DNA of 64,000 nucleotides, taken from positions 62,001-126,000 of the forward strand of contig CAINNJ010000008.1 in the NCBI GenBank assembly GCA_903851195.1. Direction: 5' to 3'. Positions 1-64,000 of this stretch are shown in pieces. The notes beneath the pieces were generated by a model. The model was given only the letters and a program-made list of their open reading frames with translations, was not told where the DNA came from and did no database searches. This DNA comes from an uncultured Acidobacteriia bacterium (GTDB lineage: Bacteria; Acidobacteriota; Terriglobia; Bryobacterales; Bryobacteraceae). Numbering within the stretch: the stretch's first letter is position 1; the number at the start of each line of letters is the position of its first letter. The position numbers and the translations under genes were made by a program.

Positions 1-1
1 G

Positions 2-586
2 GTGGTGCGGGTTCTGAACGACGCCGAGGGTCTGGCGGCCTACGAACTGAACGTGTCGTGTCCGAACACGAAACACGGCGGGCTGGCCTTCGGGGTGGAT
101 GAGAGCGCGCTCGCGGACCTGGTAAGCCGCGTTCGGGCGGTGGCGAAACGGCCGGTCATCGTGAAACTTTCTCCGAACGTGGCGGCTATTGAACCTTTCG
201 CGCGAGTGGCGGAACAAAATGGCGCGGACGCGATTTCGCTGGTCAATACCTTTGTGGCCCTGGCGCTGGATGTGCGGACGAGGAAGCCGCGAATCGGGGC
301 GGGATACGGAGGCCTCTCCGGTCCGGCGATTAAACCGATTGCGCTGCGAATGGTGCAGCAGGCGGCGCGGGTGGTGAAAGTGCCGGTGATCGGGATTGGG
401 GGGATCGCGAGCGGGGAAGATGCGGCGGAGTTTCTGATGGCGGGCGCGTCGCTGGTCGAAGTAGGAACCGCTACATTTTGGGACCCTGCGGCACCATTGA
501 GAATCGCGCGGGAGCTCGGTAAACTCCTGTCCGAACTGGGAATAGGTCGCGCGTCGGCCATACGGGGTACGGCTGAAATGCCGTAA
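2..586 (+). CDS. pyrD: Dihydroorotate dehydrogenase, C-terminal part (5' end outside window)
   Basis: Oxidises dihydroorotate to orotate in pyrimidine biosynthesis. The visible 194 residues carry the class 1 motif NVSCPNTKHGG, whose Cys is the catalytic base of the soluble class 1 enzymes. They also carry the FMN and phosphate-binding segments VKLSPNV, SLVNTF, GGLSGPAIKP and GIGGIASGEDAAEF. The reading frame is open to the left edge, so the GTG at 2 is only an internal codon and the true start lies upstream. The motifs point to class 1B, which normally pairs with the electron-transfer subunit PyrK, but no pyrK is visible here. The family call is firm; the 1B subclass is inferred. Confidence 0.93.
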   Translation: MVRVLNDAEGLAAYELNVSCPNTKHGGLAFGVDESALADLVSRVRAVAKRPVIVKLSPNVAAIEPFARVAEQNGADAISLVNTFVALALDVRTRKPRIGAGYGGLSGPAIKPIALRMVQQAARVVKVPVIGIGGIASGEDAAEFLMAGASLVEVGTATFWDPAAPLRIARELGKLLSELGIGRASAIRGTAEMP

Positions 587-595
587 ACCCGCCGT

Positions 596-865
596 TTACT
601 GGATGAGCTGGACGCGTCCGTTATCGTTCGAAACCAGACCGTCGAAAATCGCGAGAACCTGTTTCCGATATTGATAAACGCGGTCCAGATCGGCGCGGAA
701 CGCGCCCTGGAAGTCCTTCGCTCTCACCCATTTATCGATAATGGGGCGGGGGACGTCGATATCCTGCCGGAGCGCGTCGAGCGAGTGCCCGCGCAGGAAG
801 AGTCCGTAGAAGAATGCCGCTTCGCGTTGCGGCGCTAAAGGATCTGAATCGTCTCTTGGTGTCAT
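596..865 (-). CDS. Small hypothetical protein, possibly helix-turn-helix-like
   Basis: An 89-residue soluble protein, tail to tail with pyrD. I do not recognise a named family. The central stretch (EAAFFYGLFLRGHSLDALRQ, then a segment ending IIDKWVRAKDF) reads like a compact helical DNA- or protein-binding unit, similar in flavour to phage terminase small-subunit or transposase HTH segments. This is resemblance only. I chose the ATG at 865, which has GAGGG about 11 nt upstream. A TTG at 886 would add seven residues. It is charged, has no signal peptide, and its composition is like that of its neighbours. Confidence 0.6.
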   Translation of the reverse strand: MTPRDDSDPLAPQREAAFFYGLFLRGHSLDALRQDIDVPRPIIDKWVRAKDFQGAFRADLDRVYQYRKQVLAIFDGLVSNDNGRVQLIQ

Positions 866-971
866 AGCGCTGACGCCCTCAAGCAAAAGGCCATTTTAAG
901 CATGGTTTGGGCAGGGGAGCAAGTGCAAAAGCAACAAGAGTTATGATGCCGGAGGAGCCTCTTTCGATACA

Positions 972-1340
972 ATGCCACCTGTTTTGATTTCAAACCCCAC
1001 GCGAATTCAGGCTGCGGGAACAAAGCCGAAGCTGATCGACGAGTATGTGGGACGCGTGAACTCGTCCACCGGCGGGGTGAGCGTGGCGCATATGCGGAGC
1101 CCCGGAGGCTGGATCGAGCCGGGGCAGACGCCGGATTTCGATGAATATACCGTGGTGCTGAAAGGGCTGTTGCGGGTGGAGCACGCGGAGGGAAGTGTCG
1201 ACGTGCGGGCGGGCCAGGCGGTGATCACTTATCGCGGCGACTGGGTCCGGTACAGCACGCCGGAGGACGAGGGTGCCGAGTATGTCGCGATCTGTCTGCC
1301 CGCGTTTTCGCTCGACGGCGCGCACCGGGACGCGGAATAG
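972..1340 (+). CDS. Cupin domain protein
   Basis: A 122-residue single-domain cupin (small beta-barrel). The core shows the typical pattern: MRSPGGWIEPGQTPDFDEYT, then VLKGLLRVEHAEGSVDVRAGQ and a closing YVAICLPAF strand. The usual metal-binding HxH of motif 1 is not obvious, with Asp/Glu (DFDEY) in its place, so it may bind metal weakly or act as a sensor rather than an enzyme. A GGAGGAG lies 14 nt before the ATG, and a TACAAT hexamer overlaps the ATG itself. It stands alone, with no operon partner. The substrate is unknown. Confidence 0.75.
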   Translation: MPPVLISNPTRIQAAGTKPKLIDEYVGRVNSSTGGVSVAHMRSPGGWIEPGQTPDFDEYTVVLKGLLRVEHAEGSVDVRAGQAVITYRGDWVRYSTPEDEGAEYVAICLPAFSLDGAHRDAE

Positions 1341-1385
1341 AAGCATCTTTCCGCGGCCCCGCGGCATCAAACCGTTAGCTTCAGG

Positions 1386-1427
1386 GGCCGGTTACAAACT
1401 GTCACAATTCCGCCTTTGTAATCGGCC
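1386..1427. repeat. Inverted repeat upstream of the radical SAM gene
   Basis: Two 13-nt arms (1386-1398 and 1415-1427) are complementary at 12 of 13 positions and are separated by 16 nt. They lie 42 nt before the radical SAM start codon. There is no T-run after the right arm, so an operator or mRNA hairpin is as likely as a terminator for the cupin gene. Confidence 0.4.
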
Positions 1428-1469
1428 GAACTTCTTCCGGGATGTGTTTTAATAACTCTTGCGCCTTTT

Positions 1470-2504
1470 ATGCCGACACTCAAAACCAGCTTAAGGAGAA
1501 ATCTGGTTGCCGCGAATCGCCGCGTGCGCGAGTATCGCATGCTGGCGGACGGCATTCGCTCGACCGACCATCCCGTTCTCGCTCACATCATTCCGACCCG
1601 GCGCTGTAACCTTTCCTGCACCTACTGCAACGAATACGACGACTTTTCGAAGCCGGTCCCGACCGAAGAAATGCTTCGCCGGATCGATCATCTGGGCCGT
1701 TTGCGGACAAGCATCATCTCGTTCAGCGGCGGCGAACCGCTGCTGCATCCGGATCTCGACGATCTGATCCGCCGCATCCGGAGCCACGGGGCTCTGGCGG
1801 GCATGATCACCAACGGGTACCTGCTCAATGAAAAGCGCATCCAGCGGCTGAACGAGGCCGGTCTGGATCACATGCAGATTTCCATCGACAACGTGAAGCC
1901 GGACGACGTTTCGAAAAAAAGTCTGAAAACGCTGGATGTGCGGTTGCAGATGCTGGCGGAACACGCGGATTTCCACGTGAATATCAATTCCGTGGTGGGC
2001 GGCGGCATTCACGATCCGCACGACGCGATTGCGGTGGCGAAGCGCGCGGTGGAACTCGGGTTTACCTCGACGGTGGGAATTATTCACGACGGGGACGGGC
2101 AGTTGCAGCCGCTCTCCGAAGCCGAGCAGCAGATTTTCCTGCAGGTTCGGGACATGGGCAAGAAGAACTATGCCCGTCTCAACTACTTTCAGGACAACAT
2201 CGCGCACGGCGTGGAAAATAAGTGGAAATGCCGGGCGGGCGCGCGGTATCTGTACGTGTGCGAAGAGGGTCTGGTGCACTACTGTTCGCAGCAGCGCGGC
2301 TATCCGGCAAAGCCGATCGCGGACTACACGGTGGCGGATATTAAACGCGAGTTCCTGACGGAAAAAGGGTGCGCGCCCCGGTGTACAGTCGCCTGCGTCC
2401 ACTACACGTCGTACATGGACTTCTGGCGGGCTCCGCAGACTCTCCAGGCGCCTCCGGCCGCTCAGCAGAAAAGCAGCGATCTGGTGCAGTTGCAGATTCG
2501 ATAA
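1470..2504 (+). CDS. Radical SAM protein with SPASM-like C-terminus
   Basis: A 344-residue radical SAM enzyme. The cluster motif RRCNLSCTYC puts Cys46, Cys50 and Cys53 in the canonical CxxxCxxC spacing for the [4Fe-4S]/SAM site. It is followed by the SFSGGEPLLHPDL glycine-rich motif. The C-terminal third is Cys-rich (CRAGARYLYVCEE, YCSQQ, CAPRCTVACVHY), which suggests a SPASM-type auxiliary cluster region. Such enzymes modify peptides or small molecules. No peptide precursor gene is seen next to it, so the substrate is unknown. A TAATAA hexamer lies about 20 nt before the ATG. It appears monocistronic. Confidence 0.88.
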   Translation: MPTLKTSLRRNLVAANRRVREYRMLADGIRSTDHPVLAHIIPTRRCNLSCTYCNEYDDFSKPVPTEEMLRRIDHLGRLRTSIISFSGGEPLLHPDLDDLIRRIRSHGALAGMITNGYLLNEKRIQRLNEAGLDHMQISIDNVKPDDVSKKSLKTLDVRLQMLAEHADFHVNINSVVGGGIHDPHDAIAVAKRAVELGFTSTVGIIHDGDGQLQPLSEAEQQIFLQVRDMGKKNYARLNYFQDNIAHGVENKWKCRAGARYLYVCEEGLVHYCSQQRGYPAKPIADYTVADIKREFLTEKGCAPRCTVACVHYTSYMDFWRAPQTLQAPPAAQQKSSDLVQLQIR

Positions 2505-2521
2505 TTTTTTCTGTTTTCCCC

Positions 2522-2546
2522 TTGACTCTGACGCTACGTGAGAGTC
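2522..2546 (+). promoter_or_regulatory. MerR-type operator/promoter
   Basis: TTGACT (2522-2527) overlaps a 23-nt imperfect palindrome (2524-2546) with outer arms GACTCT/AGAGTC and inner ACG/CGT; 18 of 23 positions are symmetric. This matches the dyad that MerR-family activators bind inside a stretched promoter spacer. It lies 20 nt before the MerR/TipAS start codon, so autoregulation is likely. Confidence 0.7.
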
Positions 2547-2565
2547 GATCCTTTTTATACAAGAG

Positions 2566-3315
2566 ATGTATCAGGCACGCGAATTCGCGGTTCTGGCGGG
2601 CGTGACGGTGCGGACGCTGCACCATTACGACCGCGTGGGGCTGTTGAAGCCCTCGCGCCGCAGCGGCGCGGGTTACCGGCTTTACGAAGACCGGGATCTG
2701 GAGCGCCTGGAGCAGATTGTGGCTCTGCAGTTTCGGGGGCTGGAACTCCGGCAGATCAAAGAACTGCTGGAGGGCAACCCTTTGCGGCTGGCGGAAGCGC
2801 TGCGTCTGCAGCGGCGGCTGCTCGAAGAGAAAAAGCGGATGCTGGAGCGGGCGATGTCGGCCATCGATGAAGCGGAAGCCGAGATCGCGCGTGGCGAAGG
2901 CCGGGAAATCTCTTGTGCCTTGCGAAAAATCATCGGAGCAAACGCCATGGAAAACAACCACGACTGGATGGAGAAGTATCACACGGAAGAGTCGCGGGCC
3001 AAGGTGGAGGCGCGCAAACATCTGTGGTCGCCGGAACTGCAGGAGCGCGTCAGCCGCCAGTGGAGCGAACTGATCGCGGAGGTGGAGGGCGCGCTCGGGG
3101 AGGATCCGGCGAGCGATAAGGCGCAGGCCCTGGCAGCGCGCTGGAAAGCGCTGGTGGAGGAGTTCACGGGCGGGGACCGCGACGTTACGGCGTCGGTGGG
3201 GCGGATGTGGCAGGACCGCGCCAACTGGCCCAAACAGATGGACCAGAAGGCGCCGGTGATCAATCCCGCGGTGTGGAGCTTTATCAGCCGGGCGCAGGCT
3301 GCGCGGAAGGCCTGA
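2566..3315 (+). CDS. MerR family transcriptional regulator with TipAS effector domain
   Basis: A 249-residue regulator. Residues 1-70 are a MerR winged helix (REFAVLAGVTVRTLHHYDRV, then LLKPSRRSGAGYRLYEDRDL). A dimerisation helix follows to about residue 125. The C-terminal part from about residue 128 (ENNHDWMEKYHTEES onward) looks like the TipAS antibiotic-recognition domain, which senses thiopeptides or other amphiphilic ligands. An in-frame ATG at 2947 (residue 128) has GGAG at 2935-2938 with an 8-nt spacer, so a separate effector-domain isoform could be made. A palindromic operator sits just upstream. No obvious target gene is adjacent; the next gene is convergent. Confidence 0.85.
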   Translation: MYQAREFAVLAGVTVRTLHHYDRVGLLKPSRRSGAGYRLYEDRDLERLEQIVALQFRGLELRQIKELLEGNPLRLAEALRLQRRLLEEKKRMLERAMSAIDEAEAEIARGEGREISCALRKIIGANAMENNHDWMEKYHTEESRAKVEARKHLWSPELQERVSRQWSELIAEVEGALGEDPASDKAQALAARWKALVEEFTGGDRDVTASVGRMWQDRANWPKQMDQKAPVINPAVWSFISRAQAARKA

Positions 3316-3729
3316 TTACTGCAGTTTGGTGGACTGACGCGCCACCAGTTGCCACCCCTGCGCGGACTTGATCCAGACCATCAGGATGTCGAGATGGTTC
3401 ACCGTGCCATCGGCGCTGGTGAGGTTGCCTTTCATCTTGACGACGGCGGTTTTGCCATAGATGCGCGGGGAGAGTTCCAGAATCTCGACCGCTTTGGTGA
3501 GGCTGCCGGGTTTGGTGGAGGCGGCGATGGCTTCCGCTTTGGTTTCCGTTTTGCCGCTGGAATGCGTGTAGGTCAGGTCGGCGTGATAGAGCTTGTCGAG
3601 CGCGGCGGCGTCGCCGTTGAGCACGGCACTCTTCCAGGAATCCACCACGGAGGTGATCTCTTTGTTGCCGGAGGAATCGGCGGCAAAGACCGGAACCAAA
3701 AACAACAGCAGCGCGAAGGCGGTTTTCAT
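3316..3729 (-). CDS. Secreted SnoaL/DUF4440-like protein
   Basis: A 137-residue protein with an N-terminal signal peptide (TAFALLLFLVPVFA). An NTF2/SnoaL-like cone domain follows, recognisable from VVDSWKSAVLNGDAAALDKL, the YTHSSG turn and the terminal strands MVWIKSAQGWQLVARQ. Proteins of this kind are small periplasmic ligand-binding or enzymatic domains of unknown substrate. A TAAACT -10-like hexamer lies 7 nt before the ATG, which suggests a leaderless mRNA. It is tail to tail with the MerR gene, with no gap. Confidence 0.75.
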   Translation of the reverse strand: MKTAFALLLFLVPVFAADSSGNKEITSVVDSWKSAVLNGDAAALDKLYHADLTYTHSSGKTETKAEAIAASTKPGSLTKAVEILELSPRIYGKTAVVKMKGNLTSADGTVNHLDILMVWIKSAQGWQLVARQSTKLQ

Positions 3730-3759
3730 GCAGGATAGTTTATATCCAAACCGCTTTGG

Positions 3760-5895
3760 TCAGGCGTCGAGCTTCAGCGGCAGGGAGCGCAGGCGCTTGC
3801 CTGTAGCGTCGAAGATCGCGTTGGCGACGGCCGGGGCGACGGCGACGATGGGGGTCTCCCCTGCCCCGGCTGATGGCAGGTCTTTGCGATCGACCAGCAC
3901 GATGTCGATTTCGGGCAGGTCGCTGAAGCGGGGCACGCGGTATTTCGAGAGCCGCGGGTTGAGGATGCGGCCGTTTTCGAACTCGACGGCCTCGAAGAGC
4001 GCGCCGCCAATGCCCATGATGGTCCCGCCGGCGATCTGATTTTTGAGCTGATCGGGATTGACGATGGCGCCACACTCGAAGGACTGCACGATCCGGTCGA
4101 TGCGCACTTTGCCGTTGAGCACGGTGAGTTCGATGCAGGCCGAGACGTAGCCGCCTTTGTCGAAACCGGCCATCATGCCGAAGCCCTGGCCGCGGCGGGA
4201 TTTGGCTCGTCCCCAGCGGAAGCGCTCGGTGGCGGCTTCGATGACGGCGCGCAGACGGGGGTCGGCGGCGTTCTTCAGGCGGAAGGCAGCGGGTTCCATG
4301 CCGGCGGCGCGGGCCAGTTCGTCCATGTGGGACTCGCGGGCGAAGTGGTTGGCGCTGGCGGCGAGACCGCGGTAGGAGCCCTGGCGAAGCGGTGAGTCGG
4401 TGGCGTGGAACTCCGCAATCTGGTTGGGGATGTTGTAGGGGCTTCGGATGGCCGCGTTGCCGGAGTTGTAGTTGTGGAACTGCCAGGAGGTTATGGCGCC
4501 GTCTTTGCGGGCGGAACCTCGGACGTCGATGACGCCGGCCGGGCGGAAGTAGGCCCAGGTGAATTCATCCTCGCGGGTCCACTGGAGTTTGACGGGTTTG
4601 CCGGCGGCTTTCGCGAGGCGGGCGGCTTCCACGGCGCACTCGCCGGTGTGCTTGCCGCCGTAGCCGGAGCCGGTGGGGGGAACGATGACGCGGATCTTGT
4701 CTTCGGGAAGACCGAAGGCTTGGGCGAGTTCGGTGCGGACGCCGAAGGGGCGTTGCGTGCCGGTCCAGACCGTGAGGTGGTCGCCTTCCCAGTTCGCGAC
4801 GGCGGCGCGGGGTTCAAGCGGGGTGTGCGCGATATAGGGGACCTGGTAGGTGGCTTCTACGTGGACGTCGCCACTGGGATCGGGCTGCCAGTCGGCGGCT
4901 TTGGCGGCGCGGGATTTCAGGTGGGCGAAGAGTTCGCGGGAGTTGGTCTGGGCAGGAGCTTTCCAGTCGGCTTTAACGGCGGCGGCCGCCTGGTCGAGCT
5001 TGGCAGAGTCGTCACAGGCGACACCGACGAAGTTGCCGTCGTGGACGGTGAGGACGCCGGGCAACTGGTCGGCCTGCTTTGTCTCGAGAGAGGCCAGGGT
5101 CGCATTGAAGGCGGCGGGGCGAACAACGCGGCCATACAACATGCCGGGCAGTTTCAGATCCGACGTGTAACGCTCTTTGCCGGTGACGATGGAGCGGGCG
5201 TTGACCTTGTGGAGGTCATGGCCGGCGATCTTCCATTCGGTGGCGGGTGTGACCTGGGCGTCGGCGGTGATGGTTCGGGTGAGCTTCCGGCCTTTGGTAA
5301 GTTCGCCGAAGGTGAGCGATTTGCCGGTCGCGGGGTTGACGATTTGGCCGTCGGCGAGGGTCAGGGTGGCGCGGCCAGCCTGGAATTGTTGGGCAGCGAG
5401 ATCGAGCAGCATTTCCCGCGCGGCGGCGGCAACTTTATGTAACTGCGGCGCCATGATCGGCGTGGTCATGCTGCCGACGGTGCCGATATCGAACGGAGTC
5501 AGCATGGTGTCGCCCATGACGAGTTCGATGCGGCCGGGGCTGGTGCGAAGTTCTTCGGCGACGGCTTGGGCGAGCGAGGTCCGGATGTTCTGGCCCATCT
5601 CGACCTTGCCGGTGTAGACGGTGATGAGGCCGGATTCGGCGATGTGCAGCCAGGCGCCGATGTCCTGCGGCGTGGCCTGCCCGCCCGGTCCGCCGCGACG
5701 CGCGCCGCCGCCCGATTCCTGCGCCTCGGCGGGAGATTGCAGGGCGAGAAGGACGACGAGACCGCCGCCGAGCAGCTTCAGGAAGTCGCGGCGATCCGGG
5801 ACGAAGCTGTAGGCGGGGCGTTCGCGGAGTTCGTAGCGGTCCACTTCGAAGCCGGGGATGGTGGGGTCGGGAAGGGTCAAGTCGAAATCAGGCAT
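3760..5895 (-). CDS. Xanthine dehydrogenase-family molybdopterin-binding subunit (IorB/CoxL-like), exported
   Basis: A 711-residue large subunit of a molybdenum hydroxylase. A twin-arginine-like signal (RRDFLKLLGGGLVVLLAL, about residues 36-53) predicts export of the folded enzyme. The aldehyde oxidase/xanthine dehydrogenase fold is supported by GTQRPFGVRTELAQAFGLP, VPPTGSGYGGKHTGECAVEA, LRQGSYRGLAASANHFARES and the C-terminal GAGETPIVAVAPAVANAIFD with its conserved Glu. The upstream [2Fe-2S] gene overlaps it by 8 nt. Isoquinoline 1-oxidoreductase-type enzymes consist of just these two subunits and pass electrons to a cytochrome, whereas cytosolic xanthine dehydrogenases also need an FAD subunit, which is absent here. 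The substrate is unknown. Confidence 0.9.
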   Translation of the reverse strand: MPDFDLTLPDPTIPGFEVDRYELRERPAYSFVPDRRDFLKLLGGGLVVLLALQSPAEAQESGGGARRGGPGGQATPQDIGAWLHIAESGLITVYTGKVEMGQNIRTSLAQAVAEELRTSPGRIELVMGDTMLTPFDIGTVGSMTTPIMAPQLHKVAAAAREMLLDLAAQQFQAGRATLTLADGQIVNPATGKSLTFGELTKGRKLTRTITADAQVTPATEWKIAGHDLHKVNARSIVTGKERYTSDLKLPGMLYGRVVRPAAFNATLASLETKQADQLPGVLTVHDGNFVGVACDDSAKLDQAAAAVKADWKAPAQTNSRELFAHLKSRAAKAADWQPDPSGDVHVEATYQVPYIAHTPLEPRAAVANWEGDHLTVWTGTQRPFGVRTELAQAFGLPEDKIRVIVPPTGSGYGGKHTGECAVEAARLAKAAGKPVKLQWTREDEFTWAYFRPAGVIDVRGSARKDGAITSWQFHNYNSGNAAIRSPYNIPNQIAEFHATDSPLRQGSYRGLAASANHFARESHMDELARAAGMEPAAFRLKNAADPRLRAVIEAATERFRWGRAKSRRGQGFGMMAGFDKGGYVSACIELTVLNGKVRIDRIVQSFECGAIVNPDQLKNQIAGGTIMGIGGALFEAVEFENGRILNPRLSKYRVPRFSDLPEIDIVLVDRKDLPSAGAGETPIVAVAPAVANAIFDATGKRLRSLPLKLDA

Positions 5896-6355
5896 GCCGG
5901 CCTCCGTTATTCTGAGCGGCCATCCGAACGGCCTGGACGATGCGCGGGTAGGTGCCGCAACGGCAGAGATTGCCCTGCAGTCCGGAGCGGATTTCCGGTT
6001 CGGCGGGATTGGGGTTCTTCTTCAGCAATCCGACGGAACTCATGATCATGCCGGCCGTGCAGTAACCGCACTGCAGGGCGTCGGCATCCAGGAACGCCTG
6101 CTGCACCGGATGAAGCTGGCCGTTGCTTTCGAGGCCCTCAATGGTGGTGATCTGTTTGCCCTCGGCGGCTTTGGCGGGAGTGAGACAGGAGCGCACGGGA
6201 GCGCCGTCGAGAAGCACGGTGCAGGCGCCACACTGGCCTTCGCCGCAGCCGTATTTCGTGCCGGTGAGATCGAGTTCGTCCCGCAGGACGGCGAGCAGGG
6301 GCCGGGCGGGGCCATTTCGAATACTGTGGCGAACGCCGTTTACGACGAGGTCCAT
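5888..6355 (-). CDS. [2Fe-2S]-binding small subunit of molybdenum hydroxylase (IorA-like)
   Basis: A 155-residue electron-transfer subunit. The N-terminal plant-type ferredoxin cluster is formed by [16 protein letters not shown] and a later Cys (PVRSCLTP). The C-terminal helical domain binds the second cluster through [11 protein letters not shown] and [10 protein letters not shown]. It has no signal peptide, so it would be carried out with the Tat-bearing large subunit, whose start overlaps its stop by 8 nt. Family, length and gene order fit the two-subunit isoquinoline oxidoreductase/aldehyde dehydrogenase type. Confidence 0.92.
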
Positions 6356-6392
6356 GCGTAGAATCTTATCGCGGATTGGTTATGATGAGCGC

Positions 6393-6551
6393 GTGCCCTG
6401 GATTGCGGTGATGGTCTGCGCCATGCCGTTCGCGATTGCCGCGCTGTTTTTGTGCTTATCGAAGTACGGCGATGCGTATTTCCTGACGGACGAGCGCTAC
6501 CAGCTGAACAATCCCGACGATCCGCGGATTACACGCCTGCGCCTGAAGTGA
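6393..6551 (+). CDS. 52-residue single-pass membrane protein (hypothetical)
   Basis: A GTG-initiated 52-codon frame encoding one hydrophobic helix (AVMVCAMPFAIAALFLCL) and a polar tail. A TATGAT hexamer sits 6 nt before the GTG, a leaderless-promoter arrangement. An ATG at 6411 is an alternative start. Its 3' end overlaps the convergent HExxH gene by 23 nt. I do not recognise it. The coherent TM segment and the promoter are the only support. Confidence 0.45.
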   Translation: MPWIAVMVCAMPFAIAALFLCLSKYGDAYFLTDERYQLNNPDDPRITRLRLK

Positions 6552-7815
6552 GGGGAGCGGCGAAACCTTCCTCGCTGAAAACCTTCGTGCCTTTGAGTGT
6601 CACCGAAAAATAGCCGTCCTCGCATTTGCCGGAGAACTGCGTGGCGTCCTGCGAAGTGACTTCGAGCTGCTTCCATTTGCCGCGGAGGACGCGTTGGTAG
6701 GCGTTGAAGTAAAGCCCGGCGGCGGCGGCGTCTTCCCATTCGGAAACGTAGAGCAGCATCTGGCGGCGATCGCGCTTGTTTTCGTCGATCCGATAGGAAG
6801 CCCCTCGAAGCCTGGGAGCCAGGGATTCGGCGGAACCGGAATCGAGGTACTGTTCGAGCAGGATGCGCTGGTCGAGTTCACCCACCGAGCCGGTGACGAA
6901 CGCTTTGGCGTGCCGAATGGGTTTCGGGAGTTCCGGTGTAGTGGAAGCGACCTTCGCGAAGTAGCGATCCGGGTGGATCACCTGCGCGGTGGAGGCCGGG
7001 GGCTGGTCGAAGACGCGGGCGAAGGCGGCGCTGCCTTCTTTCAGGAAGATGGCCTGCTGGAAGCGTTCGCCGTCTTCGTAAGGAAACATGAGAGTCCGGC
7101 GGATGTAGAGCGGGGCTTTGCTGAAGACGGGCCAGGCGTTGTCGTCGCCCGTGTCGGGCTGATCTTTTAAGTATTCGGCCGCGGTCGCCGGGTCCTTCAG
7201 GGTTTTGCCGGACTGGCGGACAGCGTATTCGATCATCAGCCAGGACGCCTGACCTTCGACGACGGATTCACGGGCGAGAGACTGCTCGCTGTCGTCACTG
7301 CCCCCGCCGCTGCCGAGAAATTTCTGAATGGGGAAATTCTGATCGGCGAGAGCGTGCGCGAGTTCGTGGACAAGGGCGGTTTCGCGCATATTCTGCGTCG
7401 CCCAGTCGGAAATAAAAAGCTTTTTGCGATGGAAATCGTAAAAAGCCGCGGCCTGCTCGGTGAGCAGTTCGATGGTGGTTTTCTGCAGGTCGAAATCGGG
7501 CGGGACGAAACCGAATTTCTTGAGGGTGGTTTCTTCGGCGCGAAGTTCTTCCGGCTTGACGGAGTGGCGGATCTGGTCTTTGAGGAACTTGTTGACTTCG
7601 TCGCGGGTGACCAGCTGGAACGGGAGCTGTTTGCGGATCTGGAAGCCGGTGATGGCGGAGAGACTCTGCATCACGGCGTCGATCTCGGACGCGGTGGGAA
7701 GATTCGCATTTTCCTTGGCGCCCTGGGCGGAGGCGGCCACAGTCAAAAGCAGACAGGCGGAGAGCAGGCGGCGCGCTCCGTCACCGGCCTGAAAACAAAA
7801 CCCCTTGAGACACAT
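6529..7815 (-). CDS. Secreted putative zinc metalloprotease-like protein (HExxH)
   Basis: A 428-residue protein with a signal peptide (RRLLSACLLLTVAASAQG). The motif ALVHELAHALADQNF has the HExxH zinc-binding pattern, and a later ARESVVEGQASWLMIEY could supply the third ligand Glu, as in gluzincins. The rest is alpha/beta sequence I cannot assign. Loss or decay of catalysis cannot be excluded, since many such acidobacterial proteins are only known as hypotheticals. The ATG at 7815 is the only good start before the signal peptide. Confidence 0.7.
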   Translation of the reverse strand: MCLKGFCFQAGDGARRLLSACLLLTVAASAQGAKENANLPTASEIDAVMQSLSAITGFQIRKQLPFQLVTRDEVNKFLKDQIRHSVKPEELRAEETTLKKFGFVPPDFDLQKTTIELLTEQAAAFYDFHRKKLFISDWATQNMRETALVHELAHALADQNFPIQKFLGSGGGSDDSEQSLARESVVEGQASWLMIEYAVRQSGKTLKDPATAAEYLKDQPDTGDDNAWPVFSKAPLYIRRTLMFPYEDGERFQQAIFLKEGSAAFARVFDQPPASTAQVIHPDRYFAKVASTTPELPKPIRHAKAFVTGSVGELDQRILLEQYLDSGSAESLAPRLRGASYRIDENKRDRRQMLLYVSEWEDAAAAGLYFNAYQRVLRGKWKQLEVTSQDATQFSGKCEDGYFSVTLKGTKVFSEEGFAAPLTSGAGV

Positions 7816-7888
7816 CTCTCTTTAGTGTCATCCAGAAGTGCCCGCGCTACAATGAAGTTTCAAACTAAACCTGAACGGAGTCACACCA

Positions 7889-8023
7889 TTGGCATCAGAA
7901 GAAAAGCTTTATAAGGCCGAGTACATCGGCAGCGGCACTTTCATCATCAGCAAGCCGAAGCGCAAGAAGACGAAGATGCGCCAGACGCGTCTGAAGAACC
8001 TGAAGCGCGGCTCCCGCAAGTAA
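7889..8023 (+). CDS. 44-residue very basic small protein, TTG start
   Basis: A short frame starting at TTG 7889, with GGAG at 7876-7879 (9-nt spacer), ending at TAA 8021. It begins (M)ASEEKLYKAEYIGSGTF and ends with a Lys/Arg-rich tail (SKPKRKKTKMRQTRLKNLKR, then GSRK). The composition resembles small ribosome-associated or nucleic-acid-binding proteins, but I do not recognise a family. The codon usage is clean (AAG/CGC/CTG-rich). It sits in the otherwise empty gap before the peroxiredoxin gene. Confidence 0.6.
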   Translation: MASEEKLYKAEYIGSGTFIISKPKRKKTKMRQTRLKNLKRGSRK

Positions 8024-8087
8024 TCGCCGTAAAAAAAGTTGGCGCCCGCCGGATGAATCGGGCGATGGCGGGCATTGAAGCTGGTGT

Positions 8088-8615
8088 ATGAGAAAACTCT
8101 TCGCATTCGCCGTTCCCGCACTCGCTCTTTTCCTTTCAGCCGCCTCCGCAACCCGCGCGGCTGAGATCCCCGCCGAAGGCAGTAAAGCCGCCGATTTCAC
8201 CCTGCAGTCTCAGGAAGGCAAAACCGTTAGCCTGAAGGACTATCGCGGGCAGTGGGTGGTTTTGTACTTTTATCCGAAGGACATGACGCAGGGCTGCACC
8301 ATTGAGGCCCACAACTTCCAGCGCGATCTGGATCAGTACACGGCGAAAAAGGCGGCCATTCTGGGCGTCAGCGCCGATACCGTCGATTCCCACCAGCAGT
8401 TCTGCACCAAAGAAAGCCTGACCTTTAAACTCCTGGCCGACCCCGGCAAAGAGATGATCGGTTCTTACGGTTCGCTCGCGGGCAACGGAATGGTCGCCGC
8501 GCGCAACACGTTCCTGATCGATCCGCAGGGTGTGATCCGCAAGGTCTACACGAAGGTCAACCCCAACCCCCACAGCCAGGAAGTGCTGGAAGCACTTTCC
8601 ACTCTGCAGAAGTAA
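8088..8615 (+). CDS. Peroxiredoxin (BCP/PrxQ-type), secreted
   Basis: A 175-residue thiol peroxidase that reduces peroxides. It has a signal peptide (LFAFAVPALALFLSAAS). The AhpC/TSA fold follows, with DFTLQSQEGKTVSLKDYRGQ and the active-site loop FYPKDMTQGCTIEA, giving a peroxidatic Cys at about residue 70. The nearby resolving Cys found five residues later in E. coli BCP is missing. Cys106 (QQFCTKE) may serve, or the enzyme may be 1-Cys. The signal peptide implies periplasmic peroxide defence. Confidence 0.9.
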   Translation: MRKLFAFAVPALALFLSAASATRAAEIPAEGSKAADFTLQSQEGKTVSLKDYRGQWVVLYFYPKDMTQGCTIEAHNFQRDLDQYTAKKAAILGVSADTVDSHQQFCTKESLTFKLLADPGKEMIGSYGSLAGNGMVAARNTFLIDPQGVIRKVYTKVNPNPHSQEVLEALSTLQK

Positions 8616-8624
8616 TCGGACTCC

Positions 8625-9146
8625 GTGCCCGCGCGCCAGGACGAATTCGAGCGGATCGCACTGCCACTGACACGCGGTCTGCTTGGATTCGCCCGGCGTT
8701 TGGGGCTGCCGAACGGGAGCGCGGAAGACCTGGTGCAATCGACGCTGCTGCAGGCGTGGCGGAAGTTCAATCAGTTCGGGCCGGAGACCAATATGCGGGC
8801 CTGGCTCTACCGGATTCTGATCCATTTGCATTATGAGCAGGCGCGGAGGGCGCGGCGGCGGCCTGTCACGATTTCCTTTATGGAGACGGGCAGGCAGGCG
8901 CCAGGCACCGGTCGCGATTCCCGGATCGAGGAGTCGCTGGAGGTCCGCGAGGCCCTGGACAGATTGCCGGCGGAGCAGAGGACGGTGATTCTGCTGGCGG
9001 TGACGGAAGGTTTCACGTGCCGGGAGATTGCGGAAATTCTGGCCGTGCCGATCGGGACGGTGATGTCGCGGATGAGCCGCGGCAGGCAGGCGCTTCGGGA
9101 AGAACTGCTGGCGGAACCGCGCGGGATCGGACAAGAGATCAGATGA
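8625..9146 (+). CDS. RNA polymerase sigma factor, ECF type
   Basis: A 173-residue group IV sigma factor. Region 2 is NGSAEDLVQSTLLQAWRKF plus the NMRAWLYRILIH segment. Region 4 is RLPAEQRTVILLAVTEG followed by the HTH TCREIAEILAVPIGTVMSRM. It starts at GTG 8625, 9 nt after the peroxiredoxin stop. It ends in an ATGA overlap with the zinc-finger anti-sigma gene, which is its likely regulator. Confidence 0.92.
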   Translation: MPARQDEFERIALPLTRGLLGFARRLGLPNGSAEDLVQSTLLQAWRKFNQFGPETNMRAWLYRILIHLHYEQARRARRRPVTISFMETGRQAPGTGRDSRIEESLEVREALDRLPAEQRTVILLAVTEGFTCREIAEILAVPIGTVMSRMSRGRQALREELLAEPRGIGQEIR

Positions 9147-9871
9147 AGTGCAGCGAGATTGAGGCGTCGGCGATTTTGTGGTTTTCGGGTGAACTCGAAC
9201 CCGCGCGAAAACGGGCGTTCGACCGCCATGTGTCCGGCTGCCCGGCGTGCGCCAGGTTTCTGGAAGAGCAGGCGGCGCTGGACGCGAGAATCCTGGCGGC
9301 TTTCGGTGAGCAGCCCGCCGGAGAAGAGGCGACACCGATCGGGCGGCGGGTGATGATGCGGATCGCGGCGGAGCGACGGCGACGGCTTTCCTTCGCTTTG
9401 GCCGCCGCCGCGCTGGTGGTGCTGGCTCTGACGGTGGGATATCGGAATCGTCCGCCCGAACCGGTGGCGCGGGTGTTCGCCGATGCCGCCCGGGATCATC
9501 GGGTGGAAGTGATCGAGCGGAAGACTCGGCGATGGCGGACGGAGTCGCCGGACGTGGAAGATCTGGCGGTGAATTTCGGGCTGACCGGGGACCGGGCGAC
9601 GGGTCTGGCCCCGCTGGGGTACCGGTTTGCGCGCGCGCGGACCTGCGGTTTGGAAGGGCGCCCGGCTCTGCATCTCGTCTACACGGACGGTGTGCACGAG
9701 GTTTCCGTGTATGTCCGGCGCGGCGGCGGTTCCGGGGCGATGCAGACGGCGGCGGTGGACGGCGAACAACTGGCATCGCTGCGCGCGGCTGGCTACGAGG
9801 CGATCGCGGTGAGCACGGGCAGCGCGAAAGAGTGTGCGCAAATGGTTCGCCGGGCAGCTAGTATGCTCTGA
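9143..9871 (+). CDS. Membrane anti-sigma factor with zinc-finger motif
   Basis: A 242-residue protein, translationally coupled to the ECF sigma gene by ATGA. The N-terminal HVSGCPACARFLEEQ carries the HxxxCxxC motif of zinc-associated anti-sigma (ZAS) domains. One TM helix follows at about residues 80-97 (LSFALAAAALVVLALTVGY), then a periplasmic domain of about 140 residues with no recognised fold. It probably holds the upstream sigma factor inactive until a cell-envelope signal arrives. Confidence 0.82.
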   Translation: MKCSEIEASAILWFSGELEPARKRAFDRHVSGCPACARFLEEQAALDARILAAFGEQPAGEEATPIGRRVMMRIAAERRRRLSFALAAAALVVLALTVGYRNRPPEPVARVFADAARDHRVEVIERKTRRWRTESPDVEDLAVNFGLTGDRATGLAPLGYRFARARTCGLEGRPALHLVYTDGVHEVSVYVRRGGGSGAMQTAAVDGEQLASLRAAGYEAIAVSTGSAKECAQMVRRAASML

Positions 9872-9875
9872 CCAG

Positions 9876-11291
9876 ATGCTTCTGCTCGCAGCCGCGGTTT
9901 TCGTGGGGAGTCCGGCGTGCCGTCCCTGTCATGCGGGTATCGCGGAGACCTGGGAGCGGAGTCCGATGGCGCGTTCGAGCGGCAGGGCGGAACCGTTGCC
10001 CGCGGCCAGTTTCGTCGCCGCGGGACATCGGTACGAAATCGAGGGGAAACGGCTGGGGTTCGAGGGCGGATCTGCCCGTTTCGATTACTTCATCGGCTCG
10101 AATGCGGCGGGGCGCAGCTTTCTTTGGGAGCGCGATGGATATCTGTTCGAACTGCCGGTGACCTGGTACGCGGGAAAGCGGATCTGGGACGCATCGCCCG
10201 GCTATGAGGGCATCAGCGAGATCCGTTTGACCCGACCAGTGGAAGCCAGTTGTCTGCTCTGTCATGCAAGCCAGGTGCGGCCGGTGCTCGGGACGCAGAA
10301 CCGGTTTGGGGAGCCTCCGTTTCTGGAAAACGGCGTTGGATGCGAACGGTGTCACGGGCCGGGCAGCGAGCATGTGCGGGATCCGGCGAAGGCACGCATG
10401 GTGAATCCGGCGGGCCTCGATGCCGAGCGCCGCGATGCGGTCTGCAGCCAGTGTCATTTGACAGGTGAGGCGCGGATCGAGACGGCGGGACGGAGGTTTG
10501 CGGAGTTTCGCGCGGGGGAGCGGCTGGCCGATTACGCGACGTATTTCGTCTGGCAGTCCGGGCGGCGGGATTTCAAAGTGACAAGCCATGTGGAGAAGCT
10601 GGCGTCGAGCGGCTGTAAACGGGGTGCCGGGGAGGCTTTGTGGTGCGGAACTTGTCATGATCCACATGGGGCGGAAGATGAAGGGGCGAAGACGCAGGCG
10701 GCCTGTCTGAATTGTCATGCCGCGGCGCACCGGCAGCAGGAGAATTGCGCCGGTTGTCACATGCCGCGCGCGAAGGCTTCGGACGCGGGGCACGGGATGT
10801 TGACGGACCACAGTATTCCCCGGGTGCCGCGAGGCGCGCGCGCCGTGGGGGAGTCGCGCGAGTTGGTGGCGTTTCCGGGAACGGCCGACGATCGGTCGCT
10901 TGGTCTGGCCTATGCGGAATTGGGCGATGCGCGGGCGCGGGAGTTCCTGCTGCGGGCCCGGCCGGCGGATTGGGCGGTGCGGCTGCGTCTGGCCGTGACG
11001 GAGACCGATGCGCGGCGGGCCGCGGCGCTCTACGAGTCGGTATTGAACGAACGGCCCGGCGAGGTGTCGGCTCTGGTCAACCTGGGGACCATCTACGCGG
11101 CGGCCGGGCGAACCGCGGAAGCCGGAGAACTGTGGGAGAGGGCTCTGGTAGCGAACCCGGCTACCGAGCAGGCGGTGCTGAATCTGTCGAAGATCCGGCC
11201 TTCGGCGGTGGCGGCGGGGATTCTTCGGCGTTATCTCGAACTGGAGCCACGATCGCGGGCTGTTCGGGACGCATTAGATTCGCTGCGATAG
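9876..11291 (+). CDS. Multiheme c-type cytochrome with TPR domain
   Basis: A 471-residue exported protein. The start is ATG 9876, followed by a short signal segment (LLLAAAVFVGSPA) that runs straight into the first heme motif. Seven CXXCH sites are visible: CRPCH, CLLCH, CERCH, CSQCH, CGTCH, CLNCH and CAGCH. This part resembles cytochrome c554-like domains. The last 150 residues form TPR-type helical repeats (RRAAALYESVLNERPGEVSA, LVNLGTIYAAAGRTAEAGEL). A TATGCT hexamer lies 8 nt before the ATG. It sits between the sigma/anti-sigma pair and the TonB receptor. A role in periplasmic electron transfer is inferred; the partner is unknown. Confidence 0.85.
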   Translation: MLLLAAAVFVGSPACRPCHAGIAETWERSPMARSSGRAEPLPAASFVAAGHRYEIEGKRLGFEGGSARFDYFIGSNAAGRSFLWERDGYLFELPVTWYAGKRIWDASPGYEGISEIRLTRPVEASCLLCHASQVRPVLGTQNRFGEPPFLENGVGCERCHGPGSEHVRDPAKARMVNPAGLDAERRDAVCSQCHLTGEARIETAGRRFAEFRAGERLADYATYFVWQSGRRDFKVTSHVEKLASSGCKRGAGEALWCGTCHDPHGAEDEGAKTQAACLNCHAAAHRQQENCAGCHMPRAKASDAGHGMLTDHSIPRVPRGARAVGESRELVAFPGTADDRSLGLAYAELGDARAREFLLRARPADWAVRLRLAVTETDARRAAALYESVLNERPGEVSALVNLGTIYAAAGRTAEAGELWERALVANPATEQAVLNLSKIRPSAVAAGILRRYLELEPRSRAVRDALDSLR

Positions 11292-11373
11292 GGAATTGTG
11301 CGAAAAATCTTCCTGTGGTTCGACCTTTCGAAAAGAGTGTGATAGGTTAAACACACCGTTTTCGGAGGTCACC

Positions 11374-14300
11374 TTGTCGTATTTATCAAAAATTTGTCTG
11401 CTATTTGTGTGCGGCGCGGCTGCATTTGCGCAAAGCGATCGCGGAACCATCACCGGGACTGTATCGGACGCTACCGGCGCCTTAATTCCTAACGCTCATC
11501 TGGTTCTGAACAATACGAGCACCGGGACAAAGACCGACACCGTGACCACCGGAACCGGCAACTATACCCTTCTGGCTCTGCCCGTCGGAACTTATACGCT
11601 CACGCTCGAGCAGCCGGGTTTTAGCAAATACGAGCAAACCAATATTCAGGTACAGGTCGCGGTGACCACCCGCGTGGACGTCGTGCTGAAAGTCGGCAAT
11701 GCTTCCGAGTCCGTGCAGGTGACGGCGGAATCGACGCAGCTGAAGACGGAGAGCGCCGAGCAATCGACCACGATTACGGGAAATCAGATTGCCGAACTGC
11801 CGATCAATTTCGGCATCGGCGCGGGAGCGATCCGGAATCCGCTTTCGTTCATCCAGATGACGCCGGGCGCGACGTTCAACGGCTGGAATAACATCTCGAT
11901 TAACGGCGGCACGAACAATTTCAAGATTGTTTTCGAAGGCCAGGAGTCGGACAGCGCTTACCAGACGCAGGTATCGGATGAAGAGCAGCCGTCGGTGGAA
12001 GCCATTGAGCAGTTCACGCTGCAGACGTCGAATTTCTCGGCAGAATACGGTCTGGTGGGTAACGGCGGCATTTACAACTTCACGTCGAAGAGCGGCACCA
12101 ATCAGTTCCACGGCAGCGCTTACGACTACTTTGAGAACACGTTTCTGAACGCGGGCATTCCGTTCACCAACGACGGCACGGGACATCACACGAAAGTAGT
12201 GAAACACCTGAGCGACGGCGGCGGATCAATCGGTGGCCCGGTCTGGATTCCGAAAGTCTATAACGGCAAGAACAAGACGTTTTTCTTCTTTAATCTGGAA
12301 AAGTATCGCGACCGGGAGAATCTCTATGCCGGAACGACGACGGTACCGAACAGCGCGTACATCGCCGGCAATCTGAGCAACAATCTGGCCGTAACGGCGA
12401 ACCGAAATCTGGGGAACGATTTCGCGGGGCGTCCGATTATTCAGAACGCGATTTACGATCCGAATACGGCGGTAATCGATTCCAGCGGACGCCGCGTGCT
12501 GACGCCGTTCGCGGGCAACATCATCCCGCAGAGCCGGTTCGATCCGGTGGCCGTGAAGATCATCGCCACGCTGCCGAAGCCGAATCTGAGCGACAATTTC
12601 GTCAACAATTTCTCGCAGACGGGTGCGTTTTTTAAGCTGCAGCAGATTCCCTCGATCAAGGTGGATCAGAACTTCGGCGACAAGATCAAGATCTCCGGAT
12701 ATTTCGCAATTGAGGACACGGACAAGTCGAACGGCGTCGATGGCTTGCCGGACGCGCTCTCGCGGGTTCGCCTGCAGTACATCCGCAGCAAAACGACGCG
12801 CGTGAACTACGACCAGACGATTACGCCGACGCTGCTTTTTCACTTCGGCGCCGGTTTTATCCGCCACGTGAATCCGGACACGGTACCGCCGGTGAGTTCG
12901 GGTTACGATTCGACGAAGCTCGGCATTGTAGGGGCGCCGGGCACGGGATATCCGCGCATCGCCAGTATTGGCGACAGCGTGCTGGGCGGCATCGCGGTGC
13001 CGTTCGGGTCGGGCAACCGGCTGCTGGCAATCGATCAGAAGCCGACGGCGACGGCGTCGATGAGCTGGGTGCACGGGAACCATACGTACAAGACGGGCGT
13101 GGACTGGAAGATGGACACGCAGACTTCGGACAGCAACAACGGTCTGGCTCCGGCTTACACGTTCAGCGGCTCGGAAACGTCGCAGCCGCTTTACGGGCAG
13201 ACGCTGCCGAGCGGCACGGGCACGGGATCGGCCTGGGCGAGTTTCCTGCTGGGCCAGTATGACAGCGTGGCGGTCGGCAATGCGGTGGCCCCGCAGTACC
13301 GGCGCACGTCGTGGGCGGCCTATCTGCAGGACACATGGAAAGCGACGCACAAGCTCACACTCGACTACGGGCTGCGCTGGGATCTGCAGAAGCCGCTGAT
13401 CGAGATTCACGACCGGGAAGCCAGCTTCAGTCCCACGACGCCGAATCCCAATGCCAACGGGCTGTTGGGCGCGGTGATTTACGCGGGCACGGGGACGGGC
13501 CGGTGCGGTTGTCAGTTCTCCGCTGTGTATCCCTATGCGATTGCGCCGCGGCTGGGCGCGGCGTATCAGCTCAACGCCAGGACAGTCATCCGCGCGGGCT
13601 GGGGACTGACTTATGGCTCGCTGGCTCCTACGTCTTCGCAGCCATCCACATCGGGTCTCGGCTTCAATACGATCACGATTCCCGCACCGGGCAACGGCGT
13701 GGGCGCCGGCATTCTTTCGCAGCCGCTGGTGATCGACCAGAAAGCGCTGTATGGGGCAAGTTACGATCCGGGCCTGTTCGTGGTGCCGGGAACGGCGGTG
13801 CAGGGCGCGCCGACGCTGGTCGACAAGAACGGCGGACGTCCGCCGCGGGTGAATCAGTGGAGTGTATCGGTGCAGCGGGAGGTCATAAAAGATGTGGTCA
13901 TAGAAGCCTCCTTCCTGGGAAATCATTCGGTCTGGCTGAACGCCGGGGCGAGCGGGAGTTTTTCGTCCGGCACGATTCCGAATCTGATCAATTACAACGC
14001 GGTGGATCCGGCCGTGCTGCAGAAGCTGGGAATCGGCGATCTGACCAACGCGGCGAACCGTACGCTGCTGAGTTCCACGATTACGTCCGCGGTAGCGGTA
14101 GCGGCGGGTTTCAGGAAGCCGTATGCGGGCTTCCCGGATTCCGGCACGGTGCTGCAGAGCCTGCGGCCGTTCCCGCAGTTCAGCGGCATCGGGCAGCAGT
14201 GGGCTCCGCTGGGAGCGTCCTGGTATGACGCCCTGCAGGTGAAGCTGACGAAACGCTTTTCGCACGGTCTGACAGCCACGGCGGCGTATGCTTTCTCGAA

Positions 14301-15003
14301 GACAGAGGACAGCACGACGAACGCCGGGAGCATCTACGACCGGAGCAGTTTTAAGGGCCTCGCCGTCAACGATATCCCGAATATCTTCAGTCTCAGCGTC
14401 GATTACACGGTGCCGGCTTTCGGCTTCGTGAAGCGGAACCGGATCGCTAATATGCTGCTGGCGGACTGGCGCGCGGGTACCATCGATACATGGCAGAGCG
14501 GCGCGCTGCTGGCTTCACCGGGATCGAACAACGGGATCGGCAACTATGTGTCGACGGGCTACACCCGGCAGGTGCGCGTAAAGGGTGTGCCGCTGTATCT
14601 GAAGGATCCCAATTGCGGCTGCATCGATCCGACGCAGGAGACGATTCTGAATCCGGCGGCGTGGCAGGATCAGGCGGCGGGCGTGCCGGGCAGCAACATC
14701 GTGTATTACAACGATTTCCGGTCACAGCGGAGGCCGATTGTTTCCGGAGGGCTGGGCAAGATTTTCCAGATCCGGGAGCGGATGTCGCTGAGTATCCGCG
14801 CGGAGTTCTTCAATCTGCTGAACCAGAACCTTTCTCTGGCCAATCCGAGCACGGGGAGTCCGGCAACCCCTCCCACGCGTTCCAATGGTTTGTTGACCGG
14901 CGGGTTCGGATTCCTGAACTACACGGGCATTGTGTCGAACAGCGTGAACTCTTCTTTGCCGACGCCGCGCACCGGGCAGTTGGTGGCGAGGTTCCAGTTT
15001 TAG
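11374..15003 (+). CDS. TonB-dependent receptor with carboxypeptidase-regulatory domain (Oar-like)
   Basis: About 1209 residues. I start it at TTG 11374 because GGAGG (11364-11368) sits 5 nt upstream and the frame opens directly into a signal peptide (KICLLFVCGAAAFAQ). Residues about 20-110 are a CarboxypepD_reg-like beta domain (RGTITGTVSDATGALIPNAH). A plug region and a long beta-barrel follow, ending in a terminal aromatic residue (GQLVARFQF), as outer-membrane barrels do. Oar-like receptors are expanded in acidobacteria and are thought to import oligomeric substrates. The next gene begins 5 nt after its stop, so the receptor is probably co-transcribed with the CRTAC1 and TPR genes. Confidence 0.9.
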   Translation: MSYLSKICLLFVCGAAAFAQSDRGTITGTVSDATGALIPNAHLVLNNTSTGTKTDTVTTGTGNYTLLALPVGTYTLTLEQPGFSKYEQTNIQVQVAVTTRVDVVLKVGNASESVQVTAESTQLKTESAEQSTTITGNQIAELPINFGIGAGAIRNPLSFIQMTPGATFNGWNNISINGGTNNFKIVFEGQESDSAYQTQVSDEEQPSVEAIEQFTLQTSNFSAEYGLVGNGGIYNFTSKSGTNQFHGSAYDYFENTFLNAGIPFTNDGTGHHTKVVKHLSDGGGSIGGPVWIPKVYNGKNKTFFFFNLEKYRDRENLYAGTTTVPNSAYIAGNLSNNLAVTANRNLGNDFAGRPIIQNAIYDPNTAVIDSSGRRVLTPFAGNIIPQSRFDPVAVKIIATLPKPNLSDNFVNNFSQTGAFFKLQQIPSIKVDQNFGDKIKISGYFAIEDTDKSNGVDGLPDALSRVRLQYIRSKTTRVNYDQTITPTLLFHFGAGFIRHVNPDTVPPVSSGYDSTKLGIVGAPGTGYPRIASIGDSVLGGIAVPFGSGNRLLAIDQKPTATASMSWVHGNHTYKTGVDWKMDTQTSDSNNGLAPAYTFSGSETSQPLYGQTLPSGTGTGSAWASFLLGQYDSVAVGNAVAPQYRRTSWAAYLQDTWKATHKLTLDYGLRWDLQKPLIEIHDREASFSPTTPNPNANGLLGAVIYAGTGTGRCGCQFSAVYPYAIAPRLGAAYQLNARTVIRAGWGLTYGSLAPTSSQPSTSGLGFNTITIPAPGNGVGAGILSQPLVIDQKALYGASYDPGLFVVPGTAVQGAPTLVDKNGGRPPRVNQWSVSVQREVIKDVVIEASFLGNHSVWLNAGASGSFSSGTIPNLINYNAVDPAVLQKLGIGDLTNAANRTLLSSTITSAVAVAAGFRKPYAGFPDSGTVLQSLRPFPQFSGIGQQWAPLGASWYDALQVKLTKRFSHGLTATAAYAFSKTEDSTTNAGSIYDRSSFKGLAVNDIPNIFSLSVDYTVPAFGFVKRNRIANMLLADWRAGTIDTWQSGALLASPGSNNGIGNYVSTGYTRQVRVKGVPLYLKDPNCGCIDPTQETILNPAAWQDQAAGVPGSNIVYYNDFRSQRRPIVSGGLGKIFQIRERMSLSIRAEFFNLLNQNLSLANPSTGSPATPPTRSNGLLTGGFGFLNYTGIVSNSVNSSLPTPRTGQLVARFQF

Positions 15004-15008
15004 TTCGA

Positions 15009-16628
15009 TTGCTGGCGGGTGTGCTTCTGGGCGGAGTGGCTTTGGCCGCTCCGCCCATTCGTTTTGAGGAAGCGGCTGCTCAGGCCGGGCTGAAATTTAC
15101 GCTGCGCAACGCCGCCGCCGGCGGGTTCCACCAGATTGAACTCACGGGCGGCGGCGTTGCCGTGATCGACTACAACAACGACGGGTGCGCGGATGTGTTT
15201 TTTGCGAACGGCGCCGCGATTCCCAGCCTGAAGAAAACCGGTCCCGAGTTTTCTAACCGCCTCTTTCGGAATAACTGCGATCTGACGTTCACGGATGTCA
15301 CGGCGGAAGCGGGGCTGGCAGGTGAGGGTTATTCGATGGCGGTCGCAGCGGGGGATTTCGATAATGACGGATTCGCCGATCTTTTCGTCACCGGGGTGAA
15401 GGGGAATACGCTGTACCGGAATCTGGGGAACGGGAAGTTTGCCGATGTCACGGCGAAGGCGGGCGTGGGCGCGGGGAAAGTGTGGTCGGTATCGGCGGGC
15501 TGGGTGGATTACGACAACGACGGCTGGCTGGATCTGTTCGTATCGAATTACGTGGTCTGGGATGCGGCGAAGGAGCCTCGGTGCGGCTCACCGGAGCGGC
15601 AGTTCTACTGTCATCCGAACGCCTATCAGGGATTGCCCGGACAACTGCTGCACAATAATCGCGACGGGACGTTTACGGATGTGACGGAGCGCGCGGGGAT
15701 CGGGCGGCATATCGGGAAAGGCATGGGCGTGGCGTTTGCGGATGTGGATGGCGACGGGCTGACCGATATCTTCGTCGCCAACGATTCGGTGCGGAGTTTC
15801 CTGTTTCACAATCAGGGTGACGGGACGTTCCAGGAGATCGGCCTCGAGGCGGGTGTGGCGTTGCGTGAGGACGGATACGCCATCGCGGGGATGGGGGCGG
15901 ACCTGCGCGATTTCGATAACGACGGCAAGCCCGATCTGTTGATTTCCGGCATTATCAACGACGCGTTTCAGTTGTTTCGAAATCCGGGCGGCGGGAAGCC
16001 GTTCGAGGATTACGGGCAGCGCACGGGGCTGCTGATGGGCACGCGGCAACTGACCGGATGGAGCCTCGGGATGTTCGATTTCGACAACGATGGCTGGAAA
16101 GATCTGTTCTTCGGACTGTCGCACCTGGCGGAACTGGATCGGTATCTGGGACGGGCCTCGGCTTTGGCGAACCGCGTGTTCCGGAACCTGGACGGGAAAC
16201 GCCTGGTGGATGTTTCCGCCGAAGCGGGTTCGGATTTTCAGATCGCCGCGATGCATCGCGGGGTGGCGTTTGCGGATTTCGATAACGACGGCCGGGTGGA
16301 TGCGGTGGTGTCGGTCTTGAATGGTCCGGCGAAGCTGTTCCGGAATGTGACGGCAACGGATGCGCACTGGCTGGCGGTCCGGTTGCGGGGTGTGCGGAGC
16401 AATCGGATGGGGCTGGGAGCGAAGATTCAGGTACATCTGGCGGACGGGCGGGATCTCTACAACCAGGCCACTACGGCGGTGGGATACGCGAGTTCCAGCG
16501 AGGCTCTGGTACGGTTCGGACTCGGGCAAAGCAGCGCGGCCGAGTGGGTGGAGGTCACGTGGCCTGGCGGGGAGAAGCAGCGGGTTGCGGGGGTAGAGGG
16601 GAATCGGATTGTGGAGATCCGGCAGTGA
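15009..16628 (+). CDS. CRTAC1 family protein with FG-GAP/VCBS repeats and ASPIC-UnbV domain
   Basis: About 539 residues. The start is TTG 15009 (GTG 15021 is possible), giving a signal peptide (LAGVLLGGVALAAPP). At least seven calcium-loop repeats of the type DYNNDGCADVF/DFDNDGFADLF are spread over residues 50-430, consistent with a beta-propeller. The C-terminus is the ASPIC/UnbV domain (RSNRMGLGAKIQVHLADG, ALVRFGLGQSSAAEWVEVTW). This is a secreted or cell-surface protein whose biochemical role is unknown. It is joined at both ends to its neighbours: 5 nt from the TonB receptor stop, and a GTGA overlap with the TPR gene. Confidence 0.88.
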   Translation: MLAGVLLGGVALAAPPIRFEEAAAQAGLKFTLRNAAAGGFHQIELTGGGVAVIDYNNDGCADVFFANGAAIPSLKKTGPEFSNRLFRNNCDLTFTDVTAEAGLAGEGYSMAVAAGDFDNDGFADLFVTGVKGNTLYRNLGNGKFADVTAKAGVGAGKVWSVSAGWVDYDNDGWLDLFVSNYVVWDAAKEPRCGSPERQFYCHPNAYQGLPGQLLHNNRDGTFTDVTERAGIGRHIGKGMGVAFADVDGDGLTDIFVANDSVRSFLFHNQGDGTFQEIGLEAGVALREDGYAIAGMGADLRDFDNDGKPDLLISGIINDAFQLFRNPGGGKPFEDYGQRTGLLMGTRQLTGWSLGMFDFDNDGWKDLFFGLSHLAELDRYLGRASALANRVFRNLDGKRLVDVSAEAGSDFQIAAMHRGVAFADFDNDGRVDAVVSVLNGPAKLFRNVTATDAHWLAVRLRGVRSNRMGLGAKIQVHLADGRDLYNQATTAVGYASSSEALVRFGLGQSSAAEWVEVTWPGGEKQRVAGVEGNRIVEIRQ

Positions 16629-17407
16629 CTCTTGCGTGGCTGGCGTTCGTTGCGTGGAGTGCGGTTTCGCCAGGTTATTCCTCGTATGAAAAAGCGAACC
16701 GGCTGTTCGTGGCGCAGCGGTTTCAGGAGGCGTTCACTGCAGTGGATGAGGCACTGCGGCTCGATCCGAAGCTGGTCCCGGCACTGACATTGAAGGCCAA
16801 GATGGCGATGGCGGTCAATCGGTTCGACGTGGCCCGGCAAAGCCTGGAGCAGGCGCTGGCGGTGGATCCCCGGGCTCAATACGCGGAGTTCCTGTACGGC
16901 ATGGAGGCGTTTCTCACGAACGAGATGCAGCAGGCGCTGCCGCGTTTCCGGAAGGCGCGTGAGCTGAATCCGGCGGATGCACGGGCGGCGCTGTATTTGG
17001 GACTGACGTGTGAGAGCCTGGGGCAGACGGACGAGGCGCTTACGCTTTATCGGGAAGCCGCCCGGCTGGAGAGGGTGGCGGGCAAGCCGCAGTCGGACAC
17101 GCTGCTGCCTGGCGCGCGGCTGCTTCTGCTGCTGGGTCGTCTGGAGGAGAGTGAGGGATGGAGCCGGCAGGCGCTGGCGCTCGATCCGAAGTCGCGGGAC
17201 GCGCAATTCGAACTGGCGCGGGTACTGCTCAGGCGTGGTCAGGCGGGGCAGGCGGCCGCGGCGGGGGAAGAGGCGCTGCGCCTGGCTGGGGGCACGGTGA
17301 CGGATGCGCAGATCCATTACCTGCTGATCCGGGCCTGGCAGCAGGACGGGAAGGCGGAGAGGGCGGAGCACCATGCCCAGGCGCTGCGGGCTTTGGAAGC
17401 GCGTTAA
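16625..17407 (+). CDS. TPR-repeat protein, secreted or membrane-anchored
   Basis: A 260-residue tetratricopeptide protein starting at GTG 16625, which overlaps the upstream TGA. A short hydrophobic N-terminus (TLAWLAFVAWSAVSPG) suggests export. Helical repeats follow from residue 20 (YEKANRLFVAQRFQEAFTAV, ALRLDPKLVPALTLKAKMAM, etc.), about six units to the end. It is likely a scaffold partner of the CRTAC1/TonB system; the order TonB receptor, CRTAC1, TPR is itself suggestive. The specific ligand is unknown. Confidence 0.82.
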   Translation: MTLAWLAFVAWSAVSPGYSSYEKANRLFVAQRFQEAFTAVDEALRLDPKLVPALTLKAKMAMAVNRFDVARQSLEQALAVDPRAQYAEFLYGMEAFLTNEMQQALPRFRKARELNPADARAALYLGLTCESLGQTDEALTLYREAARLERVAGKPQSDTLLPGARLLLLLGRLEESEGWSRQALALDPKSRDAQFELARVLLRRGQAGQAAAAGEEALRLAGGTVTDAQIHYLLIRAWQQDGKAERAEHHAQALRALEAR

Positions 17408-17428
17408 CCCGATACAATATTGGTTTCC

Positions 17429-18946
17429 ATGCAATTTCTTCAGAACAGCCTCGTCGAACTGATTACCCAGACCGCCACGAACCTGCCGCCCGATGTGCGC
17501 GCTGCCATGGGCCAGGCGGGCGTGCACGAGAAGCCGAATACGCAGGCGTCGCAGGCCCTCAATATTATCTTTTCGAACGTCGATATGGCGGTGGACGACG
17601 AAGGCCCGATCTGCCAGGACACCGGGATGCCGACGTTTTACGTGCATACGCCGGTAGGCGTGAGCCAGATCGCCATCGGGAAGGCGATCCGGGCGGCGGT
17701 GGCGGAGGCGACGAAGCGGGGCAAACTGCGGCCGAATTCGGTGGATTCGATCACCGGAGCGAACAGCGGCGATAATCTGGGGCCCGGCACGCCGGTCATC
17801 CACTTCGAACAGTGGGAAGAGGATGAGGTGGAAGTGAAGCTGATCCTCAAAGGCGGCGGCTGCGAGAACAAGAATATTCAGTATTCCCTGCCCGCGAATC
17901 TGGAGAAGATGGGGCGCGCGGACCGGAATCTGGAAGGCGTGCGTAAATGTTTGCTGCATGCGGTCTGGCAGGCGCAGGGGCAGGGTTGCGCGCCGGGAGC
18001 GCTGGGCGTTTGCATCGGCAGCGACCGCGCGCACGGGTACGATGTCGCGAAGGAGCAGTTGTTCCGCACGCTGGACGATGTGAATCCGGATCCGCGCCTG
18101 GCGGAACTGGAAGAGCGCGTGATGAAGGAAGCGAATACGCTGGGCGTGGGCGCGATGGGCTTTGGAGGCAACGTGTCGCTGATCGGCTGCAAGATCGCGG
18201 CGGCGAACCGGCTGCCGGCCAGTTTCTTCGTGTCCGTGGCGTATGAGTGCTGGGCTTTCCGGCGGCTGGGCATCCGGCTGGATGCGACGGACGGCGCGAT
18301 CACGAAGTGGCTGTACCGGGATCCGGCGCGTGCGGTCGAGCGGATGACGCAGGGCGAAGGTTTCCCGCTGACTGGGCGCGAGGTGGTGCTGACGGCTCCG
18401 CTGACCGAGGAGAAGGTGCGTTCGCTGAAGGTGGGCGACGTGGTGCTGATTCGCGGCGAGCTTTACACGGGTCGCGATGCCGTGCACGCGCACCTGATGA
18501 AGAATCCGCCTCCGGTGGATCTGCACGGGGCGGTGCTTTACCATTGTGGTCCGGTGATGCTCCAGGAAGACGGGAAGTGGACGGTGAAGGCGGCAGGTCC
18601 GACGACGAGTATCCGGGAAGAGCCCTATCAGGCGGACGTGATCGGGCGATATGGCGTGCGGGCGGTAATCGGGAAGGGCGGCATGGGCCCAAAGACACTG
18701 GCGGCGCTGAAAGAGCATGGCGCGGTTTATCTGAACGGGATCGGCGGTGCGGCTCAGTACTATGCACGGACGGTGCAGGAAGTGCTGGACGTGAATCTGA
18801 CGGAGTTCGGGATTCCGGAAGCGATGTGGCATTTGCGGGTGCATAACTTCCCGGCGATCGTGACGATGGACTCGCACGGGAACAGTTTGCACGCGGAAAT
18901 CGAAAAAGCTACGGCGGAACAACTCGAAGAACTGCAGACGGCATAG
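17429..18946 (+). CDS. Fumarate hydratase, class I
   Basis: A 505-residue iron-sulfur fumarase interconverting fumarate and malate in the TCA cycle. It contains both the alpha-type catalytic region (GPICQDTGMPTFYVH, SITGANSGDNLGPGTP, KGGGCENKNIQYSLP, GVCIGSDRAHGYD) and the beta-type region (APLTEEKVRSLKVGDVVLI, GPTTSIREEPYQADVI, GKGGMG), as in single-chain FumA/FumB. Conserved Cys in QDTG-adjacent, GGGCENK and GVCIG positions are the likely [4Fe-4S] ligands. The start is ATG 17429, with a TACAAT hexamer 10 nt upstream. An 11-bp hairpin follows the gene. Confidence 0.94.
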   Translation: MQFLQNSLVELITQTATNLPPDVRAAMGQAGVHEKPNTQASQALNIIFSNVDMAVDDEGPICQDTGMPTFYVHTPVGVSQIAIGKAIRAAVAEATKRGKLRPNSVDSITGANSGDNLGPGTPVIHFEQWEEDEVEVKLILKGGGCENKNIQYSLPANLEKMGRADRNLEGVRKCLLHAVWQAQGQGCAPGALGVCIGSDRAHGYDVAKEQLFRTLDDVNPDPRLAELEERVMKEANTLGVGAMGFGGNVSLIGCKIAAANRLPASFFVSVAYECWAFRRLGIRLDATDGAITKWLYRDPARAVERMTQGEGFPLTGREVVLTAPLTEEKVRSLKVGDVVLIRGELYTGRDAVHAHLMKNPPPVDLHGAVLYHCGPVMLQEDGKWTVKAAGPTTSIREEPYQADVIGRYGVRAVIGKGGMGPKTLAALKEHGAVYLNGIGGAAQYYARTVQEVLDVNLTEFGIPEAMWHLRVHNFPAIVTMDSHGNSLHAEIEKATAEQLEELQTA

Positions 18947-18960
18947 GGGGTAGGTTATAC

Positions 18961-18989
18961 TGAAACTTCCCCGTTAAAGGGAAGTTTCA
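18961..18989 (+). terminator. Strong hairpin after the fumarase gene (no T-tract)
   Basis: A perfect 11-bp stem (18961-18971 with 18979-18989) around a 7-nt loop, between the fumarase stop and tRNA-Phe. No T-run follows, so rho-dependent termination or 3'-end processing is as likely as intrinsic termination. Confidence 0.5.
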
Positions 18990-19009
18990 ACACCCCCTCC
19001 TTTGGGTAC

Positions 19010-19085
<76 letters not shown>

Positions 19086-19130
19086 TCAAATCTCTGTTAC
19101 ATCTCTTCAGGTTTAAACCCTATGGCCGCA

Positions 19131-19192
19131 TTTACCTCATATACGAGGTAAATGCAGCCCTTGGACGCATCTTACCTTGTATACTAGGTAAA
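19131..19192 (+). promoter_or_regulatory. Tandem HipB operator palindromes and hipBA promoter
   Basis: Two 22-nt palindromes, 19131-19152 (20/22 symmetric) and 19171-19192 (18/22), share TTACCT-N8-AGGTAA and are centred 40 bp apart, about four helical turns. The second ends exactly at the hipB GTG and contains the -10 hexamer TATACT (19180-19185), 7 nt from the GTG. This implies a leaderless mRNA that bound HipB would repress directly. Confidence 0.82.
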
Positions 19193-19468
19193 GTGACGCT
19201 GAACCTGATCGGTGAAAAAACCGCATCGAGACGAAAAGCCTTGGGGCTGAGTCAGTCCGCGCTGGCAAAACAGGCGAAAGTCGGGCATTCCACGCTCGAC
19301 GCGCTGGAGAATGGCCGGTTGGGCGAACTGGGCGTATCGAAGGTCATCCGAATCCTGGCGGCGCTCGGGCTGGAGCTGAAGATCCAGGAGGCGGCGGATC
19401 GCCGTCCTACCCTTGAGGAACTGATGGAAGAGGACCTCAATGATCCGGGTTTGGACCGACGACGCTGA
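19193..19468 (+). CDS. hipB: HipB-like antitoxin, HTH Xre family
   Basis: A 91-residue Xre-type regulator. Its helix-turn-helix is GEKTASRRKALGLSQSALAK, QAKVGHSTLDALENG, RLGELGVSKVIRILAALG. The C-terminal tail (RRPTLEELMEEDLNDPGL) is acidic. It would bind and neutralise HipA and repress the operon through the two palindromes directly upstream. It starts with GTG at the edge of the second operator and has no Shine-Dalgarno. It overlaps hipA by 29 nt. Confidence 0.88.
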   Translation: MTLNLIGEKTASRRKALGLSQSALAKQAKVGHSTLDALENGRLGELGVSKVIRILAALGLELKIQEAADRRPTLEELMEEDLNDPGLDRRR

Positions 19469-20654
19469 GGCGGGCCTGCTCGACCGCTCGGGCGACCGCA
19501 GCAGTACCTTCCTCTACATGCCCGAAGCGAGCGGCGAGCGGGCGGTTTCGGTCACCATGCCGGTGCGCCTCGCGTCCTGGAACACGCGTTTCAGCCTGGC
19601 CCCGATTTTTGAAATGAACCTTCCGGAGGGCGCGTTGCGCGAGCGGCTGCGCCTCGCCTTCGCGAAAGCGACGGGGACGTTCGACGATATCGACCTGCTG
19701 GGCGTGGTCGGCCGCTCCCAGGTGGGACGGATCCGCTATACCGGGCAAAAAGAGAAGCTGAGTGAAGAAGTCCCGTTTCAGTCCGTCAATGAGATTCTGG
19801 AGCGCCGGCGCGCGGGGGATCTGTACCGCTATCTGATCGAGCGCTTTGCGTCCTACTCGGGAATCAGCGGGGTCCAGCCCAAAGTGCTGGTGCGGGATGA
19901 GACGGACTTCGCCGACCGGCAACCAGGCACACGCCTGTCGCCAAGCTACCGGGGCGCAACGCACATCGTGAAATTCTGGGAGCCGAACGAGTATCCGCAG
20001 CTGGCGGCCAACGAGTATTTCTGTCTGAAAGTTGCGGAGAAATGCGGACTGGAGGTTCCGCGCTTCCGCCTTTCCGCTGATGCCGGCGCCATGGTAATTG
20101 ATCGCTTCGATCTGCGGCAGGACGGCACCTATCGCGGCTTCGAGGATTTTTGCGTGCTGAACGCGCGGCGCACGGATCAGAAATACAGCGGCAGCTATGA
20201 AACTTCGGTTCTGAAGCGGTTTCAGCAGTTCGCGAATTCGACGCATGTGTATGAGGACCTGGAAAAGCTCTTCACGCTGATCGCGCTGAATTGCGCGCTG
20301 CGCAACGGCGACGCGCATCTGAAGAACTTCGGCATGGTTTATGACGACGTGCTGGGCGAGGCGCGTCTGGCCCCGGTTTACGATCTGGTGACAACCACCG
20401 TGTACATCGCGCGGGACAACATGGCGCTGACCCTGAATGGAACGACGGGGTGGCCATCCGCGAAAGACCTGCATCGGCTTGGCGAAACGCGGGCGGGCTG
20501 CACGCCGGCACGGGTGAGGGAGATTTTCGAGCGTATCGCGGGCGCGATCCGCAGCACCTCGGCGGAGGTGATGGCCTACGCGAAGGAAAATCCGGACTTC
20601 GCGGAGATCGGAGCACGGATGGTTGCGGAGTGGGAGAAAGGTATCCGGCGATGA
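19440..20654 (+). CDS. hipA: HipA-like serine/threonine kinase toxin
   Basis: A 404-residue HipA-family kinase. The N-terminal subdomain is at residues 1-105. The glycine-rich ATP-site segment is SGISGVQPKVLV, the beta-sheet lysine is likely in HIVKFW, the catalytic loop is ALRNGDAHLKNFGM and the metal motif is APVYDLVTT. E. coli HipA phosphorylates glutamyl-tRNA synthetase and induces persistence; the target here is unknown. All kinase motifs look intact. It overlaps hipB upstream and is ATGA-coupled to a DUF2147-like gene downstream, which is unusual for hipBA. Confidence 0.9.
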   Translation: MIRVWTDDAEAGLLDRSGDRSSTFLYMPEASGERAVSVTMPVRLASWNTRFSLAPIFEMNLPEGALRERLRLAFAKATGTFDDIDLLGVVGRSQVGRIRYTGQKEKLSEEVPFQSVNEILERRRAGDLYRYLIERFASYSGISGVQPKVLVRDETDFADRQPGTRLSPSYRGATHIVKFWEPNEYPQLAANEYFCLKVAEKCGLEVPRFRLSADAGAMVIDRFDLRQDGTYRGFEDFCVLNARRTDQKYSGSYETSVLKRFQQFANSTHVYEDLEKLFTLIALNCALRNGDAHLKNFGMVYDDVLGEARLAPVYDLVTTTVYIARDNMALTLNGTTGWPSAKDLHRLGETRAGCTPARVREIFERIAGAIRSTSAEVMAYAKENPDFAEIGARMVAEWEKGIRR

Positions 20655-21052
20655 AAGTTTTGCTGAGTATTCTCGTGTTGGCGACCGGCGCATTGGGGGC
20701 CAGTCCGGATCAGATTGCGGGGGTTTGGCTCACACCAAACGGGCTGTCCAAAGTAGAAATCTCGAAATGCGGAGAGCGCTGGTGCGGAGCGATCCGGTGG
20801 ATGCAGACACCCCGCAACGATGAACACAACGAAGATTCGGCACAGCGCAGCCGGTCGCTGGTGGGAGCGCAGATCCTGACAGGATTCACGTTCGACGGCG
20901 GGTCGGGCTGGACCGGCGGAAAGATCTACGCGCCGGAACGCGGCAGGACGGTGGACGCCAAACTCGTCCTTGTCAATCCTGATTTGCTGGAGGTGCGGGT
21001 GTCGGCCGGAATCGTGAAGAAAACGGTGAGCTGGACGCGGGTCCGGCAATGA
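20651..21052 (+). CDS. Secreted DUF2147-like protein
   Basis: A 133-residue protein with a signal peptide (KVLLSILVLATGALGAS). The mature part resembles DUF2147: IAGVWLTPNGLSKVEISKCG, WCGAIRWM, GGKIYAPERGRTVDAKLVLV. DUF2147 is a small lipocalin-like beta domain of unknown function. Its ATG overlaps the hipA stop (ATGA), and its own stop overlaps the next start (ATGA). It is therefore translated as part of the hipBA operon. Confidence 0.78.
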   Translation: MKVLLSILVLATGALGASPDQIAGVWLTPNGLSKVEISKCGERWCGAIRWMQTPRNDEHNEDSAQRSRSLVGAQILTGFTFDGGSGWTGGKIYAPERGRTVDAKLVLVNPDLLEVRVSAGIVKKTVSWTRVRQ

Positions 21053-21507
21053 GCGGCCTTTTGGCAAGGCTGCTGCCGGAACGAGCGGATAATTCCGTGC
21101 CGGGCCTTCGCCTGCCTGTCTATGTCTTCACCGCGATTGCCGTCGTCAGCACGGTGCGCAGTTGCATCCATCTGCTTGCGCCCGATGGTGGCGCCGGCAG
21201 CATCGCCGGAATGGATCTGACGGTGGCGGGCTCCGAAGGGATTATTTTCGCTTTTGCGTTGTGGGGAAGCGCGCAGCTGATTTACGCGCTGATTCAGTTG
21301 GCCGTAGCGTTTCGATACCGGTCGCTGGTTCCCGCGATGTATCTGCTGCTGATTCTGGAAACGCTGCTCCGGATGCTGGTCGGCCGGATGAAACCCGTCC
21401 ACTTTGCCCACACACCGCCCGGCGCGAGCGCCAACTACGTAGTCCTGCCTCTGGCCTTCGCGATGCTGGTCTTGTCCTTGCGGCCGGCGCGCGGACGGAC
21501 TGCGTAA
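21049..21507 (+). CDS. Four-helix membrane protein (hypothetical)
   Basis: A 152-residue protein with about four TM helices (VYVFTAIAVVSTVRSCIHLL; IIFAFALWGSAQLIYALI; VPAMYLLLILETLLRML; YVVLPLAFAMLVLSL). I do not recognise a family. It begins in an ATGA overlap with the DUF2147-like gene and is the last member of the hipBA transcription unit. The pairing of a secreted beta protein with a polytopic membrane protein may be a separate functional unit. Confidence 0.65.
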   Translation: MSGLLARLLPERADNSVPGLRLPVYVFTAIAVVSTVRSCIHLLAPDGGAGSIAGMDLTVAGSEGIIFAFALWGSAQLIYALIQLAVAFRYRSLVPAMYLLLILETLLRMLVGRMKPVHFAHTPPGASANYVVLPLAFAMLVLSLRPARGRTA

Positions 21508-21563
21508 CCGGCCAATTCCGCATGGAAAATCAGATTGGCTGGCAGCGTGCGTGAACCGGCGGC

Positions 21564-22460
21564 ATGAAAGCCGTTCAACTGCATGAGTATGGTGGCCCGG
21601 AAAAGCTGATGTACGAAGACGTCCCGACGCCGGAGCCGGGGCCGGACGAGGTGATGCTGCGCGTGATCTCGACAAGCGTGAATCCGGTCGACTTCAAGAT
21701 TCGGAAAGGGGAACTGAAGGCGCATATGCCCGTGCAGTTCCCGGTGATTCTCGGCCGGGATGTGGCGGGCGAGGTGGTTCGGGTGGGGCTCGACGTGACC
21801 CGCTGGAAGCGCGGCGACCTGCTGATGGGGCTGGTAAACCGCAGCTATGCGGAGTTCCTGACGGCGAGGGCGGACGCGCTGGCGAGGATCCCCGAAGGCC
21901 TCGATCCAAAAGATGCGGGCGCACTGCCGCTCATTCTGGAGACCGGCGCGCAGTTGATCGAAAAGGGCATACAGCCCCATGCAGGAGAGACCATTCTGGT
22001 GACCGGCGCTGCGGGGAGTGTGGGCCGTGCGGCCGTGTATGTAGCGAAACAGCATGGCGCTCACGTGATCGCCGGAGTGCGCGGCAGTCAGAAGGCGGAG
22101 ATGCAGGGGGCGGGCGCCGATTCCGTGGTTGCGCTGGACGACGACGCCGAAATCGCCGGGCTGCCGGAACTCGACGCGATCGCCGATACGGTGGGGGGCG
22201 AGACGATCATGAAGGTGATTCCGAAGCTGAAGAAATCCGGCAGGATCGCGTCGGTGGTAGGAAAACCGGAAGCGCCCGGGATCGACGTTAGAGCGGTATG
22301 GGCGCAGCCGGATCCGGAACGTTTGTACAAGCTGGCGGAAGATGTTCGGGACGGAAGGCTGACGATTCCGGTTTCGAAACGGATGCGCCTTGAAGATATA
22401 CGCGAGGCGCACAAGGCCGCGGAACACAACGCAGGCGGAAAAATCGAACTGCTGCCGTAA
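21564..22460 (+). CDS. NAD(P)-dependent zinc-free alcohol dehydrogenase/quinone oxidoreductase family protein
   Basis: A 298-residue medium-chain dehydrogenase/reductase. The GroES-like N-terminal half (EYGGPEKLMYEDVPTPEPGP, VNPVDFKIRKG, VILGRDVAGEVV) is followed by a Rossmann NADPH-binding motif, LVTGAAGSVGRAAV. The zinc-ligand Cys cluster of alcohol dehydrogenases is absent, as in the quinone oxidoreductase branch. It is about 20-30 residues shorter than usual. It is followed 28 nt later by a cupin gene. The substrate is unknown. Confidence 0.88.
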   Translation: MKAVQLHEYGGPEKLMYEDVPTPEPGPDEVMLRVISTSVNPVDFKIRKGELKAHMPVQFPVILGRDVAGEVVRVGLDVTRWKRGDLLMGLVNRSYAEFLTARADALARIPEGLDPKDAGALPLILETGAQLIEKGIQPHAGETILVTGAAGSVGRAAVYVAKQHGAHVIAGVRGSQKAEMQGAGADSVVALDDDAEIAGLPELDAIADTVGGETIMKVIPKLKKSGRIASVVGKPEAPGIDVRAVWAQPDPERLYKLAEDVRDGRLTIPVSKRMRLEDIREAHKAAEHNAGGKIELLP

Positions 22461-22488
22461 CTGGAAACCGGCTTGCTTTCCGGTGAGC

Positions 22489-22824
22489 ATGACGGACACG
22501 ACGGTAATTAAGATCAATTCGAATTTTTCGCCCTCGGACGGGCAGGGCAAGACTTATCTGGCTTCAGGGAAGTCTGTGGCCATGCGGCTCTGGCGGGAAC
22601 ATGCTTCCGACGGCGGGCACGCTTCGCGCCGCGATTACGAGACGGTGGGTTACGTGATCGCGGGACGGGCGGAACTGGAGATCGAAGGACAGAAGGTGTT
22701 GCTGGAGGCCGGAGATTCCTGGGTGGTGCCGAAGGGGTCGGAACATCGGTATTTGGTAACCGAGGATTTTACGGCTGTGGAGGCTACCGCTCCGCCGGCA
22801 CAGGTACACGGACGCGATGAGTAG
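22489..22824 (+). CDS. Cupin domain protein
   Basis: A 111-residue single-domain cupin. Motif 1 is close to DYETVGYVIAGRAELEIEGQ and motif 2 is GDSWVVPKGSEHRYLV, with the usual PxxxxH His. The N-terminal part (MTDTTVIKINSNFSPSDGQ) is polar. The ATG at 22489 follows the oxidoreductase stop by 28 nt, so the two are probably co-expressed. Function unknown. Confidence 0.8.
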   Translation: MTDTTVIKINSNFSPSDGQGKTYLASGKSVAMRLWREHASDGGHASRRDYETVGYVIAGRAELEIEGQKVLLEAGDSWVVPKGSEHRYLVTEDFTAVEATAPPAQVHGRDE

Positions 22825-22865
22825 CGGGCGGCGAGGTTAAATCCGCCGCCCGGTTTGCAGCAGGC

Positions 22866-24956
22866 CTATTTGGATTCGGTGAGTTCGAACTCGCCGGTTT
22901 TTGCTGCAGCATCGAAGAAGGCCTGCACTTTGGCGATGTCCTGTGGACCATATTCCGCGCTCAGGGCGTTGCGGATGTCGAGGATCGTCCGCTTCCCATT
23001 GGCGAAGCCGCGGAGTTCCATGGCGTTGTACTGTTGCCGGGAGGCTTCGGCGGGATCCGTTTGGGCGGCGCCCGCTGCACCACCGCCGCCTCCGAATCCG
23101 GCCGGGGCGGCTTTCTTCCGGACCGGTATCAGATGCGCGGCCTTTTGTTCGTCGCTGGTCAGGGCAGGGGCGGCAAGGCTGACGCCCAGCGCGCCCGCGT
23201 ACGTGTCGAGACGGGCGAGATCCGCCGACGTGCCCGTGTCGGCGAAGGCTTTCGCGAGGTTCGCGATTTTGTTTCTGGCGTCGGCGGTGAGCGCCAGGGT
23301 CTCGGCGGAGCGGATCGCTTCGGATTCCCGAAAATAGGCCTGTCGGACCAGATTGCGGGCTTCGGCAAGCGAACCGCCTTCGCCGACCATTTGCAGGGCG
23401 AGTCCGAGTTGGGCGCCGGTGCGCTGGGCGGCATTGCCCGCGGTCAGTTCCGCGATGCGGAGTGCGCCTGCGTTATCCGCGTTGGCCATGGTGCTGAGCG
23501 TGGCGACGCCGATAAGAGCGACGCGTTTGAGCTGGGTGGGATCCGCGTTGTAGGCGCGGTCTTCGCTGGTGTGATAGCCGACGTCCGGCCAGTTATTGAA
23601 CAGCACGGCGGAGACGCCGAAGCGGAGGAAGGCGGAGTGGTCGCTGGAACCGTAGTGTTTGTCGATGTTGAAATAGAAGGGGTCGTGCGTGCCCTGCGGA
23701 TCGATGATGGGGTAGCGGAAACTGTAGGCCACGCGGCGGTTCTGCACCTTCTCGCGGTTGGTGTCGCCGACGTATTCAAAGAACTGCTGTGAAACTTCGT
23801 TGATGAAGTGATTCACGGAATAGGGCGTGCGCATGAGGTGCAGGCTGTTGTGGTTCTTCGTCACGTCTTCGCCGACCATGTCCATGGAAATGGCGGCGAC
23901 CATGCGCTTCGTCTCTTCGGGATAGCGTTCGAGGTAAGCGGTGGTGCCCTGAATTTCCGGCACCCACATGAAGCGCACGGTGCGTTTGGGGCGCGGCATC
24001 ACGCCGTCGTCGATAAGCTTCTTCCACGCGCGCGCGACTTCAAGGGCGGTGGCGCTGCCGGAGGCGTCGTCGAGCGCACCCTGTTTGGCGATACCTTCGA
24101 AGAGGTGGCCCGTCATGGCGATTTCCTGGTCGGACTCGCCGGTGCCTTTAATGATGGCGGTGGGAACCTGCATCTCGGCGTCGTACTCGGTGGCCTGCAC
24201 GAGCGCGCGGACGTTGAGGGTTTCGTGCTTTTCGAGGCGCTCGGCGAGTTCGGTGCCGAGGCGGTGGGAGAGGACGAGGCCGAAGGTGGTCTTTTGCGGC
24301 GCTGCCGCAGCGCCGCCGCGTCCGCCCCCGCCGAGATTCATCCAGGCGATCTCGTCGGGATGTTCGATGGGCTTACCGGTTTCGTTGGCGAAGGAGACGA
24401 CGCCCGCGGCGCCGAATTCGCGGACGGCGAGGTTATGAACGGGGCCAACAGCGCCGGTAGCGAGGACGATTTTGCCCGAGATATTTTTGTCGGCGTAATC
24501 TTTCTTATCGGTGCCCTTGCCGACCCAGACAAGTTCGGTGGTGACGTCGGCCGATTTGCTGCCGGGGGCGAGCGAGGCGGCGACGTCGCGATAGCTCATG
24601 ATGAGGCGTTTGGAGTTGTCTTTGCCGAGGAGCCAGAGTTCGGCTTTTTCGCCGTCCCAGGTCTTGGTGGGGATTTTGAAGCGCTCGATGTGGACGTCTT
24701 CGAGATTGTACTGCTTCGCCATTTTCTCGATGTAGGCGGCTTCGCGGTAGGTGGTTTTGTATTCCTCGGGGAGTCGGTCGTGCTCATAGCCGGCGAGTTC
24801 GAGGATGTGCTGGAAGGAGAGGGTGCCGCTGACCTCGTCGGCGATGGCTTCGAGGACGCGCTGGGGGATCAGGGTTTTGGGGTTGGGCTCGTCCTGGGCC
24901 TGAATGGCGGGGAGGAAAGCGAGGGCGAGGGCGGTGAGGATGAGCGTTCGCGACAT
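22866..24956 (-). CDS. Secreted M28 family zinc peptidase
   Basis: A 696-residue exported peptidase. The signal peptide (RTLILTALALAFLPAIQA) is directly after the ATG at 24956, and a TACTGT hexamer is 6 nt upstream (leaderless-like). A protease-associated-like insert occupies residues 150-280. The M28 metal-binding region follows: MTGHLFEGIAKQGALDDASG with His and Asp ligands, then VPEIQGTTAYLE and YGSSDHSAFLRFGVSAV. M28 enzymes are aminopeptidases or carboxypeptidases, here acting outside the cytoplasm. The C-terminal 150 residues are helical and lack a recognised domain. Confidence 0.88.
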   Translation of the reverse strand: MSRTLILTALALAFLPAIQAQDEPNPKTLIPQRVLEAIADEVSGTLSFQHILELAGYEHDRLPEEYKTTYREAAYIEKMAKQYNLEDVHIERFKIPTKTWDGEKAELWLLGKDNSKRLIMSYRDVAASLAPGSKSADVTTELVWVGKGTDKKDYADKNISGKIVLATGAVGPVHNLAVREFGAAGVVSFANETGKPIEHPDEIAWMNLGGGGRGGAAAAPQKTTFGLVLSHRLGTELAERLEKHETLNVRALVQATEYDAEMQVPTAIIKGTGESDQEIAMTGHLFEGIAKQGALDDASGSATALEVARAWKKLIDDGVMPRPKRTVRFMWVPEIQGTTAYLERYPEETKRMVAAISMDMVGEDVTKNHNSLHLMRTPYSVNHFINEVSQQFFEYVGDTNREKVQNRRVAYSFRYPIIDPQGTHDPFYFNIDKHYGSSDHSAFLRFGVSAVLFNNWPDVGYHTSEDRAYNADPTQLKRVALIGVATLSTMANADNAGALRIAELTAGNAAQRTGAQLGLALQMVGEGGSLAEARNLVRQAYFRESEAIRSAETLALTADARNKIANLAKAFADTGTSADLARLDTYAGALGVSLAAPALTSDEQKAAHLIPVRKKAAPAGFGGGGGAAGAAQTDPAEASRQQYNAMELRGFANGKRTILDIRNALSAEYGPQDIAKVQAFFDAAAKTGEFELTESK

Positions 24957-25173
24957 TGCATGACAGTATCGCAGATGGGGCGAGGCGGAGGGAATCTCAG
25001 GCAAGGTGACGAGCCAGGGATTTAAAACGCCCCAGCCAGTCACGCGAGATCGTGGTCCTTCGCCTCCCTTGGCCAAAAAGCGAGATCACAAGGTCCACCC
25101 AATGCCGTTTCGGGGATCGGATCTCCTCTTCCAGCCGCAGCGATGGCGCCGTAGAAGTTATGTGAACAAGCCC

Positions 25174-25893
25174 TCAGGCCGGTTGATATACCGGCTGCGA
25201 GTTCATGGCCGCTAATTCCGCAAGGTCCAAACGTCCGGTATAAATCGCCATCCCGACCGCCGAATGAATCCGCATCTCATGCAAAGCCCGGATATCTTCA
25301 ATCGTCGTAATCCCGCCCGCGGCGGTGATCTCCAGGTTCGTGGCGCCGCGCAGACGGCGGAACCAGTCGAGGTCCGTCCCCTGCATCATGCCTTCCTTAT
25401 CGACATAAGTGCAGAGAAAGCCGGAGCAATAAGGCTCCACCTGGCGGATGACCTCTTCGGCGGTGAAATCCATGGATTGCTGCCAGCCTTTCACCACAAT
25501 CCGGCCGTCCTTCGAATCCAGCGCGAGCACGATGCGGTCGCGGCCGATCGCGTCCACCAGTTCTTTCAGGAAGCCGAAATTCGGGCCGCCGGCGCGGAAG
25601 GCGGCGGTGCCGACAATCACGCGGAACGCGCCGTGCTTCAGCAGCGCCTCGGCACGGTCGATGGTGCGAACGCCGCCGCCCGCGCGGATCACCGCGGTGC
25701 CGGCGAGCATCTCGACCAGACTGTCGTTGGCGCCGCGGCCCATGGCGGCGTCGAGGTCGATCACCTGAATCTGCGGGAAGGCGGAAAAGCGTTCGCGCAT
25801 CACTTCCGGCGCTTCGCCTTCCAGGGCTTTTTCGCGGCCCTGAATTAACTGGACGACCTTGCCGTCCATGAGATCAATACACGGGATAATCAA
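25174..25893 (-). CDS. hisA: ProFAR isomerase (phosphoribosylformimino-5-aminoimidazole carboxamide ribotide isomerase)
   Basis: A 239-residue TIM barrel that isomerises ProFAR to PRFAR, the fourth step of histidine synthesis. [18 protein letters not shown] holds the catalytic Asp of strand 1. The phosphate motifs ([19 protein letters not shown]) are intact. This is the last gene of the operon; its ATG overlaps the hisF stop by 4 nt. No clear intrinsic terminator follows. Confidence 0.95.
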
Positions 25894-26654
25894 TGAGTTT
25901 TCCTAACGGGGATGCCGGCACGATCGAGGTGCTCTTTCAGGTCGTCCACTGTATACGTGCCGTAATGAAATATGGATGCCGCGAGGGCGGCGTCCGCTTC
26001 ACCTTCGGTGAGGACACGCACGAAGTGGTCGGGTTCTCCGGCGCCGCCGGAGGCGATCACCGGGATGCGGGTGGCACGGGACACGGCGCTGGTCAGAGCG
26101 CAGTCGAAACCGGTCTGCACACCATCGGTATCCATGGAGGTGAGCAGGATTTCCCCCGCGCCGAGTTCTTCGCCGCGCGCGGCCCATTCGATGGCGTCGA
26201 TGCCTTCGTCGTCACGGCCGCCACGTGTGTAGACATGCCATCCGCCGGGTCCGTGCCGGCGGGCATCGATCGCCAGAACCACGGCCTGCGCGCCAAATTC
26301 GAGACTCAGTTCGGAGATGAGTTCGGGGCGGCGGATGGCGGCGGTGTTGACGGAGACTTTGTCGGCGCCGGACATGAGGATCAGGCGGGCATCGGCGATG
26401 GAACGGATGCCGCCACCAACAGTCAGCGGGATGAAAACCTTCTTCGCGGTGCGGGCGACCACATCCGCCATGGTGGCGCGGGCGTCGCTGGAGGCGGTGA
26501 TGTCAAGGAAGACGAGTTCGTCCGCGCCCTGCAGGTTGTAGCGGTCCGCCAGTTCCACCGGGTCGCCGGCGTCGCGCAGGTTGACGAAGTTCACGCCTTT
26601 CACCACGCGGCCGGCGGTGACATCGAGACAGGGGATGATTCGTTTGGCAAGCAT
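25890..26654 (-). CDS. hisF: Imidazole glycerol phosphate synthase, cyclase subunit
   Basis: A 254-residue TIM barrel. With HisH it converts PRFAR and ammonia to imidazole glycerol phosphate and AICAR. Motifs: [50 protein letters not shown] and [12 protein letters not shown], with both catalytic Asp in place. The ATG at 26654 shares one base with the hisH stop codon, and the gene overlaps hisA by 4 nt. Confidence 0.96.
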
Positions 26655-27247
26655 TACAGATTCACGAAGTTGCGGACGATGGCGAGGCCGAGCGGGCCGG
26701 ATTTTTCCGGGTGGCACTGCACGCCGAACACGTTGCCGGATTCGAGCACCGCGGTGTACGGCGTGGAGTAGGTGCAGGTCGCTGCGGCCTGTTCGACCAC
26801 CGGCACGTAATAGCTGTGCGCGAAGTAGACGTGGGGGCGTGCGGGCAGTCCGGCGAGCAACTTCGAGGGGCGGACCAGATCGAGTTCGTTCCAGCCCATG
26901 TGAGGCACCCGCGCGGAGTTATCGAAACGCTTTACGGTGCCGGGGAAGATGGAGAGTCCGGCCTGATCGGGCGCCTCTTCACTGCTGTCGAAAAGGCCCT
27001 GCAGACCGAGGCAGATTCCCAGAAAAGGCACGCCCGCTTTGATGCGGCTAACGAGGGCGTTGCGTACATCCATCTCGTCCAGAGCGCGCAACATCTGGCC
27101 GAAGTGGCCCACGCCGGGAAGGATAATTTTCGGAGCCCGTTCGAGGCCCTTCGCGTCGCGGACCAGTTCGTAGGCGGCGCCGATTTCGTCGAGCGTATTC
27201 TGTACGGAGCGAAGGTTGCCGGCCCCGTAGTCGAAGATCGCGATCAT
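26654..27247 (-). CDS. hisH: Imidazole glycerol phosphate synthase, glutamine amidotransferase subunit
   Basis: A 197-residue class I glutaminase that supplies ammonia to HisF. The nucleophile elbow [10 protein letters not shown] carries the catalytic Cys, and [10 protein letters not shown] carries the catalytic His and Glu. The start is ATG 27247 ([18 protein letters not shown]), 2 nt after the hisB stop. Confidence 0.96.
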
Positions 27248-27249
27248 GG

Positions 27250-27840
27250 CTACAGCAGGCCTTTCGTGGAAGGCAACTGGTCTTTCAGTTGGGCGTCGAT
27301 GGAACAGGCGTAGCGCATGGCGCGCGCCCAGCATTTAAAGACGGCCTCCAGTTTGTGGTGATTGGAACGGCCGTAGAGTACCTTGGCGTGGAAGTTCGCG
27401 CCGGCATGGTGGACGAAGCCGTCGAAGAAATCGGGCACGAGTTCGCTTTGCAGATCGCCGACGAGACGGACTTTCACCCGGTCCTTGTAGACGAGCGCGG
27501 GGCGGCCGCCGAGATCGACCGCGACGACAGCCAGTGTCTCATCCATGGGAAGCACGAAATAGCCCGCGCGATTGATGCCTTTGCGGTCGCCGAGGGCTTT
27601 GCTAAAAAGCTGGCCCATGACGATGCCGACGTCTTCCACGGTGTGGTGCTGGTCGACATCGAGATCGCCCTTCGCGTCGATCTTGAGGTCGAACGCGCCG
27701 TGTTTGGCGAAGAGTTCGAGCATGTGATCGAGGAAGCGGATACCGGTGGAGATTTCGTAGCGGCCTTTGCCTTCGATGCGGAGTTCCCCGCCGATCTGCG
27801 TTTCTTTGGTGTCGCGTTGGAGTTTAGCGGTTCTGGGCAA
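27250..27840 (-). CDS. hisB: Imidazoleglycerol-phosphate dehydratase
   Basis: A 196-residue metal-dependent dehydratase. The two metal-binding histidine motifs are [10 protein letters not shown] and [13 protein letters not shown], with [13 protein letters not shown] ahead of them. I start it at TTG 27840 because GGAG lies 7 nt upstream and this gives the usual HisB length. A longer in-frame extension exists but has no HisB-like sequence. It overlaps the HAD phosphatase gene by 17 nt. It is single-function, unlike the E. coli HisB fusion, so a separate phosphatase is required. Confidence 0.93.
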
Positions 27841-28522
27841 TTGCGGTCTCCAGTTGATTGATATCGTCGAGCACGGCCACGGCGCCCTCTCTTCGGAGCA
27901 GGTCCACCAGTTCGTCGTGGCGCGGGCTGGCGGGCGCCGCGATGCCGATGAAGGGCACGCCCGCGGCGGAGGAAGCGCGGGCATCGTCCACGGTGTCGCC
28001 GACGTACCAGCAGCGGCCGTGGGCGACGGAATCGCGGATTCTCAGCAGCCCTTCGGGATTGGGCTTGGTGTGAATCACGTCATCGGAGCCGACGACGGGG
28101 TCGAACGTTTCGGGACAGAAGCGGTTCAGCGTCACGTGCGCTTCCCAGCGCAGGCGGCCGGTAAAAACGGCGAGACGGTGGTCCGCCGCCAAACGGGTGA
28201 ACAGGCCATCCTGAGCGATCCACTTCTCGCGAAGAATCAGGCCGTTCGTGCCGTCACCGTGGAAGATGGACTGGAACTGTTCAACGACCGTTTCGAAGGG
28301 GACTTCGACGCCGCGAGCCTGAATCATGTGGCTCGAAAGCTTCCAGTCGTCATTAAAGCCGCCGCGATTCTTCCAGTCCTGAATTTCGGCGCGGCTGGGC
28401 TCGTCGCCGGTGAAGTGTTTGACCGTGGCCTGGATGGTGGCGCGATAAGATTCGCCCACTTCGACCAGCACGCCATCCATATCAAATACGATCAGGTCAA
28501 GCACAATCAGGTCCTTTTCCAT
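27824..28522 (-). CDS. HAD-superfamily hydrolase, candidate histidinol-phosphate phosphatase
   Basis: A 232-residue subfamily IA-like HAD enzyme. Motif I is [10 protein letters not shown] (nucleophile Asp), motif II FTGR, motif [11 protein letters not shown] and motif [13 protein letters not shown]. Its place between hisC and hisB, with overlaps on both sides (16 and 17 nt), makes it the best candidate for the histidinol-phosphatase step, since no PHP-type HisK or HisB N-domain is present. Function is inferred from position; sequence alone would only say HAD. Confidence 0.8.
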
Positions 28523-29565
28523 ATGCGCTCCAGTTCGGCGAGGACGCGGCGAGCCTGGTCGAGAGTGCCGACCGTGATGCGGACGCCGCCGGGGATTTCA
28601 TAGCTGCGGTCGCGGACCAGGATCGCCTGTTCGCGAAGGGCGTCGCGAACTTGCACGGCGCGGCTGCCGAAGTAGCCGAGGATGAAGTTGGCGGCGCTGG
28701 GGGCGTAAGTGATACCGAGCAGGTCGAAACCCTGGCGCAGCAAATCGCGCGAGGCGAGGGCTTCCCTGACGTAATTCGCGATGTAATCGGGATCCTGCAC
28801 GGCGGCTTCGGCGGCCATGGCCGCGAGCATGTTGACGCTGTAGGGCGACTGCGCCTTGTGGAGGAACGCAACGTTGGCGGCCTGCGAGAAGAGACAGCCC
28901 ATGCGCATGGCCGCCATCCCGTAAACCTTGGAAAAGGTCCGGCTCACGAAAAGGTTCGGATAACGGTGGAGCAGGCCGAGGGCGGTGATGCCGCAGAACT
29001 CGAAGTAGGCTTCGTCGATCAGCACCGCGGCGTTGGGTGCGGCATTGAGGATCCGTTCGATGGAGTCGAGCTCGAGCGAGGTGCCGGTCGGGTTGTTGGG
29101 ATTCGAGATCAGCAGGGCGCGGGTGCGCGGGGTGATGGCGGCGAGGAGTTCGGTGAGCGGAAACTCCACGGCGGGCGGCACATAAGCGACTTCGACGATT
29201 TTCGCTCCGGCCACTTCGGAGTAAAAGCGATACATCGCATAGGAGGGCCGCAGCGTGATCACTTCGTCGCCATCGTCGATGTAGGTGTTGATGAGAACCT
29301 GAATCGCCTCGTCGGTGCCGTTGGTCAGCAGAAGTTCATCCGGAGCGACCTGAAAGAAGCCGGAGAGCGTGCGGCGGACGCTCGTGTAATCCGGGTAGAC
29401 GGTGAGGGCTTCGGCGGAGAGGCCGCGGCGCAGCGCTTCGATGACGCGCGGCGAGCAGCCGACGGTGTTCTCGTTGAAGTCGAGGCGAACTTTGTCGTGG
29501 CGGTTGCCGGTCGGCGGGTGGTACGGGGCCATGGCAACCACGGCGGGGCGCGGGCTAACCGGCAA
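28507..29565 (-). CDS. hisC: Histidinol-phosphate aminotransferase
   Basis: A 352-residue fold-type I PLP enzyme. VRLDFNENTVGCSP at the N-terminus, NPNNPTGTSLEL, VLIDEAYFEF and the PLP lysine in VSRTFSKVYGMAAMRMG are all present. I use TTG 29565 as the start because GAGGT lies 5 nt upstream; ATG 29532 is an alternative that would shorten it by 11 residues. It overlaps hisD by 11 nt and the HAD gene by 16 nt. Confidence 0.94.
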   Translation of the reverse strand: MPVSPRPAVVAMAPYHPPTGNRHDKVRLDFNENTVGCSPRVIEALRRGLSAEALTVYPDYTSVRRTLSGFFQVAPDELLLTNGTDEAIQVLINTYIDDGDEVITLRPSYAMYRFYSEVAGAKIVEVAYVPPAVEFPLTELLAAITPRTRALLISNPNNPTGTSLELDSIERILNAAPNAAVLIDEAYFEFCGITALGLLHRYPNLFVSRTFSKVYGMAAMRMGCLFSQAANVAFLHKAQSPYSVNMLAAMAAEAAVQDPDYIANYVREALASRDLLRQGFDLLGITYAPSAANFILGYFGSRAVQVRDALREQAILVRDRSYEIPGGVRITVGTLDQARRVLAELERIWKRT

Positions 29566-30799
29566 GACGCACCTCGACGGAGCGGGCGTGGGCTTCCAGA
29601 CCTTCGGCGCGGGCCAGAGTGGTGATGGCGGGGGCGAGCTTCGTGAGCGCTTTGATATCGAGTTGCTGCACGGAGATGACCTTCACGTAGTCCGCCGCGG
29701 AGAGCCCTCCGCGAAGTTGCGCGACGCCGCCGGTCGGCAGAACGTGGTTCGGCCCGGAAGCGTAGTCGCCGGCGGCTTCGGGACTGTAAGGTCCCACGAA
29801 AATGCTGCCCGCATGGCGGATCTGCGGGATGAGCTCTTCATGGTGGATGGAGAGATGCTCGGGCGCGAAAGCGTTGGAAAGTTCAGCCGCTTCGTCGAGC
29901 GACTTGACGATGATGATGGCGCTGTTCTTATCGATTGCCTTGCGCGCGACTTCGGCCGTGGTGAGCGTCTTCAACTGGCGCTCGATCTCTTTGGCAACCT
30001 GCGTGGCGAGGCGTTTCGAGGTGGTGAGCAGGATGGCGCTGGCGTCGGTATCGTGCTCGGCCTGCGCGAGCATGTCGGCCGCGAAGAAGCGCGGATCGCC
30101 TTCGGCGGCGATGATCAGGATCTCGGTGGGTCCGGCGACGAAGTCGATACCGACATCGCCAGCGAGAAGCTTCTTGGCGGCGGCGACGTAGATATTGCCG
30201 GGGCCGACGATGCGGTCGGCGCGGGGCACGGTTTTGGTGCCATACGCGAACGCCGCGATGGCCTGCGCGCCGCCGACCTGGAAGACCTGATTGACACCGA
30301 GCATGTGCGCGGTGCCGAAGACTTCGTCCACTGCTTTGGGGCACGCGATGCAGACGTTCTTCACACCGGCCACGAGCGCGGGAATCGCCGTCATGATGAC
30401 GGTTGAAGGCAGAGGATAGCGGCCGGCCGGAATGTAGGCGGCGACGGTGTCGAGCGGGCGCACCACCTGCCCGAGACGGCGGCCCGGGGAGAAAACGGTG
30501 GAGTAAGCGCGCGGAAGTTGTTTCTCCGCGTAGGCCCGTACGTTGGCGGCGGCGACTTCGACGGCGGAGCGGAATTCCGGCGTGAGGCGATCGGCGGCGG
30601 CGGCGAGATCGGCGGCGGGCACGCGGATCGTCCTGCCTTCGAAACGGTCGAACTGCCGGGCGTATTCGAGCACCGCTTTGTCGCCGCGGGCACGCACCGC
30701 TTCGAGGATGGGGCGGACGGTGTCTTCGGCTTCCGTCATGCGGGCGGCGCGGCGGGCCAGCACCTTGCCCATGGCTTTGGATTCGAGAATTCGGATCAT
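29555..30799 (-). CDS. hisD: Histidinol dehydrogenase
   Basis: A 414-residue NAD-dependent, zinc-containing enzyme catalysing the last two oxidations to histidine. Diagnostic stretches are PAGRYPLPSTVIMTAIPALV, ADRIVGPGNIYVAAAKKLL, GPTEILIIA, AQAEHDTDASAILLT and FAPEHLSI, with conserved His/Glu. The start is ATG 30799, 12 nt after the hisG stop. Confidence 0.96.
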   Translation of the reverse strand: MIRILESKAMGKVLARRAARMTEAEDTVRPILEAVRARGDKAVLEYARQFDRFEGRTIRVPAADLAAAADRLTPEFRSAVEVAAANVRAYAEKQLPRAYSTVFSPGRRLGQVVRPLDTVAAYIPAGRYPLPSTVIMTAIPALVAGVKNVCIACPKAVDEVFGTAHMLGVNQVFQVGGAQAIAAFAYGTKTVPRADRIVGPGNIYVAAAKKLLAGDVGIDFVAGPTEILIIAAEGDPRFFAADMLAQAEHDTDASAILLTTSKRLATQVAKEIERQLKTLTTAEVARKAIDKNSAIIIVKSLDEAAELSNAFAPEHLSIHHEELIPQIRHAGSIFVGPYSPEAAGDYASGPNHVLPTGGVAQLRGGLSAADYVKVISVQQLDIKALTKLAPAITTLARAEGLEAHARSVEVRLAG

Positions 30800-30811
30800 G
30801 GTCGGCTCGCC

Positions 30812-31681
30812 TTACATCACGATTTTGTTGAGCGGGTACTCGACGATGCCTTCGGCGCCGGCCTGCTTGAGGCGCGGAATGATGGTGCGCACCGTGGATT
30901 CGTCGAGGATGGTATTCACGGCCAGCCACTCGCCGTCGCTCAGGTGCGAGACGGTGGGACGCTTCAGCGCCGGGAGCACCTGCAGCACGGAATCGAGATT
31001 GTTTTTATGTACATTCAGCATCATGCCGACCTTGCCGAGCGCCGCGATGGCGCCATCGAGCAGGAGTTTCAGATCTTCCAGCTTTTTGCGCTTCCAGTCA
31101 TCGGCCCAGGAGGATCTGTTGGCGATCAGCTGCGTGTTGGATTCGAGAACGGTCTCCACAATGCGGAGTTTGTTGGCGCGCAGCGAGGAACCGGTTTCCG
31201 TCACTTCGACGATGGCGTCGGCGAGTTCCGGCGGCTTCACTTCGGTGGCGCCCCAGCTGAATTCGACCTTGGCGGTGACGCCGTTCGCCGCGAGATAGCG
31301 CTTTGTGGTGGCGACGAGTTCCGTGGCAATGATCTTGCCTTCCAGATCTTTCACGGACTGCACCGGACTGGACTCGGGCACGGCCAGCACCCAACGAACT
31401 TTGCCGAAGCTCTGCTTGGCGTAGATCAGATTGGCGACGGGTTCCACGTCCGCGCCGACTTCGGAAACCCAGTCGAGCCCGGTGAGTCCGGCGTCCAGAA
31501 TGCCGTCTTCCACGTAGCGCGCCATCTCCTGAGCGCGGATGAGCATGCATTCCATTTCCGGGTCGTCGACGATGGGGAAGTAAGAACGCGAACTGGTGGT
31601 GATGTTGAAGCCGGCGCGGCGGAAGAGGTCCACCGTGGCGTTCTCGAGACTGCCTTTGGGAATGCCGAGTTTCAGCTTCAT
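30812..31681 (-). CDS. hisG: ATP phosphoribosyltransferase, long form
   Basis: A 289-residue first enzyme of histidine synthesis. The catalytic part is [32 protein letters not shown] and the PRPP loop [11 protein letters not shown]. Its length indicates the long, HisZ-independent form with a C-terminal ACT-like domain (about residues 215-289, ending [10 protein letters not shown]) for histidine feedback. The ATG at 31681 overlaps the hisI stop by 4 nt. Confidence 0.95.
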
Positions 31682-32061
31682 TTGGTGGCTCCGTAGACCG
31701 CGTTGGGGTCGTAAGTCGGCGTTTCGGTTTCCAGCCACTGACCGTCTTTCAGAGACCGGTAGAAACAGCTCTGGTAGCCGTTGTGGCAGACGCCGGGGCC
31801 CAGGGAATCGACCTGAATGAGCAGGGTGTCGGTGTCGCAATCGGTGGCGATGTCCCGCACGCGAAGAACGTGGCCGGAGCTTTCGCCCTTCATCCAGAGC
31901 TTATTCCGGGTGCGGCTGTAGAAGGTAACATTGCCGCTTTCGAGGGTCTTGCGCCAGGCGTCTTCATTCATGAAGCCGACCATGAGAACGCGGCCCGATT
32001 TTGCGTCCTGCACGACGGCGGGCAGGAGGCCATCCAGTTTTGTGAAATCGAGGTTCAACAT
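31678..32061 (-). CDS. hisI: Phosphoribosyl-AMP cyclohydrolase
   Basis: A 127-residue metalloenzyme opening the purine ring of PR-AMP. The metal sites [11 protein letters not shown] and [15 protein letters not shown] are intact, preceded by [18 protein letters not shown]. It contains only the cyclohydrolase domain. The PR-ATP pyrophosphatase (hisE), often fused behind it, is absent here and elsewhere in the window. It is the first structural gene after the attenuator. Confidence 0.95.
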
Positions 32062-32115
32062 GTATTCGATACCGAGTTGTTTGTGTTACCGGGCGCCGCG
32101 AAACAGAACGGGCAG

Positions 32116-32150
32116 CAATAAAAATGCCCGCCGTTTGCGCGGCGGGCATT
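32116..32150 (-). terminator. Attenuator terminator of the histidine operon
   Basis: On the minus strand a perfect 11-bp GC-rich stem (32150-32140 with 32133-32123) with a 6-nt loop runs into TTTT and ATT. It lies 28 nt after the leader-peptide stop and 54 nt before hisI. CGGGC directly after the His codons could pair with the GCCCG of the left arm, offering an alternative fold. Confidence 0.9.
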
Positions 32151-32177
32151 CCTTTCGTTTTGAGATTACAAAATCGA

Positions 32178-32249
32178 TTAGGACAGGACCCGTCGCACAC
32201 TGATCGCCCGGTGGTGGTGATGATGCCGGACTGCGATGGTCACTGCCAT
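32178..32249 (-). CDS. hisL: Histidine operon leader peptide
   Basis: A 23-codon frame starting at ATG 32249 and ending at TAA 32178. Residues 9-13 are five consecutive His (CAT CAT CAC CAC CAC), flanked by Arg. It precedes a rho-independent terminator and the hisIGDC...A operon on the same strand. Stalling of the ribosome at the His codons when His-tRNA is scarce would favour antitermination, as in classical his attenuation. No good Shine-Dalgarno is seen; the -10 box lies 8 nt upstream, so the peptide is probably read from a nearly leaderless mRNA. Confidence 0.93.
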   Translation of the reverse strand: MAVTIAVRHHHHHRAISVRRVLS

Positions 32250-32257
32250 AAAAGGTT

Positions 32258-32263
32258 AGTGTA
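32258..32263 (-). promoter_or_regulatory. Candidate -10 box of the histidine operon
   Basis: TACACT on the minus strand, 8 nt before the leader-peptide ATG. This predicts transcription starting 1-3 nt before the peptide. I see no convincing -35 hexamer. Confidence 0.5.
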
Positions 32264-32293
32264 CCAAGGGGCCTGTTCCCGCCGGCGCGCTGG

Positions 32294-32520
32294 TCAGGCG
32301 ACTTCCAGCATATCCGCGAATGAGCTGGGAACGGGGATGGGGTCGCCGTCCAGGCGCATGCTGCTCAGGTGCAGTTCGATGGCTTCCAGCATGCGGGTAC
32401 GAACCTGGTCCATGGAGTGGCCGGTGGCGATGCAACCGGGCAAGTCGGGAAGCGATCCTCTTAAACCCAGGCACTGTAACCGGTTCCGGTGGGCTCATAG
32501 ATGACGGCGTATTTGCTCAT
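32294..32520 (-). pseudogene. HicB-family antitoxin, frameshifted
   Basis: The ATG at 32520 opens MSKYAVIYEPTGTGYSAWV and then stops. The continuation is in another frame: SLPDLPGCIATG, followed by a long helix (QVRTRMLEAIELHLSSMRLD) and GDPIPVPSSFADMLEVA, ending at TGA 32294. Together they match the HicB partial-RNase-H fold (YSAxVPDLPGCxATG, AIELHL, PIPxPSS). One extra T in the GGGTTTAAG tract would restore a 75-residue protein. No hicA is adjacent. It could be a real lesion or a base-calling error. Confidence 0.75.
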
Positions 32521-32632
32521 TTGATCCCCGCTCTTTGATTATGCGGTTCCGTGTACCGGGCGCAACGGCAAGTGCAACAATACGTTCAATGTCGGTGCCT
32601 GCAACTCCGCTCCGGCAGATGAGGATTCTAGG

Positions 32633-33505
32633 ATGAACCTTACAAGAAGACAGTTCAGTGCGGTGGCCGGGGCGGCGCTTGCGGCCGGTGATGCGGCCCT
32701 TGGGCAGAGCGGCAAGCTGACGGCGCAGCAGGTGATCGACCGGATTCAGAAACAGCTCGCGGACGGCGGCGTGCAATGGAAGACGCCGACGCGCGATGTG
32801 TTCAAGGCGGGCGATCCGGGCACTCCCGTGACGGGGATCGCGACCACCGTCATGTCGACCCTTTCGATTCTGCAGCGGGCCGCGAAAGCGGGCAAAAACC
32901 TGATCATCACGCATGAGCCGACCTTCTGGAGCGATGGCGACGGCACGCAGGAAGTCGCCGACGATGCGGTTTACAAATTCAAGGCCGATTTCATTCAGAA
33001 AAACAAGCTGGTGGTCTGGCGCTTCCATGACCACTGGCACGCCCGGAAACCGGACGCGATGCTGGTCGGGTTTGCGCAGGCGCTGGGCTGGAACGATGCC
33101 ATCGACGATTCGAAGCGCACCTATCGGGTGAAGCCGACCACGCTCGGCGCGGTCGTAAAGGACATGCAGGACAGATTACATTTCCGGGCGCTGCGGGTTG
33201 TCGGGGATCCGGAGACGAAGATCAGCACGGCGGCGATCAATGTCGGCTCAACGTCGCTGCAGGTGGTCCTGAAACTCATGCCGGAAGTCGACTTGTTCGT
33301 CGCGGGCGAACCGCGCGAATGGGAAGGTCCGGAATATATGCAGGACGCGGTGGCCATGGGCCAAAAGAAGGCCATGATCATCGTGGGACATCAGAATTCC
33401 GAAGATCCGGGAATGCGTCTCTGCGCGGACTGGCTCAAGACCTTCGTGACGGAAGTTCCGGTGGAATGGATTCCCACGAGCGAACCGTTCCGGCGGGCGG
33501 TGTAA
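32633..33505 (+). CDS. Nif3-like dinuclear metal centre protein, exported
   Basis: A 290-residue NIF3/YbgI-like protein. The N-terminus resembles a twin-arginine signal (LTRRQFSAVAGAALAAG). The domain shows VTGIATTVMSTLSILQRAAK, the metal motif IITHEPTFWS, and later LFVAGEPREWEGPEYM and IIVGHQNSEDPGMR. NIF3 proteins are hexameric metal-binding proteins of uncertain, possibly hydrolase, function; most are cytosolic, so an exported version is notable. An aldo/keto reductase follows 7 nt downstream. Confidence 0.82.
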   Translation: MNLTRRQFSAVAGAALAAGDAALGQSGKLTAQQVIDRIQKQLADGGVQWKTPTRDVFKAGDPGTPVTGIATTVMSTLSILQRAAKAGKNLIITHEPTFWSDGDGTQEVADDAVYKFKADFIQKNKLVVWRFHDHWHARKPDAMLVGFAQALGWNDAIDDSKRTYRVKPTTLGAVVKDMQDRLHFRALRVVGDPETKISTAAINVGSTSLQVVLKLMPEVDLFVAGEPREWEGPEYMQDAVAMGQKKAMIIVGHQNSEDPGMRLCADWLKTFVTEVPVEWIPTSEPFRRAV

Positions 33506-33512
33506 GGTTCCC

Positions 33513-34496
33513 ATGGAATACAAGAGGCTCGGATCGACCGGACTGAAAGTATCGCGGATCTGTTTCGGAACCATGACATATGGCTCGAAACAGTGGCGTG
33601 AGTGGGTGCTGGACGAAGAGGAAGCCCAGCCGTTCTTTCGGCGGGCGGCGGATCTGGGGATCAACTTCTTCGACACCGCGGACATGTACTCGAACGGGGT
33701 GAGCGAGGAGATCACGGGGCGGGCAATCCGGGATCTCGCGTTGGGCCGCGACCGCGTGGTGATTGCCACGAAAGTCTTTAATCCGATGAGCGACGATCCG
33801 AACGACCAGGGGCTGTCGCGAAAACATATCTTTCATTCCATCGACGCCAGCCTCAAACGCCTCGGCACGGATTTCGTGGATCTCTACCAGATCCACCGGT
33901 TCGACTACGAGACGCCGATTGAAGAGACGCTGATTGCGCTGAACGATCTGATCCAGGCGGGGAAGGTCCGTTACATCGGGGCGTCGGCAATGTTCGCGTG
34001 GCAGTTCATGAAGATGCTGGCGACGTCCGACAAGTTGGGCGTGGCCCGCTTCGTGAGCATGCAGAACTACTTCAATCTGGTCTATCGCGAAGAAGAGCGG
34101 GAGATGCTGCCGCTCTGCCGGGCCGAGGAGATCGGCGTGATTCCGTTCAGTCCGCTGGCGCGCGGATTCGTGGCGGGCAACCGGCGGAAGGAAGACCGGG
34201 GCGACACGGTGCGTGCGAAAACCGACGACTACTCGCAGCGCCAGTATTACCGTCCGCAGGATTTCGCGGTGGTGGAGAACATCGCGAAAGTAGCCGCGGC
34301 GCGCGGCGTAAGCAATGCGCAGGTAGCTCTGGCGTGGGTGCTGCAGAAGCCCGGAATTACGGCTCCGATTATCGGCGCGAGCAAACTGCAGCATCTGGAT
34401 GAGGCTGCGGAGGCGTTGAGTATCCGTCTGGATGACGCGGAGATGAAAACGCTGGAGGCCGCCTACGAACCGCGGCCGATCATGGCTCACTCGTAA
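33513..34496 (+). CDS. Aldo/keto reductase
   Basis: A 327-residue NADPH-dependent (alpha/beta)8 reductase. The catalytic tetrad residues are visible: Asp and Tyr in FFDTADMYSNGVSEE, Lys in VVIATKVFNP and His in LYQIHRFDYE. The cofactor end is KPGITAPIIGASKLQHLDEA. It resembles the YajO/YakC-type open-chain sugar reductase branch. The start is ATG 33513, 7 nt after the Nif3 gene. Its last 10 nt overlap the convergent cupin gene. Confidence 0.92.
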   Translation: MEYKRLGSTGLKVSRICFGTMTYGSKQWREWVLDEEEAQPFFRRAADLGINFFDTADMYSNGVSEEITGRAIRDLALGRDRVVIATKVFNPMSDDPNDQGLSRKHIFHSIDASLKRLGTDFVDLYQIHRFDYETPIEETLIALNDLIQAGKVRYIGASAMFAWQFMKMLATSDKLGVARFVSMQNYFNLVYREEEREMLPLCRAEEIGVIPFSPLARGFVAGNRRKEDRGDTVRAKTDDYSQRQYYRPQDFAVVENIAKVAAARGVSNAQVALAWVLQKPGITAPIIGASKLQHLDEAAEALSIRLDDAEMKTLEAAYEPRPIMAHS

Positions 34497-35059
34497 CGCG
34501 TAAACTCGTTTGGCGCTTCAACCCGTTTTTTTGGCGTAAACTCGTTTTTTACGGACGTAAACTCGTTTTTTCCGGCCACAAACTCGTTTTTTCCGGCCAC
34601 AAACTCGTTTGTCCCGGCAATGATGAGCAGCAGGTTGCCGGCCTCGGACCGAAGTTCCGGATGCGTCGTGTCCCTCGCCATCACCACGAAGTCGCCTTCT
34701 TTGTAGACCACGTTGCCCCAGCGAATGTCGCCGCGAAGGACATAGCACTGTTCGTCGTCGGCGTGGTGGTGAGCGGGAAAAACCGCGCCGGCCTCCATGC
34801 GAACCAGCATGGTGGTCCGGCCTGTCTGGCGGTCACGGAACAGCTGCCGGATTTCGACGCCGGGCGCGCCGCCGTCGAGCCACGGGCTATCGTAAGGACG
34901 CACGTCCGCCAGCGGTTTCAGGGAGTTCCAGTCCGCCACGCGGGTCATCAGCCGGTTCCGGACGGCCTCGGCGGGCGTGACGGGCAGCACGGAAGAAGCG
35001 AGCAGTTCCGCAAATTCGTCCAGATCCGGCTCGCCGTTCCCGACTTCACGCGCGCTCAT
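34487..35059 (-). CDS. Cupin (ChrR-like) protein with C-terminal NEF heptad repeats
   Basis: A 190-residue protein coupled by ATGA to the upstream ECF sigma gene, hence a candidate anti-sigma or sensor. The cupin core (TTMLVRMEAGAVFPAHHHAD with three His, DEQCYVLRGDIRWGN, EGDFVVMARDTTHPEL) resembles the ChrR sensory cupin. The N-terminal segment lacks the zinc-binding HxxxCxxC of ChrR. The last 40 residues are a tandem 7-residue repeat (A/S-G/V-K-N-E-F-V/T) encoded by 21-bp units. Its function is unknown, and it may be a recent expansion. Confidence 0.75.
   Translation of the reverse strand: MSAREVGNGEPDLDEFAELLASSVLPVTPAEAVRNRLMTRVADWNSLKPLADVRPYDSPWLDGGAPGVEIRQLFRDRQTGRTTMLVRMEAGAVFPAHHHADDEQCYVLRGDIRWGNVVYKEGDFVVMARDTTHPELRSEAGNLLLIIAGTNEFVAGKNEFVAGKNEFTSVKNEFTPKKRVEAPNEFTRYE
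34503..34616 (-). repeat. 21-bp tandem repeat inside the cupin gene
   Basis: Four to five imperfect 21-bp units, read on the minus strand as GCCGGAAAAAACGAGTTTRYG and variants. They encode the heptad AGKNEFV. Each full unit contains a homopolymer A-run in frame. The length is likely to vary between strains. Confidence 0.8.
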
Positions 35060-35664
35060 CAGGCGGTCGCCTCCTCTCCCCACAATTCTTTCAGACGCAG
35101 CAGCGCCAGGCGGATGCGGCTCTTGACGGTGCCGAGCGGTTCGCCCAGCCGCTTCGCGAGTTCGGAATGCGTGAAGCCGCGAAAGAACGCGAGTTCCAGC
35201 ACTTCGCGCTGCTCGGGAGGCAGTTCCCGCATGGCCGTAATCACCCTGCGCCGCCGCAGAGCCTGTTCCGTTTGCTGTTCGGGCGAAGCGTCCGCCGCGA
35301 TCAATTCGGTTTCGCGATTCTTCCCGTCGACGGCGAGTGCGGGGCGAACCCGCATCTGACGGATCTTATCGATCGCGACGCTCCGGGCGATGATAACCAG
35401 CCATGCCTGCACGCTGCCGCGAGCGAGGTTCCAGGAGCCGGCGCTTTTCCACGCCTTCATATAGACGTCGAGCAGCGCCTCTTCGGCATCCTGTGGATGT
35501 TCGAGCATCCGCAGCAGCAGGCCGTTGAGGAGCGCAGAGGTTTCGTCATAGAGTTGCGACAGGGCATCCTGATCGCCCCGCGCCATGCGCTCGACAAATC
35601 CGGCGAGCCGCGCGGCGCGCACGGCGGTCCCCGAAGGATTGAGCCCTGGTGATGGATTACTCAT
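35059..35664 (-). CDS. RNA polymerase sigma factor, ECF/SigK-like
   Basis: A 201-residue ECF sigma. Region 2 contains MLEHPQDAEEALLDVYMKAW and GSVQAWLVIIARSVAIDKIR. Region 4 is RELPPEQREVLELAFFRGFT, then HSELAKRLGEPLGTVKSRIR. The ATG at 35664 gives the usual length, and earlier in-frame starts add unrelated sequence. Its stop overlaps the cupin start (ATGA), as in sigma/cupin anti-sigma pairs. It is divergent from mreB across a 232-bp gap. Confidence 0.9.
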   Translation of the reverse strand: MSNPSPGLNPSGTAVRAARLAGFVERMARGDQDALSQLYDETSALLNGLLLRMLEHPQDAEEALLDVYMKAWKSAGSWNLARGSVQAWLVIIARSVAIDKIRQMRVRPALAVDGKNRETELIAADASPEQQTEQALRRRRVITAMRELPPEQREVLELAFFRGFTHSELAKRLGEPLGTVKSRIRLALLRLKELWGEEATA

Positions 35665-35896
35665 CTGCCCTGAACCTTGACCTGGACGGCGAAGGCACCA
35701 GCATAAACGCAAATTGGAGCGGGGACAACTTCCGCGCGGAAAGTTTGTGCGCTGCGTCGCTTTCGTTGATTTCATTCCTGTTTCAGGTTTTCGGAAAAGC
35801 GCGAAGGCGGGTGGCGGGCGGAAATACGGGCAGAATCCTGTGCTACGATGAACAATACTCTCAAAAGGCGTTCGCCTTGTATTTTTAATCACTTAG

Positions 35897-36922
35897 ATGA
35901 ATCTCAGGTCATTATTCAGTCTTTTTTCGTCCGACCTCGCCATCGATCTCGGAACTGCCAATACTCTTGTGTTCGCCAAAGGCAAGGGAATTGTCGTCAA
36001 TGAACCCTCGATCGTGGCACTGAACAAAACTACCGGCGAAGTCGAGGCGGTAGGCAAAGAAGCCAAGGAAATGCTGGGCCGAACGCCCGGCAATATTGTC
36101 GCTATTAAACCAATGAAAGACGGCGTCATCGCGGACTTCAAAGTCACCGAGAAGATGCTGAATTACTTCATTCAGAAGGCGCACAACCGCAAAGTTCTGC
36201 TGCACCCGCGAATCGTCATCAGCGTTCCCAGCGAGATTACGCAGGTGGAAAAACGCGCCGTGATGGATTCGGCGTACCGGGCCAAAGCGAGCGAAGTCCA
36301 TCTGGTGGAGCAGGCGATGGTGGCGGCGATCGGCGCGGGGTTGCCCATTACGGAACCTTCCGGCAACATGGTGGTGGATATCGGCGGCGGCACGACCGAT
36401 ATCGCCGTGATTTCCCTTTCGGGCATCGTCTATTCGCGTTCCGTGCGCGTGGCGGGCAACGCGATGGACGACGCCGTGATGCAGTATCTGAAACGCAAGT
36501 ACAACCTGCTGATCGGCGAGCGCACGGCGGAGGCCATCAAGATCGAAGTGGGCTCGGCCTATCCGCTGGACAAGCCGATCAAGATGGAGATCAAGGGCCG
36601 CAATCTGATCGAAGGCGTGCCGAAGACCATCGAAATCGGCGATGCGGAGATCCGGGAGTCTTTGTCGGAGTGCATTGCGATGATCGTCAACGGCATTCGC
36701 GTGGCGCTGGAACGTACGCCTCCCGAACTCAGCGCGGACATCAGTGATCGCGGCATCGTACTGACGGGTGGCGGCGCGCTCATCAAGAATCTGGATGAAC
36801 GAATCCGCCAGGAAACCGGGCTGCCTGTCTCGATCGCGGACGATCCGCTGGCGTCGGTGGTGCTCGGCACCGGAAAAATGCTGAGCGACTTCAAACTGCT
36901 GCGCAAAATCTCGATAGATTAG
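35897..36922 (+). CDS. mreB: Rod shape-determining protein, actin homologue
   Basis: A 341-residue bacterial actin that organises the cell-wall elongation machinery on the inner membrane. The N-terminal SLFSSDLAIDLGTANTLVFA is the phosphate-1 loop; VVDIGGGTTDIAVIS and IVLTGGGALIKNLDERI form the remaining nucleotide site. The length is standard. A TTTAAT hexamer lies 7 nt before the ATG. mreC follows after 22 nt and mreD after that, so the gene set is complete and suggests rod-shaped cells. Confidence 0.97.
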   Translation: MNLRSLFSLFSSDLAIDLGTANTLVFAKGKGIVVNEPSIVALNKTTGEVEAVGKEAKEMLGRTPGNIVAIKPMKDGVIADFKVTEKMLNYFIQKAHNRKVLLHPRIVISVPSEITQVEKRAVMDSAYRAKASEVHLVEQAMVAAIGAGLPITEPSGNMVVDIGGGTTDIAVISLSGIVYSRSVRVAGNAMDDAVMQYLKRKYNLLIGERTAEAIKIEVGSAYPLDKPIKMEIKGRNLIEGVPKTIEIGDAEIRESLSECIAMIVNGIRVALERTPPELSADISDRGIVLTGGGALIKNLDERIRQETGLPVSIADDPLASVVLGTGKMLSDFKLLRKISID

Positions 36923-36944
36923 TAGAAGGGCCGAGGCGATCCTG

Positions 36945-38261
36945 ATGGATTCTCTCATCTACCGCTACCGGAACATCACCGTTCTGCTGATCGCGTTGTT
37001 CGCGCAGTTGATCGTCCTGGCCTGGCAGGTGCGGAGCGATAACGACGTTCCGCTGGTGCGGTTCTGGGCCATAACGGCAATCACACCGGTAGCCAGCGCG
37101 ATTGAAAACGCTCGCAACAGCACCACCGGTTTCTTCGGCAGCTATTTCGCATTACGGGATGCGCGGCAGCAAAGCCGAAAACTGAAGTCCGAAGTCGATC
37201 GGCTGGCGCTCGAAAATCAGCTCCTGAAAAATGAACTGGCTTCCGCGCAACGGGTGGAAAGCATGGCCGGTTTCCAGGCGCGGAACCCGTCGAAGATGAT
37301 TGGCGCGCGCGTGATCGGCACCACCACCGGAACCGGCGCGAAATCGCTGCTGATCGACCGCGGAACCGCGGCGGGGGTTCGCAAGGGGATGGCCGTGGTG
37401 ACACCCGCCGGTATCGTGGGGAAGATTCTCGCCGTGTATCCCTTTGCGAGCCAGGTGCTTTCCGTGAACGATCCCGGATTTGCCGCCGGCGTCGAATCCC
37501 AGAAGAATCATGTGCACGGTGTCCTCAAAGGTGTGGGCGCCGGAACGGCGAAAGTGGATTACGTGCCGTCCGGGCAGAAGGTGGAACCGGGAGAGTCGTT
37601 CTATACCTCCGGTGAGGACCGTGTGTTTCCGAAGGGATTGCTCGTCGGCAAGGTGACGGGCGTGCACGAAGGCGGGAATTTCCAGGAAATCTTCGTGGAG
37701 CCTTCCGGTTCGGAGGCGGCTCCCGAGGAAGTGCTGATCATCGTGGACCCCTCCCATCAGGAGATTCCGGAGGCTCCGCCCGCGGATTCGCCGGTGTTTC
37801 TGGCGCCCGCGTTGAGCACCGGTCAGACGGACGAGCATCCGGCGACCCCGGCCGGAGCCGGGACACAGGCCGATAAGGTAATGGACCAGTATAAAAAGCT
37901 GGGCGAAGCGCAGAAATACACCTACGGCGAGGGCGGGCCGGGATCCCAGCCGATGAATTTCAATGCGAAGGTTCCCGGGGTGAATGCCCCGGCCGCGCCG
38001 GCGACTCCGGGGGCCCCGCCCGCGGGAACGCCTGCCGCGGGATCTAAAGTCGTGGGATCCGGCGCGGCTCCGGGCACGGTGAAACCGCCCGCGGCGGCGA
38101 CCGGAAATCCGGAGCCGGCTGTTCCCGGTGCGACGCCGCCAAAACCGAACCTGCAGAACACAACGCCGGGCGCGTCCGGACCCAGGCCCGCGGTCTCGCG
38201 GCCGCCGGTCACGCGGGAACCCGCGGCGACACCTGTCCCGAACCCCGCTCAACCCCTCTAA
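36945..38261 (+). CDS. mreC: Rod shape-determining protein MreC with long Pro/Ala-rich tail
   Basis: 438 residues. An N-terminal TM helix (ITVLLIALFAQLIVLAW), a coiled coil (about residues 70-100) and the periplasmic beta domains (IGTTTGTGAKSLLIDRGTAA, GMAVVTPAGIVGKILAVYPF, VNDPGFAAGV) are typical. The canonical part ends near residue 270. The last 150 residues are low-complexity Pro/Ala/Gly sequence, unusual for MreC and probably disordered. It scaffolds PBP2/RodA with MreB and MreD. Its stop overlaps the mreD ATG. Confidence 0.93.
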   Translation: MDSLIYRYRNITVLLIALFAQLIVLAWQVRSDNDVPLVRFWAITAITPVASAIENARNSTTGFFGSYFALRDARQQSRKLKSEVDRLALENQLLKNELASAQRVESMAGFQARNPSKMIGARVIGTTTGTGAKSLLIDRGTAAGVRKGMAVVTPAGIVGKILAVYPFASQVLSVNDPGFAAGVESQKNHVHGVLKGVGAGTAKVDYVPSGQKVEPGESFYTSGEDRVFPKGLLVGKVTGVHEGGNFQEIFVEPSGSEAAPEEVLIIVDPSHQEIPEAPPADSPVFLAPALSTGQTDEHPATPAGAGTQADKVMDQYKKLGEAQKYTYGEGGPGSQPMNFNAKVPGVNAPAAPATPGAPPAGTPAAGSKVVGSGAAPGTVKPPAAATGNPEPAVPGATPPKPNLQNTTPGASGPRPAVSRPPVTREPAATPVPNPAQPL

Positions 38262-38800
38262 TGGACTACAGCACGGACCGTCTTCTCGTCAACGACGCGC
38301 GGCAGGTGCGCAGTACGAAATATCCGGTCTGGGTATTCTTTGCGATCCCCCTGATCGCCCTGCTGATCCAGGTTTATCTGCCGCTGTTTCAGACGCTGCG
38401 GTTCGTGTCCCGGATCGAGTTGCCGCTGCTGGTCACCATCTACTTTTCGCTCATGCGGCGGTCGCAGATTCGCGGGCTGACACTGGGCATGGCGCTCGGC
38501 CTGGCACAGGATTCGTTCTCGCGCTACTACATCGGTATGTACGGGATCTGCAAGACGATGGTCGGATATCTCTCGGCGTCGATCGGGATGCAGTTCGACG
38601 TGGAGCATTCCGTGGTGCGGCTGATTCTCTGCTTTGTTTTCTATCTGTTTCACCAGTTCCTCTACTGGGTGCTGCAGAGGGCGCTGCTGGATCAGCCGGT
38701 GGTGTTCGATATCCGGACGGAGCTGATTCTGGGCGCGGTGAACGCGTTTATCGGGGTCGCGCTGTTCGGAGCTCTCGACAAACTTCGCATTCACGAGTAG
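38261..38800 (+). CDS. mreD: Rod shape-determining membrane protein MreD
   Basis: A 179-residue polytopic protein with about five TM helices (VFFAIPLIALLIQVYLPL; LPLLVTIYFSLM; TLGMALGLAQDSF; CFVFYLFHQFLYWVL; LGAVNAFIGVALFGAL). Position after mreC and size support the call more than sequence, as MreD is poorly conserved. Translation is coupled to mreC through a TAATG overlap. Confidence 0.88.
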   Translation: MDYSTDRLLVNDARQVRSTKYPVWVFFAIPLIALLIQVYLPLFQTLRFVSRIELPLLVTIYFSLMRRSQIRGLTLGMALGLAQDSFSRYYIGMYGICKTMVGYLSASIGMQFDVEHSVVRLILCFVFYLFHQFLYWVLQRALLDQPVVFDIRTELILGAVNAFIGVALFGALDKLRIHE

Positions 38801-38820
38801 GGCGCGCTACATTCGTTTTC

Positions 38821-40227
38821 ATGATTCCTTGTCTGCGGGTTTTGGTTCCGGCCCTGATTTTGACGGTACTGCCCTGCGCCGCGCAGTTTTCCGGCGTCGG
38901 CCTCCCGCCGGAGACCCAAAGCGCCATCGAAGCGATTGTATTGAAGACACTGGCCGAGACCGGAGCGCCCGGCGCCTCCATCGCGGTGGTCAACGACAAA
39001 GCGCTGTTTGCGAAGGCGTTCGGCGACGCGCGGCTGCAGCCGAAGATCGCCGCCACGCCGGAGATGCGGTACAAGATCGCGTCGAACAGCAAACAGATCG
39101 CGGCGTCGGCGATTCTGCTGCTGGCCGAGCAGCATCGGTTGTCGCTCGACGACACCGTCGCGCGCTACCTGCCGCAACTGACGCGCGCGCGGGAAGTGAC
39201 CATACGGCAGTTGTTGTCGCATACCTCCGGGTATCAGGATTACTATCCGCTGGATTACGTTGCGCCCTTCATGACACGCGACGTCACGGCGGCACAGATT
39301 CTGGATCAGTGGGGGAAGAAGGCGCTCGATTTCGATCCGGGGTCGAAGTGGCAGTACAGCAACACGAACTACGTGATCGTCGGGCAGATTATCGAAAAGG
39401 TGACGGGGAAGCCGCTGATGGATTTTCTGCAGTCGCGGGTGTTCGCGCCGCTGGGGATGAAGTCCGTGATCGACGTGACGCGCGAGCACTGGAACCCGGC
39501 CGATCCCGTGGGTTACGCGCAGTTCGCGCTGGCGCCGGCGCACGAGACGGCGCCGGAAGGCAATGGCTGGATGTATGCGGCCGGGGAACTCGCCATGACC
39601 GCGCGGGATCTGGCGATCTGGGATGCGTCGCTGATGGAGGGGAAGTTGCTGCGGCCCGAATCGTTACGGAGTCTGACGACCGAAGTGCTGATGAAAGGCG
39701 GCTCCGGCACGCATTATGCGCTGGGCCTGGAAGTCGCAACGACGGCGAAGGGCAACCGGCGCTGGAGCCACGGCGGCGGGGCATCCGGCTTCTTTTCGCG
39801 CAACACCATGTATCCGGACGATCATATTTCCATTACGGTGCTGACCAATGCCGAGGGGACGGCGGCCGCAACCATTGCGAGAAGGATCGAAGATCTCTTG
39901 TTCGCTCCGGTGGCGGATCCGGAAGCCGGACCTGCACTGGAACACGCGCGGACAGTATTCGCCGGCTTACAGAAAGGCGAACTGGAGAAGAGTCTGATCA
40001 CGAGCGATCTGCAAGCGTACTTTACACCAGAGGCTGTGGCGGCGTTCGCGTCGTCGCTGGGGCCTCTTGGTGCTCCGGAGAGTTTCACGGCCGGTCCGCA
40101 CGAAGACCGGGGCGGTATGACGTTTCGCGGATATTCCGTGAAGGCGGGCGGGCGGAATCTGCGGATTTCCACGTTCCTGACGCCGGAGGGCCGGTTCGCG
40201 CAGTTTTTAGTGACGGGATCGAACTGA
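38821..40227 (+). CDS. Serine hydrolase, beta-lactamase class C/esterase family, secreted
   Basis: A 468-residue protein with a signal peptide (RVLVPALILTVLPCAAQ). The class C-type catalytic motifs are SNSK (SxxK), YSN in WQYSNTNYVIVG, and HGGGASGF in the KTG position. These folds cover AmpC-like beta-lactamases, D-aminopeptidases and esterases. The extra 120-residue C-terminal domain (ARTVFAGLQKGELEKSLI onward) favours a peptidase or esterase role over resistance. A TACATT hexamer is 7 nt before the ATG. It follows mreD by 20 nt but may have its own promoter. Confidence 0.86.
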   Translation: MIPCLRVLVPALILTVLPCAAQFSGVGLPPETQSAIEAIVLKTLAETGAPGASIAVVNDKALFAKAFGDARLQPKIAATPEMRYKIASNSKQIAASAILLLAEQHRLSLDDTVARYLPQLTRAREVTIRQLLSHTSGYQDYYPLDYVAPFMTRDVTAAQILDQWGKKALDFDPGSKWQYSNTNYVIVGQIIEKVTGKPLMDFLQSRVFAPLGMKSVIDVTREHWNPADPVGYAQFALAPAHETAPEGNGWMYAAGELAMTARDLAIWDASLMEGKLLRPESLRSLTTEVLMKGGSGTHYALGLEVATTAKGNRRWSHGGGASGFFSRNTMYPDDHISITVLTNAEGTAAATIARRIEDLLFAPVADPEAGPALEHARTVFAGLQKGELEKSLITSDLQAYFTPEAVAAFASSLGPLGAPESFTAGPHEDRGGMTFRGYSVKAGGRNLRISTFLTPEGRFAQFLVTGSN

Positions 40228-40230
40228 AGG

Positions 40231-40890
40231 CTACTGCGCCTCGGGCTTGCCGGCTCTGATGAGAGCTTCGGCGCGAAGTTGGCGGGCGGCGGGGTCGGAC
40301 GGGCGCTGTTTCAGAGCTTTGAGGAAGGCGACGGCGGCATCGTCGAATTTGCCGGAATCGAGCAGCGCGCGCCCGTAGAGCATGGCGGCGGGATAGACCT
40401 CAGACGGGACACGGGTGAGTTGACGTTCGCGTTCCCTCAGCGCGCGGGCGAGCGAATCTACGGCATCGGCGGGCTTCTTCGCGGAAAGCAGGCCGACGCC
40501 GCGCGCGAAGGGCTCTTCGGCGGCGGAAAGAGCGGCGGCCGCTTTCGCGACGGCGACAGGATCCAGACCGGTGGCGGCGGAGGCTCCGAGCAGTTCGCCG
40601 GCGACCAGAGCGGCGACCACTCGGGTGTTCGTCAGAGCTTTGGGATCCCCGGTTTCAATGACGATGACCGGAATGTCGCCGGGGCCGTCCGCGATCTTTG
40701 CTTTGGAATCGAACGGCCAGATGAGGACCGCACTTCCCTTCCCCTTGTTGACCAGACGGAGTTCATGCCAGCCGTCCGGATCGGCATCGCGGGCTTCCAC
40801 CGTGACGCCGGGCGGCTTCTTGCCGCGTGCGTCGGTGATGTCGAAGTGGAAAGATGCGGCGGCGAGCAGGAAGAGTGCGGCGAGTTTCAT
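40231..40890 (-). CDS. Secreted TPR-like hypothetical protein
   Basis: 219 residues. A signal peptide (KLAALFLLAAASFHF) precedes a beta-rich N-terminal part (WHELRLVNKGKGSAVLIWPF). A helical tail with TPR character follows (LYGRALLDSGKFDDAAVAFL, KALKQRPSDPAARQLRAEAL). Its ATG overlaps the ybbP-like permease stop by 4 nt, so it belongs to the ybbA-ybbP transcription unit. Function unknown; an extracytoplasmic partner of the transporter is conceivable. Confidence 0.65.
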   Translation of the reverse strand: MKLAALFLLAAASFHFDITDARGKKPPGVTVEARDADPDGWHELRLVNKGKGSAVLIWPFDSKAKIADGPGDIPVIVIETGDPKALTNTRVVAALVAGELLGASAATGLDPVAVAKAAAALSAAEEPFARGVGLLSAKKPADAVDSLARALRERERQLTRVPSEVYPAAMLYGRALLDSGKFDDAAVAFLKALKQRPSDPAARQLRAEALIRAGKPEAQ

Positions 40891-43445
40891 TCGTCCCGAA
40901 GAATCTCCAGCGGTTTCTGGCCTAGAGTTCGATAACTGGCCGCCCAGCCGGTCACGACGGCCAGGGCGGCGGTGCCCGCTACAGCCACCAGCATCGGCAT
41001 CACGTCCGGCGGGGCATTGGCGCGCAACAGACGGTTGAGCACCAGCCAGGCGAAGCCTCCGGCCAGCAGACCGCCCATCAGACCGGCTACCGCCCCGATC
41101 ACCAGAAATTCTATCGAGAAAATGCGGGCGATGCGCTGCCGTGTGGCGCCCAGAGTTTTTAGAATCACCACTTCCCGGATCCGGCGGAACCGTGTTCCCG
41201 CAACGCTGGAAGCCAGAATTACGACTCCGGCGAGGATCGAGAAAAAGGAAATGAAGCGAACCACCAGCGAGATCTGGTCGACGATGGACTGGATGGTATC
41301 GAGCACCTCCGCCATATTGACGACCGTGACCGTCGGGAATTTTTCGTAAAGGATCTTCTGGAGAGCCGGTACGTCGGCGGGCTTCGCGCGCACACCACCG
41401 TAATAAATGGCGGGAAGTCCATCAAGCGCGCCTGGCGTGAAGAAGAATTCGATTCGGGCCGTCAGCCGGACAGATTCGCTTTTGTGGATGGCCACCACGA
41501 CGGACGTGAAAGACCGCTGGGGCGTGGTCCAGACGATCTCCGTACCGACTTTTATTTTGAGCAGCTTAGCGACGGATTCCGCAACCGATAGTTGAGGTAC
41601 TTTCGGAGCCTCTCCGGCAGCCCACCACTGGCCCGAGAGCACCTCGGTAAAGGGCGGCTTTTCCGGGGCGGTGGCGACCGATACGGTCCTTGCATAGCGG
41701 CGCGCGAAGCCCAGCAGCTTTTCGCGATTCAGAGTAACGCCGTCAATGGACTGCATGGTGGCGGAGACGGCGCCGAGCATTTCCGGCTTGCCCTCCACGC
41801 CCGCCTGTCCGGAGACAAGGTCGAAAACGGCTTGGCGATTGGAGGCCGTGACGTCGAGCAGGTAGACGTTCGGCATGCCGGGCGGCGCGGTGCGGATGAT
41901 GTCTTGCAGCAAACCCCGCTGCACGATCCAGATGGTGACCGTGAACATCACCCCCACCCCAAGCGCCATGACAGCCGCGCCGGCGTGATTGCCGGGTCGA
42001 TACAGGTTCGCGATCCCCTGGCGGACGACGGGTCCGGCGCTGCGGGGAAGGTGACGGCTGAAAATCCGGAGCCCCCGGAGGAGCAGCCACGCCACGGCGG
42101 CAAGGGTGAGCATAGCGCCGGCGATCGCGAGGGCGAAGTAGCGTCCGGTCGTGGCGTTGTCGCTGAGCCACGCCGCCAGCGCGCCGACGAAGGCCAGAAT
42201 GACGACCGATGAAACAAGGGAACCGGCGGCGCGGCTCCACCACTGCCGGAATGTCTGTTCCGGCGCGGCCATTTCACGTCGAAAGATGAGCGCGGGGCGG
42301 ATGTGACGCACTCCAAGGAGCGGCGGCACGGTGAACAGAAGGACCGTCAGCACACCCACCATGAGGCCCTGCAAGGCGGAAACGGCATCGAACCGCGGCA
42401 TCGACGAGATGTGGAAATACCGCTCCAGGAACAGCGGGAATACCATTTGCACCAGACTTCCCACGGCGATGCCGATGGCGCTGCCGGCCAGCCCCAGGCC
42501 AACCGTCTGAATGACATAGATGCGCAGCACCTGACTGGACTTTGCGCCGAGGCACTTCATGACGGCGATGGAATCCATCTTCTGTTGCAGGTGCGCCTGG
42601 ATCGCCGTGGCGACGCCCAGCGCCGCGATCACCAGCGCGACCAGGCTGACCAGAGAAAGAAAGGTCGTGGACTGGCGCAGCCCCTGTTCGATGAGCGGAT
42701 GGGCCTCGGTGTAATCCGCGATCAGTCCTTCACGGAAGGCATTTTTCAATTCCTGGCGTACGCCCGCGATCGGAACGGCGACGGGAAGTTTGAAAAGGAA
42801 CCGTTCGGCGGCGCGGCTGCCGGGCACGATCAGGCCGGTTCTTTCGAGCCCCGCGCGCGACATCATGACGCGCGGGCCGACGTTCAGGCTCCCGGTCATC
42901 CGGTCCGGCTCGTTCGTGACTTCGGCGGCGATCCGAAACGGTTGGCCGCCAATTCGGATACTGTCTCCGACTTTGGCGTTGAGGCGAAGCAGGACGCCAT
43001 CGGATACGACCACGGCGTCCGGCTGAAGCGCGGAGCGAAACGCCAGCGGCGGGCGGAGTTGCACGGTGCCGTAAAACGGGTAGGCGTCCGGGTCGACGGC
43101 CTTCACGGAAATCAGCAGCGGCGTGGAGCCTTCGCCGGGCGACGCCATCGTGAGCGTTTCCGTGATCTGCGTGCGGCGGATCCCGCGCGTGGCGAGGCGA
43201 TCCATCACGGCGGTTTGCTCGGTGGTGGGCAACTGAAACGTGCGGATGGTGAGGTCGGCGGCCATGAAACCGCGGGCATCCCGCTGCAGCATGGTATGGA
43301 AGGCTCGGGAGAAACCGCGAACGCCGGTCAGTGCCCCGACCCCAGCGGCAACGGCCAGGATCACGAAAAGGAAGCGCCCGGAGGAGGCACGGGTTTCGCG
43401 CCACGCAATCTTCGCCGCGGTTCGCCAGGGATTCGGCTGGGTCAT
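40887..43445 (-). CDS. ybbP: ABC transporter permease, YbbP-type (FtsX superfamily)
   Basis: An 852-residue permease with two FtsX blocks. TM helices are near residues 25-45 (FLFVILAVAAGVGALTGV), three in the 260-370 block, three to four at 400-480 and three at the C-terminus (LVVRFISFFSILAGVVILAS, LVIGAVAGLMGGLLAGGFAW). Large periplasmic domains lie between. Type VII ABC systems of this kind work on lipids or lipoproteins rather than moving substrates through the membrane. It is ATGA-coupled to the ATPase gene, and divergent tesA sits beyond that, the same neighbourhood as in E. coli. Confidence 0.88.
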   Translation of the reverse strand: MTQPNPWRTAAKIAWRETRASSGRFLFVILAVAAGVGALTGVRGFSRAFHTMLQRDARGFMAADLTIRTFQLPTTEQTAVMDRLATRGIRRTQITETLTMASPGEGSTPLLISVKAVDPDAYPFYGTVQLRPPLAFRSALQPDAVVVSDGVLLRLNAKVGDSIRIGGQPFRIAAEVTNEPDRMTGSLNVGPRVMMSRAGLERTGLIVPGSRAAERFLFKLPVAVPIAGVRQELKNAFREGLIADYTEAHPLIEQGLRQSTTFLSLVSLVALVIAALGVATAIQAHLQQKMDSIAVMKCLGAKSSQVLRIYVIQTVGLGLAGSAIGIAVGSLVQMVFPLFLERYFHISSMPRFDAVSALQGLMVGVLTVLLFTVPPLLGVRHIRPALIFRREMAAPEQTFRQWWSRAAGSLVSSVVILAFVGALAAWLSDNATTGRYFALAIAGAMLTLAAVAWLLLRGLRIFSRHLPRSAGPVVRQGIANLYRPGNHAGAAVMALGVGVMFTVTIWIVQRGLLQDIIRTAPPGMPNVYLLDVTASNRQAVFDLVSGQAGVEGKPEMLGAVSATMQSIDGVTLNREKLLGFARRYARTVSVATAPEKPPFTEVLSGQWWAAGEAPKVPQLSVAESVAKLLKIKVGTEIVWTTPQRSFTSVVVAIHKSESVRLTARIEFFFTPGALDGLPAIYYGGVRAKPADVPALQKILYEKFPTVTVVNMAEVLDTIQSIVDQISLVVRFISFFSILAGVVILASSVAGTRFRRIREVVILKTLGATRQRIARIFSIEFLVIGAVAGLMGGLLAGGFAWLVLNRLLRANAPPDVMPMLVAVAGTAALAVVTGWAASYRTLGQKPLEILRDE

Positions 43446-44221
43446 CGCGGGCCGTTCATTTGATCGGTGTTCATCTGATCGGTAACGACCAGACCGTCGC
43501 GCAAGGTGATCACGCGGTCGGCATGGGCGGCAAGCGCGGGATCGTGAGTGACGAGGACGAGGGTGGCGCCTTCCAGCCGATTTAGTTCGAGAAGCAGTTC
43601 GAGCACCTGCTGGCCGGTTTTCCCGTCCAGATTGCCGGTCGGTTCGTCGGCGAACAGAATGGGCGGACGGGTGATGAAGGCGCGGGCGAGGGCGACGCGC
43701 TGCTGTTCGCCGCCGGAGAGCTGCACGGGGTAATGGTCGAGACGATCCGCCAGGCCGACGCGGGTCAGCAATTCGCGGGCGCGTCCGGTGACTTCGGGCC
43801 CCGCGCCGGCCAGTTCCGCCGGCAACAACACATTTTCTTCGGCGGTAAGTGTAGGAATTAACTGAAAAGACTGAAAAACAAAACCGATTTTCCGGCCGCG
43901 CACTTCCGCCATGGCGTCTTCGGAAAGGCGTGTGATATCAACGTCATCCAGCAGGATCTGGCCGTCGGTTGCGTTGTCAAGACCGGCGAGAAGGCCAAGC
44001 AGGGTGCTCTTGCCGCTGCCGGAAGGCCCCATAATTGCGACAAATTGTCCGCGAGGGATCTCCAGATCGATACCGCGCAGAATATCTACCCTGTGCGTGG
44101 GTGTGGCGATGATCCGGGTCAGCCGTTTGATCTGGATGATGGGGTTCGAAATGTGAGTCTCCGGTTTGCGCGAATCGAGAGTGTGGGGGATTACGTCTGT
44201 CACAATTATGGCAGTGCTCAT
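43442..44221 (-). CDS. ybbA: ABC transporter ATP-binding protein, YbbA/LolD-type
   Basis: 259 residues. Walker A is [10 protein letters not shown]-loop [12 protein letters not shown], signature [11 protein letters not shown], Walker [13 protein letters not shown] and switch His LVTHDP. It powers the coupled YbbP permease. The ATG at 44221 would overlap the divergent tesA start (44208) by 14 nt. A GTG at 44203 would avoid this and still give a full ATPase domain. Confidence 0.92.
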
Positions 44222-44915
44222 CAGATTGATGCTCGCGACCGCCCTGGCGGTTGCGTTTAGTGCATGCGGAGATCGCGGCCGGACAGACGGAGCGGAACCG
44301 AAGGTACAGGCGAAAGCGGTTCCGGCGGCCCCCGCCGCGCCGCCGGCAGCGGAGAACGCGGATTCCCGGCCGCTTGTGGTGGCTTTTGGTGACAGCCTTT
44401 CAGCCGGCTTCGGGCTCGACCCGGGAAAGAGCTATCCCGATGACCTGCAAAAGCTTATCGATGCGGCCGGGTACCGTTACCGCGTCGTCAACATGGGCGT
44501 AAGTGGAGATACAACGACGGATGGCGTGGAGAGACTACCTTCGGTTCTGGCCCTCAAGCCGGCGATTGTGATTCTGGAGTTCGGCGCCAACGACGGTTTG
44601 CGCGGGCAGCCCGTCGGTTCAGCGCGGGACAACATGCAGCGCATGATCGAGTCGTTGCGTCAGGCCGGAAGCCAGGTGGTGCTGGCGGGCATGAGCCTGC
44701 CCCGGAACTACGGACCGGAGTATATCCGTACTTTCGAGCAAATGTATGTGGATCTGGGATCTCAATATAAACTCGTGAGAATTCCGTTTTTGCTCGACGG
44801 CGTCGGGGGTATCGCGCGCCTGACCCAGCAGGACGGCCTGCATCCGACTGCGGAAGGTGCTGAAATCATGGCACATACCGTCTTTAAGTGGCTGCGTCCG
44901 CTGCTCCGGAATTAG
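44208..44915 (+). CDS. tesA: SGNH/GDSL hydrolase, TesA-like lysophospholipase/thioesterase, lipoprotein
   Basis: 235 residues. The signal ends in a lipobox (VAFSAC, Cys20). A Pro/Ala linker follows, then the SGNH core: block I VVAFGDSLSAGFGL (Ser63), block II NMGVSGDT, block III LEFGANDG (Asn128) and block V QQDGLHPTAEG (Asp209/His212). All catalytic residues are present. It probably hydrolyses lysophospholipids or acyl thioesters at the envelope. It is divergent from ybbA-ybbP, matching the E. coli arrangement. Confidence 0.9.
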   Translation: MAVLIRLMLATALAVAFSACGDRGRTDGAEPKVQAKAVPAAPAAPPAAENADSRPLVVAFGDSLSAGFGLDPGKSYPDDLQKLIDAAGYRYRVVNMGVSGDTTTDGVERLPSVLALKPAIVILEFGANDGLRGQPVGSARDNMQRMIESLRQAGSQVVLAGMSLPRNYGPEYIRTFEQMYVDLGSQYKLVRIPFLLDGVGGIARLTQQDGLHPTAEGAEIMAHTVFKWLRPLLRN

Positions 44916-44938
44916 GCCGGACGGCCTTGCATTTTTTT
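44914..44938 (+). terminator. Short rho-independent terminator after tesA
   Basis: Stem AGGCC/GGCCT (44914-44918 with 44923-44927) with a GGAC loop, then TGCA and seven T. The stem is short, but it sits directly at the tesA stop. Confidence 0.55.
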
Positions 44939-44984
44939 ATATCAATTTCCGGAACTTTGCATTACATTAATTAAAAGCCTGAAG

Positions 44985-45452
44985 ATGCAACTGTTCAACA
45001 GCAGCTCTGGGGAGAGTTCCCAACTCCGCGAACGTCCGTGGGACGTTGCGCGAATCTTACTGGCGGATTCCGATCCGGCCTCGCGTCTCACGCTCAAATC
45101 CCTGTTATCGGAAGCCGGCTACGGCGTGGACAGCGCTGCCACCGCGCGCGAGGCGATTGGAAAACTCGATGCCAATCAGTACCAACTGGTTCTGGCGGAT
45201 TTGCGGGCGGAATCGGACGAAGCGGGGGCGGGGCTTCTGGCTTATGCGCGCCGAAAGAAGTTCCGGCCGGCAACGGCTCTGATTAAGTGCGATCTTTGCG
45301 AGGTTAGTTCCGGCGTCGCCCGGACGGACTCCCTCGAATGCGTGGTGCGGATGAGCGACGAAAACGTGTCCGATCTGCTCACCGGCGTTGCCGAACTCCT
45401 CGGCCATCGTGCCGACCGAAGACTTCGGCAATCGCTGCTGCGGGTCAACTGA
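44985..45452 (+). CDS. Stand-alone response-regulator receiver-like protein
   Basis: 155 residues. After a polar 20-residue lead, a CheY-like fold is recognisable: acidic pocket ILLADSDPASR, likely phosphoacceptor Asp in LVLADLRAESD, and helix ARRKKF. The conserved Lys is plausible in TALIKCD, but the surrounding Cys residues and the last strand are atypical, so it may be a degenerate receiver. There is no output domain and no adjacent kinase. It is convergent with the PBP gene, 6 nt apart. Confidence 0.7.
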   Translation: MQLFNSSSGESSQLRERPWDVARILLADSDPASRLTLKSLLSEAGYGVDSAATAREAIGKLDANQYQLVLADLRAESDEAGAGLLAYARRKKFRPATALIKCDLCEVSSGVARTDSLECVVRMSDENVSDLLTGVAELLGHRADRRLRQSLLRVN

Positions 45453-45458
45453 CCGGAC

Positions 45459-46679
45459 TTAATGCGGAAAGGCGCTCGGCAGTAACGTCGCCGGAGTGAG
45501 CGGCATTGGATTCCGGAAGAACTGGGCGGAAGCCAGTTTTTTGTAAACATCCCCCGCAACGCTGGACGCCATGGATCCGATGGACGGCTTGCCGCCCGTC
45601 AGCATCACGACAACCACGAGTTTGCGCCCGGAGCCTTCGTTGAAAGATCCGAACCAGCCCAGGTGGGTCCGGCCTTCGCTGCAGGTGCCGGTTTTGCCCA
45701 GAATCTCGTCATCCTGTTTGGCCCGGCGGGCGGTTCCGAATTCGACGGCGCCGCGCATTCCGGGTTTCATATCGGGAATCAGCTTGCCGATATCGAGGTT
45801 CCGTTTCACCTGCGGCTGGAAGGTTTTGACGTCTTCCGGAGTCCGCGGATACTGCAGCCAGTAGAGCGTCCCGCCGTTTGCGACGGCACCCATCAGGGCA
45901 GCCAGCTCAAGCGGAGTCTGGGAAATCTCTTCACCAAAGCTGGTCAGCATGCCCATCCCGCCCTCTTTGGGTGGCGCGGGCGGGAAGTAGCCCGGATGCT
46001 CGCCTTCGATGTTCAGCCCCGCCTTTTCGCCGTAGCCGAACAGGCGTGCGTAATAGTTCATGCGCTCATAGCCGAGCTTGATACCAAGGTTCGCGAAGTA
46101 ATAGTTGTTCGAGTACGCCAAAGCATCGGTCAGATCCATGGAGCGCTTGCTGTAGAAGCGGGCCGGACTGGTTCTGTCGACCAGACCTTCCTTCAGCGCC
46201 GCAAGGCCAACCGAAACCTTGATGGTTGAGCAGGGCTGGAAGCCGCCGCCAAGAGCCAGTTGCTGGTTGACGATGGTCAGGATGCGTCCGGTTGTCGGGT
46301 CGGAAACAACGACCGAACCGTTGAACGGGCCAAGAGCCTCCACGGCAGCCTGACGGACCACGGGGTCCTCCCCTTCCGTCAGATCGCCGAGTGTGGAGTC
46401 TTTATAAGTAGGCTCATCCCAGGTCTGCACCCAGGCGCGCCGCCGGGGCGTGCGGGCCAACGACGCAGCCGCACCGGCCCTCGCCACCGTTGTTCTGCGA
46501 ACAACAGTCTTCGGGGATGCGCCGGAAGCCGCCTTCGCGGGAGAGGTTTTCGCGGCAGTTTTCACCGCCGCTTTCTTGCGGTGCTTCACCGGCGTGACCG
46601 CAAATGCGCCGACGCTCAGCGAGGCGAGCGCAACGGCGAGAACCACCAGGCGAATCGCGAGGTTGGAAGGGCTCTTCAT
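45459..46679 (-). CDS. Penicillin-binding protein, transpeptidase domain
   Basis: A 406-residue envelope enzyme. A TM anchor spans residues 7-28 (IRLVVLAVALASLSVGAFAV) and a basic Lys/Ala linker runs to about 80. The transpeptidase domain has S151-T-I-K, S190-N-N and K329-T-G, so all three active-site motifs are intact. It lacks the long N-terminal pedestal of class B PBPs, making it a minimal transpeptidase. It cross-links peptidoglycan or acts as a BlaR-like sensor; the former is more likely given the intact motifs and size. Confidence 0.87.
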   Translation of the reverse strand: MKSPSNLAIRLVVLAVALASLSVGAFAVTPVKHRKKAAVKTAAKTSPAKAASGASPKTVVRRTTVARAGAAASLARTPRRRAWVQTWDEPTYKDSTLGDLTEGEDPVVRQAAVEALGPFNGSVVVSDPTTGRILTIVNQQLALGGGFQPCSTIKVSVGLAALKEGLVDRTSPARFYSKRSMDLTDALAYSNNYYFANLGIKLGYERMNYYARLFGYGEKAGLNIEGEHPGYFPPAPPKEGGMGMLTSFGEEISQTPLELAALMGAVANGGTLYWLQYPRTPEDVKTFQPQVKRNLDIGKLIPDMKPGMRGAVEFGTARRAKQDDEILGKTGTCSEGRTHLGWFGSFNEGSGRKLVVVVMLTGGKPSIGSMASSVAGDVYKKLASAQFFRNPMPLTPATLLPSAFPH

Positions 46680-46817
46680 CTGGACCTTTTTACACGAAAG
46701 ACAGAGAACTGAGTTTACACGATGAGAGCGGATTCCGGGGAGCAGCCGGAACTTTCATTCTGTAACTTTCCGACTCGTTCGTCAAATGCATTGTGTCAAT
46801 CCGTTACAGAGAACGAC

Positions 46818-47567
46818 TCAGGCTGCGGTCCAGCCCCCGTCGATCGGCATCACTGCCCCGTTGACAAACGCGGCCTGATCCGAACAAAGATAGAGCGCGA
46901 GATACGCGATTTCGTCCGGCTTACCCAACCGGCCCACGGGTTGCCGCTGACTGAGTTCCGCGCGCACTTTGTCCTTCTCGTGGCTGTGATATTTCTCCAG
47001 ATAACCTTCCACGAACGGCGTATCGACCGTGCCCGGCGCGATGCAGTTCACCCGAATCTCCGTGGGGTAATCCACCGCTAACTGGCGAGTCATGGCGACC
47101 ACCGCGCCTTTGGTCCCGCAGTACGCGAAGCGCCTCTTCACTCCCACCAGACCGGCGACCGATCCGATGTTGACGATGCAGCCGTGCGCCGCGCGCAGCA
47201 GCGGCAGGCAGAACTTCGTAACCAGATATAAGCCGCGTACATTGACCCGGAAGATACGGTCGAAATCGTCCGCCTCCGTCTCCTCCACGCCGCCGACCAA
47301 GCCGATGCCGGCGTTATTGATCAGAATATCGAGCCGTTCGATGCCCCCGATTCCGGCGCGCACCGCCGACTCGTCTGTAATATCGAAGATGCGGTACGAA
47401 GCGCCGGGCAGTTCCGCGGCGAGCTTTTCGGCTTTCGCCTGGTCGATATCGACGATAATGACGTTGGCCCCGGCCGCTGCCAGGACGCGCGAGGTCTGTT
47501 CGCCGATGCCGCTGGCTCCGCCGGTCACAAGCGCTGTCCGACCGTCCACTCTAAAAGGTGTTCCCAT
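46818..47567 (-). CDS. Short-chain dehydrogenase/reductase (3-oxoacyl-ACP reductase-like)
   Basis: A 249-residue classical SDR. The cofactor motif is TALVTGGASGIGEQ with VIIVDID favouring NAD. NNAG, Ser in NIGSVAG and YCGTK give the catalytic residues. The tail PVGRLGKPDEIAYLALYLCS and VMPIDGGWTAA is typical. The start is ATG 47567, and the divergent glycosylase begins only 3 bp away. Substrate unknown. Confidence 0.92.
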   Translation of the reverse strand: MGTPFRVDGRTALVTGGASGIGEQTSRVLAAAGANVIIVDIDQAKAEKLAAELPGASYRIFDITDESAVRAGIGGIERLDILINNAGIGLVGGVEETEADDFDRIFRVNVRGLYLVTKFCLPLLRAAHGCIVNIGSVAGLVGVKRRFAYCGTKGAVVAMTRQLAVDYPTEIRVNCIAPGTVDTPFVEGYLEKYHSHEKDKVRAELSQRQPVGRLGKPDEIAYLALYLCSDQAAFVNGAVMPIDGGWTAA

Positions 47568-47570
47568 CGC

Positions 47571-48293
47571 GTGAATTGTAACAACGGCCTGCTCGTGTTG
47601 AACCGGAAGATCGTCGAATGCACGAAATGCCCCCGGCTGATCCGGCATTGCCGGGAGGTCGCGGCGATGAAACGCCGGGCTTATCAGGATTGGGACTACT
47701 GGGGAAAACCGGTGCCCTCCTTCGGCGATCCGGCCGCGCGGCTGCTGATTCTGGGCCTCGCGCCCGGCGCGCATGGAGCGAATCGCACGGGACGAATGTT
47801 CACGGGAGACCGTTCGGGCGATTTCCTGTATCGGTCCCTTCACCGCGCCGGATTCGCCACGCAGCCGGAGAGCCGCCGGGCGGACGACGGCGTGGAGTTG
47901 CGGGACGCCTGGATGACGGCTTCGGCGCATTGCGCTCCGCCCGATAACAAGCCGTCGCCGGCGGAATTGCGCAAATGCCGGCCTTACTTCGAACAGGAAC
48001 TGGAGCTACTCACCAATCTCCGCGTGGTGGTGGTGCTGGGGCGCATCGCGATGGATACCTACCTGGGCGTGCTGAAAGCCCAGGGAGCGGTCTTCCGGCG
48101 CGCGGATCTTCCCTTCGGCCACAATGTGCTGCACCAAACCGCACCGGGCGCTCCGCTGCTGCTGTGCTCCTATCATCCGAGTCAGCAGAACACCTCCACC
48201 GGCAAGCTGACGCAGGAGATGCTCGACGAGTTGTTCCTGCGCGCGGCCGAGCTTATTCGATCCGGACCAGATCCCGCTGTATTTCGCCCGTGA
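47571..48293 (+). CDS. Uracil-DNA glycosylase, family 5 (UDGb) type
   Basis: A 240-residue base-excision repair enzyme. Four Cys (17, 20, 121, 136) fit the [4Fe-4S] pattern. Motif A GLAPGAHGANRTGRMFTGDR and motif B SYHPSQQN match family 5, in which motif A lacks the polar catalytic residue of other families. The GTG at 47571 lies 3 bp from the divergent SDR start, and a slightly later GTG or TTG is possible. The 3' end overlaps the convergent M24 peptidase gene by 41 nt. Confidence 0.9.
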   Translation: MNCNNGLLVLNRKIVECTKCPRLIRHCREVAAMKRRAYQDWDYWGKPVPSFGDPAARLLILGLAPGAHGANRTGRMFTGDRSGDFLYRSLHRAGFATQPESRRADDGVELRDAWMTASAHCAPPDNKPSPAELRKCRPYFEQELELLTNLRVVVVLGRIAMDTYLGVLKAQGAVFRRADLPFGHNVLHQTAPGAPLLLCSYHPSQQNTSTGKLTQEMLDELFLRAAELIRSGPDPAVFRP

Positions 48294-49416
48294 CCATGGC
48301 GCTGCCCGCGCGCACGAACATGTTCACTTCGGACCGAATGCCGAACTCAGGGAGATAGATACCGGGCTCGATGGAGAACAGCGAGCCCGGCAGAATGCGG
48401 CGGTCGTCATGCGTTTCGAGGTTGTCCATATTGGCGCCGGTGCCGTGGACTTCCTCGCCGATAGAATGCCCCGTCCGATGGACGAAGTAGTCCGCGAAAC
48501 CTTTCGATTGCATATAGGCGCGGGCGGCGTCGTCTACTTCGAAACCGCGCAGGTCGTGCCCGGCGGCGATGGATTGTTCTACCTTTTCGATAGCCGCGTC
48601 ACGGGCTCCGCGCACGGTCTCATAGACGTTGCGGACGCGGTCCGTCGGGGCGCCGCAGAAGCCGGTCCAGGTGATGTCGTAGTAGACGGCGCCGGGCTGG
48701 TCGAGTTTGGCCCACATGTCGAGCAACACCACGTCGCCGGGGCGGATGGGGAAATTGGTTTCGATGCGGGGCTCGTAGTGCGGATCGCCGGCATGTGCGT
48801 TGACGCCGACGATAGGACTGTTGTCGGTGACCATGCCGCCCTTGCGGAACTGCTCGAGAATCCAGTCGCGGACGGTGACTTCGTCGATGCCGGAGGAGAG
48901 TTTTTCGGCGATCAGGCGGAAGGCGCCTTCGCGGATGCGATCGATACGGCGGCCGGCTTCGAGGTGGGTCGCGAACTGTTCTTCCGTAAGCGTGGCTTCG
49001 AAGATCTGGATGAGTTCGGCGGAACTGACCACTTCCACGCCGCATTCCCGTACCAGTTCGACCGTGCCGGCATCCACCATGGAAACGTAGGGAACCGCGC
49101 AGCGCGGCGAGTACTGCATGGCCACGCGCTTCATGCCGCGGAGCAGGCGCGCGATGTGCGCGTGTTGTTCCTGCCAGCGGGAGTAGCGGAGTTTCTCGCC
49201 GGGCAGAACATCGAGCGTGGCGGCCTCAATGTTGTGAACCACGCCCAGAGGTTCGCCTTCGGCGGGAATCATGTAATACCAGCGGCGCGTGACGTGCTTT
49301 TTGGGGTCGACGCCCAGCACGCGATAGGCGAGAAGGTCACGCTGGTGGTGATCGAAAAAGAGCCAGCCGTCCAGCTGTTCCCGGCGCAGAGCTTCCTGGA
49401 TTTTAGCGATGTCCAT
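48253..49416 (-). CDS. M24 family metallopeptidase (Xaa-Pro aminopeptidase-like)
   Basis: 387 residues. The N-terminal creatinase-like domain (about 1-140) is followed by a pita-bread domain with the five metal ligands visible: Asp in VVLLDMWAK, Asp in YYDITWTG, His in HRTGHSIGEEVHG, Glu in FSIEPGIYL and Glu in IRSEVNMF. It cleaves N-terminal residues before proline or acts on small substrates. The start is ATG 49416, overlapping the DUF167 gene by 14 nt. Confidence 0.92.
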   Translation of the reverse strand: MDIAKIQEALRREQLDGWLFFDHHQRDLLAYRVLGVDPKKHVTRRWYYMIPAEGEPLGVVHNIEAATLDVLPGEKLRYSRWQEQHAHIARLLRGMKRVAMQYSPRCAVPYVSMVDAGTVELVRECGVEVVSSAELIQIFEATLTEEQFATHLEAGRRIDRIREGAFRLIAEKLSSGIDEVTVRDWILEQFRKGGMVTDNSPIVGVNAHAGDPHYEPRIETNFPIRPGDVVLLDMWAKLDQPGAVYYDITWTGFCGAPTDRVRNVYETVRGARDAAIEKVEQSIAAGHDLRGFEVDDAARAYMQSKGFADYFVHRTGHSIGEEVHGTGANMDNLETHDDRRILPGSLFSIEPGIYLPEFGIRSEVNMFVRAGSAMVTGEIQRDLVRIE

Positions 49417-49681
49417 GCGTACCGAGAATAGCGCGTTCCAGTTGTTCGGCATCCACGCCTTCGATCTCGATAATCTTGGCAGGCGAAGTGTGGCCGGTAA
49501 CGATTCTTACTGCCGCCGCGGGAATAGAAAGCAGTTTGGCGAAAAAGCGCAGAATCGCCTCGTTCGCTTTGCCGTCCACGGGCGGGGCGGCGACCTGCAG
49601 TTTCCAGGCGTCGCCGAGTTTGCCGCTGAATTCCGTCCTGCGTGCGCCGGCGCGCACTTTAAGCGAGAGGCGCGTTTTCAT
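49403..49681 (-). CDS. DUF167 (YggU) family protein
   Basis: A 92-residue member of the YggU fold. The family signature VAAPPVDGKANEAILRFFAK and the IVTGHTSPAKIIEIEG strand are intact. Function unknown. The ATG at 49681 lies within the 3' end of the wzt-like gene (23-nt overlap), and its stop lies within the M24 start, so all three are in one tightly packed transcript. Confidence 0.88.
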   Translation of the reverse strand: MKTRLSLKVRAGARRTEFSGKLGDAWKLQVAAPPVDGKANEAILRFFAKLLSIPAAAVRIVTGHTSPAKIIEIEGVDAEQLERAILGTHGHR

Positions 49682-50888
49682 GCACTCCGGTTTTGTGCCA
49701 CTGGACGGTGGCGCGAAGATCGGTGACGCCGGCGGCCTGGCGGCGCGCGAGAACGTCGAAGGTGAGCACGTCGTCCAGCCAGTCGTGACTGGAGCCATCC
49801 AGATACTGCGTCGCGACGGTGACGGTGTACTGGTGGGGGGTCAGCCAGCACTCGAAGGAGAAATCCACGGAGAGTTCTTCGCCGGGGTCGAAACGGCCGA
49901 GATCGATCTGCTCGATCTTCGTGTTGGTGCCGTAGATATCCATGCCGATACGGTTGCGGATGAGGATGCCGACCATCGGCTCGGCGCGGTGGTGGTTGAA
50001 GGCGGCGCGAACGCGGATCGTGATGCGCTCGCCGCTGGAGACGACGCCCACCTCGCGGCCGTTTTCGTCGAGGAGGAGCACTTCGAGGATCTCGCTGGTG
50101 CCGTCGCCGTGGCGGTTGCTGGAGGGCAGAATCGTCTTGCGATCGGTCTGGTCGTAGGCTTTCTGACGTTCGAGGACCAGACCGATGTACTTGTCGATCA
50201 CGTGCTTCGGTTCGCCTTCGGCCTGAATGCGGCCGTCGAGCAGAAAGATCGCACGATGCGAAAGCTGTTTCACCAGGCCGAGATCGTGCGAGACGAACAG
50301 CACCGTGGTTTGTTTGTCGCGCAGTTCTTCGAACTTCCGGATACAGCGATTGGCGAAAACGGCATCGCCGACGGCAAGGGCTTCGTCGACGATCAGGATG
50401 TCAGGGTTCACGTGAATGGCCGTGGAAAAAGCGAGGCGGACGTACATGCCGCTGGAGTACTCTTTCACGGGGCGGTGAATGAACTCGCCGATCTCCGCGA
50501 AGGCTTCGATGGCGGGCAGATTCCGGGACATCTCCGCGCGGCTGATGCCCATGATCTCGCCGTTGATGAAGATGTTTTCGTGGCCGGTGAATTCGGGGTT
50601 GAAGCCCGCGCCCAGTTCGAGAAGCGCGGCGATACGGCCGCGCGCGACCACTCGGCCGGTGGTGGGCTGCAGAATGCCGCTGATGACCTGCAGGAGAGTG
50701 CTTTTGCCGCAGCCGTTCGGGCCCACCAGGCTGACGATCTCGCCGCGTTCGACGGTGAACGAGATATCGCGCAGCGCCCAGAAATCGCGATATAACGGGG
50801 CGCTGCGGAAGGGATTCAGTTCGCGAATCCGGTCAAACGGCGTTTTGTAGAGTCGGTAACGTTTGGAAACGTTTTGAACCAGCAGCAA
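49659..50888 (-). CDS. Wzt-type ABC transporter ATP-binding protein with C-terminal carbohydrate-binding domain
   Basis: 409 residues. The ATPase part has Walker A GPNGCGKST, signature YSSGMYVRLAF, Walker B ILIVDEALAVGD and VSHD. The C-terminal domain from about residue 255 (SEILEVLLLDENGREVGVVS, GERITIRVRAAF) is the beta-sandwich by which Wzt proteins recognise O-antigen or other glycan ends. Such ATPases pair with a Wzm/KpsM-type permease, and none is visible. The TTG start follows the phage hub stop by 18 bp with TACACT 5 nt upstream, so it may have its own promoter. Confidence 0.88.
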   Translation of the reverse strand: MLLVQNVSKRYRLYKTPFDRIRELNPFRSAPLYRDFWALRDISFTVERGEIVSLVGPNGCGKSTLLQVISGILQPTTGRVVARGRIAALLELGAGFNPEFTGHENIFINGEIMGISRAEMSRNLPAIEAFAEIGEFIHRPVKEYSSGMYVRLAFSTAIHVNPDILIVDEALAVGDAVFANRCIRKFEELRDKQTTVLFVSHDLGLVKQLSHRAIFLLDGRIQAEGEPKHVIDKYIGLVLERQKAYDQTDRKTILPSSNRHGDGTSEILEVLLLDENGREVGVVSSGERITIRVRAAFNHHRAEPMVGILIRNRIGMDIYGTNTKIEQIDLGRFDPGEELSVDFSFECWLTPHQYTVTVATQYLDGSSHDWLDDVLTFDVLARRQAAGVTDLRATVQWHKTGVHENAPLA

Positions 50889-50906
50889 ATTCCAGTGTAG
50901 CGGCCT

Positions 50907-53900
50907 TCAGAGAGTCATGACGAGCGTCAGATCGCTGCCTGGATTGGTGGTGCCGACGCCGGTCACGTCGAGACTCAGTTCGTCACCGGCATGCAGGGGC
51001 GGCAGTCCGAAACCGCTGACGCTGCCGGATATGGTGGCGCCGGGATCGAACTGGATGGTCGCGTAGGGAGCGCTGTTGAGATTCAATTGAAGCGTGACGC
51101 CGGCTCCGGCCGAGGGCGTTCTGAGCACGCCGTAGATCGCGCCGACGGCCCGGTCGGCGTCGACAATTACGTTCGGCGCGGCGCCGGTCTGAATCGCGAG
51201 ATAGCCGGTGATCTGGAACGAAAACTGGCCGCCGCCGAGGGTGCGCAGACCGGAATCGTTCGTGTGCGTAAACTGCTGAAACGCGGCAGGGCCGTTGCCG
51301 ATCGCGTTCGTCATGTAAGCTTCCGCCGAAGCGACGCGCACGCCGGGCAATTCCAGACTGCCTTTCCAGTCGCCGCTGGAAGGGGAGCCGAAAAAATTCC
51401 GGATAAACGGGAAAATTGCGATCTTTTCCTTCAGGACGTACACGGCGGCGCCGGGGCTGTGGTCGGCGGCGGTGGTGGCGTGGCGTCCGCGCTGCACGAT
51501 CGTGTTCCCGGCCGCGTCTCTGCCCTGGGTGAGCAGAACTTCGCGGTCGATCTGGACATAGGTACCGGAATCCAGCGCTGCGGCAGGCAGCGGAACGGCG
51601 AGATCGGCGGCGGCAATTGCGGCGGTGGTGGCGAGCGGAGAGTCGCCGTGGATTTCATCGTAATAGTGAATCCGGAAGGTGCCTGCGACCACGCTGCGGG
51701 TATTGGTAACGTCCGTGAAGGAAACGCCGAAATCGAGCACCCCGCCCCGTGAAGACGAGACGCCGGCGGCAAAGACGGGTGCAGGCGGCACATCGTGATC
51801 CGCCAGAAGCGCGCCGGACTGCCCGATGGTCCAGCGGGTCAGCGGAGAGAGTTCGTAAGCGGCTTCGATATTGCCGGCATTGGCCGCCCGTGCGGAAAGA
51901 TGGATCGTTGCCCCCAGCCGCTCCGGGACGGTGACGGGCAGCGGACTCGCGGGGCCGGATGCGGCGGGGCGCCACGCATTTTCGCAGACCACAAACCGCG
52001 TGGTGGCGTCGGGAGCCGGAACCCACGGATCGTTCACCGTGATGACGTTTCCGTCGTTCCCTGCGATGGTTCGCTCTTGTCCGGCTCCGGCGCCGCTGGT
52101 GAGCCGCACCGTAGCGCCGGCGTACTGGTTCGCCTGCAGGCTGAGAATCGAATTGCCGACGCTGTTGGCCGAATGGGTCGTTGCCGCCGTTTCCGGCAGC
52201 CATTCCCAGCGCCAGTAGAGGTTCACGTGATCGAATTGCGGATCGGGCGGCAGCAGGGCTGTGTACAGCAGACCAGTGTCCGTAAACGTAGCCGCCGGCG
52301 ACTGACCAGAGGCGATGCGAAGTAACTTGCGCGCATCCGTTCCGCGATACACGTGAAAAGCCTGGGCGCCGGAAGGAAGGCCGATGCCCAGCAGCGTCAC
52401 GGTATTGCTATCGGCGCCCGGCGGTACGGCGGCCTGCACGACGAACGAGAGAGGACTTTCGCCGCCGTCCGTATCGATTGCGCTCACGGCGTAGAAAAAG
52501 TTCGTGCCGCCGGCAAGAGTTCCCCCTGGTGTTTGCACTGAGGCCACCAGCCCGACGAGCGGAGCCACCAGCGAGCCTCGCTGTCCGGCCTGCGTCGAAA
52601 ACGAAACATCCAGCTCCACGCTGGCGGAGCCGTCGCTGCCGGAAACTTCCGTTTCTTTGACGCCCAACTGCAGCGCGCCGTTCGCGTCGGCAATCACGCC
52701 TCCCACCGGCGCGGGCAGGCCCGGGCCCTGACCCGATTGCCAACCGCGACCGCCGAGGATTCCGGTCACCGTGTCCGGGTACCAGTCGTCGTTATGAATC
52801 TGCGCGGATATGACGGCGGTGCGGAAGCCGGATCCGGGCGCAATCTTCAGGATGCGAAAGGGCGTTCGCGCCAGGTTCTCTTTGAGATACGTGACGGTAA
52901 TCAGATCTCCGGGCATCAGGCCCAGCGCTTTCACGCTGGTTTCGAACTCGATGAACCGGTTGCCTTCCACGCCGCGGTTCAGGCCGAGCAGCAACATCCG
53001 GGTGGCCTGATGAAAGGTGGAAATGCCGGCGGCATCCGCGACCGCAGCCACCTCCTGACCGCAAAGATCGGCATCGTCTCCGTCGCTCAGCGAGAGGCTG
53101 TCCTGCTGGTACTGATTGAAGCTGTCCTGAAACTCCACCGACAAACGATTCGGCGTGTCCTGCGCGTTCTTCGACCACATCCGGACACTGGCGCTGCCGT
53201 CCGGATTGCGGGCGATGGAGCCGCTGTCGAACTCGTAAGCCGGCCATCCCCCGTTGAACGGATTCGCCGCGTTACTGCCTGCGGGTTTCACGGGCTGCTG
53301 CAGCGCGAACGTATTCTCGACGCGCGCTTCCAGCTTTCCGGCCGTATTCAGCACCAGGTAGACGCGCGAAGCGTTCCTTATCGCGCGGACCACCTCCCCC
53401 GAACTGCGCCGCTGCTTCAGCGCCATATTGCACTGGAAGCGCGGGATTTGGACCGAGCCACCAACCGGATCCTGGGCGCTGATGAGTTCGCCGACATAAG
53501 CGGCGGCTCGCGCGAAACTGGGCGTATCGAGTTCATCGAGCGCGAACCCGCTGCGCCGCAGGATGTCGAGAAGAACCCACGCGGGATTGTCCGATAGCTG
53601 TTCGCCCAGCGAATTCCCCGCGGCATCGAACTGTTCCAGCCGCAGCCCCTGCATCAGAATCTGCACCGAAGGCAGCGACGTGCCATCGTTGATCCGGTTC
53701 GGCACCACCACCGATAAACACGCCATGCTGCCGTAGGGATCGCCCAGCGCCACGCCATGACCGTCCGTGAAATTCGGATCCTGCATGCCCACCCGCGTGC
53801 CGGGCGTAATGACATTGAACCAGCCCGTGGCTGTCATGTTCATGCCGGAAATGCCAAGCGGAATCTCGATGTTATTGACCAGAACCTTGAGAATTCCCTG

Positions 53901-54806
53901 GATCTCGCCCATTCCCAGCAGGACTTCCATGCGGGTAAGATTGCCGTCGTTACGGGAAAAGACGACATCCGGAGCGTGCCACTGCGTGCCATAGACCAGC
54001 GGCACGAAATCGTTGTAGCGGGCCTGATTGTCCTGCACGGCGGAAAGCGCGTAGTTCTTCTGACCGGACCCGCGGACAAGAATGGTCGGCGGCACATACT
54101 CCACGCCTCCGAAACGGGCTGTGGCGCGGCCGGCGTTGTCGTGCGTGAACATGCCGCGCTGTTCGCAGTCGGACCGCGTGCGCGTGCAATCCGTGAAGGG
54201 AACCACGCCGTTCAGGTTCCCGGCGCCGCCAACCTGATCCGGCGAGTATCCGCACCGGTAAAACGGCGAATACTTGCCGCGCGAAGCCCCGTTCACGGCC
54301 TCCTGCCGCTGCGCCGCGGTCAGGGGGAAACGCCACGGACACAGCCGCTGGATCCGCACTTCCGGCACCACGCTGCGCTGCGTCGCCATGCGGTTCATGG
54401 CGCTCAGGCGAAAGCTGTTTTCGGTGATCTGATCCGGCGGATTCATCAGGCCGCTGAAGACCACCAGGGAGTCCGTCGTAGACGCGCCCGACGGCAGACT
54501 CACGAACACCGCGCGGACCTGCAGGCGCGCCCCTTTGAACCCGGTCTGCTGTTCGATCTCCGACAAGGCGGAATCGGCGTTGGCGAGCTCAAAGCTCAGC
54601 CGGGGCGCGCCGCCCACCTGCGTCTCCGACGCCATCTGGGCTTCGAACAGACTGTGACGCAGCACGCGCCCTTCATACTCTGTGCCGCCCAGCAGAATAC
54701 TTCGGCTGCTCCAGTGCCGCACCGTGCCGTTCGCCAGAGTGCAGTCGAACAGCAGCAAGGGTGTGTCCGCGTTGAGATTTTCTTTGGCTGCGTACAGGGT
54801 CTGCAT
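50907..54806 (-). CDS. Phage tail tip/hub protein, gpL-like N-terminus with long C-terminal region
   Basis: 1299 residues. Residues 1-230 resemble the lambda gpL/DUF2163 hub: an N-terminal beta domain, then four Cys at 156, 185, 207 and 214 (CPWRF, YRCGYS, TDCTRTRSDC). Cys207-Cys214 and Cys185-Cys207 spacings are close to those of the gpL Fe-S cluster. A central baseplate-hub region runs to about 700. Next come fibronectin/Ig-like segments (LVGLVASVQTPGGTLAGGTN, FYAVSAIDTDGGESPLSFVV) and a C-terminal beta-rich host-contact region. It probably combines hub and central fibre roles split in other phages. Confidence 0.75.
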   Translation of the reverse strand: MQTLYAAKENLNADTPLLLFDCTLANGTVRHWSSRSILLGGTEYEGRVLRHSLFEAQMASETQVGGAPRLSFELANADSALSEIEQQTGFKGARLQVRAVFVSLPSGASTTDSLVVFSGLMNPPDQITENSFRLSAMNRMATQRSVVPEVRIQRLCPWRFPLTAAQRQEAVNGASRGKYSPFYRCGYSPDQVGGAGNLNGVVPFTDCTRTRSDCEQRGMFTHDNAGRATARFGGVEYVPPTILVRGSGQKNYALSAVQDNQARYNDFVPLVYGTQWHAPDVVFSRNDGNLTRMEVLLGMGEIQGILKVLVNNIEIPLGISGMNMTATGWFNVITPGTRVGMQDPNFTDGHGVALGDPYGSMACLSVVVPNRINDGTSLPSVQILMQGLRLEQFDAAGNSLGEQLSDNPAWVLLDILRRSGFALDELDTPSFARAAAYVGELISAQDPVGGSVQIPRFQCNMALKQRRSSGEVVRAIRNASRVYLVLNTAGKLEARVENTFALQQPVKPAGSNAANPFNGGWPAYEFDSGSIARNPDGSASVRMWSKNAQDTPNRLSVEFQDSFNQYQQDSLSLSDGDDADLCGQEVAAVADAAGISTFHQATRMLLLGLNRGVEGNRFIEFETSVKALGLMPGDLITVTYLKENLARTPFRILKIAPGSGFRTAVISAQIHNDDWYPDTVTGILGGRGWQSGQGPGLPAPVGGVIADANGALQLGVKETEVSGSDGSASVELDVSFSTQAGQRGSLVAPLVGLVASVQTPGGTLAGGTNFFYAVSAIDTDGGESPLSFVVQAAVPPGADSNTVTLLGIGLPSGAQAFHVYRGTDARKLLRIASGQSPAATFTDTGLLYTALLPPDPQFDHVNLYWRWEWLPETAATTHSANSVGNSILSLQANQYAGATVRLTSGAGAGQERTIAGNDGNVITVNDPWVPAPDATTRFVVCENAWRPAASGPASPLPVTVPERLGATIHLSARAANAGNIEAAYELSPLTRWTIGQSGALLADHDVPPAPVFAAGVSSSRGGVLDFGVSFTDVTNTRSVVAGTFRIHYYDEIHGDSPLATTAAIAAADLAVPLPAAALDSGTYVQIDREVLLTQGRDAAGNTIVQRGRHATTAADHSPGAAVYVLKEKIAIFPFIRNFFGSPSSGDWKGSLELPGVRVASAEAYMTNAIGNGPAAFQQFTHTNDSGLRTLGGGQFSFQITGYLAIQTGAAPNVIVDADRAVGAIYGVLRTPSAGAGVTLQLNLNSAPYATIQFDPGATISGSVSGFGLPPLHAGDELSLDVTGVGTTNPGSDLTLVMTL

Positions 54807-54815
54807 GGTTTCCTC

Positions 54816-55592
54816 TTAAACGCGCGACAGCAGGATGAGTTCGCAGGCCGAAAGGCCCGGTCCCGTGCTTTTCACGCTGAGTTCGTCGGCGCCGAAGTAC
54901 GTCTCCGGATAGATCCGGCTGGCGCCCGTGGTGCGGCGGTACTGCGACGGATAAGGCTGCGCTTCAAGCTGCAGACCCCAGACATCGACAATCGCGCCGG
55001 CGGGAACAGAGAGCGAGACAGTCGTTTGCTCCGCCCCCGCGTTACCCGTCGCGCTGACAAACAGCCGCTTCCACGCGGGTTCCGCCGTTTTAACCGACGC
55101 GCTTCCGTCCCGCTGCAGGCTGACCTCGGTTGGAGTCGCGGAGCGGATCCACGCGCTGCAGCAGGTCACGTAATCGCCGGGAATATTGACCGTCTGACTG
55201 ATCGCCTGCAAACCCGCGCTCGGATTCGAAAGCGTGGAAGCCCGGGCCGTGCCCAACGGATCCGTGGCGCCATGCGTAATGGACAAGAGCCCCGCCTGCC
55301 AGTCCGCATGGGAGAGATCTTCACTCCAGGTGAGCAGGTTCGCAATGGGATCCGCGAAGCCAAACGCGCGGGCACTGCCCTGACAGGCAGCAAACAGATC
55401 GTGCAGCTTCGCGACTTCCGCATCGCTCAGATCCCGGTATGACAACCGCCACTCGATCTGTCCCGCCGCGTGATCCGGCAGCGAGACCTGCTCGCCGTTC
55501 TCCAGCACGTTTGTAATCGCTCGCCATGTGCGGCGGCGGTGCAGCGGCAGCTGGGCCAGAGACCCCGCGCCCGTCTGAGGAAACCACGTCAT
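54816..55592 (-). CDS. Phage tail protein: distal-tail-like domain plus carbohydrate-binding-like domain
   Basis: 258 residues. Residues 1-95 (WFPQTGAGSLAQLPLHRRRT, QIEWRLSYRDLSDAEVAKLH, ARAFGFADPIANLL) look paralogous to the next gene upstream. The remainder (NLLTWSEDLSHADWQAGLLS, CCSAWIRSATPTEVSLQRDG, VDVWGLQLEAQPYPSQYRRT) is the jelly-roll, CBM-like domain common on phage tails and capsids, likely binding cell-surface glycans. The ATG at 55592 overlaps the upstream stop (ATGA). Confidence 0.72.
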   Translation of the reverse strand: MTWFPQTGAGSLAQLPLHRRRTWRAITNVLENGEQVSLPDHAAGQIEWRLSYRDLSDAEVAKLHDLFAACQGSARAFGFADPIANLLTWSEDLSHADWQAGLLSITHGATDPLGTARASTLSNPSAGLQAISQTVNIPGDYVTCCSAWIRSATPTEVSLQRDGSASVKTAEPAWKRLFVSATGNAGAEQTTVSLSVPAGAIVDVWGLQLEAQPYPSQYRRTTGASRIYPETYFGADELSVKSTGPGLSACELILLSRV

Positions 55593-55939
55593 AAAATCTC
55601 CTGAATGATCAGGCGGGCCTGCCCTGTCATCTCGTTTTGCAAAGAAGCCTCGAAAGTGTCGCCGGCCAGAATGCACTTGGCGATGCTGTCGCCGGTGACC
55701 GGGTCGGTAAACGAAAAGAACGCGCTTTCCACCTGCTCGACGAACTCGATCACCGCGCCGAGTTCCACGTCGTCCAGCAGGTCGAGCGACACCACCCAGC
55801 GGCGCAGAGCGGCGCCCTGCAGAGGAAAGCGCTGGCTGCTCCCGTCGAGAAACTGCACGGTCTGCGTCCGGAAGCCGGCGGCGCGGTCCAGCGGATATTG
55901 CGCGACCGCGCCGGTCCTGAGTGTTGGAAAGGCCGGCAT
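55589..55939 (-). CDS. Phage distal tail-like protein
   Basis: A 116-residue protein in the position of the distal tail component, between tape measure and hub. FPTLRTGAVAQYPLDRAAGF, RWVVSLDLLDDVELGAVIEF and AFFSFTDPVTGDSIAKC resemble the DUF2460/T5 pb9-like minor tail fold. It is paralogous in layout to the N-terminal half of the next gene. Its start touches the tape-measure stop at one base, and its stop overlaps the next ATG by 4 nt. Confidence 0.68.
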   Translation of the reverse strand: MPAFPTLRTGAVAQYPLDRAAGFRTQTVQFLDGSSQRFPLQGAALRRWVVSLDLLDDVELGAVIEFVEQVESAFFSFTDPVTGDSIAKCILAGDTFEASLQNEMTGQARLIIQEIL

Positions 55940-56565
55940 CAGAGATCCGCCACCACGCCGTTAATCGGATGATTATTGAGCATGGCTTCGCGCACGGCGT
56001 TGGCGATGTCGCTGCTCCGGTCCATAAAGGATTGGCTGTCCATCGCGCTCACATGAACGGTGATCTGAGGGGCATACGTAGACCCGCCTTTCGCCGGCTG
56101 CGATCCGGCCGCGTCGGGGGCGCCCTGCGGGCTCGCCGGGGAGTTGGCATGCAGCGTTCCGCCAATCGAGACCGAAGGCGGCGGCGTATAAAGAGGCAAC
56201 GTCGCCGGCGCCGAAGAACCGCCGCCACCAAACAGCGAAGCAATTCCCGACACGAGCGGCGAAAGAAAGCCCAGTGCGCCGCCAAACAGGCTCGACGCAA
56301 CATGGCCCGCCGTGCCCGCGGCGGAGTGACTGCCCTGCACGGAAGTATTGCCCTGAACCGCCTGCGTGTTCGCGGCAATCAGATCCGCCTGTTGCTGCAA
56401 ACCGGCGCGTCATTGCGCAATTCCAACGCCCGCCTGCGACAAGGACGTCGCCAGGTCGCCGTTCCCGCCGGACACGCCGGCGCTGATAGTGCCCGGACCG
56501 GGAATTCCCCGTCGCCTCGAAGGCGCGATCGTCCGGAAAACTTCTTCAATCGTTCGTTGTGGCAT
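55939..56565 (-). CDS. Short tape-measure-like tail gene interrupted by an in-frame TGA
   Basis: The ATG at 56565 opens MPQRTIEEVFRTIAPSRRRG and reads 51 codons to TGA at 56410-56412. The same frame then stays open for another 156 codons to 55939 (AGLQQQADLIAANTQAVQGN, hydrophobic VASSLFGGALGFLSPLVSGI, then HVSAMDSQSFMDRSSDIANA). The two parts read as one protein of about 208 residues with the central hydrophobic helix of tape measures. There is no good new start after the TGA. CGA to TGA is a single transition, so this is a nonsense mutation, a read-through site (TGA followed by C) or a sequence error. Confidence 0.68.
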
Positions 56566-56899
56566 CTCGTTGCTCCCGCTCCATTTGCTCCTGCAGAATC
56601 AGAAACGCGTCCACCTTGCGCGCCTCCGTCTCTGCGTCTTCCCGCATCCCCATCCGCCGCCTCACCAGGAACTCCTCCAGGAGCGCCATGCTGGTTCCGG
56701 ATATCAGAGATTTCGGGCATTGTTCCGCGCTCACCTGCCTGCGCCCCCAGACCACGTGCGGTTCCGCGCGCAGTTCGGGTGCGATAAAGTCACAGCGCCG
56801 GCGGCGTTCCAGACCGTGTTTCCTGCAGTTCTCGCAATCCCACCCGGTCCGGCCTGCAAACTGCTCGTTTGCCAACTGGAAATGGAACGCGAGGATTAG
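56546..56899 (-). CDS. GT-type extension of the tail assembly chaperone (-1 frame)
   Basis: This frame has no convincing start of its own near the upstream stop; a GTG around 56927 lacks a Shine-Dalgarno. A -1 shift at the heptamer 56905-56899 joins it to the upstream gene as ...KN-LILAFHFQLANEQF..., giving a fused protein of about 238 residues. The extension has four Cys (DCENC, RRRCDF, EQCPKS) and a charged helical C-terminus (FLILQEQMEREQRDATTND). In lambda the GT fusion loads the tape measure onto the tail tip. Its stop overlaps the tape-measure start by 20 nt. Confidence 0.72.
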   Translation of the reverse strand, partial: LILAFHFQLANEQFAGRTGWDCENCRKHGLERRRRCDFIAPELRAEPHVVWGRRQVSAEQCPKSLISGTSMALLEEFLVRRRMGMREDAETEARKVDAFLILQEQMEREQRDATTND

Positions 56900-57261
56900 T
56901 TTTTTCTTTCGTCCTCGTTGAGCCCGCACTCGGCGCGGACCGCGTCGAGCGCTTCCCGGAACAGTGCCTCCGGGCCCCGCTCGGTCAATGACAGCGGCGT
57001 GGCCGGAGCCCCGTCGAGTTCCAGGCCGCGAATTTCTTCGAGCCCCCATTCGAGATAGAGGCGGTCCATCTCGCCGCCCAGCAGACTCGCCTCCATGTGG
57101 TTCCGCGCGTCACATCCGGCTTCGAAGAACTCCGCCCGGGTTGCCAGTTCGCGAACCCGTTTCATCAGCTCCAGCCGCCGCCCGAAACTCATCCGGGCGA
57201 TCACGAATTCCACTCCCGGGCAGACGAGCGACGGCACAAACGTGCGGCCCTGCCAGTTCAT
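56896..57261 (-). CDS. Tail assembly chaperone, G-like
   Basis: 121 residues from ATG 57261 (MNWQGRTFVPSLVCPGVEFV). It lies directly after the tail tube and before the tape measure, the fixed position of gpG-type chaperones. Its last codons are AGA AAA AAC TAA, which contain the slippery heptamer A_AAA_AAC in the correct phase. Most ribosomes would stop here and a minority would continue into the -1 frame. Confidence 0.75.
   Translation of the reverse strand: MNWQGRTFVPSLVCPGVEFVIARMSFGRRLELMKRVRELATRAEFFEAGCDARNHMEASLLGGEMDRLYLEWGLEEIRGLELDGAPATPLSLTERGPEALFREALDAVRAECGLNEDERKN
56899..56905 (-). other. Programmed -1 frameshift site A_AAA_AAC
   Basis: A canonical X_XXY_YYZ heptamer in frame, abutting the TAA stop. 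This is the configuration conserved in dsDNA phage tail chaperone genes. A 6-bp hairpin (GCAAAC/GTTTGC, 56872-56856) lies 26 nt downstream, rather far for a classical stimulator. Confidence 0.8.
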
Positions 57262-57266
57262 GTGCG

Positions 57267-58436
57267 TCACCCGAATGCGACGACGATTTCGTCGTCCGTG
57301 GTGCCCTGCGCCCGGTTGTCCCGGAAACGCCACTGCAGACGCTTTTCCGCGTCGTTGAACTCCGGCACCTCAGGAACCAGACTCCGGACATAAATGCCCA
57401 TCAGCTGTCCCGCGGTCTGGCCCAACTGGAACATGACGCTGACCGGATCCTGCTGGCGCGCGGCCTGATAAAGCGCCGTCGCCGCCTGATCGTCCTGGCT
57501 GAACAGTTCGAGCGACATCAGCACCTCCCTGTTGCCGGGCGTGATGCCCCGGGGCAGCTCAGACCCGAACTCCCGGTTCCGCATTTCCAGCCCGTTGCGA
57601 AGTTCAATGGATGCCTGCGACACCGTGAAGAACTGGTTCGGAATAACGCCGAGCCACGCCTGACCCAGATTTCCAGGCACCGGCGAGTAGCCCGCTCCGG
57701 ACGCGGCCGGCTCAGCCGGAAAGGCCGTCATGGAGCCCTGGCCGGTGTTGAAGGAAGCGCTATCCACGATGTCCTGCGCCATGCCGCGGAACTCGAACTC
57801 ATGGAAATCGCCGTTGAGCTTCACGGTCATGCGATCTACCGCCGCGCCGCAAAGAATGCGCTGCACGGCTGACGAGGGGTCCCAGTAATCGAACAGGCTG
57901 ATACTCGGCAATTCCGAAGCCAGACCATAAGTCGCGGCGGCGCCAATGGCCACGCCCACAACCGGAGCAGCCGAAAACGGCACATTCAGGATCACGGTCG
58001 AGAGATCCGGGACCGCCGCCACAAAACGAATTTCGCCGCCGGAAACGATGGCCTGTCCTGGATTGAGGCCATGCGGCGCGGCGAAATGGATGTTACTCGT
58101 GGTCGTTCCCATGGCCGGCGTCCCCCCTGCCCACAACGTGCCGGAACCGCCGAGTGCCGCTTCAAAGAGAGGACCGTGCGGCGGTAACTTTGAGGAATCC
58201 GCCCAGTCCCGCATGTATGACGAAAGCTGGAAAGTGGTCTGCCGCCGCATTCCCGCAGGCAGGCCGGCCCACGTCCGGCTGCCGGTTTTGTCTTTGCGTT
58301 CACTCTTCTCGCGCTGGTGGCGGGCGGTCATGCTGACCGCCGGAATTCTGTGATCCGCCGTGATGGAGGGAATGTTTCCATAAGCGGCTTCCGCGGCGCA
58401 ATACCAGCGGTTTGCATTCGATGAAATATAGGCCAT
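57267..58436 (-). CDS. Phage major tail tube-like protein
   Basis: 389 residues, in the tube position upstream of the G/GT chaperone. Beta-rich sequence (SISLFDYWDPSSAVQRILCG, VDRMTVKLNGDFHEFEFRGM) fits a tail-tube or sheath-less tail subunit with an inserted domain (HFAAPHGLNPGQAIVSGGEI). The C-terminal PVSVMFQLGQTAGQLMGIYV strand is typical of tube proteins. Larger than most tubes. The function rests mainly on gene order. Confidence 0.65.
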   Translation of the reverse strand: MAYISSNANRWYCAAEAAYGNIPSITADHRIPAVSMTARHQREKSERKDKTGSRTWAGLPAGMRRQTTFQLSSYMRDWADSSKLPPHGPLFEAALGGSGTLWAGGTPAMGTTTSNIHFAAPHGLNPGQAIVSGGEIRFVAAVPDLSTVILNVPFSAAPVVGVAIGAAATYGLASELPSISLFDYWDPSSAVQRILCGAAVDRMTVKLNGDFHEFEFRGMAQDIVDSASFNTGQGSMTAFPAEPAASGAGYSPVPGNLGQAWLGVIPNQFFTVSQASIELRNGLEMRNREFGSELPRGITPGNREVLMSLELFSQDDQAATALYQAARQQDPVSVMFQLGQTAGQLMGIYVRSLVPEVPEFNDAEKRLQWRFRDNRAQGTTDDEIVVAFG

Positions 58437-58481
58437 CGTCTTCTTCTTTCTCCCGGATTCTCCGTGCCGCTCGCCCTCCGG

Positions 58482-58976
58482 CTAACGGCTGATTTCCACG
58501 TCAAAACCCACCTTCGCGCGCTGCAGAAAATTTTTGCCGCCGCGCGTAATGGGCTCGTAAGTCACGTCATAACCGCCCGCATAAAAAGTCCCGCCGCCCC
58601 AGTCGCCGCGCGAGTCGTCCAGGAGGGCGCAGACGGCATCGACATAGACCTGGGTATTGGAATCGAGCGCATCGATCCGGTCCGCCGAGTGCCTGACCTC
58701 GATAACCAGATGGGCGCGGCCCGAAAACCGCCTGAACTTCTCCTTCAGCGAGTTGCTCAGTTTGTCGCAGTAAATCAGCAGCCCGGGGTAGTGCGCATGG
58801 CCGCTTTTCTCAATCACGTCGGCGCCGGCATGCAGAACCGCAATCGAGCGGATCCCCAGCGCGGTCACCGTGCTGTCGGAATGGGTGATCGCCCCGATCC
58901 GCGCATTCACGCCATCGGCGGGCGCCCGCAGCTTGTCCAGGGCAACGCCGGTCAGCGTGCCGGTAATTCCAGCCAT
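58482..58976 (-). CDS. Phage tail completion/terminator-like protein
   Basis: A 164-residue protein between the connector and the tail tube, the usual place of the tail terminator. Sequence features: LVIEVRHSADRIDALDSNTQ and VYVDAVCALLDDSRGDWGGG, resembling minor tail completion folds. No motif is diagnostic. The ATG at 58976 is the only good start. Confidence 0.55.
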   Translation of the reverse strand: MAGITGTLTGVALDKLRAPADGVNARIGAITHSDSTVTALGIRSIAVLHAGADVIEKSGHAHYPGLLIYCDKLSNSLKEKFRRFSGRAHLVIEVRHSADRIDALDSNTQVYVDAVCALLDDSRGDWGGGTFYAGGYDVTYEPITRGGKNFLQRAKVGFDVEISR

Positions 58977-59015
58977 TCGGTTTCCTTTCTTCTTCGCGCC
59001 GTCAGCCCCGCGCCG

Positions 59016-59780
59016 TCAGCCGCGGAGGATAGTCCGGACCAGCGGCCGCACAAAATCGGGCGCCTGGCCCGTGCCCGGAAGCCGGCCCTGCGTCACCGAG
59101 CCCGGAATGTAAGTGAAGCTAAGACCCGCCGGCAGCGCGACGCTGGTCTGCAGAGCCATCGCATCCAGGTTAGTTCCGGCATAGACCTGGAAGCCCGCCA
59201 CACCGGCCGGCGCGTCTCCCGCCGAAACCGACATCAGATTGCTGTCGGCGACGGTGATGGAGGACGCCGGCGAGGCCGCGCCTTCCTGTCCCCGGTCGTT
59301 CACCCACGCGATGCTGGCGTAGAAAGTGCCACCTTTTTGCGGGCCCGGCACGCTGGTCAGCATCGGCGGGGCCGCTTTTCTCACCGGGTTATTGACCAGC
59401 CCCATGCCGCATGCCACAAACCTGTCGTAAGCTCGCCGGGTAAGTTGCGAGTACTCTTCCCACTTCGCCTGATAGCGATCCGCTAACTGGCTGAAATACG
59501 CGTCGCGATAAACCAGCGACAGCGCCATCATGGATTCCCAGCGTTTCAGCTCCGGAGTGACAACAACCTGTTCGATGCGCAGTGAAGGAGCCCAGACCAG
59601 ATCCAGCGAAGGCCTCGGCCGGTCCAGCCACAGACCGAGTTCGCTCGCGATCTCCTCGTGCGCCAGCCGGATTTTTGTCGTGGCGTTGATCCCGCACGTC
59701 GCCGCGACGTCCGGCAACCCGGAATCCTCGTCCGTCAGATCGGCAACCGTGCTCGCCGGTCCATCCGCGAAGAGTGCCAT
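59016..59780 (-). CDS. Phage head-tail connector-like protein
   Basis: 254 residues. The N-terminal helical half (VADLTDEDSGLPDVAATCGI, KIRLAHEEIASELGLWLDR) resembles adaptor or connector proteins. The C-terminal half (FYASIAWVNDRGQEGAASPA, GVAGFQVYAGTNLDAMALQT) is a fibronectin-III-like domain, an unusual addition that also occurs in the hub of this module. The assignment is by position and helical content. Confidence 0.55.
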   Translation of the reverse strand: MALFADGPASTVADLTDEDSGLPDVAATCGINATTKIRLAHEEIASELGLWLDRPRPSLDLVWAPSLRIEQVVVTPELKRWESMMALSLVYRDAYFSQLADRYQAKWEEYSQLTRRAYDRFVACGMGLVNNPVRKAAPPMLTSVPGPQKGGTFYASIAWVNDRGQEGAASPASSITVADSNLMSVSAGDAPAGVAGFQVYAGTNLDAMALQTSVALPAGLSFTYIPGSVTQGRLPGTGQAPDFVRPLVRTILRG

Positions 59781-59782
59781 GG

Positions 59783-60094
59783 TCAGCTCCGCTCTTTCGG
59801 CGAGCGCACTTCGTGGGACGGAATCACCATCACCTGCACGCGACGCGCTGCTTCTTCCTGCTTGTGCCGCTCCAGCGCTTCCCGGTTGGCCGCGTGAAAC
59901 GCCGCGGTTTCTTCCTGCGTGGCCACTCGGGATTTGCCTTCCGCAATCAGCTTCGCCGCAACCCGGCGCGGCACTTCTGTCCGGACGTCGTTCTTCCCGC
60001 CTTCCGGAGTGGCCAGACTGACCACCACCACATACTCGCCGGTGAGTTGTTCCTCGGCGTCCCGAACGCTTTTGTAATAAGACCGTAAGTCCAT
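59783..60094 (-). CDS. Small phage structural-module protein (hypothetical)
   Basis: 103 residues (DLRSYYKSVRDAEEQLTGEY, a middle with ATPEGGKNDVRTEVPRRVAA, and a charged helix LERHKQEEAARRVQV). It starts 2 nt before the connector-like gene and follows the long non-coding gap behind the coat gene. I do not recognise it. It may be a head-completion or decoration accessory. Confidence 0.55.
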   Translation of the reverse strand: MDLRSYYKSVRDAEEQLTGEYVVVVSLATPEGGKNDVRTEVPRRVAAKLIAEGKSRVATQEETAAFHAANREALERHKQEEAARRVQVMVIPSHEVRSPKERS

Positions 60095-60132
60095 GTCGTC
60101 CTCTTCCTGTGTGAATCGTCCTGATAAAACGG

Positions 60133-60179
60133 ACGGGCAGCCCGCCGAGTGTGTGAATCGAGCGGTCTGCCCGTTTTTT
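60133..60179. terminator. Hairpin with T-runs on both sides, after the coat gene
   Basis: Outer stem ACGGGCAG/CTGCCCGT (60133-60140 with 60167-60174) and an inner CCGC/GCGG. Six T follow on the plus strand, and TTTTAT on the minus strand. It may reduce minus-strand transcription from the coat gene into the connector genes. Confidence 0.6.
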
Positions 60180-60214
60180 CGACTAGTTCCTCAACCGTGT
60201 AATCGGGTGCGAAT

Positions 60215-60303
60215 GTGGGGCAGATTGTGAATCTGCGCGCCGGTTGGTTAACCGGCGCTGTTGGCGGGTTTCCAACCCGCCGCAGGATGACATCCTGCCC
60301 CAC
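60215..60303. repeat. 89-bp four-hairpin palindromic element (REP/cloverleaf-like)
   Basis: The ends GTGGGG (60215) and CCCCAC (60303) pair and enclose four consecutive hairpins. A: GCAGATT/AATCTGC (60220-60236). B: GCGCCGGTT/AACCGGCGC (60237-60258). C: GGCGGGTT/AACCCGCC (60263-60281). D: GCAGGAT/ATCCTGC (60282-60298). Loops are 3-4 nt. Every base apart from four between B and C is in a stem or loop. The layout resembles dispersed intergenic palindromic elements of soil bacteria. It is non-coding and lies within a phage operon. Confidence 0.85.
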
Positions 60304-60334
60304 GTCGAGAGAACACCCTTACCCGGTCAAAGAA

Positions 60335-61246
60335 CTAGCTGTTCACCTGCACGGCGAAGTTATTCCGCAGCACGGCGCAGCCGTAGAGCACGTCCACCGT
60401 GAACTGCTGAGACAGCGTGTTCGGCTGGTAGCTCATGGTGACGCGCATGCCGAAGTTGCCCAGTTCGGCGTATTCGGCAATCGCGCCGGTGCCCGGCAGA
60501 GGCTGCGGAAGACGGCGAATCACCAGGCCGATGGCGTCCTTGCAGAACGCCAGATTGTGCGTGCTGACCGGCGCGCTGCCGGTCTTCGGCACATACTGCG
60601 AACGGAACACGAAGAAGTCTTTGATCTTCCCGATGGTTCCGTCCACAACCGCCCGCAGACCCGCGTCGCCGGCCGTCTGGAACTCGCTGAAACGCGGGAT
60701 CTGCCGCAGCTGCGAGTACGTGTTGCTGTCCACCACCAGGAACTTTTTCTCGCTGGCCGGAACCTTCGCCTGGAACAGCGAAGTCTCCGCCTGATCGAGC
60801 ACCGCTTCGGTAAGCGGCGTCCCCGCGGTGCCCAGCGGCGTGTTGGCCGAGAATCCCGCGTACAGGTTCAACAGGTCGCTTTCGATCTTCTCGGCGATCG
60901 CGACCACGGCGGGCTGCATGTAGACGCGCAGCAGATCCGGCACCGCCAGAACCTTGGTGACGTCCGGAATCAGGAACGTGGCTTCCGCGTGCGTGTTGAG
61001 CACGATCTGCGCATTCCCGAGGCTCGGATTCTGCGGCTGCACCGAACCGCCTTCCGCGATGTTGTTCGCGACCAGCTGCGGCGCGATCGGCACATTGACG
61101 GTATCGCCCGCCTGCGCCAGAGTCGGCTCGTAGTCGCGATTGACAAGGTTCCCCATCACGAGGTTCCCCACCAGAGCGGGCAGCGCATCCGCCGCCACCA
61201 GTTTCACGATCGCATTCGCAATATTTGCTGAGGTAATAGCCGGCAT
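60335..61246 (-). CDS. Phage major capsid protein, P22 coat-like
   Basis: 303 residues from ATG 61246. NRDYEPTLAQAGDTVNVPIA, HAEATFLIPDVTKVLAVPDL, VVDSNTYSQLRQIPRFSEFQ and FGMRVTMSYQPNTLSQQFTV fit the P22 gp5-like coat family with an HK97 fold. It is shorter than P22 gp5. It follows a scaffold gene, consistent with scaffold-dependent assembly rather than a protease-processed HK97 head. Hairpins lie on both sides of the gene, which may set its mRNA level. Confidence 0.82.
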   Translation of the reverse strand: MPAITSANIANAIVKLVAADALPALVGNLVMGNLVNRDYEPTLAQAGDTVNVPIAPQLVANNIAEGGSVQPQNPSLGNAQIVLNTHAEATFLIPDVTKVLAVPDLLRVYMQPAVVAIAEKIESDLLNLYAGFSANTPLGTAGTPLTEAVLDQAETSLFQAKVPASEKKFLVVDSNTYSQLRQIPRFSEFQTAGDAGLRAVVDGTIGKIKDFFVFRSQYVPKTGSAPVSTHNLAFCKDAIGLVIRRLPQPLPGTGAIAEYAELGNFGMRVTMSYQPNTLSQQFTVDVLYGCAVLRNNFAVQVNS

Positions 61247-61273
61247 TTTCTTCCTTTTCGTTTTTCTGACCGC

Positions 61274-61302
61274 AAAGAAAATGGGGACCGTTCCCGGTCC
61301 CC
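61274..61302 (-). terminator. Hairpin between scaffold and coat genes
   Basis: Perfect 8-bp stem GGGGACCG/CGGTCCCC (61283-61290 with 61295-61302) and a 4-nt loop, followed on the minus strand by ATTTTCTTT. It sits 28 nt before the coat ATG, in the 161-nt gap. It is either a leaky terminator or a 5' stabiliser of processed coat mRNA. Confidence 0.6.
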
Positions 61303-61407
61303 GCCTCTCTTCGCAATCCACCCTTTGCGGTACTGCTGCTGCCGCCCGCGGGCGCGCATTCCATCGCGCCCCGGCGGCTCCGCTTTGTTGCTGAACTTCT
61401 GACTGAG

Positions 61408-61959
61408 TTACCGAAGCGACTGGGAGGCGACGCGCAGAATTTCCTGCCGCACGCGTTCCAGTTCTTCCTTACTCATCGACGGGCTGATCTTATCCAGATC
61501 GATGGCGCCATAACCTGCGGCCGGCGCTGTTTTCTGCGTGCCCGTCATCCCCGTTCCTCCCGCGATTCTCGCCGGAAGGAACTCCGGATTCTCCTGGACG
61601 AAACCAGCCAGGTACTCGGACACCGGCTGTTCGCCGTTGTCGCCTTTCGCCACCAGCCGGCCGTCCTCGGTTCTGACGATTCCGTCCTGCACCGCCTTGA
61701 AGGCCAGGTCGACTTTCATCACCCCCAGCTTCTGCAGTTCGGCCCGAATGGTGGAGGTCCGCTGCGCCTCTTCGGCCAGCGCGTGGCTCCGCTTGTTTTC
61801 CTCGACAAGCTCATTCATCCGCTTCTCGAGCTGCTCGCGGCGCCGGCGCTCCTCCTGCAGTTCCGCCTTGTAAGCAGGCTCCCTCTTCGCGCTGTCCTTG
61901 CGCATGTATTCGTCGATCGCCTGCTGCACGATCGTCTGTACTTCTGTCGGCTCGTCCAT
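61408..61959 (-). CDS. Phage scaffolding protein-like
   Basis: 183 residues, strongly charged and helical. A coiled coil spans about residues 20-75 (DEYMRKDSAKREPAYKAELQ, RRREQLEKRMNELVEENKRS), then FVQENPEFLPARI and a C-terminal helix rich in Arg and Glu (SMSKEELERVRQEILRVASQ). Position between portal and coat and composition fit an internal scaffold. The start is ATG 61959, 13 nt after the portal stop. Confidence 0.78.
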   Translation of the reverse strand: MDEPTEVQTIVQQAIDEYMRKDSAKREPAYKAELQEERRRREQLEKRMNELVEENKRSHALAEEAQRTSTIRAELQKLGVMKVDLAFKAVQDGIVRTEDGRLVAKGDNGEQPVSEYLAGFVQENPEFLPARIAGGTGMTGTQKTAPAAGYGAIDLDKISPSMSKEELERVRQEILRVASQSLR

Positions 61960-61972
61960 AATTCCTTTCCCC

Positions 61973-63355
61973 CTATGGTTTGGTATTCGCTTCGATCTCT
62001 TCCGCGATCCGGTTCTTGATGTCCTGTCTCGCATCGCACAGGTACTTCAGCGCCACGCGTTTGAAGACCTGTTTCTTCAGCGTCGGGGAGTCAATCCCCA
62101 GATTCAGCAGATTCTGCGCGTCCTTTGCCTCCGAGCTGAAGTCCGCGATATCGAATTCGTCCAGGCCGGAAGCGTCGATCTGCAGATCGTCCAGCCTCGC
62201 CGCCGCGACTGCAGTCAGCACGTTCCGCATGGAATCTTTCATGGTGTCCCCATAGGCCCGGAGGATTTCCTGCGTAACACTGAAATCCCACTGTTTGCTC
62301 AGACCCGATTGCGCTGATCCGGAAGCATCCCCGGCCTGCTGCAACAGGTACGACACCCGATAGATCTCGTCTTTCAGCCGCGACAGATTTTCCGCCGCGA
62401 TCTGGTAAACCTTGCCTTCCGGCTCGGACCAGCCAAAATTATCCTGCGGACCGAGTTGCACGTAGTAACTCTCGCCCACGATCTGGCTCCATTCCCGGTC
62501 CGAATAAACCACCGGAGTAGCGAACAGCCCCATCGTCAATGCCCACCCAAGCGCATTGGCCTTATTGAAATGCTCCAGCTGCAGCAGCGCGGCTTTGTTC
62601 GTCAGCCAAAGACCTTCGCTGACCCGAACCTCAAAAACCGGAACGCGTCCGATGCCCGCGAACCCGTGTCGACCCTGATCGATCAGCTCGACCTTGTTCC
62701 CGGCGTTCGCGTCCTGCTGTTCGTAGATCTCATACTGTTCGCGATCGTAATAAATCCAGCGGGTCTTTTTCGTCCAGCCGAACGACCGCACGCTGTCCTG
62801 CTTCAGACAGGAGGTGCGAATCACCACCCAGTCGAACGCGCCGTTCTCGTTCAGGCTCCAGTTGATGACTTCGTCGGCCGTGTAGCTCATCAGATACGCC
62901 CGGCTTCGGCCCACAGCATCCTCTTCCGCTCTCGACAAAACAGGCTTGTCGGTTTTCGGAAAATCCACCACCACATAAGACTTCCCGCAAACCAATGCTT
63001 CGGTAATCTGATCCCTGAAGAACTGCGTCAGCGTCGTGCCGCGCAGGTCGCAGTTCTGCACGAACTGGCTGAAGAAACTCTTCGCCGGTTCACTTGCGCC
63101 CGTAAACTCCAGCACCGGCTCCTTCCGAACCAGCGTCGCCGTATACCAGTCGACAATCGACCCGATATAGTTCTCGTAAAAGACCCGCGTGAGCCGTTCG
63201 TGGTAGACTTCCATCGGCTCTTTATGCCGCCGCACCAGATACTCGGCCGCGTGCTGCCGGAACTGCTCTCCGCCCGCATACAGATCCCTGTAGCGGCGCC
63301 ACATCCCCGACTTCGCCGAGTAATCCGGATGTTCCTGTTCTATGTGTGAATTCAC
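61973..63355 (-). CDS. Phage portal protein
   Basis: 460 residues. Typical portal stretches are RVFYENYIGSIVDWYTATLV, ALVCGKSYVVVDFPKTDKPV, TKKTRWIYYDREQYEIYEQQ, and the clip/stem region QLEHFNKANALGWALTMGLF with a helical C-terminus. It resembles the DUF4055-type portals found with P22-like coats. It forms the dodecameric DNA channel and docks the terminase encoded just upstream. Confidence 0.85.
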   Translation of the reverse strand: MNSHIEQEHPDYSAKSGMWRRYRDLYAGGEQFRQHAAEYLVRRHKEPMEVYHERLTRVFYENYIGSIVDWYTATLVRKEPVLEFTGASEPAKSFFSQFVQNCDLRGTTLTQFFRDQITEALVCGKSYVVVDFPKTDKPVLSRAEEDAVGRSRAYLMSYTADEVINWSLNENGAFDWVVIRTSCLKQDSVRSFGWTKKTRWIYYDREQYEIYEQQDANAGNKVELIDQGRHGFAGIGRVPVFEVRVSEGLWLTNKAALLQLEHFNKANALGWALTMGLFATPVVYSDREWSQIVGESYYVQLGPQDNFGWSEPEGKVYQIAAENLSRLKDEIYRVSYLLQQAGDASGSAQSGLSKQWDFSVTQEILRAYGDTMKDSMRNVLTAVAAARLDDLQIDASGLDEFDIADFSSEAKDAQNLLNLGIDSPTLKKQVFKRVALKYLCDARQDIKNRIAEEIEANTKP

Positions 63356-63385
63356 TTATCTACCCTGAAATTGATCTCTCACTTC

Positions 63386-64000
63386 TCAAATCAACCGCAT
63401 TCCCCGCTCGCCGATCGTGTTCGTGGTGCTTTCCTGCCAGATCAGATATCCAAGAGCGTCCGACAGATGAGTCCTTCTTCGGTCCTTATCCTTATCAACC
63501 TGCACCGAATCTTCCTTGTAAGACACCTGCTCGAAATCCGCGATCAGTTCTTTGCATTTCGGATCCACCAGCAGCCTGACGTCCCCATACGCGTTCCGCA
63601 ACCGCGCATTCATCGCCGCTACGCGCTCGCGGACCGGTGGATTCGCCTTCGGCACGCGATACGTCACCTTCGCGCTGCGCGAACCGAAGAAATTCCGGAT
63701 CACCTGATAATCGGAAAACCCGGTCGTCTGCATCGCCGACCCGGCCGCGTCCCCGAAGACCACGATGCCGGAACGCGGAATGCCGAAGCGCCTTTCGAAC
63801 TCCTCGCACGCCTGCTCCGTCGACGCCCGGTGCAGCACAATCTCATCCAGCACCCGGATCTCGTCGTCCTTCATCTGCACCACCATGGAAGACATCGGGT
63901 CCACGTTGAAATCCACCGCCCAGCAGATCGCTCTGCCGGGGTCCGCGCCTATTCGCTTCACGTTCGTCTCCCGCGAAAAGGCCGTGTAAACCAGACCGCC
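63386..64000 (-). CDS. Phage terminase large subunit, nuclease domain (5' part outside window)
   Basis: The frame stays open to the right edge, reading GGLVYTAFSRETNV before the GTG at 63961, so the ATPase half lies outside. The visible RNase H-like nuclease domain has ICWAVDFNVDPMSSMVVQMK (first Asp), EIVLHRASTEQACEEFERRF, VVFGDAAGSAM (second Asp) and THLSDALGYLIW (third Asp). It cuts and packages DNA through the portal. Confidence 0.88.
   Translation of the reverse strand, partial: GGLVYTAFSRETNVKRIGADPGRAICWAVDFNVDPMSSMVVQMKDDEIRVLDEIVLHRASTEQACEEFERRFGIPRSGIVVFGDAAGSAMQTTGFSDYQVIRNFFGSRSAKVTYRVPKANPPVRERVAAMNARLRNAYGDVRLLVDPKCKELIADFEQVSYKEDSVQVDKDKDRRRTHLSDALGYLIWQESTTNTIGERGMRLI

Follow-up and report, generated by a model that had tools for sequence, protein, structure and literature searches.

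A conserved tailed-particle gene block of Bryobacterales is probably an ancient domesticated, gene transfer agent-like element of independent origin

Introduction

The structural gene cluster of RcGTA, the gene transfer agent (GTA) of Rhodobacter capsulatus, spans about 14 kb, as does the gene block analyzed here, and both include a DUF2460-type distal protein. Phages have tape measures far longer than that of the block, and phage λ has the G/GT frameshift layout that the block resembles. The RcGTA tape measure comprises helices of 113 and 20 residues, with 83 residues that form strands and loops, and the RcGTA hub contains four Cys residues and an iron-sulfur cluster (PMC7296036). As defined in PMC9662315, GTAs are particles built from Caudoviricetes-derived proteins, with an endogenized and mostly vertically inherited genome, that carry mostly random host DNA, cannot fully package their own genome and deliver their DNA to other cells.

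Searches of the literature, subscription journals lying mostly outside them, returned no report of a GTA in Acidobacteriota. The element studied here has nevertheless been described: it is the same as the Bryobacterales-specific provirus group (i) of PMC11924767, since UViG_2522125054_000002 of KBS 96, named there, carries the block from coat to hub in the part examined. A KBS 96 scaffold with the block is represented here by locus L106, and Paludibaculum fermentans and Ca. Solibacter usitatus are further isolates named in that paper. Members of the group are called proviruses there, and the sections dealing with them do not consider whether the element is domesticated, vertically inherited or a gene transfer agent. 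Prophages have also been counted in KBS 96 and Ellin6076 (PMC5900883). Here, we analyze the block in a 64,000-nucleotide stretch of an uncultured Acidobacteriia bacterium of the Bryobacteraceae (positions 62,001 to 126,000 of contig CAINNJ010000008.1; hereafter, the window).

Results

Organization of the block

The block covers 13.97 kb of the minus strand, from window position 50907 to window-equivalent position 64878. It encodes, in this order, a small ORF, the large terminase, portal, scaffold, a P22-type coat, three connector-position proteins, a tube-position protein, G/GT, the tape measure, two DUF2460-like proteins and the hub. Pfam and PHROG profile matches along the block bear out the terminase-to-hub order within about 13 kb proposed by the first-pass annotation and, at the profile level for coat and scaffold, its P22-like head. 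The terminase, which it placed within the visible stretch, is identified as such by Pfam, but the gene extends beyond the window. Several gene starts were set downstream of the longest-frame start, that of the scaffold gene on the basis of homologues. In the following list, E values follow profile names and fractions refer to 38 other loci fetched with the block, of which L044 ends at a contig edge before the terminase gene; L300 and L301 are losses and stand outside the 38.

64642..64878 (window-equivalent; 14143-14379 of L002), minus strand: small conserved ORF beyond the window; present in 97 of 107 loci
63386..64000 inside the window, full gene to equivalent 64666, minus strand: large terminase (TerL), 426 aa; Terminase_6C 8.5e-9, Terminase_6N 2.4e-6 (Pfam)
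61973..63355, minus strand: portal; phrog_145 7.4e-57; 38/38
61408..61959 (start from homologues, longest frame to 62034), minus strand: head scaffolding protein; phrog_206 1.7e-6; 38/38
60335..61246 (longest frame to 61321), minus strand: major coat protein of P22 type, 303 aa; P22_CoatProtein 4.6e-15 (Pfam), phrog_283 4.9e-42
59783..60094, minus strand: connector-position protein 1, putative role from place; 36/38
59016..59780, minus strand: connector-position protein 2; weak head-closure match, phrog_8040, E 0.012; 38/38
58482..58976, minus strand: connector-position protein 3, in the tail terminator position by place and conservation only; 38/38
57267..58436, minus strand: tube-position tail protein, 389 aa; phrog_290 5.2e-10; 38/38
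56896..57261 (start inferred), minus strand: putative tail assembly chaperone G, role from place and frameshift; 36/38
56899..56905, minus strand: -1 slippery heptamer (A AAA AAC) that immediately precedes the stop codon of G
56546..56905, minus strand: T extension of the predicted G-T frameshift product; -1 frame open after the heptamer
55939..56565 (ATG at 56565, stop at 55939), minus strand: tape measure frame, 208 codons; C-terminus phrog_3779 6.7e-6
55589..55939, minus strand: distal-tail-type protein 1, DUF2460-like; PF09343 1.2e-4, under the Pfam cut-off
54816..55592 (longest frame to 55676), minus strand: distal-tail-type protein 2, DUF2460-like with GTA_spike_fiber; PF09343 1.6e-5 (under cut-off), NF048003 3.6e-17 (over cut-off)
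50907..54806, minus strand: baseplate hub fused to a gpJ-like central fibre, 1299 aa; phrog_31 (gpJ) 1.3e-19, PF13550 8.8e-9

Profile scans assigned no firm family to the three connector-position genes and returned no significant PHROG match for the small ORF. The parts of TerL that we take to be Walker A, the Walker B region and the nuclease site (three candidate aspartates) are invariant in 20 of 20 aligned terminases. The coat is present in all 38 other loci at 67-89% identity; L139, which has a stop codon, and L130, L137, L140 and L141 were left out of the coat alignment. An AlphaFold model of the coat had a pLDDT of 35.

Tail genes, frameshift and hub

The PHROG family matched by the tube-position protein is annotated as a minor tail protein, and the label "tube" derives from place and size. 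In 36 of 39 loci, an AAAAAAN heptamer either abuts the G stop codon or lies one codon upstream of it, with an open -1 frame; past the heptamer, this frame remains open for 107-132 codons in these 36. For the tape measure, the proposed length of about 208 residues agrees with the 208-codon frame, but in the window genome codon 52 of this frame is a TGA stop (56412-56410). The stop codon may reflect damage to this particular copy or an error of assembly. A tape measure frame of at least 175 codons is open in 57 of the 58 named loci with a match, L066 being the short one, and the median longest frame in a separate set of 36 loci is 205 aa. With starts trimmed, no stop interrupts the best matches found for 13 proteins of the block in the 38 other loci, the tape measure being represented in this check only by the part after the TGA and T matches not being counted.

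A scan of ten block proteins, TerL, portal and scaffold not being among them, brought up two models named for GTAs: GTA_spike_fiber scored over its cut-off, and GTA_megatron reached 12.7 bits against a required 800. The GTA_spike_fiber match recurs at E values of at most 0.01 in 14 of 15 homologues of distal-tail-type protein 2. The four cysteines noted at first pass in the hub (Cys 156, 185, 207 and 214) do not vary in 39 of 39 sequences. L139 is left out of the hub alignment. A search of the hub sequence against the PDB gave no match; by fold, hub residues 1-430 match the T5 hub, λ gpL and RcGTA 6tba (for 6tba, E about 2e-4 and TM about 0.25 by query length).

Distribution, co-descent and selection

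A coat gene was found in 201 of 257 Bryobacterales genomes, 125 of 163 good ones and 73 of 84 genera, mostly as one match per genome; the one-contig genomes G143 and G144 each have a single copy. TerL was found in 195 of the 257 (a few being weak matches or another TerL type); at E < 1e-100, it occurs in 12 genomes beyond the 201 with a coat match. The remaining 44 genomes gave no coat match and no TerL match at E < 1e-100; some of these reflect draft gaps and others real loss, so that the module is dispensable. Outside the order, a phylum sample of 396 genomes, which also included order members (at least G000, G189 and G191, the last without a coat match), yielded one weak coat match (E 6.6e-4). 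A whole-genome search with Terminase_6C failed to find the window's own TerL and was therefore not taken as evidence of absence. Terminase_6N does find it, and its matches in L357 and L363 are adjoining ATPase-half and nuclease-half ORFs, unlike the block TerL.

The series runs from TerL to hub in 37 of 39 loci (the window's own and the 38), spanning 12.9-17.2 kb. Colinearity also holds in 80 of 80 named loci for whichever of the genes they contain, many of these loci being partial. The locus sets overlap: several of L063-L142 are the same contigs as loci with G handles, and seven viral contigs occur twice in L146-L293. We compared a module tree with a host RpoB tree for 29 genomes, G161 standing outside for want of an rpoB match. 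All 11 host clades with support of at least 95 are present in the module tree, and all 15 such module clades in the host tree; the two trees have 17 of 26 splits in common, compared to a mean of 0.3 and a maximum of 3 in 2000 permutations, and one clade pair conflicts at support of at least 80. Moreover, the GC content of the module tracks that of its flanks (r 0.90, 37 loci).

Relative to the closest relative used, dN/dS was 0.025 for coat, 0.06 for TerL, 0.08 for portal and 0.10 for both tube and hub (dS 0.7-2.1); over six relatives it ranged from 0.025 to 0.11 for coat and from 0.06 to 0.20 for TerL, with synonymous sites near saturation in many comparisons. Judged by these sequence comparisons, selection on the module is purifying. 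The first-pass annotation had pointed to synteny and dN/dS across relatives as tests, and to absence from all sister strains as evidence against its reading. Gene order proved to be fixed and dN/dS low, and the spread of the coat through the order, together with the same synteny and the host-congruent tree, shows that the module is not missing from sister strains. Inherited gene for gene through most of an order for so long, it looks like a host-owned GTA rather than a virus.

A genus without the cognate terminase

In genus g7, none of eight genomes gave a cognate TerL match, yet the coat is kept in all eight, suggesting that function there may not need the packaging motor of the block. Coat, portal, tube and hub are open in four g7 loci compared with L299, and where dS was measurable, the coat had a dN/dS of 0.03-0.07 and the hub one of 0.10-0.17. 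These observations speak for a domesticated particle kept for a use other than gene transfer, such as attack on competitors, protein transport or service as a decoy, in which DNA packaging has become secondary or has disappeared. We consider this explanation unlikely, as TerL, whose motifs do not vary among the 20 aligned sequences, is widespread in the order, and other terminase-like ATPase genes found in the g7 genomes leave room for a replacement motor.

Flanking genes and viral records

Slightly less probable still is the published reading, in which the block belongs to temperate phages or proviruses that are widespread in Bryobacterales and continue to move between hosts. Besides the provirus report and the KBS 96 record, it can draw on L282, a metagenome contig where TerL is separated from a host gene by two integrases and a primase. 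A primase-like fragment occurs in L096. The flanks argue otherwise. Among 11 neighbours scanned on the right side, one had sub-threshold matches only, one had no match and nine matched cellular families (TonB receptor, Fe-ADH, EamA, phosphorylase, GFO/IDH, ketoacyl synthase, TIG, ArgJ and chorismate synthase). On the hub side, an ABC transporter and/or M24 peptidase gene adjoins the block in 18 of 38 loci, and the ABC gene at the left is cellular. Clustering of the upstream flanks revealed no gene common to more than 8 of 71 loci.

Model searches found no tyrosine recombinase in 129 genome-derived loci (including L300, L301, L357 and L358, each without the full block). Scans with general families rather than dedicated models recognised no repressor, replication, lysis or dedicated regulator genes, and an Rfam scan of two short loci gave no match. 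The longest exact repeat between flanks of about 1 kb was 10 bp, compared to a mean of 7.1 and a maximum of 15 in 50 shuffles. The earlier impression that integration and lysis genes are not visible persists with the right-hand neighbours added, and the phage genes with att repeats just beyond the window that would have spoken against domestication were not encountered, repeats being at chance level.

The block is endogenized, lying on large contigs with cellular genes alongside; among 72,556 plasmid records there were just two matches, both weak and partial, and a plasmid-borne element was rejected on this ground. The nearest isolated phages among the matches listed from 50,697 phage records reach about 29% identity for coat and about 33% for TerL, and tube and hub had no match in these records. 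The module tree, integrase and repeat tests led us to reject a mobile prophage.

In IMG/VR, 594 of 600 candidate stretches among the matches listed contained a coat relative, and the 80 retained are 76-91% identical. In all 148 viral loci examined (on 141 contigs), the block genes follow one and the same order; no viral contig matched an exact pattern taken from L061. As these stretches carry the block, host genes may have been included in virus counts and in the "provirus" rates of soil Acidobacteriota.

Finally, a functionless, decaying prophage remnant, which the TGA in the window tape measure, the short frame in L066, loss of the module from some genomes and the genome G100, left with only a 43-residue TerL match, might suggest, was rejected as highly improbable in view of order-wide open and colinear genes, stop-free matches in the 38 loci, open g7 frames, low dN/dS and the kept frameshift heptamer.

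Discussion

We propose, with a probability of roughly three in four, that the block encodes an ancient domesticated tailed DNA-packaging particle, vertically inherited in Bryobacterales, GTA-like and of independent origin. Where the first-pass annotation offered either a domesticated particle or a miniature siphovirus, synteny, the host-congruent tree, the lack of a tyrosine integrase and the cellular flank strongly favour the former over the latter. Among the properties by which PMC9662315 defines GTAs, the block has Caudoviricetes-derived proteins, full endogenization and mostly vertical inheritance with co-diversification. Of the features expected for a temperate phage, no integrase, replication, control or lysis genes were recognised alongside the block, except for the integrases and primase of L282, and no flanking repeat exceeded chance.

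We infer that the particle would package and transfer host DNA. As read from their sequences, the invariant TerL motifs only allow packaging of random host DNA; likewise, ComEC, present in the genome, only allows delivery of DNA to other cells. On induction, scaffold and P22-type coat would assemble a small head, which the terminase would load with any DNA that it encounters, chiefly from the host chromosome. On the tape measure of about 208 aa, a short tail would be built and joined to the head, the host cell would be lysed via genes located elsewhere, and hub and fibre proteins would deliver the DNA to kin. The balance is even on the broader proposal that an independently domesticated GTA moves random host DNA among kin throughout Bryobacterales and that, in one genus, it persists as a selected head-and-tail particle without its own packaging motor.

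If host DNA is packaged, the block would represent a gene-exchange machine of a common group of soil bacteria and a new, independent phage domestication, in which a P22-type head replaces that of RcGTA. With the order-wide alignment and the terminase-less genus, one can readily test which of the particle genes are important and for what reason.

Compared with RcGTA, the block, known from its genes alone, resembles it in its compact structural cluster and vertical descent, as well as in its very short tape measure, four-Cys hub, GTA_spike_fiber domain and hub fold match to 6tba. It differs in having a P22-type coat and a scaffold gene within the cluster, in the fusion of the hub and a gpJ-like part in one 1299-aa gene with no tail peptidase recognised, in the location of the spike domain within a distal-tail-type protein and in its host phylum. 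The RcGTA-like tail proposed at first pass applies to the layout, the short tape measure, the hub with its four Cys and GTA_spike_fiber, but does not extend to close kinship in sequence. The block would work like RcGTA, but we do not place it in the Rhodogtaviriformidae; clear gene-set homology was not found in the scan of ten block proteins. With P22-type and λ/T5-type phages, it has in common the coat and scaffold profiles and a hub fold like that of T5 and λ gpL, but it combines head and tail types as a mosaic and has no recognised replication, integration, control or lysis genes. BaGTA and CcGTA, finally, are host-owned particle gene clusters, and the block would resemble them in kind.

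The block is bounded by host genes

In its own genome (7.72 Mb), the block of head, packaging and tail genes spans 13.97 kb, with every gene on one strand and a GC content of 0.622, compared to 0.607 and 0.618 in the flanks. Reading on rightwards past the window (G000:C8:62001-126000), as the first-pass annotation had suggested, completed the block: the terminase gene ends at contig position 126666 and a small ORF, at which the block closes, at 126878. Beyond it lie a gene for a protein with sub-threshold family matches only and then genes for a TonB receptor, Fe-ADH, EamA, a phosphorylase, ArgJ, chorismate synthase and others. On the left side, a Wzt-type ABC transporter gene is located 18 bases from the hub stop, and 18 of 38 loci have hub-side neighbours of the same kinds (a gene for an ABC transporter, for an M24 peptidase or for both). 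In one metagenome contig (L260:681-2192), a gene for a TIR-domain protein adjoins the upstream end of the block.

Features of the block
Gene order: TerL, portal, scaffold, P22-type coat, three connector-position genes, tube-position tail protein, G, G-T, tape measure, two DUF2460-like proteins, hub/gpJ fusion
L002:14143-14379 (locus reaching past the right end of the window; window-equivalent 64642-64878), minus strand: small conserved ORF, stop overlapping the terL start, 97/107 loci

The small ORF (consensus DLIRLLQLEKEL...KVRWV) lies just ahead of, or overlaps, the TerL start in these 97 loci; a PHROG scan for its family gave no match, and its place suggests a small-terminase role. In 20/20 sequences, TerL retains the Walker A motif, the region of Walker B and three Asp residues that are candidates for the nuclease site. 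In 36 of 39 loci, A AAA AAN stands immediately or one codon ahead of the G stop, with the -1 frame open for 107-132 codons (N is T in loci L296 and L299); of the remaining three, two have AAAAAAC at the same place and a G stop that comes later (24 and 47 codons), and the third has AAAAAAG. Gene G with its -1 slippery site corresponds to the lambda G/GT layout. The tape measure, put at about 208 residues in the first-pass annotation, has the right length for the family, its frame being open for at least 175 codons in 57 of the 58 named loci, L066 being the one exception, but it is not an uninterrupted gene in the block's own genome, where a TGA occupies codon 52 of the 208-codon frame (window 56412-56410). 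Either a recent mutation or an error in the assembly accounts for this stop.

The block is inherited with its hosts and under selection

The coat gene is present in 201 of 257 Bryobacterales genomes (125 of the 163 good ones); when the families are split by the order of the genome handles listed, it occurs in 198/237 genomes of the block's own family, Bryobacteraceae, and 3/20 of other families. Twelve further genomes have TerL at E < 1e-100 without the coat, and coat or TerL at this threshold is found in at least 213 of the 257. Titles of named records, taken from 80 of 222 confirmed loci, include Bryobacterales, Bryobacteraceae, Ca. Solibacter, Ca. Sulfopaludibacter, Terriglobia and Acidobacteria. 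A phylum-wide sample of 396 genomes gave three matches: the own genome, G189 from the same family and, weakly, G370. One record titled Nevskia soli (L086) bears the block's coat at 82% identity and is probably a mislabelled bin.

For 29 genomes, a tree of RpoB was compared with one of concatenated TerL, portal, coat, tube and hub. At bootstrap values of at least 95, 11/11 host clades were recovered in the module tree and 15/15 module clades in the host tree; at support of at least 80, 15/17 host clades and 16/17 module clades were held in common, with one conflicting pair. The trees share 17 of 26 splits (mean 0.3, maximum 3 in 2000 label shuffles), and host and module distances correlate at 0.55 (shuffle maximum 0.36). 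Relative to L063, the closest relative used, dN/dS was 0.025 for coat, 0.06 for TerL, 0.08 for portal and 0.10 for both tube and hub, while the distal proteins evolve faster (0.17 and 0.25); these values and those over six relatives (coat 0.025-0.11, TerL 0.06-0.20, connector and tape-measure genes up to about 0.34) are rough, because dS was 0.7-2.1 relative to L063 and past estimation in some other pairs. The T-frame values (up to 0.47) take in out-of-frame sequence. Matches to 13 block proteins, with starts trimmed, were free of stops in 38 loci. What these data show is a packaging-and-delivery gene set that is under selection and inherited with its hosts, and in which no replication genes were recognised.

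Mobility genes and viral relatives

The absence of integration genes noted in the first-pass annotation also holds, for tyrosine recombinases, in a wider set of loci. A tyrosine recombinase profile built from integrases of the own genome and of metagenome contig L282, which detected its positive controls, had no match in 129 genome-derived loci, a search that took in 347 kb of upstream flanking sequence from 70 loci, and none of the 15 integrase matches in the own genome is on the block's contig. The exception is L282 itself (1972-5359), where an AcrB gene and TerL are separated by two tyrosine recombinase genes and a gene for a DnaG-like primase; locus L096 has a primase-like fragment.

Among the matches listed, the closest isolated phages reach about 29% identity for coat and about 33% for terminase, and tube and hub had no isolated-phage match at E 1e-5. 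In IMG/VR, at least 594 stretches among the 600 candidates listed encode a coat relative. The block is colinear in all 148 viral loci retrieved (L146-L293; 141 contigs), 53 of which have all 14 queried genes; the ABC neighbour is present in two and the M24 gene in none. Based on the genome data, we infer that most of these loci are host fragments filed as viruses. Literature queries, including wider GTA queries, returned no report of a gene transfer agent (GTA) in Acidobacteriota. In the sections consulted, a 2025 paper (PMC11924767) presents a Bryobacterales-specific group (i) as newly reported, treats it as proviruses and does not raise domestication; the KBS 96 member named there bears this same block, from coat to hub.

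Variants of the block

In g7, one genus of Bryobacterales, the coat was found in 8/8 genomes and a cognate TerL in 0/8. Five g7 loci (L299, L354, L355, L356 and L359; genomes G045, G048, G047, G050 and G046, respectively) have the rest of the block in order, followed in four by the same ABC and M24 neighbours. Matches in the g7 loci are free of stops. Where dS was measurable, coat and hub give low dN/dS values, with the distal protein reaching 0.42. The genus may have a replacement terminase. L357:3250-4679 and L363:1312-2885 each encode a terminase-like ATPase and then a nuclease-like ORF as two adjoining genes, unlike the block's TerL. Terminase_6N matches also occur at other places in the own genome. 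In G244, from another family, four extra genes lie between tape measure and distal proteins (L294:6290-9812), one of them matching a right-handed beta-helix family at a score just below the Pfam cut-off. A 43-residue TerL match is the sole remnant in G100; in G145, TerL reaches the contig end, and a search for the rest of the block found nothing.

Comparison with gene transfer agents

Of the six features that define GTAs, three were tested and the block has all three. We therefore suggest, with fair confidence, that it works like a GTA and do not formally class it as one. In such a scheme, expression would be induced, host DNA would be packaged, lysis would proceed through genes elsewhere and the DNA would be delivered to kin. 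The own genome encodes ComEC, which is compatible with the last step but proves nothing.

The four hub Cys residues are invariant in 39/39 sequences. Fold comparison of a model of hub residues 1-430 (pLDDT 75) picks out the hubs of phages T5 (E 6e-14), lambda (gpL; 6e-8) and the Rhodobacter capsulatus GTA, RcGTA (2e-4), a predicted likeness at the domain level, since TM-scores by query length are just about 0.2-0.3. A GTA_spike_fiber domain is present in the block's second DUF2460-like protein, and 14 of 15 homologues match it at E <= 0.01.
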